Shown one piece after another: positions 1 to 64,000 of a stretch of 64,000 bases of DNA. Position numbers and translations under genes: made by a program. Origin of the DNA: Owenia fusiformis (lineage: Eukaryota; Annelida; Polychaeta; Sabellida; Oweniidae); NCBI GenBank assembly GCA_903813345.2, contig CAIIXF020000003.1, positions 22,893,248 through 22,957,247 of the forward strand. Reading direction: 5' to 3'. The notes below the pieces were generated by a model. That model saw only the letters and a list, made by a program, of their open reading frames with translations. It ran no database searches and had not been told where the DNA came from. Each line of letters opens with the position of its first letter. Positions within the stretch are counted from its first letter, which is position 1.

Positions 1-234
1 GACATAGGAGGTAAAACAATGCACATTGACCAGCAAGGCCCATTTGAGAAATTAGCCTGTGAGAGCCACTCAAAGGTGATACTCGATTTTGAAATACTCT
101 CTTACTGTGATGTACTTGTGATAACAAAGGATTCAGGTTTTGGGAGGATGGCGTCTTTCAAAAGACAAAATAAGGACAATTTGTACATTGGTTATTATGA
201 AGATGGAAACTATAGAATTAAGAAGAAAGTATGA
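1..234 (+). CDS. Last exon of an unrecognised gene, possibly glycosyltransferase-like (5' end outside window)
   Basis: The frame is open from the window edge to a TGA at 232-234 and gives about 77 residues. The visible part reads like the end of a globular domain: a hydrophobic strand ending ...YCDVLVITKDSGFGRMASF, then a short basic tail. A CDVLVxxxSGFxRxAxx arrangement resembles the nucleotide-sugar-binding end of some fucosyltransferase-like glycosyltransferases, but this is a weak impression and not a firm family call. A polyadenylation signal follows at 371-376. The exon lies on the opposite strand to SPIDR, whose C-terminal exons are not seen between here and 1400, so this gene either lies inside a SPIDR intron or converges on it. 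It could also be a pseudogene remnant; only one exon is visible. Confidence 0.4.
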   Translation, partial: DIGGKTMHIDQQGPFEKLACESHSKVILDFEILSYCDVLVITKDSGFGRMASFKRQNKDNLYIGYYEDGNYRIKKKV

Positions 235-370
235 AATTATTGTTTCTCTTACAAAATATGCTTATCTTCCCCTTTCAAGTTTCTACACTATGTGTGCAAT
301 ACTAACATCTACATGTATTAACATTTTGTGCAGAAAAAGGGTTCACAATAACCCCCTTTTATGCATATGC

Positions 371-376
371 AATAAA
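371..376 (+). promoter_or_regulatory. Candidate polyadenylation signal
   Basis: A perfect AATAAA lies about 137 nt after the stop codon at 232-234, where the 3' UTR of the plus-strand gene would be expected. The sequence between the stop codon and the minisatellite at 586 shows no other coding signal that I can support. Confidence 0.4.
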
Positions 377-585
377 GCATGTACATATGTTTCTTTATAC
401 AAGATAGCAACATACAGTAATAGAGGGCTACTGCCATTCAAAACATCACTGAGACATCTTCTAAGACAGCCCTATATTATTTCGTGCACTTTGAAAGTGA
501 TACATGATAAGTACACACTTTAGCTTTTTGTATAAATTGTGGACCACTTAATCAAGCACTCGACTTAACAAATCTGAGTCTTGCC

Positions 586-1398
586 ATGTTTTGCTCAACT
601 ATGAGCTTTGTAACAAATGGCACTGACAGTGTAAAGTCCTTGTTTTGCTCTACAATGCACTTTGTAACAAATGGCACAGACAGTGTGAAGTCCTTGATTT
701 GCTCTACAATGAACTTTGTAACAAATGGCACTGACAGTGTAAAGTCCTTGATTTGCTCTACAATGAACTTTGTAACAAATGGCACTGACAGTGTGAAGTC
801 CTTGATTTGCTCTACAATACACTTTGTAACAAATGGCACTGACAATGTAAAGTCCTTGATTTGCTCTACAATACACTTTGTAACAAATGGCACAGACAGT
901 GTAAAGTCCTTGTTTTGCTCTACAATGCACTTTGTAACAAATGGCACAGACAGTGTGAAGTCTTTGATTTGCTCTACAATGAACTTTGTAACAAATGGCA
1001 CAGAAAGTGTGAAGTCCTTGTTTTGCTCTACAATGCACTTTGTAACAAATGGCACAGACAGTGTGAAGTCTTTGATTTGCTCTACAATGAACTTTGTAAC
1101 AAATGGCACAGACAGTGTGAAGTCCTTGATTTGCTCTACAATGAACTTTGTAACAAATGGCACTGACAGTGTAAAGTCCTTGATTTGCTCTACAATACAC
1201 TTTGTAACAAATGGCACAGACAGTGTAAAGTCCTTGTTTTGCTCTACAATGAGCTATGTAACAAATGGCACAGACGGTGTAAATTCCATGTTTTGCTCTA
1301 CAATGAACTTTGTAACAAATGGCACAGACAGTGTAAATTCCATGTTTTGCTTAACATTGCGCTTTGTAACAAATGGCACTGACAGTGTTAAGTCCTTA
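586..1398. repeat. 54-bp minisatellite, about 15 copies, starting at a SPIDR 5' splice site
   Basis: A 54-bp unit is repeated head to tail about 15 times with a few substitutions per copy; each unit contains TTTGTAACAAATGGCAC and GACAGTGTAAAGTCC-like blocks. The array ends within 2-3 nt of the GT donor of the SPIDR exon at 1400-1481: on the minus strand the intron begins GTAAGGACTTAACACTG and the units continue as CAAGGACTTTACACTG. The first two intron bases differ in the units, so they do not copy the GT. Because 54 is a multiple of 3, long repetitive frames are open on both strands; I regard these as a consequence of the repeat and not as genes. Confidence 0.95.
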
Positions 1399-1399
1399 C

Positions 1400-4300
1400 C
1401 TCTTGTGACTCTTGGGAATGTTTAACAGTTAGAACATCAGGTCTCCAGACACTCTCAATAACACCAAATAGACCTAGACATCTGGAATGAGGAAACAAAG
1501 GGATTAACTTAATAATGATAGAAATATCAGAAAGGGCAACATATAACAAGGGCAATACTAGAAACAGACGATACCTAGAATTAACATAACAAAATGTCCA
1601 CATCTGGTTTCACACAGTACACTGTAATCTATAATATTTTCACAGAGAAAGTCTAGTTGAATATTAGTTCTTAAAGTGCCCGATAAACTATAAAATGCGC
1701 ATGCGTACAGGTGTTGATAAACTATAAATAGCGAAAATCCAGGGTTTGTCACCACAAGGTAAGCCAGGACGTGTTGAGAGAACAGCTAGTGTTGATATTG
1801 AATTTACATGTAGCCAGATAAGTTTCCTTATTGAAATTACGTATGGTTATCAGCAATACTTTGTAGGTGCTAAATAATAAAATATTTAGAGTATATATGA
1901 GAGAAATTGGTCATTTCGAACCTGTTGAAAAGTTTGTGGCTCTCGGCTACACCGGGGAATTTACTTCCATGAGTACACACATAAATGTGGGGTTCCCCAA
2001 GAGGTACGCGACAAGGTGACCTGGCATCAAATGTGCGACTAAATGCTACTATCGAGAAGATAAAATAACGAATAGGACAATAAGTTATTGCATGTGACAA
2101 TTCCAAGCCTTCATCTCACTGAAGTATTTTGAAGTAAAAATAGGATTTTTGTTTTGATACATGGATTATGATGAACGTAACTTTATTCTGACAACTAATC
2201 AAAACTGAACAAAATTGATTGTATGTAACAGACAATTTATTGTTTTACAATGTTTTGATTGGCTAAACGAATGAAACCAAGAAATTATGACATGTAAAAT
2301 GACAATTTTGAAATGTAAAATTTAAAAGTGACAAACACAACCTCCCTATCCACTCTTTGGGAGCCCTAGTAAATTAGTAATATGTACATGCAGCAGTGGT
2401 AGTGTACAGCTTATTATCACACTACGCTTTGTATTCTAAAGCCTGTTGTTTGTAATAACACTGTTCACTCAACGTATGTTTTGTGTGTGGGCAGTCAACG
2501 ATAATCATTGTTTTATCCCGGTTATATGACCTCGGCAATTATAACAGAACCGTACTAAACGAAAAAAACGCAAATAAGAAAAAGCTTTCACACACATATA
2601 AAAAATGAACTAGTCTAATCCGCCAGTATAAACTCTGTGCTATACGTAGCCGGGTCAGGCGCACACTTTAAGTTATTGCAAATCAGACAAGGCATTAACA
2701 TGCAAAAAGTTGAACACCTGCGGCCTGCCATTTGCTACAGACACTGCACGTTGACAACCGAACGCTAAACACAATCCACAAAAAAACTTGGAGGCTATAA
2801 CAACATGTCACCACTTGTGGTGGTGACATAAAAAAATTTCTTGCAGACTGACAGATGCCCCATGAAAATACATTGCTGCTAAAGGTACGAATCCCATGTG
2901 AGATTGAATAAAATTGACAGGTAAAACATAATTCTGTTTCAAGTGATTTTCTTTTGCTCACCTGTCCTTGTATGTTCTCTGTGTGACTTTCAGTGATGTA
3001 AAAATACATTCTTTAGCAACTGCCTCTTCTATGAAGTCTCTTTGTTGCTTGCTCTCAGCCCAGCCATGTGGAACTTCTAGTACACAGAATGAACCATAGA
3101 TGTCCTCAATTAACAAAGAGAATCTGAAATGAAAGAACCAGCCATGTGGAACTTCTAGTGCACAGAATGAACCATAGATGTCCTCAATTAACAAAGAGAA
3201 TCTGAAATGAAAGAACCAGCCATGTGGAACTTCTAGTACACAGAATGAACCATAGATGTCCTCAATTAACAATGAGAATCTGAAATGAAAGAACCAGCCA
3301 TGTGGAACTTCTAGTACACAGGATGAACCATAGATGTCCTCAATTAACAATGAGAATCTGAAATGAAAAAACCAGCCATGTGGAACTTCTAGTACACAGA
3401 ATGAACCATATATGTCCTCAATTAACAATGAGAATCTGAAATGAAAGAACCAGCCATGTGGAACTTCTAGTACACAGAATGAACCATAGATGTCCTCAAT
3501 TAACAAAGAGAATCTGAAATGAAAGAACCAGCCATGTGGAACTTCTAGTACACAGAATGAACCATAGATGTCCTCAATTAACAAAGAGAATCTGAAATGA
3601 AAGAATCAGCCATGTGGAACTTCTAGTGCACAGAATGAACCATAGATGTCCTCAATCAACAAAGAGAATCTGAAATGAAAGAACACAATGGCAATATTTC
3701 AAAACTAGTTACAGCGTTTGCAGCCATCTATTACATCCAAACTAGAAACAATACCACAACATGACATAATGTGTCCATGTCTTAAGTTAGTGTAAATGGT
3801 TAGAAAAATGTAACAATGCTTTATAGTTGTCAAAGGCAAACACAAGTCACAGAAAAGGGGGACAATAAAAACTGAGCAAATACTCAGTAAATGGAGTTAC
3901 TAATGTTGTCAAACAAAGGTACATCTACTTGTGGTCACATACAAAGTCTGATTTATTCTGCTCACATGTAAGATAATTGCTTACCTGATATCATTCTGGT
4001 CAGTTGGATTGATACTGGTCTTCTTCATGGTCTGTTCTGTTCTGAAATCATACACAAAACATATAACATGTACATGTACACAGAGGTTTCATTAGCAGCA
4101 TGCCATAGACAATTTTCTCTTAAAGTTATTGCCTGTTATTTCGCGAGGTCATAAAACTACTGTTAACAGTGACATGGGTTTCTACTTATAAATGTCACAC
4201 CTTTCTGTCTTTGAATCTTTCCAACAAAACAACCTCTGTAAAGTGGCACGAAATGATACTGTGGCCCCATCCCCTTGTTTCTCAATGCTCTCCAGTATGG

Positions 4301-7300
4301 ATCTGGGCATTTCTGGCGTATCAAGTTGAGAGGGTTGTGATTTTACTAGCTGTAACCTGGGTGGATTGGTTGGACTGTTAAAACACTGGATGCTCTAAAA
4401 TGAAAAACATAATAGGACTTCACTGTTATCATATTTGATGCAGAACTCAAAAGATATAAATCATGAAATGTAAGATTGAACTGTAAACACTTAACATTGA
4501 GCCTTTTTACAATAAATCTTTTTCATAGTCTCATTAAGTTGATTAATGGCTGAGCTTCAACCCAACTACATGTTTATACATTCATTGTTCAATAAAAAAG
4601 GCAATTCATGACAAAGAAAATCCTAAGCTTTTAATATGCTAAAATAGCACTTAATGTGAAAGATGCTAAACACCTTTGGAAAGACTGTTTTAAAATCAAA
4701 AATAAATGGAATTAAAAATGAAAAAATTAAAAACAAATATTTTGCCAACCTTGGGGCCAGGTGCCCATGTTCCTACACAAGGGTTCATATTGGCAACACA
4801 ATCTTTGTAACAGACATCAGGATCTGAAATAACACGCTCAATTATGAAGTGCATGTATCACAATCAAAATTAAACGAGCATTTTTTGGTAAAATTATTGT
4901 GCAAAGACTCTTGAACAAGAAGTTCTTCTAAAAAATTTGAAAATCTTATGATAGACATTTTTTGTGAGGATGGGAAACGACTGAAAATATGCAAACATTT
5001 TATTGTACTGTATTTGTGCCTATTGTGGCTCCCATAAAGTTGCAACTGCACAATTTTAGATTTAAGTAAAAGTCAAAAATCAGAATAACATTAGCCCCAA
5101 AAATACTCATACAAAGGAGAATGTAATTATGTCGCGAAAACTGTAATAACCTAATGAGCAAGGGCACTGCCATGATGCTATTGGTACAAGACAATTGCTG
5201 GGCTTGGGTTTAGCTGTGACATCATCAGGTTGCTTCATGACATCATCAGGTTGCTTCATGACATCATCAGGTTGCTTCATGACATCATCAGGTTGCTGGA
5301 TGACCTGAGTGAACTGAGTGCATAAAATCACTGGCTTTTTACTACTAGGGAGATCCAATCTTTGCCTGAAATATTATTCAAATATGATAAATGATGATGT
5401 CACAATTGAACTATATGATGGAGTATGAATGATTACAAATTGAGTAAAAGGCCACCAAAATGGCTTCAAAATTGCGTTTTTTCTTGTTTGTTTACATTAT
5501 TAATAGAAGACCGACCTTGATTTTAAGATTCATCGCAATCATATGACCTCCTTGAACACAAAACTAGACAATGGTGGAATCAGCAAATATCAGGTTTTTT
5601 AATTTCTGTTATTTGATATATTTTTGTTGTTTTGTAACAAAGTGGAAGATATATAAAGTTGCTATTATTCAGTTATTATTTACCATGGTGGATCTATCTT
5701 GATGACACAGCCTTGCTTTACAGCTTGATCCTCTTTCAACAAGACTATGTACTCCTCTGTGGGGATATCGAAACCCTCAGAAGTATTTCCTCTTTCACTT
5801 GTTTCTTTGGTGGACATTACAATGTCTTCTTTGGGGATCTCAAAACACTCTGATGCATTTCCACATTCATTTGGCTCTATAGTGGGCATCACAATATCGA
5901 GTTTGGAATTATTTTCAACAACATTTTGAGTTGATTTTGGATCACTGCTTGTACGATTTCCATTATTTAGTTCTCCTTGGATACATCTTTTTCCTGGCAT
6001 CTGATCAGATATATTGACGCAAGTTGCGATTTGTAAATGTGAGTCAGATTTCTCAATGCTTTTAACCTTTAGCATCATAGCATTCTTCTTTTCTGAAAAT
6101 TATTTTAATGTCATTTTTAATAGATTATTAGGTTTTTATTGCATAATAATGTTTATCAAAAATAAATTAAACATAGTTTATAAGGAGGGACTAATCTCAA
6201 AGAACATTATTGTCGGCATCAGCTATAGTCACATGACGATTATAATTTGGCATTAAAAAATAAAAATAAAAACTGAGGTAATTGCAGTACATTAATGAGA
6301 GAAATATTGTGATCCTGTTTAGTTTAAAATTGCTGACTCTATTCTTTTACACTGTACATGGTGTTTTGAACTCTATATATGCTGTCTCAATTTTGCTCAT
6401 TCATTTAAAAAAATTACCAGTTTTTTTATGGCTCCAAAATGTATGTGCTGTTTTCTCTCTCTGCTGTAACCTAAGTAACTGCTCAGCTAGACCATCCCTA
6501 CAATATAGACATGTTACACAAAGCAATTGTGGCACTAATTCAGACTGAGGAAAATAAATAAGCAAAAATAGATATGTAAACAGTATCATCTCATAAGGGG
6601 TTCGACAAAAGTATTATTTTTATATCCTGGAACAGAAATATCTTCTTCAGAGATATCAGATTTTCCCTGTGATATAAGCTTATTATTATCTGAAACCTCC
6701 AATAATGCTGTCACATAAAATTAAATGTACAACAATACCTGATGTACTTTTGTTTCTTCTTTTTACCCGAATCTACTGGAGTCTTAGCACATGTCTCGGT
6801 GTTTTGCGACTTTTCAGGTGTTTTATGCCATGTGACTTTCTTTAGCCAATCAGATCCCTTCAGTTTGTCAGTTGATACGGGCTCTTGTGGAGACTGCGTC
6901 GCCGTGGATATATTTATAGAGGAATCTAATTCTTCTGAGCCCTGAATTTTGTAATAACATTTACATTTACAAGAGTTGCACATGAATTTTAACAATGCAT
7001 AAGATTAACATGCAAAATGTCACCACCTGCTATTTGTTACCGATGCCAACCACCGAACAATGTTACAGAACCAAACACCAACCACCAACTTCTGTCCAAA
7101 AAAAGTTGGAGACTATTACAATATGACAAAGTAAACCAAAACCATGATCTGAGTGCAGAGTAAGATCAAGAATATAAATCTATTTCCTTCCCCACACTAA
7201 ATAAAACATGAATTTTAAACTGTCCAATAACATTCTCACAATGAGTTAGCAGAGAGTTAAGCCACCAATAAAATCAGAAGTCATTATATTTGTTTTGTTT

Positions 7301-8816
7301 TTGTTATTTTCAATCCCTGCCATTCCCTGGCTCTCAGTTTACATGCTTTAGCTATTAAATTCTATCAAATGTTATCATGTTTTGTACCTAATTGCATTGA
7401 TATGAGTATTGAAGGTTCATAAAGAATTTACTGATTTTGCTACTTCTATTTTGAACTCTAAATTCTCTAAATCTGTACATGACTTTGTAAATGTAATATT
7501 TTTTTCAAAATATCAAAAGCTAATTAACACCCCTGCCTACCTTAATTCAAGAGTTCTTACCAATTTATTGCTTTGATTCAATGGTTCATCATCTTGTTTT
7601 TCTGTGTCTGAATTATACTCTGATATACAGATATCAATTATTCCCTGGAAAATGATAATACAGTGTATGCAAGAGTAATTCAGGTCATTAATTTATTTAA
7701 ACATACCGGTAGTTAAGAAATATTGTACACTGTATTGCATAAATGACATTGCTCAATCTGTGAAGAGTGTAAGCTGGAGAGCTTAAAAAATTATCTGCTT
7801 TTCAGTCAAAAGTCAGTAATTAGGTTTCATAATTCCAAAGTTCTTTGACATATGATTGGATAACAGTGAAATCATGTATCAAAAAATAAAAAGGCATAAA
7901 TAAAAACATAGAAAAAGAGACTTGGAGCAAAACATTCGACGTGACACACTTACATCAGTATAGCTAGATGGCGGTGATTCTCCACTGAGATCTGGTGATA
8001 ACTTTGTGGTTGATAGCTCAAGCAAAAATGATGATTTTGATGATGCAGTTTGAATATAGGGGGAGCTATTGTCACTGTTGTCTTCTAGGACACATTTCTT
8101 TTTCTGTTTCTGAGAGAATTTTGAAGAAAATTTTGGACTTGGTGGTGGAGATTCGTCTGAGGAAAGTTTAGATATTTCCCCCTCTTCGTCAGAAGATTCC
8201 CAATCAATGTCCGCTTGCGACAAAGGAGGATCATAGTTTCTTCCTGAAAATACAACATATTGTATAACTATTGAGTGACATTTTAAGCCCTTTAGATAAT
8301 GATTTCACAGATTATGCAAAGGAATTCAGTATTTTTCATATATTAATAATGAGTGGATGAAAAAAATCTGCCAAATTTGATTAACTGAGGTAGGGATTGA
8401 AATGAGATAAAGCAGTAGGAAATGTTACTGGGGAGATCTTAAATGTACGGTGTATCGTACCCATACTGTTAGGGACCGCTAACAACAAATTTATATCATA
8501 ATGTCAATACCCAGTTTTCCAAATTTTTATTAATAGGCAACTTACCTCTAGGGTCACTAGGCTTCCTAATTTTGGTATCTTCCAGCCTTTCACTTGCTTT
8601 GTTACTTTGTTGCTTTGAGTCTGAAGATATCTTCTTTTTCTGAGGTTTTTCCATAAGTCCCTTGAAACCCTCCATAGCTCTGTCCCATTCATTTTGCCTG
8701 ATCAATGATTTTGTAACTGACGTGAGCTTAGATGCAGATTTATGGCGAGATTTTTCTGGAGAGTCATAGTCATCGACATCAAACTTATCATTGAAAATGT
8801 CTTCATTGTAATTCAA
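1400..8816 (-). CDS. SPIDR: SPIDR (scaffold protein involved in DNA repair), N-terminal and central exons; both ends incomplete
   Basis: SPIDR bridges BLM helicase and RAD51 during homologous recombination in the nucleus. Coding exons, in transcript order, are 8546-8816, 7954-8243, 7561-7644, 6739-6941, 6418-6497, 5684-6092, about 5200-5365, 4750-4823, 4201-4394, 3985-4041, 2962-3123 and 1400-1481. Phases agree at every junction except the uncertain 3' end of the 5365 exon. Conserved blocks seen in order: acidic IDWESSDEEGE, EYNSDTEKQDDE, DGLAEQLLRLQQREK, the DPPWQRLDLPSSKKPVILC block, RSILESIEKQGDGATVSF, SLLIEDIYGSF, and GLFGVIESVWRPD. These match the vertebrate protein to roughly its residue 600; the C-terminal third is not visible. 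The first exon shown begins at an acceptor (TTTTTTTCTAG) at 8817, so the start codon lies further upstream, perhaps around 9900. Oddities: an eightfold duplicated acceptor, a coding QPDDVMK repeat and a minisatellite at the last donor. Confidence 0.85.
2692..2835 (-). repeat. Dispersed TGGTGACAT-family repeat, copy 1
   Basis: The copy begins AAGGCATTAACATGCAAAA and ends near CACCACTTGTGGTGGTGACAT. It shares its two ends with copies near 6990, 28230, 38590 and 52305. It lies in the SPIDR intron between the exons at 1400 and 2962. The rest of that intron (1482-2691) shows no gene or clear repeat that I can support. Confidence 0.6.
3064..3687 (-). repeat. 78-bp minisatellite: eight tandem copies of a 3' splice site plus partial coding exon of SPIDR
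   Basis: The unit on the minus strand is a 15-nt pyrimidine-rich acceptor (GTTCTTTCATTTCAG) followed by 63 nt of exon encoding FSLLIEDIYGSF..VLEVPHGW. Copies start every 78 nt, and candidate acceptors place exon starts at 3669, 3591, 3513, 3435, 3357, 3279, 3201 and 3123. The unit is a multiple of three and has no stop in that frame, so retained copies read through as 26-residue repeats. The transcript-5'-most copy differs: GGCTGG has become GGCTGA, a stop, so use of the first acceptor would truncate the protein. The 3123 acceptor gives the exon that matches the family without an insertion. Confidence 0.95.
5216..5299 (-). repeat. 21-bp coding repeat (QPDDVMK x4) inside a SPIDR exon
   Basis: Four nearly identical 21-bp units encode QPDDVMK three times and then QPDDVTA, directly after the conserved VILCTQFTQVIQ stretch. 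The expansion keeps the reading frame and falls where the family is expected to be a flexible acidic linker. The exon is open through it. Confidence 0.9.
6988..7132 (-). repeat. Dispersed TGGTGACAT-family repeat, copy 2
   Basis: It has the same orientation and start as copy 1 (GATTAACATGCAAAATGTCACCACC) and similar internal words (ACCGAACAATG, CAAAAAAAGTTGGAG). It lies in a SPIDR intron, 47 bp from the 6739-6941 exon. Confidence 0.55.
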
Positions 8817-9035
8817 CTAGAAAAAAATAAAAATACATACTCAGGGATGTCATTAGAATTCCTGAAAGGAGGATCAGTGGCATATTGGCATATAAAGGAG
8901 GAGCAATAATGGAAGATGGCTGGCTGTAAAGTTCTAACAAATTTAATTGAAACTGTTCATTATCTAAGCTATTCTTCAATCTTGTTTGGTGAGTCGGTGT
9001 GGTTTAGACTTTGAAAGAAATCTTTGAAATACAGT

Positions 9036-9133
9036 ACAGGGAGGCAATGTCGTCCATGTAGGTAATTGTCGGACACTCAATGCAGGCCTTCCTTTGTCCG
9101 ACAGTTACCTAAATGGCAATGTTGCCTCCCTGT
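9036..9133. repeat. Long hairpin in the SPIDR-EDC4 spacer
   Basis: The arms ACAGGGAGGCAATGT...GTAGGTAATTGTCGGACA and TGTCCGACAGTTACC...ACATTGCCTCCCTGT-type sequence pair over about 38 nt with a few mismatches around a loop of about 18 nt. It could be a short MITE or a structured transcript. Confidence 0.75.
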
Positions 9134-9244
9134 CCTCTATAAAGTAGGCGATTTTAATTTGGTCATTATAATTGTGTTCAGTACTCTGTACTCCCGGTAA
9201 CTATTATAATTTTGTGTGTTTTGAAAATTTGCTTTGAAATAATA

Positions 9245-9252
9245 TGACGTCA
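9245..9252. promoter_or_regulatory. CRE octamer TGACGTCA (site 1)
   Basis: This is a perfect palindromic CREB/ATF consensus within AATAATATGACGTCATACTG, in the divergent spacer. The surrounding words are repeated at site 2, 42 bp away. Confidence 0.6.
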
Positions 9253-9286
9253 TACTGTTGTATTCGTACTTGTTAGTGAAATAATA

Positions 9287-9294
9287 TGACGTCA
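9287..9294. promoter_or_regulatory. CRE octamer TGACGTCA (site 2)
   Basis: This second perfect CRE is in the context GTGAAATAATATGACGTCACACTG, which repeats the flank of site 1. The spacing of 42 bp is about four helical turns, which would put both sites on one face of the DNA. Confidence 0.6.
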
Positions 9295-10059
9295 CACTGT
9301 TTTCTTTAGCTACGAAGTGATATAACCAGAGACATCATATCGTTACTATTGACTCCGTAGAAATACAGCCAACCGTATCGCATGAAAATTAGTCATGTGA
9401 TACGGATTAGATCTATATGTTGTCCAAATTGACCAATCAAAAATTGTTAGAAACTCCTAACCATGTGATAAGACATACTGAGATTAGTAGGACGCCTATT
9501 GATATAGGCCTATTGCAGAAGGAAATTTACAAACCCTCCTCTTTCTTGATTCACGACTCCAATTATTCCAGGACATTGTTTATGTACAAAAAAACGTCTC
9601 CTATCAGAGCTGAGATAAAGCCACGTTGTTTATGTACAAACACTTCTCCTATCAGGGCTGAGATAAAGCCATAAATTTGAAATAGAGAAATTAAATCGAA
9701 AAAGTCGAAAATCGAAACTTCCGCCAACTTCACCTCCTTCTTTGAAGAGTCTAATTTTTTTTATTTCGCCCTTTATTTCTTAATTCAGGGTCAAAATATC
9801 ATATATAAATATATAGCATTGCAAAATTTTATACAAAGAATTGTTATATGTATGGTTCTGCCAGAAAATATGCTTTTGACCAACTCTCGAAATCACGGCG
9901 TGGCCACCTGTCGGCCATGCTGAGAATTACCGGCGAAACTGCCAAAATAATATTTTCAACGATTTGAGATATTTAGCCTAATATTATTGGATCTATACAT
10001 CAAAATCGTTTATTGGAGACGTGGAAACATACATTACTAGTTTATCCAGTTTTCAAGTA

Positions 10060-13000
10060 ATGGACACTCCCAATAGTTCTGTTTCATCTCAGGCAACAAG
10101 TGAAGCATCTCAGCTGTTGAAATTTTCTGTGATTTTGAAAGATTTGCTGAATATTCCAGATGATGTAGGGATATCCCCTGGATCTACTGAAACAAAGGAA
10201 ATTAGAGGTACGCAGTAAGCTGCATTTCTGTAACCTGTGGCAGTAAATTGCTAGAGTCCAGTTGTTCTTATTACCCTTATTGCCAGTGGAGTGCCATTTT
10301 GTGATATGAGCAAACTGAATACCAAGGTCCTGACAAAGGGACTTTTTCGGCTATAAGCTAAATGCAAATGACGTCCTTATGCAAACCATTTATGAATATT
10401 GATGACGTCTTCTGTGGACAGAGTTCTGGTTCTGATAAGCTTTTACATTACCTTTGTATTATTGAGTAGATATCGAGCCTCATATTAGGTTCAGATATGA
10501 GACTCGATATCTGATTATTGAAGGAGATATTTGTAAAATATTCCTTGCTTCAATGGTTTATGGCTCACAAAGTCTGTCTATCTGTACATTGGTTCATCTC
10601 ATCTGTCTGTTAACATTGGCCACACAAATGGAAATTGCTGTTTGTAATTAGTCTTTGAAACTTAAACCATAGCCAGAATCACTTGCAAATCGTAGATATT
10701 GAACTTCAAGCACAAGATATCCCTGATCAAAGCAAGGGCGTTACAATACCCGGGAATTTATCGGTTCGTGCAGTACTTGTTTGTGATAGCGCCCTCTGTA
10801 GGTCACTGTGCTTATAGCCTACAGTAATACGGGGTAGGATATCGGGAATTCGGTCAGTTTCTATCCGTCGATTTCGCTATGAATTGAAGCAAGTGTGACC
10901 ACTTTATCCACTTAAACAATTTGATAATTGATTAAATCTTTAAACAAAATCGATAAACACGTTATACACTTCCTATCTCCTTAGAAATTAGCATGTATTT
11001 ATGGATTGTGTTTTCGAACAAGGCGCGACCCAGGCCAATAGGGAAATCCTTATGCTAATTAGTATGACGTCATATTTTCCTGGGGAATCCTAGATTTCAA
11101 AGCCTCAGTCTGTTATTGTGTCAAATGTAAACGCTCTTTTGCAGACAGAAAATTGACAGATTAGCTTTTAACTTTCAGCTTTGATGTTTAAATATTCTGT
11201 ATTTCTACCGGACTTCTTGCTGGATATCATATAATGTTATAACTTGATTTGGACCATTGCCTGATTGATCATTCTGAAATTTTGATTGTGATTCATGATT
11301 GATTGGCAAGAAAAATAATTCCTATTGTTTTCCAGCGAAGTCAAAATGTTACAACATGAGTTATAATGTCGAGTTTGCATCATGTTAAATTCTGCTAGTG
11401 ATTAGAAGTCCATGCACAAGCATACACATAAGAGACAAACACACCCAGGCTCCAGGCCGTGGATGGAAATATAAAACTATTTAAGGCACAAACTGGTATT
11501 AATAGACCGATATGTAGTGTCTGTCATGTATTGAAGGTAAACCAATCTGCATTATTAATGTTTCTTATATCAATACATGGATTGTGCAATGGAAAAGCAA
11601 TGGCACAATCAAAAATGTACATATCAATCGTGAATATCTCTCGGTCCAAAGCTTATTTCCAACAGAATCGAGTCAAAATATGTGTCTGAGTAACAGTTAT
11701 ACATTATAAGATCGCAAACTCTTACCAATTATCAGCCGAATGGCTCATTTTCAACGAAATGTCCTTAAGACAACAGCCCTGGGTCGCGCCTGAGACCAAA
11801 AACTGTTTCAAATAGCCCTCCCCTAATTATATTGGATAATCACATTTATGCGTGCGCGCGCAGCTCATCCACTGAACGAAACGCCACTTCCCGCTGAAAT
11901 CACCGGGTATTGATCTTTCCCTTGATCAAAGCCCCTGGCATGAATCTTTTTTAGTTACCAGTCTTCATTCTACATCCTCCTAAGCAGGTATCCAGAATCC
12001 GTACCTCCTTCTTCCCCCTGCTATAACTAATTTGGAAGCGCTAAATTAAACTGAATCACGTGATCTAATTATGCTCAATGACTTATACATGATTTCTATC
12101 GCAGCCAATCAGATTGCGAGTTCTTAATCCGATAATTCTTAATCTGATCCTGTGATCAGAGGATGTCATTCTATTATGTTATGTATTAGATGTTTGATAG
12201 TTGGTGCTGACTGTACATCACCATATCCCAAGTTAAACGGGTTTCCTCGAAACTGTAAATGCTGTCTGATCTTTCATGTAGATGTTATAAGATGTTATTA
12301 GGAATTAAATCACAGCACAAGTGCTCAGATTATGAAAACCTTGAAAATAATTACCAAAAAGGATAGAAGTAATTCATATTAGCTCTCCATTTGTTTGCAT
12401 GGATTTAGTTTCATTATTTTGAAATAAGACACTTATTTAGGATTCAATGTTATTTTCAGATTCATCTGATTCAGTACAAAGTATAGGACAATACATGGCA
12501 GCACCCGTGAATAACTCAAGGTAACACATAATTATTATGCTCTACAGGCCCGTAGCCAGGATTTGCCAAGGGGGGTTCAGTTTTCCCAAATTTCCAGGGG
12601 GGGTTCATATTTGACAATTTTGGCCCAAATATGGCTAAAATCACTTGAGAACTGCTCAAAATGGTGAAAAACTGCACAATTTTTGAAAGAATTTTTGGCC
12701 AGGGGGAACGACCCCCCCCCCCCACTCTGGCTACAGGCCAGAGGCCTCATTATCATCTGGTCGCAACGCAAAATCGCATGCGAATCGCATCGCAAGACAT
12801 CGCAACGCAACTACTTCCCAAAAATGTTATTATCATTCCATCGCATCGCAAGTCTGACGCAAAGTTATCGGTTTTCTGAACGCAACTAAACAAAAAGTTG
12901 CGACGACGTTTACCCTGTCGCAAATCAAATCGCAAATCTAGTTCATCTTTGAGCTTTATTTTATCTATGTTAATGGATATTTTGTGGTGTTTTATATCGG

Positions 13001-16000
13001 TCATTTCACTACCTGTTAAGTATTAATCAATAGTATCGAAGAAATTGTTCAATTTTATTTATTTAATATGATTAAAATATACATTTAATTGAGCCTGTAA
13101 ATCCTTAAAAATCAGGTTTGTTTCTAAATGTTGCGAACGCATCACATACTGTATATGTCTTAGATTGGTGCCTGCAATATTTCGTGCTCTTTAGAGCATA
13201 GGATTTTCGCCAATTAAATATTTATCTAGCTAATAAAGCTTGTTTGGTGAATTAATCTTGCCACTACTACACTAATGTTCTGAGTATTCCTAGTGTATAT
13301 GTACCTCACCTACATCGTCTGCAAAAGTACAAGAACACCAAGATGTTTCATTTCATTCTGGATCACCACAATCGTATTGGCCGAGAAAAAAATAGTATTT
13401 CGAGAGAGGTTTAACCCACTCGATTCACTAAATGACATCGAGATGCTCCAGAGATACAGAATGCCGAGAGCATTGTTAAATGAGGCATGGGCTTTCAACT
13501 AGAATAATCTAATTGAAAGCCCATGATAGAGGTTATAAACCTTTTTGAAGACGAGCTGACACCAAAGAATAGGAACAATCATTTCATCCCGGGGTTTCTA
13601 AAAATGTTGATCACTATCAGATTCCTGGCAACTGGACAACTCCAAATGTCAACAGGAGATACGTTTGGCATTAGCCAATCATCCGTTTCCAATATAATTA
13701 CAGAAGTTGTTACTATTATGGCAAGGTAAGTTAAGAATATGTAGTTTTCTTTTTACTATGTTTTTTAAAGATTCTGACAATTCGAAACGCATAATATCGA
13801 GTGCATATCTCAAAGACATCGTGTCTTTGCCATTTAAACCAATTTCTCGGTAGATTTTCTCTATAATTGTTTGCTTTCAACACAAAACACGATTTTGTTT
13901 AATCAATGATACATTGACAACAATGTGCTAGAGCAAAGTAGTTTGGCACTTCATGAAATACATAATTGTCCCATTATTGTTGCAATGGTGCATATTCTGG
14001 TAAGTTTTCATAAACAACACTATCTATATTTATTATTGGTATATCAAACTATAAAATAGCTCAGATACACCCTCAGGATACACCCCTTGTATACCAAGGG
14101 TGTGATAATACTTATAAACACTCATAGAATTTAAAGAGTCTTACACAGTTAAAGAGTCTTACACCAACGTGGTGCATATTGAATTTCTTGATCTGTTGAT
14201 GGTATACAATAAAGTCTTTATATTTCAAAATGCGTATGCTATAATTGCCAGAATTTTATACATAAGAAATAGTAAAACCTGTGTACAGTGAACACCAATA
14301 TGGAGCTACAAAAATTTGTTCATTGTAGGTAAGTATTTACTACATAGAGGCGATCTTACAGAAGTCAATGGAGTATGTGCTGAGAAGGGGTGTTCACTAG
14401 AAACAGGTGTCCACTTGAGAGAGTTGTTCTCTAAGACAGGTTTCACTGACTGTAGTTTGATTGTGTTTCATACAAAATAATATGGGATAAAAGCTTACTT
14501 TAATTAATTATCAAGAGATGGCCGGAATTTTGAAAATTAAGGCCCATTTTCTTTTAAAATAAGGTCCTTCAATGCCTATAAATGCCCAAAAAGGCCGACT
14601 TATTATGGCCCTACAACGTTTATAGGCAAGAAGGCATGCCCACATTTTTTAGGAGATATCACCCTCCCCCTCGGCTATAGGCCTGTACCAGCACGTTTCG
14701 TTTTGTTTCGTCCAGTGTTAAATTAATGAATTCTTGCATTTTATGAATTATCATGAACTAAGCATCCCCGGTCGGAGTTGTATATTGGGTTTATCATTTG
14801 GGATAATATAGTATCCCATGATACTACTACTTCCTGGTGAATAACACTCAGGAATATTTTAAATTTCGCGCCAAAATACACTCTAGACTTGCGATCGCAA
14901 CTTACGTTTTAATTGTTTTGCGATTGCTTTGCGTCTGCGATTGTGCTCAATTGATAATATCACGCATCGCATGCGTTACGAATTGCGATCGCAATCGCAT
15001 CGCAGACGCAACGCAACTATTTGCGACCAGATGATAATGAGGCCTCAGCTCTGTATATGAAAATTCTATGGATAATCAGTGATCTCCTCAGTTATATATG
15101 CTATATAGATTTATATTTTTTATGGAAATAAATCATTGGTAAAGAAAAATCTCAGCTTAGCACCCCATCAAAATGATAACATGATTGAGATATTTTGACC
15201 AAAACTGCTAAAATAAGGCAGAATTGAAATAAAACATATTCTCAAAGATATTATATAATTTAACATGTTATATTTATAGCTCTGATTCAGACATGAACAA
15301 TTCAGTGACCAATGCTAGTGGGCAAGCCATAATGAATCTGTTAAGGAACAGCATGAATGGAACTGGCAGCCAGCAGCAAATGTTTGTATTTTTTTCAACA
15401 TTAATATATTTTTGTCTTAACTAGTTGTTGTCTTAACTAGCTGGACTAAACAGGAATGCTCTTCTCCAAAGATTAAAGGTTCACCTTATACTAAGAGTGA
15501 GAGAAACCTTGTAGAATTTGAAATAAATATTGTGTTACCACCAACTCTGAAGAACTAAATTAAATTAAATATCTGACTACACCTAAAAAAATATCAAGAA
15601 AATCTGATCATTGCTTCTGATTTGTTTGCAGTATTCTCCAAGGAGATGACAGCTGTAATAGCTTCAGTGTTTACAGTAGTGATGTCACAATAGTTGCAAG
15701 CACTGCCAGTAGTGGCCTCCATACGCCTGGCAGCAATAAGGTCAGTCTGCACATGTAACACTTTATCTCTTTAGGGGACTCAATATTTAGAAGCAAATCT
15801 CAAGTTACTCCATTGTTATAGCCTATATGCTTCTTACTCCAAGGATTTGATCAAAACCTCCAATGAATTAATGTACCAAAGTCTGTTCAAGTATTTTGAT
15901 TTTAAAGTTAAGTTCCACTATTGAACCCATTTACAATATGTCCCTGTCTCTTGTTTTTTGTTTAAGAAACTCCCCACCCCCTTTAAGTATGCTATTCATT

Positions 16001-19000
16001 TTTAAACCCAAAACCAACCATTTTATTCACACTTTGAAGTTATCATGTTTTGCAGGTGAAAACTAGTCCAGTTGTTAATTATGATTGGGAGTCGAAGTAT
16101 TATGTTGGGAATCTCGTAGCTATACACAGAGATGGCATATATGCAGCATACAGTTTGTCAGGTTGGTAACGTTTATTGGCTCACTCTGTATTCAGCAAAA
16201 AGTTACTGTGAACTTTGAACTCATAGAAAATGTTAGAATTAAATCATTATATTGCACTGAGTGAACGTTAACCTGTTTAAGACCTGAATTGGAAACAGGT
16301 CATTAATTAGACCAATCAAGTTTCAGATGTTGATATTTTAATTTATTTTATCAATATTGCTTTTAATAAGCCATAAATGACTGGGACTGACAGCAGTTAG
16401 AAAAATAGGTTAATAAATAAGAGAGAAAATGCTGGATATCATATTTATTTACCCCTGGCCCGGTAACCTGAGAGTTTCATATGTGTAATAAATTAATTAA
16501 TTTTAGGGAAGTCTGGAGGTGTCGTTCGCATCGTGAACCGAAAGACTGCTGAGAGGACCCTCCTGAAGGGATTTATGGGAAAGGTCATTGATATATCATT
16601 CGCCAATTTGAGCTCTGTTGTATTTGCTGGAGTTGATGAAATCGGGAATATGTTCATTTATGAGCTGAACGAGACAATGGAGAATAAAATAACGTATCCT
16701 TTTATAATCATTTATTACTAGGTGTAACAAGCTGTACAAAGTTAGCAATGAAATGAAAGAGAGTGTATACAATCTTGATCCTGTCCTAGTGTCATATTTG
16801 TTTTTAGGCTAGGGTAGGTAATATAATAGTTTAGCATTTCCGTCTGCATCCTTCTAAACCCCTTATCAATTTGAGAAAATCAAAAAATGCTAAACTGTTA
16901 TGTTAATTACCCTGGCTATATCTCTTGTTCAACCAAAGTAAACAAGTGAATAGGTTCTCTCATGAAATAATTTGATTTGGCCTTAACCACATAAGCACCA
17001 CCCTGTTACTGCAAGTAAATCGACCTGAGGGTGTGTCCCCCTCTGACTACCATAGGGTAATCTGGTGCCCTTATATACCTGATGAGGAGGAATATCCAGG
17101 AGAGTTGGACGATAACAGCAAGCTACTCGTCCTTACTCATGAAAATGTGGTATGTTACAATTTATTTTTAATCAAGTGGTTGCGTAAAAAATAGAATAAT
17201 ATTCACTCTCTTCTGAAAGACTGTGATACTGGAATGACATAATGCTACTCATTGAAGTTTTAATGTATTAAGTTTAATGACACTAAGACTGTGTTCCTTT
17301 AAAAAAAAATTTCGTCTCGTCCAAAATTGATACATTGATATTTTAACATTTCCCTTCTTTCAAAAGGTGATATTTCTGGCATGGTAGTACAGAATATAGT
17401 CCTAGGGTATAATTATTAGCATGAGGGATTATCATGCCAGCTTGCAGTGTCAGTATTTTCTAAAATGTTTGATATTTCATTTTCAGGCTGAAATGTGGAG
17501 CATTGATATTGTGACACGCAAGTTTGGATGTGGACCCCTTTATCCTGATGATATTGATGTTGGATACCTCGTCATCGACAGCCATACAAAGGTTAGTAAT
17601 ATACAGACAGGTGTTGGCTGGGGTCCAGATTGTTAATGTCTCAGATTGATTCTTGTTTTTTTATTTAATCATTAATTGACCATTTGGTCTTTGGAAATAA
17701 ACCAGTTCTTATACACCTGAAGATTATCTATTTAATTAATTGTTAATGTCAAGAAACTAGTGGTTAAAATTACAAGCATCTAAATGTCTCATCAAAAAAT
17801 CCAAATGTATCATCTGTATTTTAATGGATCAATATCCCACAAAAAAATCACATAAAAAATCACACAAATACTGTGTTTCATGTTTGATTAAAATTTGACC
17901 TTTTTCTCGAGTGGGTGCAAAATTCTCATTTTCACAATTCAGACCAAAACTGGTCAAAATATGCCCATATTTCATGATTTTTTTCATTTTCAAGTGAGTG
18001 CAAATGAATTCCCAGGTGGATGCAAGCCTGTCTTTAAAATCTCATGTGGGTGCTGTGCCCAGTTGCTTTAATGCTGGGGAGATCACTACATCTCAAATAA
18101 AATATCATCACACCATCTTCAAACAAAGTACAGCATTATTATTGTTAACCTCCATCACTATTACGATTGAATTTTCCAGGCGATAATGGATGCATCCTTC
18201 TCACCAGATGGCACTGCCCTAGCAACAGCAAGTCTCGATGGAGAAGTGAAATTTTTCCAAGTCTACATGCATGAATCAACATCTCCACGCTGTCTTCACC
18301 AGTGGAAACCACATGAAGGGAAACCTCTCTCTTGTTTATTCTTTCTTGATGACCACAAACATCCTAACCCAGAGTAAGTACAAAGTGCAATCATGGGCAA
18401 ATAAAGCACCAAGTGGAGGTCGATATAGTGTATTAATGGTTCAAAAGTCTTCATTGGACAAAATTGCTAAAAATCAGTGCATGAACAACTACAAGACTTT
18501 AGATAAGGCTTAGTGTAGTAAAAGTAAGATAAGTAAAAATATACGTTTTGCACTGCTCTTTTATTTATCAATTACATACTGTTGGAACATTTAATTTTGG
18601 CAAAGTTCTGGAGCATGCAATTCAACCAAGAAATAGCAAGAATTTGTCACAATTTAAAATGTCTTACTGCCTTACTATCCAACGAAATAAACCATTCCAT
18701 GCAATTGCCAATTGTCACAATTTAAAATGTCTTACTGAATTACTATCCAACGAAATAAACAATTCCATGCATTTGCCAAATATGTTAGTCCATCTACATT
18801 TATTTACATGATCATGTGTTTCAGTGTCCAATTCTGGAAGTATGCAGTGACTGGCGCTGACAACAACAATCAGATCAAAGTCTGGAGCTGCGAGTCCTGG
18901 ACGTGTCTTCAGACCATCAACTTTACTGCACCAAACAATTTGTCATCTGGTTACATAGAGCCCATTATCAAAGCCAACATAGATCTCAGTGCCAGCTATA

Positions 19001-22000
19001 TGGTGCTTTCTGATATTAAACGCAGCGTAAGTAGCCACAATACATTGGCAATTTGGTGTTAGGAATATCAATTTGCAATTAATATACTACTTGTATGGTA
19101 CATTTTACTGAAATAATTGATGTTTACAGTGATGTAATATCCTATTGTACATGGTATGTTTATTTTCACGCTAGAATTGTATTATCGAAAAATACACAAT
19201 CTAATTATAATTTATCCCTCATGAACCCCCATATTTACTTCTCACCACTGGGAGGGAGAAGAAAAGGGAATTTACAAGTGACTTGAAACGCCTAGAGCCA
19301 TATTTGTTTTTTACTTTAGGTTCTGTACATTCTACACCTCCATCAAGACGCTACTGCTGGTAAAGCTCACGTCAGTTCAGTGTCAGAGTTTATCCTGGCC
19401 AATCCCTGTCTCAGTTACGCTATTCTCGATGCAAGCAGAAGGAAATTTAAACGATCTGCTGAGCATCATGAGATGGATGATGTAACAACAGGTTAGCGGC
19501 ATCTGATCAACATTTTAAATGTTTGAACTATAATGTGAAAGTAAATCCAATTTAAAGTAGATAACCTTCTTATTTCAATTACTGTTTCTATCGCATTTTT
19601 ATTATTCATTACACAACATTGATTAGTGCCTGTCATTATTTGATAATGAGATGTTGATTGGTTAATGCACATAAATACATGCCTGACATCATCTCTTAGT
19701 AATGTATCAGTGCTGCAATTAAGCTTTATTTATGCCTTGTCAACTGTGGAAGCCTCTGGACAATTATTTTCGGAAAGACAATTTGTCCAGCCAATTATTG
19801 AGGTCCTTATCTTCCAGCCTAATGTATGTCATCTTTCATTAATGCATACCACCATCAATTACTACTGTAACAGTCTTAATATTTGGTTCTAATGTTTTCC
19901 AGGTGAGATCATGAATGATGAAGATGAAGAGGAAATCTGTGACAGAATGGAAGAGGGTTCAAATATTGGTGTCTTAGTCAAAATGTACTCACTCCATTCA
20001 AAGTAAGTCATACTTGTACTCACTCCATTCAAAGTAAGTCATACTTGTACTCACTCCATTCAAAGTAAGTCATACTTGTACTCACTCCATTCAAAGTAAG
20101 TCATACTTGTACTCGCTCCATTCAAAGTAAGTCATACTTGTACTCGCTCCATTCAAAGTAAGTCATACTTGTACTCGCTCCATTCAAAGTAAGTCATACT
20201 TGTACTCACTCCATTCAAAGAAAGTCATACTTGTACTCACTCCATTCAAAGTAAGTCATACTTGTACTCACTCCATTCAAAGTAAGTCATACTTGTACTC
20301 ACTCCATTCAAAGTAAGTCATACTTGTACTCGCTCCATTCAAAGTAAATCATACTTGTACTCACTCCATTCAAAGTAAGTCATACTTGTACTCGCTCCAT
20401 TCAAAGTAAGTCATACTTGTACCCACTCCATTCAAAGTAAGTCATACTTGTACTCGCTCCATTCAAAGTAAGTCATACTTGTACTCGCTCCATTCAAAGT
20501 AAGTCATACTTGTACTCACTCCATTCAAAGTAAGTCATACTTGTACTCACTCCATTCAAAGTAAGTCATACTTGTACTCACTCCATTCAAAGTAAGTCAT
20601 ACTTGTACTCGCTCCATTCAAAGTAAGTCATACTTGTACTCGCTCCATTCAAAGTAAGTCATACTTGTACTCACTCCATTCAAAGTAAGTCTTGTAACAA
20701 AGTATTTATTCATTGCAATGTATCGGGTGAACTGTCCAAGGGGTAAAATGTCTAGAAACCCCTTTCCATTCAGTTGATTGTCAAACATACCAATGCAACA
20801 TTCAACCTACATTCTAAATTCATGCTATGGAAAGACAGTTCTCATACATTGTAGTATTAATACCTCATCCAGAGATCAGATTACAAGACTACAATCATGC
20901 ATTTGCTTTTAGGGCGCTGCAGGAACTACAGATACGATTTAAGCCAGAATCTTCTGTGACTTTCCCCAATACAGCTTGCTCTGTAAGCTCAGTCTCCCAG
21001 GATGAAATAGGTATTTATTAATAGGTTTCCAATTTTCAAAATCCAGTGGTATAAAGAAAATTTATCAATTTATTTTTTAAACAAATTTAATTTATAAATT
21101 AATTTTTAAGCAAAATTAATTGGTATACTTTTTTAGGAAGCTTAATTTTTTTAGAAGACATTTGTTATATCTCTGAAAAATTATGTAAATAGTTTCATTT
21201 GAGGTTTGAAAAAATATGTCTTAAAAATATGCCTTTTTGGTCTTAAAATGTGTTAAATTAATATTTTTGTAGGTCTGAAAGATGGCCTGTCTGATATGAG
21301 TATGATATCAAGCTCAGAAAATGAAGGTTTCCAGACAGATAAGTCGACCAAAGATGTGCCTCACCCTGTACTCCTTACCCCTGATGCCTTTACATCTAGC
21401 CCTGTGTCTAGGTAGTGTTTCCTAACCTTTTTAGGTCTTTAGTGAATGAATCAAAACATATTTAGCCCCTTAAAGGTCACTGAATGTTAATGGAAGGTTA
21501 AATCGCATATGCGATTGTAGATATGAATTTAATGAAGTTGTAGAATGGAATTTAACCTTTTGACCTCAAATATGTGGAAGGTCAAATCTCACATCTGGTT
21601 ATGTGAATATAATCCTTTTTTAAATTTAATTTTAGGATTTTAATTTAACCTTTTGACCTTCAATATATGTGGATTTATGATTTTTACATTGATTTCTACT
21701 CAATAAGTATGTGGTCTGAGTCTGAAAGTTATAGATACTATCAATGTGTAACTAAAGTGAAATACAAATGTGAAGTGTGAAATATTTTATCTAAAACCCT
21801 ATTAATGTGTAATAAGGCTGTTTATTATTATGTTTTTAGGATAGCGACAGATACTAGTGCATCTGATGGTAGTATTCTCCAAAGCAGTACAAGTAGCAGC
21901 TTTACACATGTAACAGCCATGTTGGAAGACCAGGTGACCACCCCTCAACTTACAGGCTCACCCAGTAGCTCAATCACACTTACTCCCTCCTCAACAGCCA

Positions 22001-25000
22001 GCCCTGGCCATGTTAAGACTCCATCAAGTGTTCCTCTTCCACCAGTTACACCTGGGGAGGAGAGGAAATTAATGGAACAGCACCATAGGTTAGGACAAGG
22101 GGAGCCCCCTGTGGCGACCTCTGAAACTATAGATGCCATGTTTGGTTCTGCACTTGGACGCAGGCAAGTGTTTCAGAGCACAGGAAGCTCAAGTTCAGCA
22201 TCACTAGAGGTCAGTGAAATATTCTCACAATCCCAAACTCGGAAATCAGAACAAGAACATTTCTCAACAATTGCTGGTAATATTGGAGAGGAAGATGCCG
22301 AAAATTTCCAAGATGCCGATGAAGTAGAAATTGTCGAGGAAATCGAACAAGATCTTAATGTTGATGAAATTGAGAATGAATCATCAGCACAGACCCCTGA
22401 GCAGCCTAACGAGAGAGGTGATGGACCATCGCGGGATCAATATGACTACACTATCTGGCCAAATGCACCACTCATCAATCGAAGTGCAGAGAGGGCAGAA
22501 GCCATAAGTAGCAGGTATTTATTGACAGTTTTTTCATCGTTGAGGATCAATGTGTCAAATGTACATGTGCAAAAACCAGAGTGAGAAAATAAGATTTTGT
22601 TTGTCATGTTGTAATTTGGCAGCAAAGAAATGTGAAAAAATCTGACGCTTTGTTCAAATTTTAGAAATTTAAATGGGGCATGATTTTAATGCATTATTCT
22701 GTGATTTCGTACAACTTTTATGTGTGACACATATTGTAAACTATTGCAACATGGATGTTGTGTTGTGTGTATTGTAAACTTTTGCTATATGGGTGTTGTG
22801 TTGTATATATTGTATTTACTTTTGCCATGAAATGACATTTGACTTATAGCAAAGAAGACAGTACTGAGAATCAAACTGGAGATGATTCAAGTTCAAACTT
22901 AGATGACCTTGATGTTACCGACCAGCTTGTGACCTTGAACTCTGACCTTGGACAAACAGACGACATTGTATTGGCCAATCAGAGTGTAGATATAAGAGAT
23001 GATAGGTTAGGAGAAGCTTTGGTGGATTTCAATTGGTTGATTTCATACATAATATAGATATTTATTAATCCTTAGATTTAACATTTGTTAGCTTTATATC
23101 TAACAAGCTTGTGGTGTTTCAGCATTCTCGAAATGTTACTGAAAGTAAATATTTAACTTAATGTACTTCGGTGCCACAATCTTCTTTGAATAAAATGTTC
23201 TGTTTACATCTTTTGGCCCTCAAATCACCACAGAACAGCATTGTTCTTTTCATATTTGCACCAAAAGAAAACCTCAGTGAATACTGTATAATTGTTGGAT
23301 TTACACTAGAGCCCTAAGACATTTTGGGTAAAACATTTTAGTGTTAAAACGTTTTACAAATGTAATGTAAATCCAGATTTACTCAAGAGCTCTCGTCTCA
23401 GAGTGCTTAGCTAAAACGTTTTAGGACCAAAGTAATAGCCAAGACGTCTTAGCGTTAAAACATTTTACAAGCAAGAGTAAATCAATCAGTTTTAGCTAAG
23501 AGCTCTTAGCCCGGTTTTTTGCAATGCGCTGAACGAAAAATTTGAAACTTCCCATTTACAAGTGTCGCATGGTCCTTTCTCTTGTCCGTTCCCTTGTGTC
23601 CATTATCATCCTATAAATATTGAGAACTAATTTGCCTGGGGTTCTATCATAATCCTAATATATGCACAAACTTTTCCTGCTCTCTCATATAATTTTAACA
23701 ATGCTCTTTTTAGGACATATTTTATGAAACCGATGCATTCTTTAGCATAAAGTATAGAAGCGGGAAAGGAATAGCTATATTGGCTGAACTGTCCTTCGAC
23801 CAGCAGTGAACTGCTTTTTTCAATTTACATGTATTCCTACATATCTCTAAGACGTTATAGAAAAACAGTTGTAAACTCAATCATATTTTGTAAAACATCT
23901 TGAAAATGGTGGTGTAAACTCAACATAATTTTACTAAAACTTTAGCAAAGACATCTTGGAGTGTTGCATGTAGTGTAAATAAGGCTGTTATGATCTTACA
24001 CTGCTAAGGACCCTAATTGACCTACTAATACAATAATTTCATCCCTTAATCCTGTTTTCTTTAATTAAGAATCTATAGGTGTAGTGATATATTTAATCTA
24101 TAAGGTTAGAGTCCTTGGGAGTCCATTGAAGCCTAAACTACCTGTTTGTTCTAATATTTACTTTTAGATGTTCTGTTCATACATTAACAATACATAATGT
24201 GTGGTTAGATGAGTTTTGCTTAACGATCTATTCTCAAAACTCATCTTTTTGTTTGTTTGGAAATATATAAAGGATAGTGTCCAATCTTCAGCAGTTGTAG
24301 AAAAAGTAGAAAAAGGAATTTGAGCATCTTGAATTTTGTATAAGATGCTTTTTGGCTAGAGTTTTTCCTAAACTTATTTAAAGCCTCGTCTAATTTTCAG
24401 GCCTGGCTACTTCTCGCTAAACCACATTTCATATTTTAATTGATGTTTAATCTGGTTATAATATACAATAGATAGTGAAACGTTCTTGCATGAATGTATC
24501 AATGTGCTGCATGTAGAATGTGACCCAGTTTCTCTAATGCTCGGGAGATCGCTGTTGATCTCAACAATATTTTAACGAATTGTTCTAATTTTAAGTGAGC
24601 CGGTCATTGATGGCCAGACATTCGCAGAGCAACTGGAAGGAGATGTTGAGTTGGAGAAAGAAGATGTGGTGATCAATGGTTCCCCACGTGAGCCATCTCC
24701 CCTGCCCAGGAGCGAATCAACGTAAGTTCAAAAATGTTAAGTTAAGTGTGTCATTTTAGTCCCATGTATGTCTTATTCCTGAATCATGCATGTTTCATCT
24801 AGCTTCTATAGATGTTGTCTCTTAGAGTTGTCAATATCTTACAAGATTTTTTATTTTGGCTATGGATATTTTCTATTTTCACGATTGTAAAATTGTCATG
24901 GAGATCATGTTTTGATATTAAAACTATTATAAGGTAAAATGTGGAATGAACACGGAATTAAATAAATACTATAAAGGCATGAATCAATCAATTTTTTGAA

Positions 25001-28000
25001 GAGTGAAATTTTAGTGTCCCATAATGTCACCTTGACATTTTTATGACGAGTGTCACTTAAACTGTAAATGTTTTCCTAGTGACCCGTTCAACAATGAAGA
25101 AAGTATGTTACTGTCATCCAGTATGAGTAGTCCAGACAAGCCCAGTAAACCCCAGTCTGTTCAAGACACTAGGTACTATTATATACACATTTATTTTGCA
25201 CCAGTTTCAATAACATTGCAGTTTACATTATTCAGGTGATAAGATGGTGTAATATATCTGGAATTGCATGCTAGATTCTGTTTCAATCGATATAGTTTTA
25301 AGTTCAAATTAGCACTTGTTTCATAATCAGAAGCTTTATCAGTTTTGCAGTCATTTCATAATCTGAAATTATTCATTTTTGCCCATGTTGTATAATCTGA
25401 AATTCAGTTTTGCACTTGATTCACAATCTGAAAATTGTTCAGTTTTGCACTTGTTTCAGAATCTGAAAATTGTTCAGTTTTGCACTTGTTTCAGAATCTG
25501 AAAATTGTTCAGTTTTGCACTTGTTTCAGAATCTGAAAATTGTTCAGTTTTGCAATTGTTTCAGAATCTGAAAATTGTTCAGTTTTGCACTTGTTTCAGA
25601 ATCTGAAAAATTGTTCAGTTTTGCACTTATTTCAGAATCTGAAAATTGTTCAGTTTTGCACTTGTTTCAGAATCTGAAAATTATTCAGTTTTGCACTTGT
25701 TTCAGAATCTGAAAATTGTTCAGTTTTGCACTTGTTTTGTTAGGTTTTGCAATTTTTTTATAATCTGAAAATAATCTAATTTTGCGCATTGGACTTGTTT
25801 TGCACTTCATAATCTGAAAATTATTTCACTTGATTCTTAATCTGAAAATTGTCCAGTTTTGAACATGTAACATATTCTGAAAATTTGATAAATACAGTCA
25901 TGCTAATAATACTTTTATTTTTAATAAATGATTTTATTTAATTTAGGCAAAATCATTGTGTAAATCAATTTGTTCAGTAACAATTTCATCATTCCCAATC
26001 TAACTGTTGAGCAATCTTTTTTCAGTCGAGACCCGCTGCCAGTTATATACAATGTCCCTATGAAAGAGGTAAGTGATTAACAACATTGATTTCACTTATG
26101 TCTTCCATATATGAATTAAATGTTGCTATGCATATGACATGCTCCTGACTTATATATGTATAAAGACCTATAGGAGAGCGTTGAGTTACTTGATTTCAAA
26201 AACTTACACAATGGAGTTTGTTTTACCCATTTTAAAATCTGTTTTTGATATTGTTATCAATATTATTTATTTATCATTCTACATTGTTGTTGAGATAAAT
26301 CGAATTAATCTTTTAATGAAATCTCAAGTATGACGACTCACTCTCTAGATTTTTAATCTAAGGTCAACGATACAATGCAGCAGATGTCAGCACTGTTACG
26401 AGAACATCAGAATGAAGTCCAGCAGTTGCGCTATGAGGTCCAAGAACAAAGAACTCAGCTGAACAGACTTGAACACACTGTTGGACGCAGAGTTGAGGGG
26501 GCTCTTACTCAACACTCACAGAGTGAGCGTATCCTTTGACTACTGAGGCCAAGTTTTGTATTAAAGATATTCTCTTGAGGAATTTTCATTCCCCACATCA
26601 ATACAATATCTTCACTGGCTATAATATTCATTAGCCTACCTTTTCTTCATCTTTATCTTTATGTGAAAAAATAAGTCATTTTTTTATTGTTCGAATCAAT
26701 CTTTGAATTTTTAAAATAAGGCGATTCTTGTTGTCCAATAATGTCAAATTCAGATATTCTTTATTTCCAAAATATAATTTCATTGTTTTAACCTTGCTTA
26801 GTGAAGGTTAATATACTAAAGTGAAATAACTCATAAAAAGATAACTTTTATTTCTGGTATTTTCTTTGCCTTAGCATCCTGGAATTTGAATGAAAGTTAT
26901 GACTTGAAAAATTGGTCCGAAAATCCTGAAAAAGGAATAAAAAAAATCTTTACTTCTATAATGGAATGCATTATAGGTAATTTCTTGACCAATCAAATCC
27001 ATAATTTCAAACAAAATCCTTGACCAATAACAGAGGAGAAACTTCATGGTCTCCTGGGGGAGAAACATCAAAAAGAACAGATTCAGCAGGAGCAGCTACT
27101 GGCTAATATGACGCAATCTCTACAGTCGACACTATCCAATAAAATAGACAGAATCGTCAAACAGGAAATAAAAAACAATGTGATACCAAGTATGTCATCT
27201 TTTATAGAATAGCAATATATGATAACAAAATGATTGCTTCATTTGATTTATTAGTTTTATGGTGAGTGATTGTCCGTGGCCCAATACAGTAACTACTACT
27301 GTACCAGTTCTTGTATTTTATGATCTGAAAATTAAATTGTATAGCATTATATGATGACGAAAAATCAAGAATAAAAAAAGAGATGAATTATTAGAAAGGG
27401 ATAAAATTTCTACAATCCAAATGACTATGCAATATTAATGTAGTCTCACCTCCAGATATAAATATAGATGGCGTGTGTGTAGATTGGTTCCCCTCCTTCA
27501 ATTAAAATCAATTTATCACATAAATAGAACAATGTCAACAGTTGTACATGTGGCTATTACATATTTATGACAAACATGTCTTATTTTTTCAGCCCTTGCA
27601 AAGGCATTAGATCCATTAAAAGATTCTTTACACCAGGAAATGGCCCAGAAACTTACAGCCACTGACTCACTTATGAAAGAAAATATATCCAAACTAGTAA
27701 GATCAAAAGTAAGTAAATTGTAATAATCTCATCCAACAAAGTTCAGATGATATAGAGAATGGCATCATTGTTGATCTGTTCATCTGTCTGTCCGGGCGAT
27801 AACTCAAATACCGGTTGACAGATTAGGCTCAAATTTCATAGCTGATGCCTAATGGGGATGGGACCTCTGCTCGAGAATGATTTTGATAACTGAAATACTA
27901 GTGGACAGATTCATATGCTGATGCCTGAGGGACAGCCGTACAAAAAAATGTTATCTGTGATAACTCAAAGACCAATTATCGGATTTGGTTCAAATTTTAT

Positions 28001-31000
28001 ATGCTGATGCCCTGGGACATAAGTTCAAAACGGCTGCCATTTTTTTGTTACTTTTGTAACTCAAATACCGCTCATCCGATTTGTTTCAAATTTTATATGT
28101 GAATGCCTTAGGGATATAGGACTCAAAGGGCTCAAAAATGAATTTTCAATATGTCCATTGAATTTAAAATTTGAAAAAGTGCTTTTTTATAGATATTATT
28201 TCCCTTCTTCTCTCTAGCAATTGATATTCTATTATGTCACCACCAAAATGTGGTGACGTATTGTCATGGTCTTTAAACTCAAAACTGTGAGCAACTAGGT
28301 GGTGCCATTTTGGCATGTTAATGCCTTGTATTAGTGTCCTTTTTCTGTTACATTCAAAAATTAGATAATAAAAATTAGATAAAAAATGAACATATAGAAA
28401 AAATATATATATATAGAAAAAATGAATATATAGCAACGTACAGATATGAGCACTATGTTTTTTTCAAAACCCAAACACCTTGTGGTCCTTGAGATGCCTT
28501 GAAATGATGAAGCACCTCAAAATTTGCTGTTAAATGCTTAAGCCTACTCTGTCCATAAACTCTATGAGCATTAAACACCATAAAGGAGTTCTTATTATGT
28601 GTCTCAGGAACCCCAAGGAGAAATAATCCCCCTGGTTTGAGCATGCACCAAACTTGTGCAACAGCTTCTAGATCACCATAGGGATTCAGAGGGTCACCAT
28701 AGCGACCAAGACCAGAATGTTCAATTGATGAAAAAGATAGTGCAAAATCAAATTCTTGAAAGCTACCATCTTTGTATTTTCTTGCCATATCATATGGATG
28801 GATTTTGGTTATCTTAGGGTGGAGAAACATGTTGTTGTTGTATTCCAGTGTTGTAATGTGCTCTGCACCAGCAGATAAAGCCAGTGCTTCAAGCCAGGGT
28901 GATTGAGAGCCAATCACAACTCCACGTTTGTGTCTAATTTCAGTAACATATGCAGCAATTGCCATTTTAGGCTCAGCAACTCGATAAGGTCCAATAACTT
29001 TCCCTTTCTCATTTTTATTCATTAGTTCATTGATATGGCCTGTTGAAAAGTTTTTTTGTTTTCCAATGCTAGTACCATTCAAATACCAAAACTCATTGAT
29101 TGGAAGCTCCCCATTTTGAGTAAAAGCATCAAACATCTCATCTGGAATTCTTTTTGGTGGAGACGCTGGTGTTGCTGGATTGAGTGCCATACGTCCCATG
29201 ATAGATACACAGTTGACAGCTTTCTGAAGAAATGGATAATATTTTCCTGCTTTTTCAACTTTTACTTCATAACTGCATATCTCACCACACTCCAAAGTGG
29301 ACAAATCAATATCTGAAGACATATAAACTTAAATTCAATGGCAGCTGAGAAAGAAGAAAGAAGAATTCCCTCTTTTCTTTTAAAACAACTTTTTCATTTT
29401 TCTTTCGTGGGATTTTTAGAAAACACTCAGAGACATTCCCAATCTATAAAAATTTGGTGTACATTTTCTAATTCTGGAGATTGTTTACACATCATTTGAT
29501 ATTATTCCTGAGAATTATCAAAGGATATATCTGATACACTGTATATATCTGATTGCTTGTCATTTATCAATTGCTATCACCTTGGGCACGTTCCTCATAA
29601 TCATGAAATAACCTTGTGAATATTTATTTTTGACCATATTTTATTTTGGACCATATTGTTTAAAATCAAAATTTCTTTACAATATTCTTGTTAAAACTTA
29701 CAAAGATGGAATCAACATTGGCAAATATTTAATCAAAGAGTTTAAACTATTGTTTGTTTAATCTAACTGTAAATATAAAAAAGTACTAACTGTCTTCAAA
29801 ATGCTGTTGTTTCCTAAATCCTTCTGTTATCTTTTCCATAACTTTCTCAAAGTTAGCCAATCTCATATAGATTAGTAGAAGACCTGCACCACATATCAAA
29901 ACTATAATCTTCTTTATTGAAAGTGCACTAGAACTCATCTTGTGGATGTCAGTAGCTATTATGTAAACCACAAACTCAAATGCAAATTACTTGTAAAAGG
30001 TCACTATTGATTTGGTATTTTTATGTATTAAATATAGCTTTGGCTAAAGGCCATTGGGTATTGGAATTCACTTGTTAGCAGCTATGAAAATTAGGTCCAA
30101 TGTCTAAAATGCCTGTCATTTCAAAGCTGATTAAATGCATAGTTGTGTCTTTATCCTATCGCTGAGGAATATAGAAAAGCCGCTTATCCGTTCATCTGTC
30201 TCTTTGTCTGTCTAGATGATAACTCAAATACTGATTGATGGATTCTATTCTGATCTTATAGTCCAGGCCTCCAAACACCTTTCTTGCAATATATCACCCT
30301 CCACTTGTATTTCAGCAAACAACCGATGCAATTGGACAATCAGCAGGTCAGGCCATCCAGGGTATTATCCAGGCCTCATATAAAGATGCTTTCCAAGCCA
30401 TAGTGGTGCCAGTATTTGAGAGATCCTGCCATAACCTGTTTAGACAAATGAATGACACTTTTCAACAAGGAACCAGAGAATGTAAGTACAGTATAAACTA
30501 TATAGTTTTATATAAAGTTTTCACAGAATGATTTATTTCCTGTTTTTTTAGCTCACATGGTGAGCTATTGCAGTTACTCACTTGTACGTTTGTCTGAACA
30601 TCTGTCTGTCTGTCACTGTAAAGAGTAGTTGTATGAAATAATTTTGTAAAAATTGGCAAAAATTACCTCCATTTTTTTATTTTCTGCCATTTTAGCCATC
30701 ATTCACTTTTGATAAACACCATGGGAGCCCAGTACCCATGGTACCATTTATTTTTCTTTGTCTCTTTAATTTACCATTGATATATGAGTCAGAGAATTAG
30801 TTTTATTGCCCAAACTTTTTTATTACATCCCCAATGGCTACATGTACATAATGTTTTAATGCATTTTATTTCCCTAACCCAATGTTGAGATAACCCAATT
30901 AAAATATCACCAAACCTTATTGTTCTAATCAAATATTCTAAAGACTGATTTTTGCATTCTCTAGACACACAAATGTTTGAGGGTCAACTGGACAAGTTAC

Positions 31001-34000
31001 GGAAACGACAAGAATCCTTACAGGACCCCATAGTTTCTCAACTACAGGGTATCACTAATATGTTTAAACAGACTGCAGACTCACAGGCTCAAGTAATGTC
31101 CACACTGAAACAGGAAGTGAAAGGGTAAGCGCTGATTTTTAAAACAATGAATTGAATATGCAAAAGAATCTAAAATAGTGAGCAACTTATTTAAACATTG
31201 TTTGTCTCAATATTCATTCATTATGAACATTCAAACAGTCTCAAAAATTCCACAAGGGTCTCCTTCTAGAATGCTAAAATGAAGGAAAGTAACAAGTGTC
31301 TTCTATAATTTCAGTATTCAAAGTTCCCTCACAAAGGAAATTCGCTCAGTTGTAAAGACAGAAATGGCCAGTGCCATGAAAGAACAACAAAGCACAATCA
31401 GCGACAGTGTCATGAATGCAGTACGCACCACAGCTGCTACCCCGGTTCCCATAGCAACGCAAGACCCCCACCAACAACAAACGCACATCGTGAACCTGTT
31501 AGCACAAGGACAGTTAAATACTGCCTTTCAACAGGTAGGAACACAGTACTTCAAAGTCTAAATACCATGCTATTCCTCAATCTAAACATTCCTATACCAC
31601 CATATACACAAAAAACATTACGCTCTAATTTTGAAATAATTTTGTCAAATATAATGTAATCTTTGTGATATTTTATGTGTAGATATTACATAAAGTGTAC
31701 TTATATTTTATCTACGATTTAGAGGAATCACGTTTTCTGTCCAGGTATGTGGTCATATGAAATATATATCTTGCATACGTGGTAAGCTATATTGTTTGTT
31801 ATTACAGGCATTATCCGCATCTGATCTTAACCTGGTGATATTTGTATGTGAGACAGTGAACCCAACGCAAGTGTTCCACCAAACCCCCTGTCCCCTGGAG
31901 CAACCTGTTCTGCTATCTCTTATACAACAATTGTCTGCTGACCTAGAGACAAACACTGAACTCAAACACCAGTAAGTAACCCTACTGCATGATTCTCATA
32001 TTAAATGGTAGATATTAAATCAAACTTACTCCAAGGGTGATATTCTTGTCTGAAGGATATCTCAGAAATATAAGAATAAGATCTGGAGAAATGGAATTCT
32101 GCTTATCAAAGGTATTTGGAGATGCCACTTCAAAACAGACTTCAAGTTATTAAAGATTTCACAGCTAATCTACCATTAAATTGAGATAGGAACTTTTATG
32201 ACCGACATTAGTGTGAAGTGATCTTGATCCTTTGACTTTTGATTGTTATAATAATTACTTCGTATATATAATACTTCTACACTCTACTTTAAAATGTTTG
32301 GCCCATTTTTTTTTTATTTTTTTTAATATTCCAGTTTATTTCGATCAATCATCAAATGTGTACATAAGAAAAATTGCCAAGGTTATTAGATAACATTAGC
32401 GGCAATTGTAACTATTTTGACAAAAAATATTGATTGATTAGGAAAATACACTGAACATTTGCAATAATATGGAATGTATTACTGTGTTTACTCTGCTTGC
32501 CCCACCCTCTACCTCAATTCTTTACGCTAGTTATTAAAAAGATCTTGATCAAGAGCTTTAAAAGCTTGACTAGTGAAGTGAGCTGAAATCTCAATTAATT
32601 TTTCATTGACTTCAACACTTAAAGAATTGTCACCATACAAGAGAAAATCAGTTTTATTTTGGTTTGAAAAGTTTTCAAATTCACTTAAAAGATTTAAGTC
32701 TGTTAGCCCTGCAAGTAAAACATCTCTTTCATTCACAAGCAGTGGACATTTAACCAGAAAATGCTCTGTAGTTTGATACCTAGAACCACATGGACATTTA
32801 GGATCAGTTACTGAGACAAAGTTGTGAGAATATAGATGGCTATTCAAGAGGAGGCCAGCTCTAAGCCTATTAAAAACTATCTCAATATGTCTTGGCATAA
32901 AAATATTCATTTTCGAAGTTGATACAGAGACCAGGCTCATGCACTCTCTTACTGATTTTTAAATCTTGAAATAGGTTGACCAACTATGGATGTATTTGGA
33001 AGTTTATTCCATAGGGTCATGGATTTAAATAATGTGGACTTCTCACTAGATACACTAATCTGGTTTGGAATCCGATAGTCTGGCTGGGATCTTAAGTTTC
33101 TAGTATGAGTGATTTCATAGGAGCGAACTAAATCACATATGAAAGGTGGAAAACAATTAAACCGTGCTTTAAAAATAAATATTTTCAAATGTTCTTCTCT
33201 TCTAGATGCAAGAGATTTCCAATTTAGGGATGCAAATACCTTGTCAGTACTTGATCCATGTATTGCACCAGATATCAAACAGGCTGCTCTGTAGTGTAAC
33301 TTATCTAGAGCTTGGAGTTTGGTTAAGGAAGCTTTGTTGTAAATTATATCACAATAGTCATAGTGAGGTATAAAGTAAGCATTATAAATTGTCTCAAGAT
33401 GCTTGGCTGATAATTTTTTGCATAGAGCTTTCAATGGTCTGATTAAGTTGTTAATCTTTACAATTAATTGGTCGATGTGTGCATTGAAATTTAGTTTACT
33501 GTCCATGACTAATCCGAGGTGTTTATGCATTATACATTTGGGAACTTCTTCATCCCCTAAAAACAGGGGAGACTGATTGTTAACTTTGGTGCGTAGCCCT
33601 GAAAATGTTATATCAGCACTCTTTTGGGCTTTGAATTTCATTTTCCACACTGAAGCCCAATTGTTTAGAGTGTCAAGGTCATGTTGTAATGGCTGATTAA
33701 TGTTCATGTGTACTTCATTTTTATCATATGCATCATACAGAGAAGTGTCGTCGGCAAAGATGAAAGTTTTAGAATTAAGATTATCCGGCAAATCGTTAAT
33801 ATAAATTAGAAAAAGTAGGGGTCCCAAAACAGACCCCTGTGGTACACCGGCATTGATGATCAAGTTGTGATTACGGTTACCATTATCTTCTGGTTCAACT
33901 TCAGCATTCAACTGATTCAACTGTTCATAGTCTTTTGACCATCTTGATAAACTATTGTTGACCCGTACTTGTATTCTCCTGTTAGAAAGATAAGATGTCA

Positions 34001-36037
34001 TCAGTGAAACAAAATTATTATCGCAACCATAAGCTTTAAGTTTTTTAAGTAATAACTGGTGTGGAACAAGGTCAAAAGCTGACGTCAGGTCGAGAAATAT
34101 GGAACGTACATTTTTACCTTGATCTATATTAATATGAAGGTCATGAATGATATTTACAAGTTGATTTACCGTATTATGTTTTGGCAGAAAGCCACTCTGA
34201 AATTTGTACAAAAGGTTATTGTCTAACAGATGAAAAAGAAGTCTTCCGTGAATAATTTTTTCTAGTATTTTAGAGAAGGTGCATAATAGGGTGACTGGTC
34301 TGTAATTGCTAATCGAACCTCTGTCCCCTTTCTTAAATATTGGAATTACAGTGCCTTCCTTCCAAATGTCAGGAAATACATTCTCTTCTAAAATTCTGTT
34401 GAACAATTGACTGGTTGGAATACATAAACTGGTGGCACAACACTTGATCATTCTATTAGTAACTCCATCTGGACCATGAGACTTATTAATGTCAAGGCTT
34501 GAGAATAGTTCAAGAACCTCCTGAGGTGTAGTTCTAATCTCCTGCAACATGCTGTTTGTTCTTAACTCAAGTGGTGGTACATTGATATTATCATTTTCCA
34601 CACAGTTTTTACTGACAAAGTATTTTAAAAAAGCCTCTGCTTTATCATAACTGTTGCATGCTGAAATATTTGTCACCGGGTCAATAAGAACAGGAAAGGA
34701 ACTTGCGTGATTTTTTCCAAGTAAGTCTTTGATCAACGTCCAATACTCAATAGAATTTTTAGAAACATTATCAATTTTTTCTCTGACTTTAACTTCATGG
34801 TTTGCTTTAGCTTCACTGATTAATTGATTCACAGTTCTATTTTGAATTACATATTTGTTATAAAATTCTATGTTGCCAGTTGCTTTATATTTGTGATGAA
34901 GTTTATTACGCTTTTTCCTTTTTAATGGTACTAGTGAACCATGGTTGATCATTATACCGTACAGAGAAAGTTTTGCAGGGAATGTTAACTTTAATTATAG
35001 ACATGAAGTTATCAACAAATCTTTCAGCTGCGATATTGACTGAATTTTTAAGAATGAAGCTCCAATCAGAGTCAGCTATGTCAATGTTAAGTTGCTCTAA
35101 GTTAGCATTATCAAAATTCCACATAGTCTTGTTAATAGATGGCTCTCTTGGGACCTTAACTCTTATGTTCGACACAATAGCACAATGGTCAGAGTTTGGC
35201 CCATCTGGGGTAATTGATTCATTTCATTCTATGAATCAATTTTCCTGTAATTTTGTTGTTATTAGTTAGCCTAGAGTAGAACAACAAATTACATAATGCC
35301 AAACATTTTACTCTAGTTGTGTGCGCATTCTTTTATAAGTCACATGAGTTTAATTATTATTTCATGGTGAAATTAATTTAAACTTGAGAGGGGTTTCTCA
35401 AGACAGCCTGGGTCATCACCAGGTCAACATATTATGTTTCCTGCATGCTTCAACTGTTATGTAAAATTCTTGTGTCTGGCTGTTATCTGCTTATTCTGCT
35501 ACTGTCCTTGCAGCGGACAACATGTGCTAGTTATAATGCTATATTGCTTGTAATTTTTGGCTCCCTCCCCCCCCACAACGGTGCCATAATTCATACATGG
35601 TTTGTTTTTTCGATGCAATGTAACCTCTCCGGATGGTGGGGGTAATTGATTCATTTCATTCTATGAATCAATTTTCCTGTAATTTTGTTGTTATTAGTTA
35701 GCCTAGAGTAGAACAATAAATTACATAATGCCAAACATTTTTCTCTAGTTGTGTGCGCATTCTTTTATAAGTCACATAATGTAAAGTGCTTTTAGTATTT
35801 TAAGTCATGTAAAAACCCAGATATCCTCCCTAATTCAAAGCCATGTATATTTGCAGGTACCTTGAAGAAGCAGTGATGAATCTAGATAGCACTAACCCAG
35901 TGACAAGAGAACATATGCCTATAGTGTTACACACATTATGTCAAAAAATACACGCCTGTTTACAGACTAGGTCAGTGGACAGAATGACTCGGCCATTAAA
36001 AATGCTACTCATGGCATCTCAGTCGTTACTCAAGTAG
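10060..36037 (+). CDS. EDC4: EDC4 / Ge-1, enhancer of mRNA decapping 4 (complete coding region, 27 exons)
   Basis: EDC4 is the P-body scaffold that joins DCP1 and DCP2 and stimulates 5' decapping. Exons: 10060-10207, 12460-12520, 15280-15381, 15632-15740, 16056-16161, 16507-16693, 16996-17149, 17487-17591, 18180-18373, 18825-19026, 19320-19491, 19903-20002, 20913-21010, 21273-21411, 21840-22514, 22850-23005, 24596-24721, 25080-25172, 26026-26068, 26363-26528, 27034-27189, 27593-27708, 30316-30481, 30965-31124, 31315-31534, 31808-31971, 35857-36037. All phases agree and the sum is 1433 codons (1432 aa; the human protein is about 1400). Residues about 105-515 form the WD40 propeller (YDWESKYYVGNLVAI, RTLLKGFMGKV, SFSPDGTALATASLDG, SWTCLQTINF). 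Residues 580-975 are Ser/Thr- and acid-rich linker, 990-1320 coiled coil, and the end is the conserved helical domain (LNLVIFVCETVNPTQVF, YLEEAVMNLD). An in-frame ATG at 10021 would add 13 residues; the start at 10060 is a choice. Confidence 0.93.
10466..10514. repeat. Short near-perfect hairpin in EDC4 intron 1
   Basis: TAGATATCGAGCCTCATAT and ATATGAGACTCGATATCTGA pair over about 19 bp around a 9-nt loop, with one mismatch. The rest of intron 1 (10208-12459) shows a possible 13-bp inverted repeat AGGCGCGACCCAGG (11020 and 11775, inverted), which may mark an old element of about 770 bp, and no coding signal. Confidence 0.6.
12545..12738. repeat. GTAGCCAG-ended foldback repeat with poly-C tract, copy 1
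   Basis: It begins CAGGCCCGTAGCCAGGAT and ends CTGGCTACAGGCC, with a central GGTGAAAAACTGCAC and a run of 13 C. Related copies occur near 46672, 53977 and 61446. It directly abuts the Harbinger element that follows. Confidence 0.75.
12742..15045 (+). mobile_element. PIF/Harbinger-type DNA transposon in EDC4 intron 2, internally degraded
   Basis: Terminal inverted repeats AGGCCTCATTATCATCTGG (12742 and, inverted, ending 15045) are flanked by matching CAG trinucleotides at 12739-12741 and 15046-15048. A 3-bp target duplication is what this superfamily makes, although TWA is the usual sequence. The subterminal regions are dense in GCAATCGCATCGCA words. The element carries a HARBI1-like N-terminal fragment but no recognisable DDE catalytic part, so it is non-autonomous now. 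Confidence 0.8.
13396..13729 (+). pseudogene. HARBI1-like transposase fragment
   Basis: Two neighbouring frames give FRERFNPLDSLNDIEMLQRY...LLNEAW (to about 13500) and, after a frame break near 13503-13522, ELTPKNRN...ISQSSVSNIITEVV (to 13729). This matches the N-terminus of PIF/Harbinger nucleases, in which an FxxR..D..T region is followed by a helix-turn-helix containing GISQxSxSRxV. The DDE domain that should follow is absent. It is a relic inside the element at 12742-15045. Confidence 0.75.
18642..18780. repeat. Tandem duplication of about 68 bp in EDC4 intron 9
   Basis: CACAATTTAAAATGTCTTAC and ACTATCCAACGAAATAAA each occur twice, about 68 bp apart, just upstream of exon 10. It is a simple local duplication. 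Confidence 0.8.
19984..20691 (+). repeat. 31-bp minisatellite: 23 tandem copies of the EDC4 exon 12 5' splice site
   Basis: The unit is TGTACTCACTCCATTCAAA (the last 19 nt of exon 12) plus GTAAGTCATACT (the first 12 nt of the intron). CCATTCAAAG starts at 19994 and recurs every 31 nt to 20676. Nearly all copies keep the consensus donor AAA|GTAAGT. One copy (near 20219) reads AAAGAAAGT and has lost the GT, and one (near 20344) reads GTAAAT. Some units carry TACTCG for TACTCA. Reading past the first donor meets TAA at once (TCA AAG TAA), so only the first junction yields full-length protein. Confidence 0.97.
22718..22815. repeat. Degenerate tandem duplication in EDC4 intron 15
   Basis: The block TATTGTAAACT.TTGC.A.ATGG.TGTTGTGTTGT is present twice, about 50 bp apart, with a third partial TATTGTATTTACTTTTGCCATG. 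It ends about 35 bp upstream of exon 16. Confidence 0.6.
25309..25879 (+). repeat. 35-bp minisatellite in EDC4 intron 18 carrying a 3'-splice-site-like motif
   Basis: The unit TTTTGCACTTGTTTCAG + AATCTGAAAATTGTTCAG is repeated about 14-16 times, degenerating at both ends. Each good copy contains a short pyrimidine-rich TTTCAG that could act as a cryptic acceptor. The true acceptor of exon 19 is separate, at 26025. Confidence 0.9.
27772..28135. repeat. Degenerate tandem repeat with GATAACTCAAATACCG and TTCAAATTTTATATG words
   Basis: About four units of roughly 100 bp carry GATAACTCAAA, CCG.TT..CAGATT, TCAAATTT.ATA and GATGCCT.GGGA words. A single related piece lies at 30205-30270. I cannot assign a family. 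Confidence 0.5.
28229..28337 (+). repeat. Dispersed TGGTGACAT-family repeat, copy 3 (head and tail only)
   Basis: This short version joins the head (TGTCACCACCAAAATGTGGTGACGTATTG) directly to the tail (GTGAGCAACTAGGTGG...CATGTTAATGCCTTGT), which looks like an internal deletion of the longer copy at 38589-39059. Confidence 0.7.
28453..29938 (-). CDS. DUF268 family protein (methyltransferase-like, type II membrane protein), nested in an EDC4 intron
   Basis: Two coding exons, 29791-29938 and 28453-29312, join in phase (GAC A|AT ATT) to give 335 residues. Residues about 9-28 form a hydrophobic signal-anchor after a short basic start (SIKKIIVLICGAGLLLIY), suggesting a type II protein of the ER/Golgi. 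The rest has the DUF268 signature: VVIGSQSPWLEALALSAGA, a glycine-poor variant of a Rossmann SAM-binding loop; TLEYN; FDFALSFSSIEHSGLGRYGD; and GGLFLLGVP. DUF268 members occur in nematodes and other invertebrates and have no established reaction; a methyltransferase fold is an inference. The gene lies antisense inside EDC4 intron 22 (27709-30315). An alternative in-frame ATG at 29971 would add 11 residues. Confidence 0.85.
32296..32306. other. Candidate target-site duplication, left copy
   Basis: GTTTGGCCCAT here recurs exactly at 35194-35204, on the other side of the LINE fragment. Because the right copy can also be read in frame with the LINE protein, part of the match may be microhomology. 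Confidence 0.5.
32307..35193 (-). mobile_element. 5'-truncated non-LTR retrotransposon (LINE), antisense in EDC4 intron 26
   Basis: On the minus strand the element starts inside the endonuclease domain (SDHCAIV), runs through a complete reverse transcriptase and a C-terminal region, and ends in an A-rich tail (the T run at 32307-32324). Its flanks carry matching 11-bp sequences. The layout is that of a Jockey/CR1-like APE-type LINE inserted by target-primed reverse transcription and truncated at its 5' end. Confidence 0.85.
32527..35175 (-). pseudogene. LINE ORF2 remnant: endonuclease end, reverse transcriptase, C-terminal region
   Basis: Three adjacent frames together cover the protein. Frame 1 (35175-34906) has the endonuclease SDH end and linker. 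Frame 2 (34952-32949) holds reverse transcriptase blocks: PVTLLCTFSKILEKII, IFLDLTSAFDLVPH, AGVPQGSVLGPLLFLIYIND and the catalytic FADDTSLY. Frame 3 (32940-32527) has a C-terminal CxCGxxxxTxxHxxxxCP knuckle. A frameshift near 34915 and a break near 32945 separate them, so this copy cannot make one intact protein although the FADD box is preserved. Confidence 0.85.
35207..35345. repeat. 139-bp direct repeat, copy A
   Basis: The segment from GGGGTAATTGATTCATTTC to TTTTATAAGTCACAT recurs at 35638-35777 with only a few differences. Copy A touches the 5' end of the LINE fragment. Confidence 0.9.
35638..35777. repeat. 139-bp direct repeat, copy B
   Basis: This is the second copy of the segment at 35207-35345, about 430 bp away and 79 bp upstream of the last EDC4 exon. 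The two could be long direct repeats of an element or a segmental duplication made when the LINE inserted. Confidence 0.9.
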
Positions 36038-37244
36038 TTATTACTCAAGTTGTGTAGTAACAGTATGTGGGGAAAATGGTATTCTTACTTGTGTAATAAT
36101 AGTGGATGTTACTATGGAAACTAGCAATTGTCTTTATTTTCAAGCTCAACTCATCCGTTTCTTTGGTGCTATATTATCATGGATTTTCACATTCGAAATT
36201 GGATATCCAGATAATTTCATTGAAATATATGTTGAGAAAGGTGAATTAAAATGAAAAAGAATGAAATCGGCAAGGAATAAAGTAAACAGACATGCAGATA
36301 ACGAAGTGGATTGTATTGAAATGCAAGAAAAGCAGGTCATTCTTTCAAAGAGAGAGAGATGGCATGGAGTGGAGAAGTGCAAAAATAGCATTAATTAGTA
36401 AAAGAAATCCAGCAGTTTTCCGACTACTTATAGTTCAGCTATACATCTATACATCAACTGATATGTTTTGTCGCTACTTAAATATGAAAAATCGAAGCAG
36501 ATAAACACATAGATAGAGGAATGCAAAGTTGGCCAGGGATCAAAAGCTATGACATTCTTGACTGGAAAAATACATTTTCTATTTTCAATTAGACTGAAAA
36601 ATGTATTCCTAGCTTTTATAAGAATTTATCTTAAATTGGAACGAACCTCTTAAGAAATATACCTCAGAAGAGCTAAAATAATGAAGTACCTTTAATGAAG
36701 CTAAGATGCATTATTATTATTAATGCGATTTATACAGTGCCAACGAATAATATGAGACATGTAGGAATATAGAGCTTATGTTTGTTTCAGGTTTATTTGA
36801 AATTATTCCCAATTTAGAGTAATAAACAAACAAATTCCCATTGTTTACACGTTATGTCCCAAAATGCATTCACCTCAGGTGTTCAAAAGATATATTCATT
36901 TATTGCAGGTTTTATACTTAAATTAATTTTTCCTGTTGGTTTAAAAATATACAGGGTGTCCATGATGTCTATTAACACTTTATGTACACTTTGTATTGCA
37001 TTTGTTAAGAGAGTTAATGGACAAAGTATTTCTTGATATATGATGAAATAATGAATGATGTCAACATAACAAAATCATGGTTCTGTCATTTTCCCACTTT
37101 GTCAATGTAATTGTACCAGGATAGGTTATTTGTTACCAATTAATTTTGTGAACTTTTAGTTTATATTAATTGGTACAGGAAAATTGTATTTTCCTCATAT
37201 TATCTCTAACTTGTATAGATCTTAAGTTAATTTTGTATAGCATT

Positions 37245-37250
37245 AATAAA
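37245..37250 (+). promoter_or_regulatory. Candidate EDC4 polyadenylation signal
   Basis: AATAAA in the context CATTAATAAACCTTTTAC lies 1.2 kb after the EDC4 stop codon; earlier AATAAA words occur near 36276 and 36822. Between 36038 and 39598 I see AT-rich 3' UTR and spacer and no other gene. Confidence 0.4.
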
Positions 37251-38588
37251 CCTTTTACAAAAAAATATAACAAAATGTACTGTTTTGTTTTTAAATAGAA
37301 AATATCTTCTACTATTTATTGGTATATAGATGTATATAAATTAGTATAGGGTAACCCTAAAAACAGAACCTACAAATCTTTTCTGCCGAGTTATTGGTTC
37401 CTCTTTTTGTGTCACCCTGTAAAAGAGGCTCGCATATACTGTAGTCAAAACTGCACCACACTCTTCAGTCACTTATTAAAGTGTAGACCAACCACCATTT
37501 GATGACTGCAAGCCAGTTGGATGATTCATGATATCAATTTTGCCAATGATAAACTTCACCTTTAAAGTAATACTGATAATTGTATATTAGTAACTTTAAT
37601 CAGCTCTAACTTTCCACCTAGCAGTGTAAGTCAAGGTCATAAGGGTAAGGTCGAATGATCAACAGAAAATAATTATCGAAGAAATTGAAGGCAATTTAAA
37701 AGGCAATTCACTCGTGATCTACAATCAAAACCATTGATTCACAAATAAAAGATAACATTTTTATACAAGAAACAGATTACTTTTGGTCAAAATGGAAAAC
37801 TCATTTACAAAATCCCTATCATTTGTGAAATAACATGCATAACACAAGGCAAGAATACTATTCCATTATGTATCTTCCATCATAATATTAACATAAACTC
37901 ACCACTGATATTTCAGTTATTTCAATATCATTAATATCACAACAATATTACATTGTTCAATACCAGAAGTAACCAATTTTTGATTTATTCACAAAACATG
38001 ATATGTTTTGACCAACCAGCTTTCTACCTACAGACCTACCACATACAGGGCTAATCCCATTCAGTAAAATCACTAAGTAAATATATAGCGGGTACATGTA
38101 CAATAGTAATATTTTCATAAAAAGATAATAATATTTCAATGCAATATACTGACTGCATTGTCGTATCTACATGTATACATAATATATAATATATAATAAA
38201 TAAAATATTGTCTGCAAGTTTACAAATTCACTCACACATAACATGACACCGTATCAAGTACAGTACTAGAATAGTATCAAGTACCTAGTATCAATTTACT
38301 ACAATTACAGTGCAAAGCCTAATGTTCACGTAAGGTACAGCATTCAGTATTCACATCAAAATATTTTGATGAAATGGGTACTAATGATCAGAACACACTA
38401 AAATGGATCACACAAAAGTTGTTCAATATTACAGAACGATGTTATACAAGTAAAAAGGCAATAGAAGAGCACTTATCTTTATAATCTTAGACAGGCATAT
38501 GATTATACCATTCTGTGAATTTGGCAGTTTTGCGTGAAAACATAAACATTGGACAGTCAGAACTAACACATGCAATACCCTATAGTAT

Positions 38589-39059
38589 TTTTATGCCACC
38601 ATGAAAAAGTGGTGACATATTGTTATGGTCTCCGTTTTTTTGTTGGTGGTTGGCAGCTGGCGATCAACGTCTGTAACAAATTCTTAAAACGTCCAATAAA
38701 TTAACAAATACTGTTTAGACTGTCTTCAATTTCTTTCAAAACCATCTACAAGTTTTCAGAAGTTCAAATCTAACTTTATATTTAAAATTTTCAAGGTCAA
38801 AAAAAGGTCAAAAAGGTATTTTTCAAATTGACCAAATTTTTTTTCAAAATCATCTGCAAGTTATCAGAGGTTCAAATCTGACTTTAGATTTGACCTTCAA
38901 TGACCTTCTCAAGGGTCAAAAAGGCCTTTTTTCAACTTGCTTCAAACTGACCAGTTTGTTTCATCTACAAGTTCTCAGGAATTCAAATCTGACTTAAGAT
39001 TGAACTCACAATATTGTGAGCAACTAGTAGTAGTGACATTTTGTCATGTTAATGCCTTG
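38589..39059 (+). repeat. Dispersed TGGTGACAT-family repeat, copy 4 (longest)
   Basis: It begins ATGCCACCATGAAAAAGTGG and ends GTGACATTTTGTCATGTTAATGCCTTGT. The interior has repeated CAAATCTGACTTTA and AAGGTCAAAAAGG words. This is the longest copy in the window and can serve as the reference for the family. Confidence 0.7.
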
Positions 39060-39363
39060 TTAAATATTACAGGTTCAAGTGGTTCTCATGACAACAACAT
39101 ACAACATGGAGTAAACAAATCCATTTCATGCAATAATACTGTATCAAGTCAACTTGAATTTTTAGTAATTTCAACTTGACAAAATTACCACTTTAATACA
39201 ATTATCCATGGTTGTAAATGTATCATAAAACTAAGATTTACAAGTCCAAGTGAAACATTTTTCAACAACACCTGTTTAAATGGTGTTCAAAGTGTTCACA
39301 TATTAAGGTGTTCACTTTAAGGATGTGTTTACAATGTACAGTTTTAATGCATTGTAAACGTTT

Positions 39364-39369
39364 TTTATT
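39364..39369 (-). promoter_or_regulatory. Candidate polyadenylation signal of the LDLRAD3-like gene
   Basis: AATAAA on the minus strand lies about 230 nt after the stop codon at 39599-39601. Confidence 0.35.
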
Positions 39370-39598
39370 ACTAAATAATGACTTGTGTATGTGTAATTGT
39401 GTGTGCACATAGTGCACATATGTAGGACTACTAATATGAATATTTACATTGTGCTATTACATACTTTATGTATAAGATTTATATATATTATATGTATAAA
39501 CAGTATATATTACGTCTCAATCATAATACTTTTGATAAATAAAGTGCATGCATGTAATATTTTACTAAAATTCCAAATAAGCTGGAGAATAAGGGGGC

Positions 39599-42500
39599 TC
39601 AAACATTCTGAAGACTGTTAATCAATGTATCAAGCTCTTCTTCTTCACGTCTGTTTCTGTCTTGAGATTCAGATGCATTATGGGAAGTCATGTGATCACT
39701 GTTACGATAATTTCCTGTGCCCCCGTATCTTGTCATATAATCCCCATGTACTCCATCCATTGCCCTATCATGAGACTCTTCACTCTGGTAAATGGGAGTG
39801 AATGGCAGATGACTATCTCTCCCAGTCTCATCTACAGGCCCTATCCTGTCACTTGAATCATGGTTATTGGTATTGTACCAAGGACTCCTTGGTGTACGGG
39901 TTTCTACTGGCCTATATATACTGCTGTAAACATCCTGGGGTGGGGGACTCACTCTTCCTTCATCCTGACCTATTGCACCTTGATAACTGTCCCTTCGTGA
40001 GGGGAGATTAGGAGCCTCATTCTCAACTACTCTATTGTTTGTATTGATTGGAGGGGTTTGTGTATTACTTGCTGGAGCATCGTTTCCTCCTTGGTTTGCA
40101 GTCACAAATGCATTATAGCTTGGTAGCTCCTGAAATGAGAAGAAAAGCGCCATCCTTACTAAATATCAAAAATTAAAATGGAGTTGAATTATAATGAAAG
40201 AAAATGAAAGAAAATGAACTGGATAAATATGTAACTGTTTTAAAAGCAATAACTACATATGACGGTAAAAATTAGTGACATTTCTGATTTAGTCTATGTG
40301 TCATAATTATGATTATCAGCTTTGAAGTTAGTTTTGGGGGGAAAAAGAATGGATCTGAGGACTAGCAATTGATTGAGCATCAATTTCACAAAAGCTGATT
40401 CCATTACTTTGCTTATGATCAGTAAACTAATTGAATTGTAGAAATAGACAAGTACAACATAGAATTCTCATTTTCCAGCTTCACTGCAAATTTCATAAAA
40501 TTACAACATGCAAAATTAATTCTTCTATTGAAAACTAGTGGCAATTTTCAAGGCAGTTTTCAATGACGGAAGTACCAACGGAGGGACCAACGGATGGACG
40601 GACCAATGGACGGATGGACGGATGCCTGGTCGATCCCATAGGCTCACTGTTGCCAATTTACTTGAAATGCAATTGGTACCTGTTACATCATAGCTTTGTT
40701 CCAAAATTTTTTGTAAAATGCTTTGTAACGAAGCAATCTAACCATGCTGCATAACAAGTATATGTACCAATGCCTAATTTCTATACAAGTACACAATTTT
40801 ACCACACCATACTATACTGTGAAATGATATGAATTATAATTTTAGTCATACTGATAACTCACATCATCAGTTGGTGCTACAACATCGTCATATGATGGTG
40901 GCAGTCTGTCTGGAGTTGATGATTCATCATTTGGCATGGGTGTTGAATGCATCATTGGCGATGAGGAACCTGCCCTACCAGTCTCGGGAGTAACATTGTA
41001 AAATCTGAGAGGTATCTCTGAGTTAGCATTGCCATTCCTCGTTGAGTTTCGTAAAGCAACTAAGTCGGCTTCTAATAAAGGCCGCTGGGGCGCAGGCACA
41101 TTGGTGGCAAAATTACGACCGCGTGACACTTGATTCCTCCTCTCTAAAAAAATAACACAGCATTTATTAAGTAACAGTGATGGAACAACCCGAGCTTATA
41201 ATACATATTATTTAATTTCATTAATGCCTCAGTCACATTTGATCTAAGGCAACTATAGGGCAGCCGTAGCTTCCAGAAATCGAGAGAAGTATGCAGCATA
41301 AAATATAAGGATAGGCAGTACTAGTACGATGTAGATTTTCTATATTGATTTGTGACCCTATGGCTGCCATACGACCGCAGTAGAGCAAATGTGACTGAGG
41401 CTTTTAACCTCTGCCACACCCCTCAGCATACACATGTGAGAATTGACTGGCTCAAGACAACTTCATTCAAATCAAGTTTTGACATTTGAATATTTTGTCT
41501 TGTTATAAAAGGACATCAGTGTTGTGAGTATTGTGCTAGAAAAAAATGTAACTCATTGAGTTTGAGAATACATGTATGTACACAGCAAACATTTCTCAAG
41601 GTTGAATCAACCATCAATCATCAATTTAAGCTTGATATCAAGCTTGATTCAACATAAAAATCTCAATCCTGAATCAACCTTAAATCAGACTTGATTCACC
41701 ATTGATATCCTCAACCTTGAACCAAGTCTGAATCAAGCTTGATTTAACACTAAATGAATCCATTCAGTGCAATTACGGCTTTACCAATGCTTGAGAAATC
41801 AATGTCAATTTTTTGTTGAATCAATATTGAGAACTGTTTGATTCCACAACAAATTAACATTGATTTCAAGCTTGATTCAGGCTTGAATCAATATTGCTAC
41901 TGTAATTCAAAATTGTAATTGTTGGATGTACGTTTGGCTCTAAAAGGGCATCAGTACTAATAAAAGCCTTTTATATTATATCTTACATTAATTCAATTCA
42001 GGGTTGATTTAAGCTTGATATCAAGCTTGATACAGTGTTGATTTTTCAGGCTTGGTTCAAGGTTGAGGATATCAATGTTGAATCAAGTTTGATTTAAGGT
42101 TGATTCAGGATTGGAGTTTTTGTGTTGAACCAAGCTTAAATCAACCTTGATTTGCCATCAGCCTTGATTCAACCTTGAGAAATGTTTGCTGTGTAACCAC
42201 ATAGTGGTGACATTAAAACAACAGCATTTTGCAGATACCTTCATAAGAGTTATCACTGGTACCATCACAGCATTTAGTCTTCTTGACACATATGACAATA
42301 AAAGCCACCACTGTTATCACCGTGACAATGAGAACAAACACAATCGTCAGGGTACTGTTAGGTTTGACCTTGGCTAGAATATCACTCCTTGTCAGCTCTG
42401 AAAAAAAACACAATCTTGTTTAATGTTTAAATTTTCTTTGACCTAATTTTGGGCAATGAATCAAGGCATTATTCAAAAAAAAAATATTTCAAAAACTTTA

Positions 42501-45273
42501 CTTACTTCTGCAGCCTTCTTCATCTTTATTATTTTTGCACTGCTTCACACTATCACATCTGTCAGTGAGTTTGTAACATCCGGCATTGTCATCATCAGGG
42601 TCACACTTTAACTCATCTCTTAAACACACTGGAATTAAATCAACTAATAAAAAAAATCTTGAATCAAAAAATAGAGTAAATTTAGCAGAACCAGATTTAA
42701 TACTTATCTGTCATGATATCAAAACTTTTGAAAAACATCAAATGGTCTCAATCATAATGGGTTTCTCTCGCATGACTAATTCATTTGAATTGGACTTTTG
42801 AATGCCATGAACCTAAGTCAATAGAAAAAGTAGTATTCATTGAGAATACATTGATATTTCTTCAAAATCCAGAATCTTGCAGATGCAAAAACCTTGAAAT
42901 CCGAACACCTCCTAATCTGAACACTTTTAGCAAGTCCTAATGGCATTCAGATTTAAGACAAGTTTTACTGTATTCCAATTGAAAATTCAGTGGAACACTA
43001 CTAGTTCCTGAAAATGCAAATCAATTCAGATATAAAGCAATGTATGTGGTCTGCAAAACAATTTAAAATCAGTGTTTGTTTATTGTGCCATAAATCATAG
43101 AATCTGTTTATATCCCTAATCTCATTTTAGATTTTAAATTTTGTTTTGATAAAAATCTGAAATGTTATGATTTAAAAAAAATGCATGTAATTACCAGTTT
43201 ACTCCTTCAAGATTTCTAAACAGAGATATGGAGAGAAAAAGTTTATTTCGAAGTAAAACTTGTGCAGTTAAGAAGACTTTTAGATAGGTGGAAATTGCTT
43301 ACCACAGTTTTTCTCATCTGTACCATCATCACAGTCATTATCTCCATCACACATGTCGAAGAAACCATAGCAACCATCCCCACTGTCACAAAGGGCATTA
43401 TTAAAATGGATGTAACAGCCTCTACCAGCTAGAAGTTAACAGAAGTCATTTGAATCAATATTAGATTTCACTTACATCTGAATGAGAAGCTAGCCCATCA
43501 CCTAGGGTTGATATAAATATAAATACATGTGTCTTTTTTTATCCATTTTTAACAAACCATCCGATAACATTTAAAATGTCGATATTACCTGGTACATGTA
43601 TGAAGCTATCATAAAAATTCCAATTTATGAGTTGAAAATAGGCTAAAAATTTCACTTCTTTCACAGGTGAACATCAATGTAATTTGATTTGCTCTATTAG
43701 AATTCATTAACTCTATTTTAATAAAGCTTCACTTAAAATACTGACAGTCAGGAAACACATAAAAAACGTAGCATGAAAAAATAAGTAAATTTTTCAAAAG
43801 AAGCAAGGAGTTGTGTAATATAAATGATAATTTTCAATTTTTGCCAGTTCAGTTTTGATCTGAAAATTGAGAATCCTTTGGTATTAAATACTTACGGCAA
43901 TCTATTCTTCTCCTTTTACAGCTACCATCGGGGCAATGTACTCTTCCTTTATCCTCACATGCTATTTTATTAGGGTCTATATCTAATCCCTCTATGCTTG
44001 CTGCAAATTCAATACAGATTGCTCAGGTTCATTTTGCTGCAAATGTCTGATTTTATCAATCCTATCCATTTATGACTGGTTAACAGTGAGTAAATCATGC
44101 TTTTTATACTTTAATGAGGGGAATTGAGGGGAAATTATCCTATATAGATGGAAATGAAGTTATTCAGATACAAATAATTTCTTTAATTAGCATATGGGTG
44201 AAGGCTTCAGCCAGCTTTCAGTCAGTGTGGGGGGGTGCGATCGCCATTTGGTTTTCAGTCAGGGGGGTGCGATTGTGCCATAAACAAACCAAAAAATAAG
44301 ATTTATTTTGAATTTTACAAAAAATGATGCAACTTCCTTCAAAATTGAGATAGAAGCTTCAAATAAAAAGCATTTTAAAGCTCTTTTCTTCTGCTTTCTC
44401 ATGAATTAATTCACATTGGTTATGGGGAGATGTGATCACACCCATCGCTCCCCCTGGCTAGGCCTATGGCTTAGTATCTAGCTGCTTCTATGATGAGACA
44501 GTGAGTGGTGACTACTGAATTTTGAATCGTCACCTATTAAGGAAGAGAAAATAACTGTAACCATATAAATTAATATTAAATTGTGCATGATCTTTATTCA
44601 AGCAATTTAAGTAGAAGCCAACATTTCTCATTTACTTTTCTAAAATATTCACTCAAAACATTGATATCAACAAACTAATTTTGATATCAAATAGTGATAA
44701 CTAGCCTAGTCAAGTAGGTGCACATCCTTGAGTCTTTTTTTGAATCCTTGAATCATTTTTTCCCTGAATCTTTGAATCTATTGACACCCTTCCCTACGTC
44801 ACAGTGACACGCTACCCACCATGACACCCTCCTCCTTTGTGACATCCTCTCCATAACACCTCCCACGTGACATTATCCCTCTGTGACACCCATTCATATG
44901 ACATCCTCCCCATGTACAGCCCCTTTGAAATTTTGCCCCATTAGACCATCCACCTGTAGCAGACCCTCTTCCCTGTGACTACCCCTTCTATCAGATTTGA
45001 AAGTGTACAGGGTGTTCCATATGTTTCAGGAATGATGCTGTATTTTATTGGTTTTCTTTTTAATTTAGCTGAATTTTTGACCAAATGTGTCCAAATATGT
45101 TGTCAATAACTTGACACAATTTGTCAAAAATTCAGCTAGTTTGAAAAGAAAACTAATAAAATACAGCGTCATTCCTGAAACATATAGAACAACCTGTAAA
45201 TGCATGAAGCCTCAGTACACATACCTGTCAGCTCAAACCAAATGAGGAGTAGAACTGTAAATGTGGTCAGCAT
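39599..45273 (-). CDS. LDLRAD3-like LDL-receptor class A membrane protein (7 exons, 457 aa)
   Basis: Exons in transcript order are 45225-45273, 43896-44000, 43303-43428, 42506-42628, 42239-42397, 40863-41143 and 39599-40129; phases agree and give 458 codons. Residues 1-16 are a signal peptide (MLTTFTVLLLIWFELT). Exon 3 is a canonical LDL-A repeat ending CDGDNDCDDGTDEKNC, and exon 4 a degenerate one ending CDSVKQCKNNKDEEGC. Exon 2 is a short cysteine-bearing stretch. Exon 5 carries one transmembrane helix (TIVFVLIVTVITVVAFIVIC). The cytoplasmic tail of about 270 residues has LPPSYDD and ELPSYNA, PPxY/LPxY motifs that bind WW domains of NEDD4-type ubiquitin ligases. The layout matches LDLRAD3, but with fewer clear LDL-A repeats, so orthology is not certain and no symbol is given. 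Confidence 0.85.
40564..40625. repeat. GGAC/GGAT-rich microsatellite
   Basis: CAACGGAGGGACC-like words run into GGATGGACGGACC and GGACGGATGGACGG over about 60 bp, in the last intron of the LDLRAD3-like gene. Confidence 0.6.
41226..41401. mobile_element. 176-bp MITE with GCCTCAGTCACATTTG ends
   Basis: GCCTCAGTCACATTTG at 41226 is mirrored by CAAATGTGACTGAGGC ending at 41401. The inner parts GGCAACTATAGGGCAGCC and TATGGCTGCCATACG also suggest symmetry. It lies in an intron of the LDLRAD3-like gene. Confidence 0.8.
41581..42193. mobile_element. 613-bp palindromic MITE with TA target duplication
   Basis: The termini CACAGCAAACATTTCTCAAG and its inverse are flanked by TA on both sides (41579-41580 and 42194-42195), as for Tc1/mariner-type insertions. 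Almost the whole element is built from TTGAATCAA / TTGATTCAA and AAGCTTGATATCAAGCTTGA words, so the two halves fold on each other. It ends 45 bp from exon 5 of the LDLRAD3-like gene. Confidence 0.88.
45008..45196. mobile_element. 189-bp foldback MITE with TA target duplication
   Basis: CAGGGTGTTCCATATGTTTC and its inverse (GAAACATATAGAACAACCTG) define inverted repeats of about 80 bp with a short centre, flanked by TA at 45006-45007 and 45197-45198. This is a mariner-type signature. It ends 28 bp from the first coding exon of the LDLRAD3-like gene, just inside intron 1. Confidence 0.88.
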
Positions 45274-45924
45274 TGTTCAGTAGTTCCTCAGTTTTATTCA
45301 CAACATTCCAATTCAATAGTCTGTAGCAAAGCCTGTCAACACAAATGGACAAAATATACAAATGTGAACTGTCTGTATTCCTATAAAGAAAGATAAACAC
45401 CGTAAAACTGCCCCCCCCCCCCTCGATTTTCAGGTTCACCCTTATAATTTGATGTACAGCAAAATTGCCCCCTCTCCTCCTCTTTATTTTCAGGTCCCCA
45501 CCTGTTATTATAAAACACAGCAACCCTATTCTCAACAGTGACTTTTTTAACAGCTTGATATTCTGAAGTCAAATGAAGTGGCAGGTGCGGATAAACGTGA
45601 ACATGCAAAGCAAAACCAGTCATTTTTTAATTTTAATTTGTGATATTTTATAAACTAAGCCAAACTAATAAACTAATATGTTTGGTCTTCAATTAAAATC
45701 AATCCATGTATGTGTATTTGACACTTTATAAAAAAGAAATTGTGGAAATACATAGATTTTGAAATTGTATGTTTCATTTATTATTCTCAGTTTACATACA
45801 GTACAGTATTGGGATCAACATACCCTGGTATATCAAAACAAAATATTTTTGCATCTTGAAAGTCATAAAGTTTCTGTGTGACTATATAATATCGGGAAAT
45901 GTTTGTTTTTTCAATTTCAATTTA

Positions 45925-46357
45925 GGCCATAAGTAGTAGATTCTTTGTTTTGCGTCCTGGCAAAATCCAAATCATGCAAGGGTACAAGGGAAACAAACAC
46001 AAACTCAAGAAAAAACACAAACTTGTTTGCTGAGATATGTATGCATTTTGTGGGCATAAAAAGGGATGACATACCAATTTGCAGTGATGACAAACACATA
46101 TCTATACATTTTATACAATATATTTAAACATAGCTATTATTCAAGGGTAAAAATAAGAAAATACTCAATGTATGCCAAAGTGATCAATAACTCTGTCAAT
46201 TTTGACGCACGTCAAATTATCCGCCATTTCGTCTGATTCTGATTGAATAAGATGCGATGGTACTTTCAGACCCTTGTGATTGCTATTTGGATGTGTTTGT
46301 TTTTTCTGATTTACTCCAAATCGTGCAAGCAAAACAAAGAATCTACTTCTTATGGCC
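45925..46357. mobile_element. 433-bp MITE with TTA target duplication (Harbinger-like)
   Basis: GGCCATAAGTAGTAGATTC at the left is mirrored by GAATCTACTTCTTATGGCC at the right. TTA flanks both ends (45922-45924 and 46358-46360), the usual PIF/Harbinger target. A partial relative lies at about 61298-61380. Confidence 0.85.
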
Positions 46358-46671
46358 TTATTTATATTTCCTTGATATTGATATAAATACAAATGTATGC
46401 CTTTGTTGATTTAATAACATTAGTGGCAAAGTAGAACATAAAAATATAATACAGGAATTTACACAATGTTTGGGAAATGTTTATCAATTATGAGCTACCC
46501 TTAAAACACTCCAAGGTGCAGATAAGCTTAATGAAACTTAATAAACTCAATGACTTGAGGTTTTGAAGTGTTACAGGTATGAATGGATTTTTTCATCAAA
46601 TCAATCCCTGATATATGGGCGAAACATAAGAGTTAATTAAGTTGCAACTTTACTAAGCTTACATGTATCCC

Positions 46672-46822
46672 AGGTCTGTAGCCAGGAGAAAGTGGTCGCT
46701 TCCCCCCCCCCCCTTCCTCAGGCAAGAAATTATTTTCAAATCATGCAGTTTTTCACCATTCTGGGCACTTTTCGCATGATTGTCAGCCAAACTGTCAAAA
46801 AGCTCCCCTCCCCCTTGCAATG
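46672..46822. repeat. GTAGCCAG-ended foldback repeat with poly-C tract, copy 2
   Basis: It begins AGGTCTGTAGCCAGGAG, has a run of 12 C, and shares ATCATGCAGTTTTTCACCATTCTG with the copy near 53977. The sequence from here to 47300 is rich in G/C runs (GGGGGGTCTGGGGGGTTC, GGTAAAACTTCTCCCC) and holds no gene that I can support. Confidence 0.7.
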
Positions 46823-48184
46823 GAGGATTCAGGATTTTGAGTAAGGGGGAGGGGGGCGTTTGATAACAACCATGAGCAAAGTGAACCACATCAGCGCACG
46901 CAGCGAAGGAGCACTAGAATAGGGGGGTCTGGGGGGTTCTCCCCCTAAAAAAATTTCAAAAATTGAACATCATTTCCAGAGCTAAAATAGGGGGGTTTGG
47001 GAGGAAAATTTCGAAAATTGATCATCATTTGATTTGGTGCATTTTGACCAATTTCAGAGTGAAGGTCCAATTCCCAGGTCAGATTTCAGCATATGCAATT
47101 GCGTTATTGACAATCCATAACCATCTATTTTGATTTCCAGTTAAAATTCTGACTTTTTAAGGGGCCGCACATCCCCATCGAGATCCGCAAGTGCCTTGGC
47201 AAAAGCTTCCCCTTGGTAAAACTTCTCCCCTTGGTAAAACTTCTCCCCTCTTGGTAAAAGCTGGCTACAGGTCTGTATCCGTACCGAGTGTTTAGGTCTG
47301 GTCTGAAGCTCATTTCAGATAAACATTTCCCATTTCAATAAAATCACACCAAAAATAATATGTCTCTGACTTTAAAGATGCATGAATATTTTGTATTAAT
47401 AGGGTATCGACACCAATACTGTACCATTGATATGGTTTCGCAATATGCGCTATTTCTAACTTTCCCGCACTGGTGTTCAATGGCAATGCACATGGGCTTT
47501 CAAGAGATTTTCGCACTGTTGTATTGAATTTTATTTCAATTTTGACCAGTTCCTGTGAAGGTACATCATGGGCTTTCAAGAAAAATCTCTCGAACTTCAG
47601 GTTAGGTCCTAGAAGCCCCTGGATCAACTGGGTACATTTTTGACATAATATTTTCACAGGTAGGGATCAAATTCGCCCCTTCCCGTTCATACCGCCGTTT
47701 TCCGTAGAGGTTACCGCGCCTTCGAGTAGAAATACCGCCCCTTCGAGTAGAAATCACGGACAGGTAGGTCATAGAACTGCATCTAAATCGTAATTCACAA
47801 TAATTATCCGATCTGTTTATGGTCTAATAAGTTGAATCACATATTTATCTACCATTTTCACCCATGTCCCACGCCAGCTTACCTCAAGTTTCTTCATAAA
47901 CGGGCGCACAGTCGGGAATTATCATTCGAAAATCTCTCGTGGCCAGTTGTTTTGGTAAAACTCGTGTTTGTATTAGTTCCCCCAGCTACCACATATAATT
48001 GGAATTGTGCCATGAATGTTAAAGATAATATCCTTTTGTTCGTTCATATAATATTCCATCCCATTTGACGATCAACACAATTTGACACGAAGCTCCACTG
48101 TTTCTTTGTAACAGTTCCACACCTTATTAGTAGGTGTACTGTACGTACATTGAATATTGATTCCGGTTCATCTGCTGGCGAATT

Positions 48185-48844
48185 TCTCGCGAATAGGCCC
48201 ATGGGCGTTTATTTGAAAGTGGGGTGTATGAAAAGGTTTTTCCCTCTTTAAAAAGGTAACTGGTCAACTCAACCCCAAGTCAACTCAACCCAAGTCAAGT
48301 CAACCCTTAGTCAACTCGACCCCAAGTCAAGTCAACCCTTAGTCAACTCGACCCCAAGTCATCTCAACCCTTGGTCAACTCAACCCTTAGTCAACTCGAC
48401 CCCACCATATTTAAATATCTATAAAAACAATTAGATGTACCTTTCATTATGATATTGATGAATTTTGAAAGAATTATGGATAAATTAGAAACTAGATATA
48501 AATCGGAAATGTTAAGTAATTTTCTGAATTTATTGATTGTAAAAAAGTTAGGTGAATTAATTCTAAAAGATTAAATCATATTGGTTTTATCTAGAGAAGT
48601 TTATGCTAAACACTTTTAATTTAACAATTTATAATTTTTATGAATATGACATTTATTTACAAAAATAATACGTGATTAATATGAGTATAGTTTTAACAGA
48701 ATCTTAATAGGGCTATTCACGATGCTATTCATATATTTCACACCTTGTTTTCTCCCTCTCAATATAGGCCCATGGGCGTTTATTAAAAATTCTTTCAAAT
48801 AAACGCCCTGTGCAAAATAAACACCCGTAGGCCTATTCGCGAGA
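48185..48844. mobile_element. 660-bp palindromic element nested in the 47655-49809 element
   Basis: TCTCGCGAATAGGCCCATGG at the left is mirrored by CCCGTAGGCCTATTCGCGAGA at the right, and GGGCGTTTATTTGAAAG recurs inverted as CTTTCAAATAAACGCCC. It contains the CAAGTCAACTC minisatellite. It appears to have inserted into the larger element. Confidence 0.75.
48260..48405. repeat. Minisatellite of GTCAACTCGACCCCAA / GTCAACCCTTA units
   Basis: About nine short, variable units of 15-16 bp alternate CCCAAGTCAA and CCCTTAGTCAA variants, suggesting a higher-order 31-bp unit. It is inside the nested palindromic element. Confidence 0.85.
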
Positions 48845-48899
48845 GAGAGTAAAGAATAACTTGTAGATTTGTGATCATAACCACTGGCGAATCCAGAAG

Positions 48900-49030
48900 T
48901 TAACAAGGGGGGGGGGGGGTGTACATTTCAAATCCAAAAACTTTGAATGCCCATTTTTGATAATTTGACCTAAAAAGGCCCACTGCAAAAATTTTGGGCA
49001 CACAATTGTTTGTGGGCCCCGGTAATTTGG
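48900..49030. repeat. Poly-G-containing repeat fragment related to the GTAGCCAG-ended family
   Basis: TGGCGAATCCAGAAGTTAACAA leads into a run of 13 G. Related G/C-tract repeats occur elsewhere in the window. The membership is loose. Confidence 0.4.
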
Positions 49031-49809
49031 CTCATTAACATAAATGTGACGACGTTTTTGCACTTTAACCAACCAGGACAGCAGAGGTTTTGATTTTCGT
49101 GGCCTCTTTGTTTAAATGTTTACGACATGAAGGTGAGAAGTTCTGCTGTATTTTATTGCAATTCTTTAAAAATCGATGGGCTGCGATTTGAGAAATTCTA
49201 ATCTATTTACATGACTATGATTTGTATCGTTTGTATCGTTTTTGAAAGAACTCTAAAAACGACACAAATCACGTGTAAATAGTTCTCTGTGATCTGAACT
49301 TTGCCAATTTAACATTAATCTGAATAAAAGGAGAGTTCTACCTAACTGAAACCAAAATACGATTAAGGTGCGTAATCCAAAAACGAAAACGGCGGAATTT
49401 GACAGAAACTGTAAAGTCGAAACAATGCTGGTATAACAGGTATATATTCTTAAAAATTTAGCCATTTAAACAGTAAAATCAATCAAATTTTACGTTGGAC
49501 GAGGTGTGAAGGAACAAAAATGACCCAAAATCCAAGAAAAACGTACTTAACTGAAATGGTGGATGTCAGGGGGTAATTTGTGTGCTGTCCTACGAGCAAC
49601 CTAGACATATGTAAGTACCCTTAAAAACGTAGATGATATGAAACACATTCCTCTAACTGAATATACTATGAAGAAAGGGCTAGGTTGACTGAATTAAAAG
49701 ATAGAGCCTTTGTATTCGTAAATTCTGTCGATTATCTACTCGAAGGAGCGGCAACCTGTACGGAAAACAGCGGTATGGACGCGAAGGTGCGATCTGATCC
49801 CTACCTGTG

Positions 49810-50204
49810 ATTTTCATTTTGAGACTTCAACTTCAATCAAGCTTATTTCCTACACTGTATAGTCTATACTGAATATTACAAAAGTTGATTAAGAAATCTA
49901 TCCTTACCTATAATCTATCTATCTTCTGTCAGTATATATTCTTACAGCAGCACCTCTGATTTGTTGTTCAAGACGTCCCTCGACCTTTCAAAATTAGGGC
50001 CTACTGAATTTGCAGCAAAACAAATTCTTGGTGTGTCACATTGCTAATACGGGCTGAATAGTGACGTCACTCACGTGTCTGATGAAATCAAATCTTACAA
50101 TAGAGTCGTAATTACCATCCAATCTACCCTGAAACGATTCCAAAACTAAGACGAGGAATAATCGGAACCAATACTTAACACATCTACCACCCAAAATTAC
50201 TAAA
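49810..50204. promoter_or_regulatory. Upstream region of EIF2S2
   Basis: This short stretch between the transposable element and the EIF2S2 start codon must carry the promoter and 5' UTR. It has AGTGACGTCACTCACGTG near 50061, a CRE octamer (TGACGTCA) next to an E-box-like CACGTG, both common in housekeeping promoters. Confidence 0.5.
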
Positions 50205-53200
50205 ATGACTGAGGAAGAAGCGGTAAGATCTAAATCAATTGAATTTTTTTAAAAATCTGGGAAAAAATAAAAATGGCCTCCATCCAGTCCTTTGACTTCT
50301 GCCTTCACCGGCATTCTAACATATATCATATATCCAATGTATAGAAAGTATAGGGAATACCAGAATTCAGAGATAAATTTATCTCTATGAAAACTCACCC
50401 GTTATTATTTTGTATCAGCACTACTATACAGGTTTACTGAGCACAGCTGGCTCTGACACACCGTTCAAATATACCGTCTTGTGAAGTGGTTTACTCCCAA
50501 CTTCCAGCAGGCGCACTGGAATAAGTTAACAGTATTTAAGAAGAAATTCATAGAAATTCCAGATCTGGTTCGCACCATTTTTAACTTTTTGCGCATGTGT
50601 GTACTTTTCAGGCGCATGGGCATCGCCGCTAAAGGATCACGTGACTATTCATATTAAGCTAATGGGACTTATTTTGTAGCAAATCTTTACTTTCGAAACC
50701 AAAAATGGCTGCAATCCAAATTCAAAAGTTTTGTTGTCTGATAGAACATTGATTTACTACAACAGACTGTTGAACTACAACAGACTGTTGAAGGATCAAA
50801 ATAAGGTAACAACAAATAAAGTGTATTGTGAAAATTATGAAAATAAATCGGAATCTCCAATAGGCGAGATTTTAATCCAAGAACCTGGGAAATGTAAGTT
50901 ATCAGCCATGGTCTAAATAACATCATGGTCAAAGTAGCCAAAATAGCTCTATGACAAAATAACCCTATACTTCAATCCCCATATTTCCCCAATAAAAAAA
51001 GTTTTTGCCCAAGAAGTACTTTTTTCATGGCCTGACTGTGTTGACCATAGGCTCTACCACCTGAAATATAAGAATTACACAAAGATTGGGAGTCTTACTT
51101 ATCCTCTAGAGGTTAGAACACACATTGCAATGAAACCCCATCACCTTTGTTGCGTCAACCATTGAGCATTTAGCATGATATCCAAGAGGTAAAATAAGGA
51201 CCCTAAAAATGAATGATTTCCTTGTAAGTTCCCAAAGTTTCGATATGAAAAATTACCAACACTTGGGAAAATGAATGTTTGTTCGTTAATTTTGTGATTT
51301 ATAAGTTTGTGTATTCTTCTATATTTTGGTCTAAATTTTAAAGCATCACAAACAGATCCTACTGTATTAATAGACTAATACAATAGGCAACCCATTCATA
51401 CTTTCTGCACAGCATTTTGTTCAGACCAATAGTTCTGTAGATCATGCAGTTTCTTCTATCTTAAAACAGGCCATCCTCCTCTGCCCTGTCTTAAGCTCAT
51501 CTGCATACGACCGCAAAACTGTCTAATTAATTTCACATCAGACATGGTTGGATGACATGTCACCAAAGTTCAAGGGTCAATACATTATTTCATGATAGGG
51601 GCAACGCCTTCACAGAAGTCAACACGAGGAAAAATGGAAAAGTCCAAAAAGCATTTACACAAATTTCAATCAAGTACTCTCATTTTCTTCATAATGAACA
51701 AAACAAAGGTGATATGGTTTCATTGAAATGTGTGTTCTTACCTCTAGAAGGTAAGTAAGACTCCTAATCTTTAGGTAGCTCTTATATTTCAAGTGCTACC
51801 AACGCAGTCATGCCAGGAAAAAAGTAGTAAACAACTGCTACAGCTGATACTCCCTTGGTGTGAATAAGTATGAAATTAAGTGAATTTTCAAACATTATAG
51901 TGCAAGCCAAATTACATGGCCAGATTATGAAAATGTTAATCTTTCAAACCTCATTATTGATAAAATCAGTTTTATTGGTCAAGGATACGGAAACAGAACT
52001 CATTTACATTTTCATAGAAATGGATGATGCAAGTCTGAGAGAAACAACTGATATAAGTTTTAGTAATCCTGTTTTTTAGGATAAACTTAAGTCAAGTAAA
52101 CAGTAAACACATAAAGAATTAAAGTCTATACCAAGCATGATCAAACTGGAATCTTAATAAACGAGAAATATTATTAGCAAAAGGAAGTTTTAACTTGACA
52201 AGTCTATAAAAAATTATGATATATTTAGATGCAGTAGATATGGTGAGTAAATGAGGATCATTTTCATTTCCTAGAAAAAAAATCATTTTTATGTTATGAT
52301 TTTTATGGCACCATCACAAGTGGTGAAATATTGTTATTCTCAAACTTTTTTGTTTTTGACAGTGGTTGGTGTTCGGTTGTTGATGTCCAGTGGTTGGTGT
52401 TTGGTGGTCGGCATTTGCAGTCTTTACTTTGTAACAAATGGCAGATGGTGACATTTTGCATGTTTGCCTTTTGTTGACTTTCAAAAAGGCAGTGAAGTTA
52501 TCACAATACATGTGGACTATCATGATTTCACTCAGCTTAGGAAATAACTTGTTATTTGTTTAAACAAAGTCCATTTGTCTAATGCGATTTTGTCATGTTT
52601 TCATATTTTGACATTGTTTGTTGTTTATCCAAATTGTAACTTTTAAGTGAATGTGGTCCATATTTCAGTTTGTAGATTTTCATTTATAACATATTGAAAG
52701 TTATGATTTCTACAAATGGTATAAATTATAAAATGGTTTTAACCCCATAGGCAATCAATTAACATATCTATGTTCATAAGAGTTGTATTAAATTCAGGTT
52801 AAGATGACTTGCTAGGTTTTAATGTCTAGTTTTGTTTTATGATTTGGCAAAGGCAAATAAATATGTATCTGTCATAATAGTATACTGTACGCCCGGTATT
52901 ATTTGCGAGCTTTAATTTCGCGAATTTTGCGAAAACACGGTTTCGCGGCTATTAAATTTCGCAAATTACACAATGCGTGCCGGGCTATGTTTGCTCTTTC
53001 TGCATCGTTATACACCTTATATGTCCAGCGTTTGGAATTGGACTTCATGTTATCTTTTGCAATTTGCACTTCATTTGCAATGATGTCATCGATATCATTA
53101 TTGGGCCTACTGGTGGTACTGGGCAGAATCAGCCAACGTAAAATGGACATTACTGAAGTCCTGAAGATCGTGGATATCCAATTATCGCCCAATAACACTA

Positions 53201-56200
53201 GACGAAACGTTTACACAAAACAAAATGCATCAGAGCCCCGGGTAATAACAAATTCCCGGGGATTTAATTGGCAATTTCGCGACGATAATTTTTCGCGATT
53301 TTAAACCATCGCGAAAAGCGCGAAAGTTAATCGTACGCGAATAATACCAGGCGTACAGTAGCTCATCATTAGTGATTGTTTTGGTCTTGGAGTAAGTTGT
53401 AAATGTTGTAACAAAAATTTTAGAAAGTATGAATGACCAGGAATGGTGGGGCCCCCCCATGATTCTCAAAATTGAGACAATGGTGAATTAAACAGTTACT
53501 GTACTCCTGGTAAATTTCGACGCTATAAAAGAAGAAAATGAACATACAGTCTGACAGTATAGTACTAGTACTACAGCAAACGAAACATATCAAAAGTCCC
53601 AGGTCAAATCCCCGGGGATTTAAAAGACAAATTTCGCGACGATAAATGTTCGCGATTTTACTACATTCGCGAACAAAGTGAAATTAAATCACACGCGAAC
53701 AATACCCGGAGTACAGTATAGTAAATCTTGCCCACTGTCTGATTCTTCCTTCAATATAAACTTAAATTAAATTTACTATGACCTATTTTTCAGTTATTCG
53801 ATCCTACCATGAAGAAGAAAAAGAAAAAAAAGAAGACTGTTTTTGATCCAGATGCTCCAGTAGATGGCGGCACTGTAGAGACCCCCACAGAGACAAAAGT
53901 AGAAGTGACGGAAAAACAAGATGAAGAAGTGAAAGAAAACAAAGGTGCATACATCCTCTATTTTGTGTACAATTGTGGTGCAGGCCCTTAGGGGGGAGCG
54001 AAGGGACTCCCCTCCCCCACTGCCAAAAATTCTATCAAAATCATGCAGTTTTTCACCATTCTGAGCACTTTTCACATGATTTTTAGCCAAAATTTATCAA
54101 AAAGCCCCCCCCCCCCCTGGTTACAGGCCCGTGGTGGCTCATTTTAACCAATATTTGAAAAGGGGAGCAATCTCTCCTCGTTTGAAACTTTTATTTTTTG
54201 GCTGTTCAAAATTCCTTAAGCAGTTAACTTCAACTTGGGCAAAAATTATTTATCGTTCAACTTTATCTTGAATTCTACAATTAACCAATCGGTTTTGAAA
54301 AGGTTATATTTCAAGAAGTATTTAGAACATGGAGCTCGGCTGTTTGAAACAGATATTTTAAAATTGATCAAAGTAAAACATATTTTCAAAAAAATTTGGG
54401 CTGGAGTAGTGGGAGGATTGGGTTCCGAAATTTGTTGAGTTAACAGGGTTTTCATATTATGTACCAAATTACATTTAGTCATAATAACCAACTGAAATCA
54501 TTACTTACTCTATTTAATCTGATGTGCCAGATTTAAGAAATACAAAATTTAGTAAATACCCATAGACACGACCTGTACATGTAAATTTTGATGATGTTTT
54601 TCCAGTTGAACTTGACTTCACTGATGATTTTGGAGGCAAGAAGAAGAAAAAGAAGAAGAAGGTGTTTGATATGGAAGAAGTGAAAGATGCAGTACCAGTA
54701 AGTTCTCATTTAAACATGTATTCATTTGAGATTCAGATAAAAAATGTCCGATATCTACTTCTTTTCCTAAAAAGTTTACAGAATCTCGATTACTTGCTAT
54801 TTTTGTAGATTTTGGTCGTGAAATAGCATCAGAATGCAGAATTTTGTGAAAAAAGCAAATGTGTTCAAAAAATTTTACTGAAATTAAGTAGTCCTGCATC
54901 AAGACTTTTATCTTGTAATTTCTCCACCTTCCATCTTATTGATCTAGAACAGGGAACAGGGAAATAGTTGGCCTATATGATTTACATGGGTGTAAGTTCT
55001 AGCATTGATTCAAAACTACATTGTATTAGCTTATTATGTCAAATAAAAAGATAAAGTTTACACAAAAAAGTGCTATCAAATAGTGCAAAAAGAGAACATT
55101 AAGGCTGGTACAAAAAGTCTTTGTTTTAAATTCTTGTTAACATTTCAATCGAAGGTCAATTTTTGTATGGGCAATGCCAAATTTAAATAAACCTTTAATT
55201 ATAGGAATCAGAAGACAAAACAGAAGAAAATGACAATTCCACCCAAAAAGTAACAGATACTGACCTAGATTTAGACTTTACAAAACAGAAAAAGAAAAAA
55301 CGCAAGAAGATTACATTTGATGAAGACACAGCAGATAAAATGGAAACCGAAGACAAAGATGACGGTATGTTTATACTGGTTAATGTACACGCAAACACAA
55401 GCACTTCTGTAGTAAGAGAGGCACAAGAATGACACGATCCTAAATTTATGATTTGAAAGATTATTGAAAGTATCAATCAAACAGTAGTCTTAGAATTTCC
55501 ATTGAGATTACCACGCTCCATTCAACAAACTTAATCTGTTTACTAATAAATTTCTAAATTATTTCTTTGTCACACACATTATTAAGAAAAACAAATAGAA
55601 TGGTGATAAGTGCACTATTTTAAAGAATGCTCTACTTCTATGTTTCTGATGCAGATGGTACAGATTTCATAGATTCATCAGGCCCAGCGTGGTCAGGCTC
55701 AGACAGAGACTACACATATGATGAGGTAAGCTGTGCAAAATTTTTCTCCAGCATTTGGCTTATTACATATATGTATACTATACTCCTCACAACATACTTT
55801 GTGAAGTAATTTTTTGTAGTACTGATTATTACTTCATAATAATATTCAATTCTCTTTCCCAGAGGCAACTGGGTACTTCACCCAAGTGTGAATTCAAAAA
55901 TTAGGCTTATTTTGTGCCTATGTGAAAATCTAAATTGACTTGCTCATTAACAGCAGGCAACAGTTGAATTTATCAAGTTGTTTTTCCCAAGATGTTGTTC
56001 TCATGATGAAACCCCTGTGTAAGGACAATATTTTTAATGAACTCTTTATTGCAGCTTCTAACTAGAGTATTTGATAAGATGCGGGAAAAGAATCCAGATA
56101 TGGTAGCTGGAGAGAAAAAACGCTTCGTTATGAAACCACCACAAGTCATGCGAGTCGGCACTAAGAAGTCCTCATTCTCAAATTTTGCAGAAATCTGTAA

Positions 56201-57296
56201 AGCGTTACACAGACAACCTAAACATCTTCTAGCCTTCCTTTTAGCTGAGTTAGGAACCAGGTATGGCATGTGATGTATTCTCAATGTGTATGTGACATAT
56301 CAAGATCATATTACATACTGTTAATTTGAAGCTATTTAATTTTGAGACATTTGCTCTTCAGTTAAAATCCAGTTAAGGCTTTTAGTAGGCTACTGTAGAC
56401 TGGTAATTTAATTATGGTAATTATTCATCCAAAGTTTTGGTGAATATGTTAATTGGCAAAGTTTTTAAATCTTCAAATTCGCCAAAATTTAGTGAGTGTA
56501 AAATTCACCCAAATTACAGAAGCTGTGTTTCTCAGCATCAGTTCAAATCTCTTTCTAATTCATATTTATTGGTATGACACTATATCTCAAATTTTTTAAA
56601 AATTCCAGATGAAATAGTTCATTAAATGCCTCTTTATAAATACTGATTGGAAATGGTATTCTATGGTGTAAGATTGTTGATATCTGTTGTTAATTCCTAA
56701 TAAACATCATCATGCAATACAATTCTTTTTTCAGTGGTTCCATAGATGGTATGAATCAGCTCATAATAAAAGGCAGATTTCAGCAAAAACAAATAGAAAA
56801 TGTGCTTAGGAGATATATAAGTAAGTTATATGTAACAACCTTTCCTATCAAGCCTTATTAGACTGTAAGTTAAAAGATAATAGTGGTTGAATATTTTGGA
56901 GATATGTTGATTCAGGTTGGATAGTGTTGAGATTCTTTGGACGTTTAACATGTTCTATAATTACAGTTAATTAGTGTAAATAATGATCAAAAAAATAATT
57001 CAAAAAAGTACATAAAAATGAGGCGACACATTTAAAAATGAGAACTTGGCCTTTTATAAATTGATCGTCTTTATATTGATTACACATCATGCAAATGTAA
57101 ATGGTCATTTTATTTTGCAGAGGAATATGTGACTTGTCACACCTGTAGGTCACCTGACACAATTTTACAAAAAGATACCCGTTTGTTTTTCCTACAATGT
57201 GAAACGTGTGGTTCTCGCTGTTCTGTGGCTAGCATCCAATCAGGATTCAAGGCTGTGACGGGAAAACGTGCCGCCATCAGGGCTAAGACGTCATAA
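50205..57296 (+). CDS. EIF2S2: EIF2S2, eukaryotic translation initiation factor 2 subunit beta (complete, 8 exons, 319 aa)
   Basis: eIF2 beta is part of the ternary complex that brings initiator Met-tRNA to the 40S ribosome; it contacts eIF5 and eIF2B epsilon through lysine blocks. Exons are 50205-50222, 53794-53944, 54606-54697, 55205-55364, 55655-55725, 56055-56260, 56735-56820 and 57121-57296, all in phase, 320 codons. Residues about 11-18, 64-71 and 106-114 are the three K-boxes, in exons 2, 3 and 4. The core has the family hallmarks [63 protein letters not shown] and the C4 zinc finger CxxC (CHTC) ... CxxC (CETC). The end, [15 protein letters not shown], is typical. The first exon codes for only six residues and is followed by a 3.6-kb intron full of MITEs. 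Confidence 0.95.
52305..52475 (+). repeat. Dispersed TGGTGACAT-family repeat, copy 5
   Basis: Head ATGGCACCATCACAAGTGGTG, tail AACAAATGGCAGATGGTGACATTTTGCATG. The interior has GTGGTTGGTGTTCGG and GTGGTTGGTGTTTGG duplicated. It lies in EIF2S2 intron 1. Confidence 0.65.
52885..53358. mobile_element. 474-bp MITE with CTGTACGCC ends, EIF2S2 intron 1
   Basis: CTGTACGCCCGGTATTATTTGCG is mirrored by CGCGAATAATACCAGGCGTACAG, flanked by TA on both sides. It is unusually CpG-rich for this window, with repeated TTTCGCG and TCGCGA words. Confidence 0.88.
53499..53716. mobile_element. 218-bp relative of the preceding MITE
   Basis: CTGTACTCCTGGTAAATTTCG is mirrored by AACAATACCCGGAGTACAG, flanked by TA. 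It shares CCCCGGGGATTTAA..GCAATTTCGCGACGATAA-like sequence with the element 140 bp upstream. It lies 78 bp before EIF2S2 exon 2. Confidence 0.85.
53977..54131. repeat. GTAGCCAG-type foldback repeat with poly-C tract, copy 3
   Basis: It shares ATCATGCAGTTTTTCACCATTCTGAGCA with copy 2, has a run of 14 C and ends CTGGTTACAGGCCCG. It lies in EIF2S2 intron 2. Confidence 0.75.
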
Positions 57297-59314
57297 AATG
57301 AGACAATTCAAAAACTGTATCGTGTTTTATAGAATAATTTAATTAACTATATACATATGCATATGGAGGCAATGAATATGGACACTCTCAGAAAACAATG
57401 TTTGTGCAAAACCAGCCAGACTTTCATCATTTCATTAAGATTATCACGACATGGTGACAATAAGTTCTGTTGAGATCTTTTTTCCATGTAAATGTACATG
57501 CGTTTAGTATTCTAGGGCACACTATCATGTGATTAAGGTATCTCTTGATATGTAATAATAATGATGCTACATGAAAAGCCATTGCAAAATAAGCTAAGCA
57601 ATAGCATGGTATTTAATTATTTTATAAAGTTACTAAATTACTTTATCATGATACAAAAAATACTGGATGAAAATACTAGATTACTAACATTATTTGAAAT
57701 CTCTGAAAATATTTTCAAAATTACAGGTAGTTTATGAAGTGTTGTCTCATCAAACATCATGTAAAGTAAACAAGTTCACCATCTAAACAAGTTTTAGACA
57801 CATTTCTTTTTCTGCTCAAACTATGATACTTTTCAGTTAAAGGGGCTCAACCTTTAATATATTTTTTCTAAAATATACCCAAAAACTTAATTATAGCAAT
57901 ATGGATCTTCTGCTGTATGAGACACACTCCCTTCATTAATCTTGAAAATTCTCTTGGTGTTTACTAGAGTTCTTGTGGTGGGACCCACCCATTTTACTGC
58001 CCATGGGCGCTACACTAAGAGCCTTCAGTTAAACATTCACTGGGTCTAATAAACCCTGTTTTAAGCTTTAGCCTTGGATATCATAAGAGAATTTCATGGG
58101 CTATTTGAACAATGTTTCCAAGCGATAACTATGATATCCATAGGCCAGTTTATTATTTCCTGGGAGGAAATTTTTGTAAGACCATTAAGGTTTAGCCCCT
58201 GTAAGCAAAGTCAATGTACTGCACCTTAACTTTCTGATTTATTTTGTATCATGACAATCTTGCATTAAAGTATTCAAACTTTCTGTTCATTATTATTTTC
58301 TTGACATCCTGTCTATCTTGTTTATGTGATAAATTAAATAAAATATGTTTCTCAAACAATACTATCAATATATAAAATATTATGTGTGCTTTCCTTGGAG
58401 AGACCTTATATTTCCATAGAGGCCACATTGATAGAAAAATAGATATTTCCCCTTTGGTAAATGAAGGAATGAAGATTTATGATGCCATATTTGCAGCTAG
58501 CAATGTTGTTAAACTAAATTATAACAATGCAACACACTTGATCCTTTTGAATTTTCCAAAGTGGCAAAAAGAGGGGGTCGGGCAAACAAGAATGTTTTTT
58601 ATCGAGTCGAAAATTCATCCATTTCCACTCAGGATCAGGAATGGAATCACATTTCCATCGTTGTATGATTTGAGACTTGTCTTGGGTATAAATCACTGTC
58701 TTTTAAATCTGGCAATTTACAGTTTCCACTAATCTGCTAATAGAAATGTTGAGCAAAGTCTGAATGCTCAGAATCTATTGTTGGAACTATAACTGTATAA
58801 GAGTTGAGAGAATTCCACTGAATATTATGTCCTATTATTTCATTTTGTTTGTTTGAGAAGATCAAATCATCAAAAGATGCGTGAGGGAAAATTGATTTCA
58901 TCATTACCTCTCCCCCTAACTACACCAACTTTATTCCACAACTGCTGATAATTGGAAACCATCCCTTAGAAGCCTATGGTTCAACTTCATGCCATATGGA
59001 AACAACAACAACAACATATAGATTAAAGTTGAGATATAAACATAAACATGTACACGATTTATTTTTTACTAAAGATGACTTCTAAAGAATGCAAACAAAT
59101 GCTACATGGTTATATTTCCAATCCCGGGAATATTGTATTTCGTTCAGAGTATTTTGCTTCGAAGAAATTATATGTGGTGTGTCACTCAGCGCCATTTTTG
59201 ACTTTGCAAAAATATTTTGTGATTTCTCCAATTTTGGAGTATTTTTACGCTCATAGAGAAAGATTTAAATTCACACATTATGTTAGAAGAAAGAAGAGTT
59301 TGAGTGTGGACAGT
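57297..59314. other. EIF2S2 3' UTR and spacer to RTTN
   Basis: It is AT-rich, with a candidate EIF2S2 polyadenylation signal AATAAA at 58337-58342. A 116-codon frame at 58382-58732 has no recognisable features and I do not call it. The RTTN promoter and 5' UTR should lie in the right-hand part. Confidence 0.5.
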
Positions 59315-62300
59315 ATGGATGGACGGGGCGTAGATCTTCAACCTATATTTGCCAAATTAGGTAGGCCAATATTTTTTCTGCTTTGATTTTCTCCCCGACT
59401 GAATCCGATGGTATGCGTAAAATGTATACTGCATTGGTGCTGAAAATCTCTGGATTTGGAGTTTTCTCTTGCACTTGTAGGTTCATTCACTGAATACCTA
59501 CAGTGGAGGACAAAAATAAAACTCAACGTTCACAAGTTGTCACAATGAGCTTATTTCCAAGTCTCGTGTCTCAAACTCTCCCAAGCGGTAGAAAAATACT
59601 TCCCGTTCACTAAAGTAGCACAATTAATGAATCCAAAGCTTCATACCTGCAAATAATGGATAAATCCCTACCAAATCGAATGAATGTTTTCATGAATCGC
59701 CATGTTTGTTATCCAAGGACAGTTGACTCCCAGAATGCAACATCAGTTAACCGTATTTACTCATAACAGGTTTCAAAATGGCGGAACAGCATTTTGAAAG
59801 CTGGCACGTGTCATGTTGCATTCTGGGAGCCAATCCTCCGTTCCGGCGCAATCGGGCGACAAAATCACCTCAACATTTGAAGAGTCGGCATAACATGTGA
59901 ATATCCAATTCAACTTTTGAAGTTCTTATTTGTCATTAGGGACACAAATTCCACTATATTTGGACTTACTAAGACGGAGAAAATAGAGCACTGAATACAC
60001 TGAGGTAAGAATTTATTACATGTGCGAGAGCATGTAATTTTCATAGCTTTTGCAATTCTTGATGATCCCCACTGTACAGCGTACGTCATTTTTCTTCAAC
60101 ATATGATGGTATTGGTTTTGTCCCGCTAAATCGTTTTCTTTCTATCCAGTCGATCTGTTACGTCATGCGCAAAGCTCCATTTAGTGATATTTTCATTTCA
60201 AATATGGCGGCCAATCCGATGTCTGACAACCCTTAAAAAAAATCTAGGCAGTGTGCATTTTTACCTTCTGTGAAATAACAAGTGGAATTTAGTAGGTTTT
60301 ATTATCATTCTGCATTGTAATTCTATGTGTTGTGGTGTTAAAACGTCAGCAGAAATACATATCTATACGATGATCGAGTGAATTAGATAACAGATTTTTC
60401 GAAAACCCGTCTCCTGCTAAGGATGTAAAAACTTGTATTAACATGCTCAAAAGTGTAATATACCTCAATATCAAGCTAAATCAATGTTGTGTCTAAAACA
60501 TGTACCTGATCTACCCAAAACAGCTTGTCATTCACGTATACACGCTTAGCAAACATAGCAAAATGATCCGAATCTTGGAATTTCGTTCGAGAGCTAGTAA
60601 TGCTTGCTACATGTCCTCATCAAAGTGTTCATCAGACTTCGCGCATGCTCAGGAGAAAATCATGAACCAATCACATTTATAAATTAATTTTGCGCATACG
60701 TCCTACAAGGGTAAAGAAATTCGTCACGAAACTCACTTCAAAAAATCAAAAGCGGACTGACGGCGTATTCTACTGTGCGGGGATCTCAGATTTTCAGTAA
60801 AGTATTTTGGGATCTTTCGAGTGAGGTAAGTCTGGTTCGAATCATAGCATCCAAAATAAGTAGCGTTTAATTACTTCCACCATTCATTAAATCAGAGGTA
60901 GAATGCTCGCTTAGCACGCGGGAGGCCCGGGTTCGAATCCCGCAATCGCCTTTTTATTTTTTTTAACTAAATGATTGTTCTTTGACATTACGCAGATAAT
61001 TTTTTTTTATTTACATAAACTTTATATTAGAGCTTGAAAATGTAAAAACAATATATGTCAACATATTGCGTTTTGGAGCGATGTGCAGGTTTAATGTATT
61101 CAAGCACATTCGAATGTGAACGTTTCTTACCTCCTCAGTAAAAATATTTGTGCTTTTCCCATCACATTGTAACAGTGGCGCATCGTGCATATTTTCAGGA
61201 GGTCAAATTTTTTATATAGTTTAAAGAGAACCGTCTTTTGATTTTATCAACTTTGATTCAATTTGAATTTGTATAGTTAAGAATCTAATGCCAACTAAAT
61301 AAGTAGATTCTTTGTTTTGCATCCTACAAAATCCAAAGCATGGAAGGGTACAAGGAAAATAAACACAAACTCAAGAAAAAGCTTGCAAGCTAGGTCATAT
61401 CAGGTTCGTATAACCAGCTTTTGCAAATTTAAGTTTTTCAAAAGGATCAAGGGGTGAACATTTGACAATTTTCAAGTGGCCCAGAAATCTTGAAAATGCT
61501 CAGAATCGTGAAAAATTGTACTGATTTTGAGAGAATATTTGGCCAATGGAGTGGTCCACTTGAACCCACGAATGCCCCCCCCCCCCTTGAATATATACAT
61601 TTTAAGGGCATAAAGGTTATTACAAACACATCTATACAACTATATTTATTAGACATAGATATGAAACATTCAGAACTAGATAACAGCAACGCGAGGTGGA
61701 GCAAATCCCATCGAACTTTTGATCTCAAAATCGTTCAACTACTTTTCAAGTTTTAGTAAAAAAGTAAAATAAGACTTTAAAATACTGTAGAGGCCACTTT
61801 TCAAAATGGCCACCTGGCCAATGTGCCATGCTAATGAGTATCAACATACTAGGGGGGTAGGGCCGAAAAATTTTGAACGCAATGCGTGACATATACGTAA
61901 TTCGCGTGAAAAGTCCGAACGAAATGCGTACGTTTTTTTTCGGCGTTCGTATTTTTGCTGTGTAGACGATCTTTTTTAGAAATTTTTCTACTGAAACATT
62001 TTTGCTTGACAATTACCAGGTAAAATGCGTATTTGCGTGCACAGGGAGCTCAAGTTGGAACTATACGTAATCATTTAGTAAACTGGACTGGGAAATCAGA
62101 GGTCGAAGGGTTTTTCAATAAAATATATTCCAAAAATTCTTGACACCCAGTAAGTCGTAGGGTCGAAGGGTCGTAGGTCGAAGGGTTTTTAGTACATTCC
62201 AATAAATAGAGGCCCAAGAATATGTATAAAAATCGAGTCAAATACACCAAGTATTAAAGAGATTACTGTCTTTACTTTGGGTTTACGAAAACGACCAACC

Positions 62301-64000
62301 CTATCGACCACCGACCGGTCAGTGTTTTCCATAGGTAGCCTCAAAACAGGGTTTGAAAAAATATTTAATCTTATGAAATCGTGTTGCTATTGTCACTTGG
62401 TTTAGGTGCCACTGACCAATTTGACAACTGGAAAACGATATTCCTGATAACGATAGAAATTGTGAATCCAATCGAATGAAGTTTGGAGGGATATAGAGAA
62501 CAGCTCTGTCCATACTGTTGTCCTTATATTGGTTGCAGTATAAACAAGGCCCCCAGTAGAGAAAAAATAAATTTTTCTGAGCTATCAGGGCAATGTTTGG
62601 CCATGGTTGAAAGCCTGTGGTTTGGCTTAACATCTTCTTTGTCAGACTTATTTTTTTTAAATGGATTTAAGCATTTAGAAGTGTAAATTAAGTTTAAAGT
62701 TACCATAAGAGGAGTCTCACTTATATATTTTTAAAATTACAAGATTTTAACTGGAGGAATTTCAGCTGAAATAACGTTCATTCAGATGGTTTCTTTTTAC
62801 TAAATGTAGGTCCATGATCGTTGGATACTCCCTGCAATAATGTTCTTCCTAAAGAATAATGCCAACATTTTAATAAGGTTTAAAAAGAGCCTATAAAGTT
62901 TATTTTGGATGTGAACCCATGAGGTAAGTCTTCCTCGCTCATTGCTGATCTTTGCTAGGACGAAATACACTTATAAGATCAATTACATGTAGTTAATGTT
63001 GCCCAGGATCAAATTGTATGCTTTGATTCCGTGTTTTCATGGACCAAATATATCAAAATAGTTTTCCAATTTACGTGTGATTGTGTAAAAAACGACTGCC
63101 GACATGGACCAGGCTGTCTAGAGTGACTGGTTGGTGGTCGGTGGTCAGTGGTCATTCTTTTTCGTAATTTCTTTACTTTTTGTATTTGACTCGATTTTTA
63201 TACATGTTCCCAGGCCTATGCTAATCAATCACATGTTAATTTGGCTAAAGTCTTCCACCTGATTTATCTACTTTGACCATGAAAAATAAGACTGAGCTAA
63301 AGAATAGTTTACCTTTTAGAAGTTAGTTGTCCATGGTTAAACATTCAACCTAACAGCACGTAACCTTTCTTGGGTCAACCATTGAGCATAATCACAATAT
63401 CCAAAAGATAAAAAGTGTAAGTGTAAAACAGACTTACTTCTTCATGAATTCCGGAAGTTTTGATTTTGAGCATGCATGCACATATAAATATATAACAAAG
63501 ATCGCACCACCATCTAAAGGTGAAAATATTGTTTAAACACCTATCATGTATAGACAGATAGAGACCCCCCTAAAATTACTGTGTTGCTAGCATTGCCGAG
63601 ACAGATGCACCTGTCTCTGCAATACTGGCAACACAGTAATTTCAGAGGGATCTCTATACATATGGTGTTAAAGTGAACAACATGTACGCATGCATGCTCA
63701 AAATTTCCGGAATAAATTAGTGTAAAAAGGCTTTATGTACACCCTGTAGAAGGCCTACAGCAGCATCCATACATCAATTATTACTTGTGCATCTTCAATG
63801 TGACTTTAAATTATAATTATCATCTCTCCGTAGGTCACCAACTTGAGGAGATCAGACTGAGGGCATTGAACAATATACTATCTAAGCTAGAGCATAATCT
63901 CATATGTGAGTCGGACCTTGTTCAAGAGAAACATTTTCTGATTCGACTGATTGAGTGGTTCAACTTCCCAACAACTCCTCAAGAACTTGATGTCCTGAAG
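59315..64000 (+). CDS. RTTN: RTTN / rotatin, first two coding exons (continues past the window)
   Basis: Rotatin is a large armadillo-like protein needed for centriole elongation and ciliary function. Exon 1 is 59315-59360 (MDGRGVDLQPIFAKL plus one base) and exon 2 runs from 63834 to the window end. They join in phase to read FAKLGHQLEEIRLRALNN, then SKLEHNLICESDLVQEKHF and IEWFNFPTTPQEL, which matches the start of the rotatin family, where KLGHQL also sits about eight residues in. The frame is open upstream to 59048, so the start could be earlier, but the 59315 ATG gives the family-like N-terminus. Intron 1 is 4473 bp. Confidence 0.9.
59729..59834. promoter_or_regulatory. Inverted pair of CTCCCAGAATGCA motifs around an ATGGCGG site
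   Basis: ACTCCCAGAATGCAACAT and its inverse ATGTTGCATTCTGGGAG lie about 80 bp apart. The motif matches the core of the ZNF143/THAP11-type promoter element. Between them is CAAAATGGCGGAAC, a YY1-like site. It falls 370 bp inside RTTN intron 1. Confidence 0.5.
60156..60215. promoter_or_regulatory. CRE-like and YY1-like sites in RTTN intron 1
   Basis: GTTACGTCATGCGC is followed 40 bp later by CAAATATGGCGGCCAATCC, a strong YY1-type consensus with an adjacent CCAAT. With the motif pair at 59729 this looks like a promoter. Confidence 0.45.
60881..60951 (+). tRNA. 5'-degenerate tRNA-Ala(AGC)-like gene on a tRNA-Gly-type body
   Basis: A perfect B box (GGTTCGAATCC), a paired anticodon stem CTCGC/GCGGG and the loop TTAGCAC with anticodon AGC are all present, followed by TTTTT. 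The D-arm (TCAGAGGTAGAAT) and the stretch CACGCGGGAGGCCCGGGTTCGA are those of tRNA-Gly. The 3' acceptor strand AATCGCC would need GGCGATT at the 5' end, but the sequence there is CATTCAT and does not pair. I take it as a tRNA pseudogene or tRNA-derived element that has lost its 5' end. Confidence 0.65.
61298..61380 (+). repeat. Partial copy of the 45925-46357 MITE
   Basis: AAGTAGATTCTTTGTTTTGC and GAAGGGTACAAGGAAAAT-type sequence match the left half of that element; no inverted partner is seen on the right. Confidence 0.7.
61446..61592. repeat. GTAGCCAG-type repeat with poly-C tract, copy 4 (truncated)
   Basis: It shares TTTGACAATTTT, AATGCTCAGAATCGTGAAAAA-like words, GAGAGAATATTTGGCCA and a run of 13 C with copy 1. 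The GTAGCCAG end is missing. Confidence 0.6.
63448..63713. mobile_element. 266-bp palindromic element in RTTN intron 1
   Basis: ATTCCGGAAGTTTTGATTTTGAGC...GCATGCATG is mirrored by CATGCATGCTCAAAATTTCCGGAAT. The centre AATTACTGTGTTGC...GAGACAG / CTGTCTC...GCAACACAGTAATT pairs almost perfectly around GATGCAC. The whole unit folds into one long hairpin. It lies 120 bp upstream of RTTN exon 2. Confidence 0.88.

Follow-up and report, generated by a model that had tools for sequence, protein, structure and literature searches.

Multi-copy minisatellite arrays are over-represented at splice junctions in kinesin regions of the annelid Owenia fusiformis

Introduction

Minisatellites whose units run across an exon-intron boundary are known from amphioxus, as a first-pass annotation of the DNA analyzed here had noted; such 'mirage' arrays were described there in Adh3, TnC, the globin genes BflGb6 and BflGb9, and PGBD5 (PMC3087553, PMC3902484). 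Tandem duplication involving splice signals is likewise the basis of the AGGT model of intron gain by tandem genomic duplication (PMC3443670), in which, in the available text of that review, the duplicated segment becomes the new intron, whereas in Owenia fusiformis the junction and the intron predate the array. In human segmental-duplication genes, variable internal tandem repeats at exon-intron boundaries likewise alter the extent of the intron (PMC2812944); according to the accessible part of that report, their hosts are recent paralogs specific to primates, and exons often retain them too, whereas the genes and motor domains that harbor the Owenia arrays are conserved. Intronic minisatellites have been linked to splicing choices in Caenorhabditis elegans (PMC4039745), and the accessible portion of a report on earthworm metallothionein describes intronic minisatellites, none of them across junctions (PMC12783039). 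No report of junction-spanning minisatellites in any annelid was found in the open-licence literature, to the extent that its text was available.

The structures described below, in the window and in kinesin genes, match the amphioxus mirages, but they are found in an annelid. As in amphioxus, the units span a 5' or a 3' splice site and differ from gene to gene; they are of minisatellite length, unrelated to one another, and mostly keep the splice signal. Unlike the amphioxus mirages, they have an annelid host, occur above chance in the sample studied, and reach up to 32 copies. RT-PCR and somatic instability have been reported for amphioxus in the available sections of those papers (PMC3087553, PMC3902484), whereas the Owenia arrays are known from one genome sequence.

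Results

The window, i.e., the whole stretch of 64,000 nucleotides that was analyzed, holds three arrays that the first-pass annotation had placed at exon-intron junctions of two adjacent genes, SPIDR and EDC4. The 78-bp array at a SPIDR acceptor and the 31-bp array over an EDC4 donor were borne out by TRF, open spliced frames, and Pfam, and the 54-bp array starting at position +3 of a SPIDR donor by TRF and the spliced frame; the 78-bp and 31-bp arrays indeed straddle their junctions, whereas the 54-bp array merely abuts one. The 78-bp array (3060..3684, minus strand, TRF) has 8.0 copies, in each of which the last 14 nt of the intron, with a pyrimidine tract and the AG, precede 64 nt of exon. 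The first exonic bases of the eight copies lie at 3669, 3591, 3513, 3435, 3357, 3279, 3201, and 3123, and the AG is kept in 7 of the 7 extra copies. From the exon-proximal (last) copy, the SPIDR exon runs on in an open spliced frame (2962..3123, minus strand, PF14951), and the exon upstream of the array (3985..4041, minus strand, spliced frame) has a gene-finder score of 12.7. The unit equals 26 codons and is open, by eye, across 7 of the 8 copies, so that an inner acceptor could yield an in-frame protein there. Another SPIDR exon on the minus strand (1400..1481, spliced frame, within the DUF4503 match), with GTAAGGAC as its 3' end, has its donor GT at 1399-1398 and is followed at +3 by 15.0 copies of the 54-bp unit (590..1397, minus strand, TRF), which are wholly intronic and do not contain the donor GT. 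The joined SPIDR exons matched PF14951 (DUF4503; E 1.4e-8, Pfam, open spliced frame), a family that we take to belong to SPIDR. The exon that follows the 54-bp array is beyond the window, and so this donor rests on the frame, the motif, and the Pfam match, which extends to residue 98 of 100. Because the array abuts the donor without spanning it, we do not count it as a mirage; in this it is like the amphioxus PGBD5 repeats, which abut 5' splice sites in the available text of that report (PMC3902484).

On the plus strand, 22.8 copies of a 31-bp unit (19984..20691, TRF) straddle the EDC4 donor. Each unit comprises 19 nt of exon and 12 nt of intron, and GTAAGT is present in 21 of the 23 copies. 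The donor in the first copy is that of an EDC4 exon (19903..20002, plus strand; GTAAGT from 20003, open spliced frame), and the next exon is found at 20913..21010 (plus strand, spliced frame); joined, the exons matched PF16529 (Ge1_WD40; E 3.6e-89, Pfam, open frame). The intron between them (20003-20912) is made up of the array and, past it, about 220 nt that are unique, with an acceptor of its own. The units of the three arrays are unrelated, as had been stated, with a longest common word no longer than that between shuffled units. Among eight comparable arrays of the window, two straddle a known junction and one abuts one, which is a lower bound because the gene models of the window are incomplete.

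Overlap of arrays with junctions was assessed in 39 kinesin regions of the same genome (252,439 bases; assembly of 498 Mb in 525 contigs, of which the chromosome-size C1 to C12, of 31.9 to 62.2 Mb each, together hold ~477 Mb). The regions were chosen by exon profile matches and not by repeats; outlying exon pieces of the kinesin profile search were excluded, and adjacent regions, e.g., L029 and L030, may be one gene. Arrays were collapsed to approximately one unit before exon modelling, and overlap was scored on the one-unit footprint. A small gene finder learned first from 112 kinesin exon segments and in a second round from exons that it had itself predicted with confidence. It yielded 166 confident exons, of which 115 had a kinesin-profile anchor, and 329 junctions; on the antisense strand, it yielded no exon with a score of at least 10. 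The main set comprised 38 arrays (period ≥20, ≥1.9 copies, TRF score ≥150), and the null consisted of random placements from which wholly exonic ones were excluded.

Multi-copy arrays were over-represented at splice junctions in this sample. A junction lay inside the footprint of 13 of the 38 main-set arrays, versus 5.3 expected (P = 8e-4), and of 12 of the 30 arrays with at least 2.5 copies, versus 3.7 expected (P = 7e-5). With a GC-matched null, the expectation rose to 6.25 for all arrays (P = 0.0042) and to 4.5 for those with at least 2.5 copies (P = 5e-4), and the excess fell from 2.5- to 2.1-fold and from 3.2- to 2.7-fold, respectively. The comparison of overlap with chance that had been proposed, run on the kinesin sample only, thus left the original idea standing, and position as the common factor gained support from straddling at 2.1 to 3.2 times the expectation in a sample picked regardless of repeats. 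With the junctions restricted to those that have a kinesin-profile anchor, 12 of the 38 arrays held one, versus 3.6 to 3.8 expected (P of ~1e-4; the dropped L023 is among the 12). Across variants with exon cut-offs of 8, 12, and 20 and without L014, the counts were 11 to 13 of 38 for all arrays (P = 0.0029 to 0.0046) and 10 to 12 of 30 for those with at least 2.5 copies (P = 3.5e-4 to 5e-4). Taking the one strongest array per locus gave 9 of 22 versus 3.1 (P = 0.0015; the dropped L023 is among the nine). A straddling array was present in 10 of the 39 regions, L023 not counted, and L026 harbors three such arrays, besides another whose start coincides exactly with a donor. In the kinesin profile search, a single exon at L019 was seen as 18 matches approximately 159 bp apart. 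The junction call at L023:836 was dropped (from 14 to 13 arrays), the probable donor lying upstream of the array. L014:8089, a site poorly tracked at the region edge, was kept, as its last unit enters an anchored exon by eye, and L022:284, by eye presumably a KIF5-neck donor, is outside the counted set.

No excess was observed for main-set arrays with fewer than 2.5 copies (1 of 8 versus 1.6 expected) or, in the kinesin regions, for small arrays (2 of 28 versus 1.9 expected), and none of the three arrays there with a period of 10 to 19 lay at a junction. Two-copy duplications in the kinesin regions were not enriched at junctions either (3 of 27 versus 2.7 expected); the contrast between two-copy and multi-copy arrays was suggestive at most (P = 0.064), and the two-copy class was small. 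None of the 38 main-set arrays lay wholly within a confident exon, versus 2.1 expected.

Every unit of a straddling array comprises the edge of the exon and that of the intron, together with the splice signal, and the known coding sequence runs on from the exon-proximal copy. Per footprint, the 13 straddling kinesin arrays hold 17 to 139 nt of exon and 5 to 81 nt of intron; the breakpoints therefore fall on both sides of the junction, and the duplications do not begin where exon and intron meet, contrary to what had been proposed. Ten of the 13 are acceptor arrays and three are donor arrays (P = 0.09 versus equal shares). Periods of the straddling arrays in the window and the kinesin regions range from 31 to 159 bp, and that of 6 of the 13 kinesin arrays is divisible by 3, so that there is no clear frame rule. 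A stop occurred within 27 to 177 nt in eight of the nine kinesin arrays readable in the exon frame (the ninth was open over three units, and the other four of the 13 were unreadable in that frame), so that distal copies would rarely be able to act as a coding exon. After filtering, 95 of the 97 extra copies in 11 arrays had kept the splice dinucleotide, a count that omits copies with less than 75% identity or reaching beyond the array, as well as L014, L013, L023, and three arrays with one extra copy. For comparison, many units of the amphioxus mirages, which are ~10 to 160 bp long, keep the AG or GT, according to the accessible text (PMC3087553, PMC3902484). In an unfiltered walk along the copies of 14 arrays, the dinucleotide was present at 87 of 99 sites; the misses were mainly those of the 33-bp L014 array, which was poorly tracked (3 of 11).

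In MAFFT alignments of the extra copies of 12 arrays, 10 of 235, 6 of 233, and 22 of 235 sites were variable at codon positions 1, 2, and 3, respectively, with third positions varying more than the first two (P = 0.0013; random-frame P = 0.0098). In-frame stops were found in the exonic parts of 1 of 97 extra copies, versus 5.1 at random (95% range, 1 to 9, which includes the observed count). The codon-position pattern modestly suggests that copies come from, or are corrected by, the coding-constrained copy; intronic sites in these alignments were variable at 20 of 369 versus 38 of 703 for exonic sites, and as intronic variation does not exceed exonic variation, the signal of constraint is a modest one. 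A great excess of intronic variation among the extra copies was gone after alignment with MAFFT and had thus been misalignment. The correlation between the difference from the real copy and the distance to it was 0.74, 0.47, 0.37, 0.14, 0.09, and -0.10 in the six longer arrays, and unit identity did not differ significantly between junction arrays and other arrays (P = 0.15, L023 included). If persistence were at work, one would expect arrays of greater age or a gradient of similarity toward the real copy, and neither was consistently observed.

Junction arrays also occur beyond the kinesins. Eleven clusters (at least 2 pairs, by eye) of the donor word AAGGTAAGT were present among the first 100 of 141 places, and ten of these arrays were checked on the exon side. 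In 6 of the 10, the donor of the first copy coincides exactly with the end of a predicted exon. These exons matched UDP-glucose dehydrogenase (PF03721), FANCI (PF14676, below the curated cut-off), the Ig I-set domain (PF07679), NCS-1, and, weakly (E 0.01), an ABCC5-like transporter; the sixth, without a convincing database match, is presumably DIP2-like. Five of the six score >9, and the remaining one, with a score of 3.8, is that with the Ig I-set match. At L049, a 7-codon call at the word (score, 3.5) was left uncounted; L045, within a UCH-family gene, was unscored, and L042 and L048 had no exon at the donor-word array. In the control-word set of ten arrays in twelve pieces (clusters at C1:46.7 Mb, C8:38.0 Mb, and C11:10.4 Mb left out), an exon with a score of at least 8 touched the array in 0 of 10 cases; at L058, a weak call of 14 codons (score, 5.8) lay within the repeat. 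Since the donor word favors donors by design, these loci show reach beyond kinesins and are no measure of enrichment. Genome-wide, pairs of AAGGTAAGT at 20 to 50 bp numbered 141 per 7130 single words, versus 112 per 11815 for the backward control, and pairs of MAGGTRAGT numbered 751 per 20044, versus 359 per 23062. Pairs per single word were thus 2.1 to 2.4 times the control for donor words, with a few huge arrays dominating. The AAGGTAAGT and control words gave 11 clusters each (at least 2 pairs, C1 to C8, first 100 places, by eye), i.e., approximately 1.7-fold per single word.

Discussion

As the cause of the excess, we infer, with somewhat less than even confidence, that splicing tolerance is combined with preferential growth or persistence of arrays on the coding-constrained copy at the exon edge. 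A junction-spanning duplication would be harmless because the spliceosome could splice at the exon-proximal copy and remove the other copies with the intron, and being harmless it would escape the selection that removes exonic duplications. The exon-proximal copy, under coding constraint, may seed or correct the other copies, so that junction arrays would grow and stay recognisable longer than intronic arrays. The excess would then arise in growth and persistence and not at the birthplace of the duplications. Since the null without exonic placements already covers splicing tolerance, the excess needs something more, and the enrichment of multi-copy but not of two-copy arrays, together with the codon-position pattern, argues for growth or persistence more than for seeding.

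A passive filter, which we consider unlikely but deserving of weight, would need only that duplications are commoner in the GC-richer DNA that bears exons, with exonic ones purged and straddling ones absorbed by splicing; the junction itself would play no special part. Exons have a GC content of 43%, versus 33% elsewhere, the non-junction arrays are also slightly GC rich (median, 35.9%), and both the lack of arrays wholly within a confident exon (0 of 38 versus 2.1 expected) and the smaller excess after GC matching (2.5- to 2.1-fold for all arrays and 3.2- to 2.7-fold for those with at least 2.5 copies) fit such a filter. However, the excess persists when GC matching and the exclusion of exonic placements are applied together (P = 0.0042 for all arrays and P = 5e-4 for those with at least 2.5 copies).

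We also think it improbable, if well short of negligible, that duplications are seeded specifically at junctions, with splicing, polymerase pausing, R-loops, or breaks raising the duplication rate at exon-intron borders; a process that seeds repeats at splice sites had been suggested in the first-pass annotation. Its positional component holds in that arrays are over-represented at junctions, and by unit identity the junction arrays are no older than others. The surplus of acceptor over donor arrays (10 versus 3, P = 0.09) would fit polymerase pausing at 3' splice sites. The seeding component found less support: the units straddle the junction, their ends do not coincide with it, and junctions hold no surplus of two-copy duplications (3 of 27 versus 2.7 expected).

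Intron gain by tandem genomic duplication (the Rogers model), with an exonic AGGT segment duplicated and the array as the new intron, is reviewed as a real route (PMC3443670) and was put forward for the amphioxus mirages (PMC3087553), as far as the accessible text of these papers goes; it is very unlikely here, as the EDC4 intron continues past the array for about 220 nt of unique sequence, with an acceptor of its own, and the units of acceptor arrays contain intron ends with pyrimidine tracts, so that the intron is older than the array. Chance is hardly credible in view of P values of 7e-5 to 0.005 across the main set and its variants, even with arrays dense enough (38 main-set arrays in 252 kb) for some to land on junctions, with subsets that lack an excess (1 of 8 with <2.5 copies, 2 of 28 small arrays, and 0 of 3 with a period of 10 to 19), and with a donor-word locus count not clearly apart from the control.

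Returning to growth or persistence on a constrained copy, it is possible, though on balance we doubt it, that splice-junction minisatellites are a general and independently recurring feature of animals, in which the constrained copy would act as a self-renewing template that keeps adding to the array; splicing tolerance would then combine with recombination to drive steady repeat growth at exon borders and to supply spare splice sites and proto-introns. In the Owenia sample, about a quarter of the kinesin regions are affected. The host studied here is not a cephalochordate, the group in which mirages were described, and it carries an annelid haemoglobin-linker domain: a profile search placed the C-terminal domain PF16915 at three places on C6, and for the place tested, the best solved relatives were haemoglobin linkers (best E, 0.0025). 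The linker chains matched by this locus are presumably from annelids. A search of the Owenia genome for GFP gave no match, and the control genomes were likewise without a match, which makes this a weak test; a search for COX1 gave no match either. The GC content of the window is ~35%, and that of amphioxus is ~41%.

Should mirages prove common in both an annelid and lancelets, they can no longer be regarded as a cephalochordate oddity. They provide many natural test cases of how splice sites are selected when the spliceosome is faced with up to dozens of nearly identical ones, they bear on a proposed route to new introns, and with long-read population data, bias in origin versus persistence becomes directly testable. 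Mirages also confuse gene annotation and assembly.

Arrays in other genes of the assembly

In the kinesin region L026 (G000:C6:40702800-40711300, where G000 is the window's own genome assembly), a single region held three junction-straddling arrays, that is, tandem repeats whose units span an exon-intron boundary, together with a fourth array that started exactly at a donor. Junction arrays may be clustered by gene. In the UCH-family gene L045 (G000:C4:3647443-3648143), which was retrieved through its donor-word array, the peptide start ANA recurred every 81 bp ahead of the exon ANAGHYTAYTK, and this recurrence is perhaps a second, acceptor-side array adjoining the donor-word array.

Repeats and introns of SPIDR and EDC4

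The SPIDR region contained a 21-bp array of 4.2 copies (window positions 5217 to 5304), which read by eye as MKQPDDV repeats in a minus-strand frame and is perhaps a coding repeat. A 91-bp repeat present in two copies in a second kinesin region (L023:836-1016) was similar, again by eye, to a stretch of SPIDR intron at about 2680 to 2780, and the two might represent a dispersed element.

Judged against the consensus, the EDC4 intron at 16694 to 16995 resembles a U12-type intron, having the donor GTATCCTTT and a CCTTAAC element close to its acceptor. Within an EDC4 intron, a 35-bp array of 12 copies (25312 to 25737) carried the acceptor-like motif TTGTTTCAG in its unit, yet lay away from any junction, the next acceptor being about 290 bp distant.

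Other genes

A plus-strand gene at 53794 to 56260 had lysine-rich exons and was eIF2-beta-like (PF01873 match, E = 8.8e-4, under the curated Pfam cut-off). On the minus strand of G000:C9:37986009-37994334, one myosin-head exon (model positions about 18 to 84) occurred in 12 unevenly spaced copies, which look like a mutually exclusive exon cluster of a muscle myosin heavy chain.

Follow-up and report, generated by a model that had tools for sequence, protein, structure and literature searches.

The SPIDR gene

The window, by which we mean the whole 64,000-nt stretch of the Owenia fusiformis genome analysed here, contains exons of a gene read on the minus strand. When joined, these exons match two Pfam families above the gathering score: PF14950 (DUF4502) at 36.4 bits and PF14951 (DUF4503) at 30.2 bits, each against a cut-off of 27. 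We take the presence of both families to be the mark of SPIDR. Judged by this domain content the gene is SPIDR, so the name given in a preliminary description of the locus was right. Human SPIDR helped in recognising the exons, but no claim is based on it. Both families are also found in P0001, a deposited O. fusiformis protein of 1018 aa. Its residues 1-15 map to 9576-9532, and its residues after 721 have no mapping to the window. The frame stays open and in phase across the 11 other joined exons, and the gene thus looks functional. SPIDR is described as having C-terminal OB folds with a zinc ribbon (PMC11377751). Three exons matter for the argument. Exon joining confirms the upstream exon at 3985-4041 and the exon end at 2962, both of which had been proposed before.

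3985..4041, minus strand: upstream SPIDR exon, 57 nt; its peptide is present in P0001; donor GTAAGC from 3984
2962..3123, minus strand: putative authentic SPIDR exon, made of 63 nt of unit 8 and 99 unique nt; donor GTGAGC from 2961
1400..1481, minus strand: next SPIDR exon, placed by exon joining; donor GTAAGG from 1399

Structure of the repeat array

The middle exon begins inside a tandem array. Eight units of 78 bp lie head-to-tail on the minus strand from 3061 to 3684. Tandem Repeats Finder reports the array at 3060-3684 (period 78, 8.0 copies, 97% matches, 0% indels, score 1180), and a separate repeat search of the window gave the 78-nt spacing again. The array had been placed at 3064..3687 before; it is real, but those limits are 3 nt off. 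Each of the eight units joins 15 nt of the intron's 3' end to 63 nt of the exon's 5' end. The intron part reads GTTCTTTCATTTCAG except in units 2 and 5, where one base differs. The acceptor, TTTCATTTCAG followed by ATTCTC, is intact in 8/8 units at exact 78-nt steps, and unit alignment confirms all eight 3' splice sites at the positions first proposed. The preliminary description spoke of a full acceptor in every unit. This holds for the pyrimidine tract and the AG, but only 15 nt of intron are carried. Past the 63-nt exon part the last copy continues into GGCTGAGAG, and the inner copies continue into GTTCTTTC. The first exonic base of each acceptor is given below along with the other features of the region.

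3705..3714, minus strand: possible branch region of the ancestral intron (ctgtaactag), found by eye; degenerate, not a strict yUnAy; its A is ~40 nt before acceptor 1
3061..3684, minus strand: eight tandem 78-bp units, from repeat finding and unit alignment
3669, minus strand: acceptor 1; intron of 315 nt; leads to the TGA
3606..3608, minus strand: TGA at the boundary of copies 1 and 2; the other six boundaries have TGG
3591, minus strand: acceptor 2, 7-copy product
3513, minus strand: acceptor 3, 6-copy product
3435, minus strand: acceptor 4, 5-copy product
3357, minus strand: acceptor 5, 4-copy product
3279, minus strand: acceptor 6, 3-copy product
3201, minus strand: acceptor 7, 2-copy product
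3123, minus strand: acceptor 8, implied by P0001; intron of 861 nt, exon of 162 nt

The units have diverged little. Units 1 to 8 have 2, 1, 0, 2, 3, 1, 1 and 0 mismatches to the consensus, and any two units differ at 0 to 5 positions. Units 3 and 8 are identical, and a single change separates units 1 and 7; such differences are too few to reveal a homogenisation of inner units that leaves out those at the boundary. We counted as acceptor-like any YAG preceded by at least 9 pyrimidines in 12 bases, a rule of our own. Across the window, each kb of strand holds 2.45 such sites on average. Repeated acceptor-like sites on one strand were found in 2 of the 9 arrays checked: 8 in the 78-bp array and 7 in a 35-bp array at 25312-25737. 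The repeated acceptors of the 78-bp array are far beyond chance.

Predicted products of each acceptor

The exon at 4041-3985 was joined in silico to each acceptor in turn, followed by the exon at 1481-1400. From acceptors 2-8 the products are open and carry 7, 6, 5, 4, 3, 2 and 1 copies of a 26-residue block. They are in frame and open because the unit length is a multiple of 3 and the intron tail is without stops. Acceptor 1 leads to the TGA at 3608-3606, which is 644 nt upstream of the exon end. A stop at that distance is a target of nonsense-mediated decay under the usual exon-junction rule. The arithmetic of the preliminary description, with frames open from acceptors 2-8 and a stop via acceptor 1, is therefore sound by in silico joining. 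Use of acceptor 1 would give an intron of 315 nt and an exon of 708 nt, against 861 nt and 162 nt for acceptor 8.

The deposited protein

P0001 is 100% identical to the joined exons of the window over the 508 residues searched; the search that found it covered proteins of about 389-1237 aa. The 707-residue acceptor-8 product lies whole inside P0001, while the other seven products are absent from it. P0001 has one copy of the unit peptide, from residue 641 onward, and the inter-unit junction peptide was looked for in it and is absent. A 198-aa query made from the two-copy product matched none of 255 candidate proteins at E <= 10. These candidates were 0.55 to 1.75 times the query length, i.e. 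fragments of about 109-346 aa, which is why P0001 itself was not among them. The one further SPIDR relative found, P0002 (28% identity), also has one copy of the unit motif. Residues 610-1018 of P0001, used as a query for more SPIDR relatives, returned P0001 alone.

A single sequence lies behind P0001, and no other deposited protein was found for this gene. The O. fusiformis annotation combined mapped RNA-seq reads with curated junctions, transcripts assembled de novo and ab initio gene prediction, using STAR, StringTie, Portcullis, Trinity, Mikado, Augustus and PASA (PMC9977687). It holds 31,903 transcripts from 26,966 genes (PMC9977687). P0001 probably derives from this RNA-seq-guided annotation, and its one-copy model may be the annotation program's own choice. 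Short reads are placed poorly in an array like this and ab initio prediction can skip the copies, so P0001 supports acceptor 8 without proving it.

AlphaFold2 models the read-through array (213 aa, single sequence) as mostly strand with a pLDDT of 76.9, and no PDB entry matches the model at E <= 0.001 (the best is 6.4e-3). AlphaFold2 yields confident but unrealistic beta-solenoids for perfect repeats (PMC11795689), so we give this model no weight. A prediction of P0001 with P0002 was useless (pLDDT 28.9). A search of solved structures returned none at E <= 1, and Rfam has no match within the 64-kb window at its gathering threshold.

Splice signals and the choice of acceptor

Between -20 and -4, pyrimidines make up 0.76 of the tract of acceptor 1 and 0.71 of each tract of acceptors 2-8. 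Both values are inside the range of the gene's 11 other acceptors (0.47-0.88). The nearest upstream AG is at -37 for acceptor 1. It is at -30 for acceptors 2-8, which have another at -33. For acceptors 3-8 the only strict yUnAy up to the AG at -30 is at -7, too close to serve. The same is true of the 100 nt upstream of acceptor 1. A usable strict yUnAy is thus missing for acceptor 1 too, and the motif alone gives no ranking of the sites. Acceptors 2-8 have a TTCAT at -45, beyond both AGs. At the first boundary a G-to-A change converts TGG to TGA and also makes a CTGAT, a branch-point-like motif, 15 nt before acceptor 2. We considered whether the TGA is kept as a branch motif for acceptor 2, but dropped this since the A, at -15, lies near the acceptor and the change is one event. 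When the array was folded as RNA together with 76 nt upstream, z was 0.56 and 16 of 20 shuffles folded equally well or better. There is thus no indication of a structure that bridges the branch point and acceptor 8.

Exon definition favours acceptor 8, which is nearest to the donor at 2961. The one-copy model of P0001 sides with exon definition. In human introns, scanning selects the first AG downstream of the branch point, except when that AG is within about 12-15 nt of it (PMC1431707). If this human rule applies and the branch point lies upstream of the array, acceptor 1 is favoured.

Which explanation fits best

We argue that the array is probably a 'mirage' minisatellite, the term used for such boundary arrays in amphioxus, and that the last acceptor, at 3123, is the one used. 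A duplication across the 3' boundary of a SPIDR intron would have taken in 15 nt of intron and 63 nt of exon. Slippage or unequal exchange could then have expanded it to eight copies. The spliceosome would mainly pick 3123, which adjoins the unique remainder of the exon and is 162 nt from the real donor. Copies 1-7 would then act as intron, and one copy would be kept in the protein. On this scenario the P0001 model presumably mirrors real splicing, and acceptor 8 presumably wins through exon definition. The in-frame, open unit need not be selected, since it follows from 78 being a multiple of 3 and from a stop-free intron tail. In favour of this reading, P0001 holds the acceptor-8 product and no inter-unit junction, P0002 likewise shows one copy, and amphioxus arrays of this anatomy apparently leave regular splicing undisturbed (PMC3087553). 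Several points count against it. The one-copy model may be a choice of the annotation program, the tract of acceptor 8 is no better than those of acceptors 2-7, with AGs at -33 and -30 just as theirs, and the scanning rule, described for human introns, expects acceptor 1 and hence the stop product from a branch point upstream of the array.

One can imagine a scenario where several of acceptors 2-8 are used to make proteins with 1 to 7 copies of the block, with acceptor 1 nonproductive. The tract and AG are kept at all seven of these acceptors and all seven in-frame products are open. There are 7 distinct changes among the units: 4 silent, 2 missense and 1 nonsense. The silent share expected is 20% over all substitutions (P = 0.034) but 36% for transitions alone, and with seven events only the excess is unconvincing once transition bias is allowed for. 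The sole nonsense change, at the first boundary, is harmful to acceptor 1 only. The amphioxus authors grant mirage repeats a possible role as cryptic splice sites, although their data suggest that regular splicing is undisturbed (PMC3087553). Against the graded use of acceptors, the deposited protein is one-copy only and the two-copy product search came back without a match. AGs at -33 and -30 also stand between the TTCAT and each of acceptors 2-8. Extra copies would fall where the PF14951 match starts, within the array exon, and would probably disturb it. The graded set of isoforms first proposed for this locus thus stands as far as the open frames go, but P0001 is the acceptor-8 product, the two-copy search was empty and amphioxus mirages apparently leave splicing alone. 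We consider such a set unlikely.

A different scenario puts acceptor 1 to frequent use. The gene would then be held back in the manner of a poison exon, with much of the transcript reaching the TGA at 3608-3606 and nonsense-mediated decay, and the remainder spliced via acceptor 8. Acceptor 1 has the farthest upstream AG (-37 vs -30) and a slightly richer tract than the rest. It is also nearest to the ancestral branch region, and scanning takes the first AG (PMC1431707). However, it has no strict yUnAy at the usual distance, and the protein search (about 389-1237 aa) did not turn up a truncated product. This scenario is improbable as well.

A further reading is a germline-variable control acting on SPIDR, a DNA-repair scaffold, in which in-frame acceptor use is graded, the length of the array sets the range of SPIDR forms (1 to 7 copies at the start of DUF4503) and acceptor 1 leads to decay. 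If so, worms of different copy number would differ in SPIDR dose and form. We regard this proposal as unlikely. It is very improbable that assembly or polishing errors produced the copy number or the sequence. In favour of such errors, the reference is a single haploid one, de-haplotyped and polished from long reads if the window comes from the published assembly (PMC9977687), and one amphioxus mirage was seemingly misassembled in a draft genome (PMC3087553). Against them, private changes distinguish the units, and 624 bp are easily spanned by reads tens of kb long (the published assembly has a read N50 of 25.75-30.75 kb; PMC9977687), so a simple artefact is unlikely if the window belongs to that assembly.

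Other repeats in the window

A 54-bp minisatellite with 15 copies (590-1397) follows immediately on the donor of SPIDR exon 1481-1400 (GTAAGG at 1399). Later copies have TC or AC in place of GT, so the donor exists at the first edge only. We rejected this array as a second mirage because its units have no exon bases (by eye) and GT is present in 0 of the 14 later copies shown. Within the SPIDR exon 5365-5151 there is an in-frame coding repeat of the QPDDVMK type (21 bp, 4.2 copies, 5217-5304), and QPDDV occurs four times in P0001. A 48-bp repeat of 2 copies (9576-9671) ends at the SPIDR start-codon region. Counting the 78-bp array, the SPIDR gene touches four separate tandem arrays.

The 35-bp array at 25312-25737 has 12.3 copies of a unit that is acceptor-like on the plus strand, GCACTTGTTTCAG, with 7 acceptor-like sites. 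No exon was recognised near it; two reading frames of at least 60 residues are nearby. The window holds several other such arrays, including a 31-bp minisatellite with 22.8 copies at 19984-20691 (97% matches). Opposite the intron that follows SPIDR exon 1481-1400 there is a plus-strand reading frame at 1-234, which is open where the window starts. It has a sub-threshold Pfam hint of FUT8_N_cat (E = 0.088). Plus-strand frames at 13284-13729 look like a Harbinger-type transposase; the piece scanned, 13284-13499, has no Pfam match of that type.

Significance and comparison with known systems

Eight near-identical acceptors in one intron amount to a natural competition experiment on 3' splice site choice. 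The tract and AG are nearly constant, while branch-point distance favours the first acceptor and exon definition favours the last. The SPIDR array would also give models of intron growth and gain a clean example with little divergence. For SPIDR itself it is an ordinary matter unless RNA shows that the inner acceptors are used.

In the literature found on the splicing of duplicated or repeated sites (including PMC3087553, PMC2809761, PMC1431707, PMC4974935 and PMC7536079), the passages covered describe no boundary minisatellite that makes graded isoforms, but this is weak evidence of absence as subscription journals are mostly uncovered. The prawn Rlecs have repeats in their second exon, and an alternative acceptor is described in the fifth (PMC7536079). 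They resemble the SPIDR case in that a short-unit tandem array changes the number of peptide repeats. NAGNAG tandem acceptors are similar too, since competing AGs used in frame alter protein length. However, their AGs are three bases apart, whereas the SPIDR sites are spaced at 78 nt, number eight and were made by a minisatellite, so this is not a NAGNAG acceptor.

In the RdRp gene of potato a tandem duplication made a new intron by recruiting a cryptic GTAAG donor, and an extra exon copy entered the mRNA (PMC4974935). As in SPIDR, the duplication crosses the 3' boundary of an intron, and the copy inherits the tract and 3' splice site. The SPIDR consensus unit is without a GTRAG (by eye) and P0001 is without an extra copy. 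An intron gain of the potato type is therefore rejected for SPIDR.

The closest parallel is with the mirage minisatellites of amphioxus, which were described in Adh3 and in the globins BflGb6 and BflGb9 (PMC3087553). Their units are reported to be 10-160 bp, and splice signals occur in many units while one authentic copy is found in transcripts (PMC3087553). The BflGb6 unit contains the 3' end of an intron and the 5' part of the next exon, with 6 and 3 units on two haplotypes (PMC3087553). The SPIDR unit likewise spans the boundary between an intron's 3' end and an exon, and at 78 bp it is within the reported size range. It is also in frame and open; the passages on these arrays in PMC3087553 are silent on such a unit. 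The SPIDR array differs in being from an annelid and in having eight exact 78-bp units with the acceptor intact in all of them. Mirages in the literature found are from amphioxus, so an annelid case would point to their occurrence outside the cephalochordates as well.
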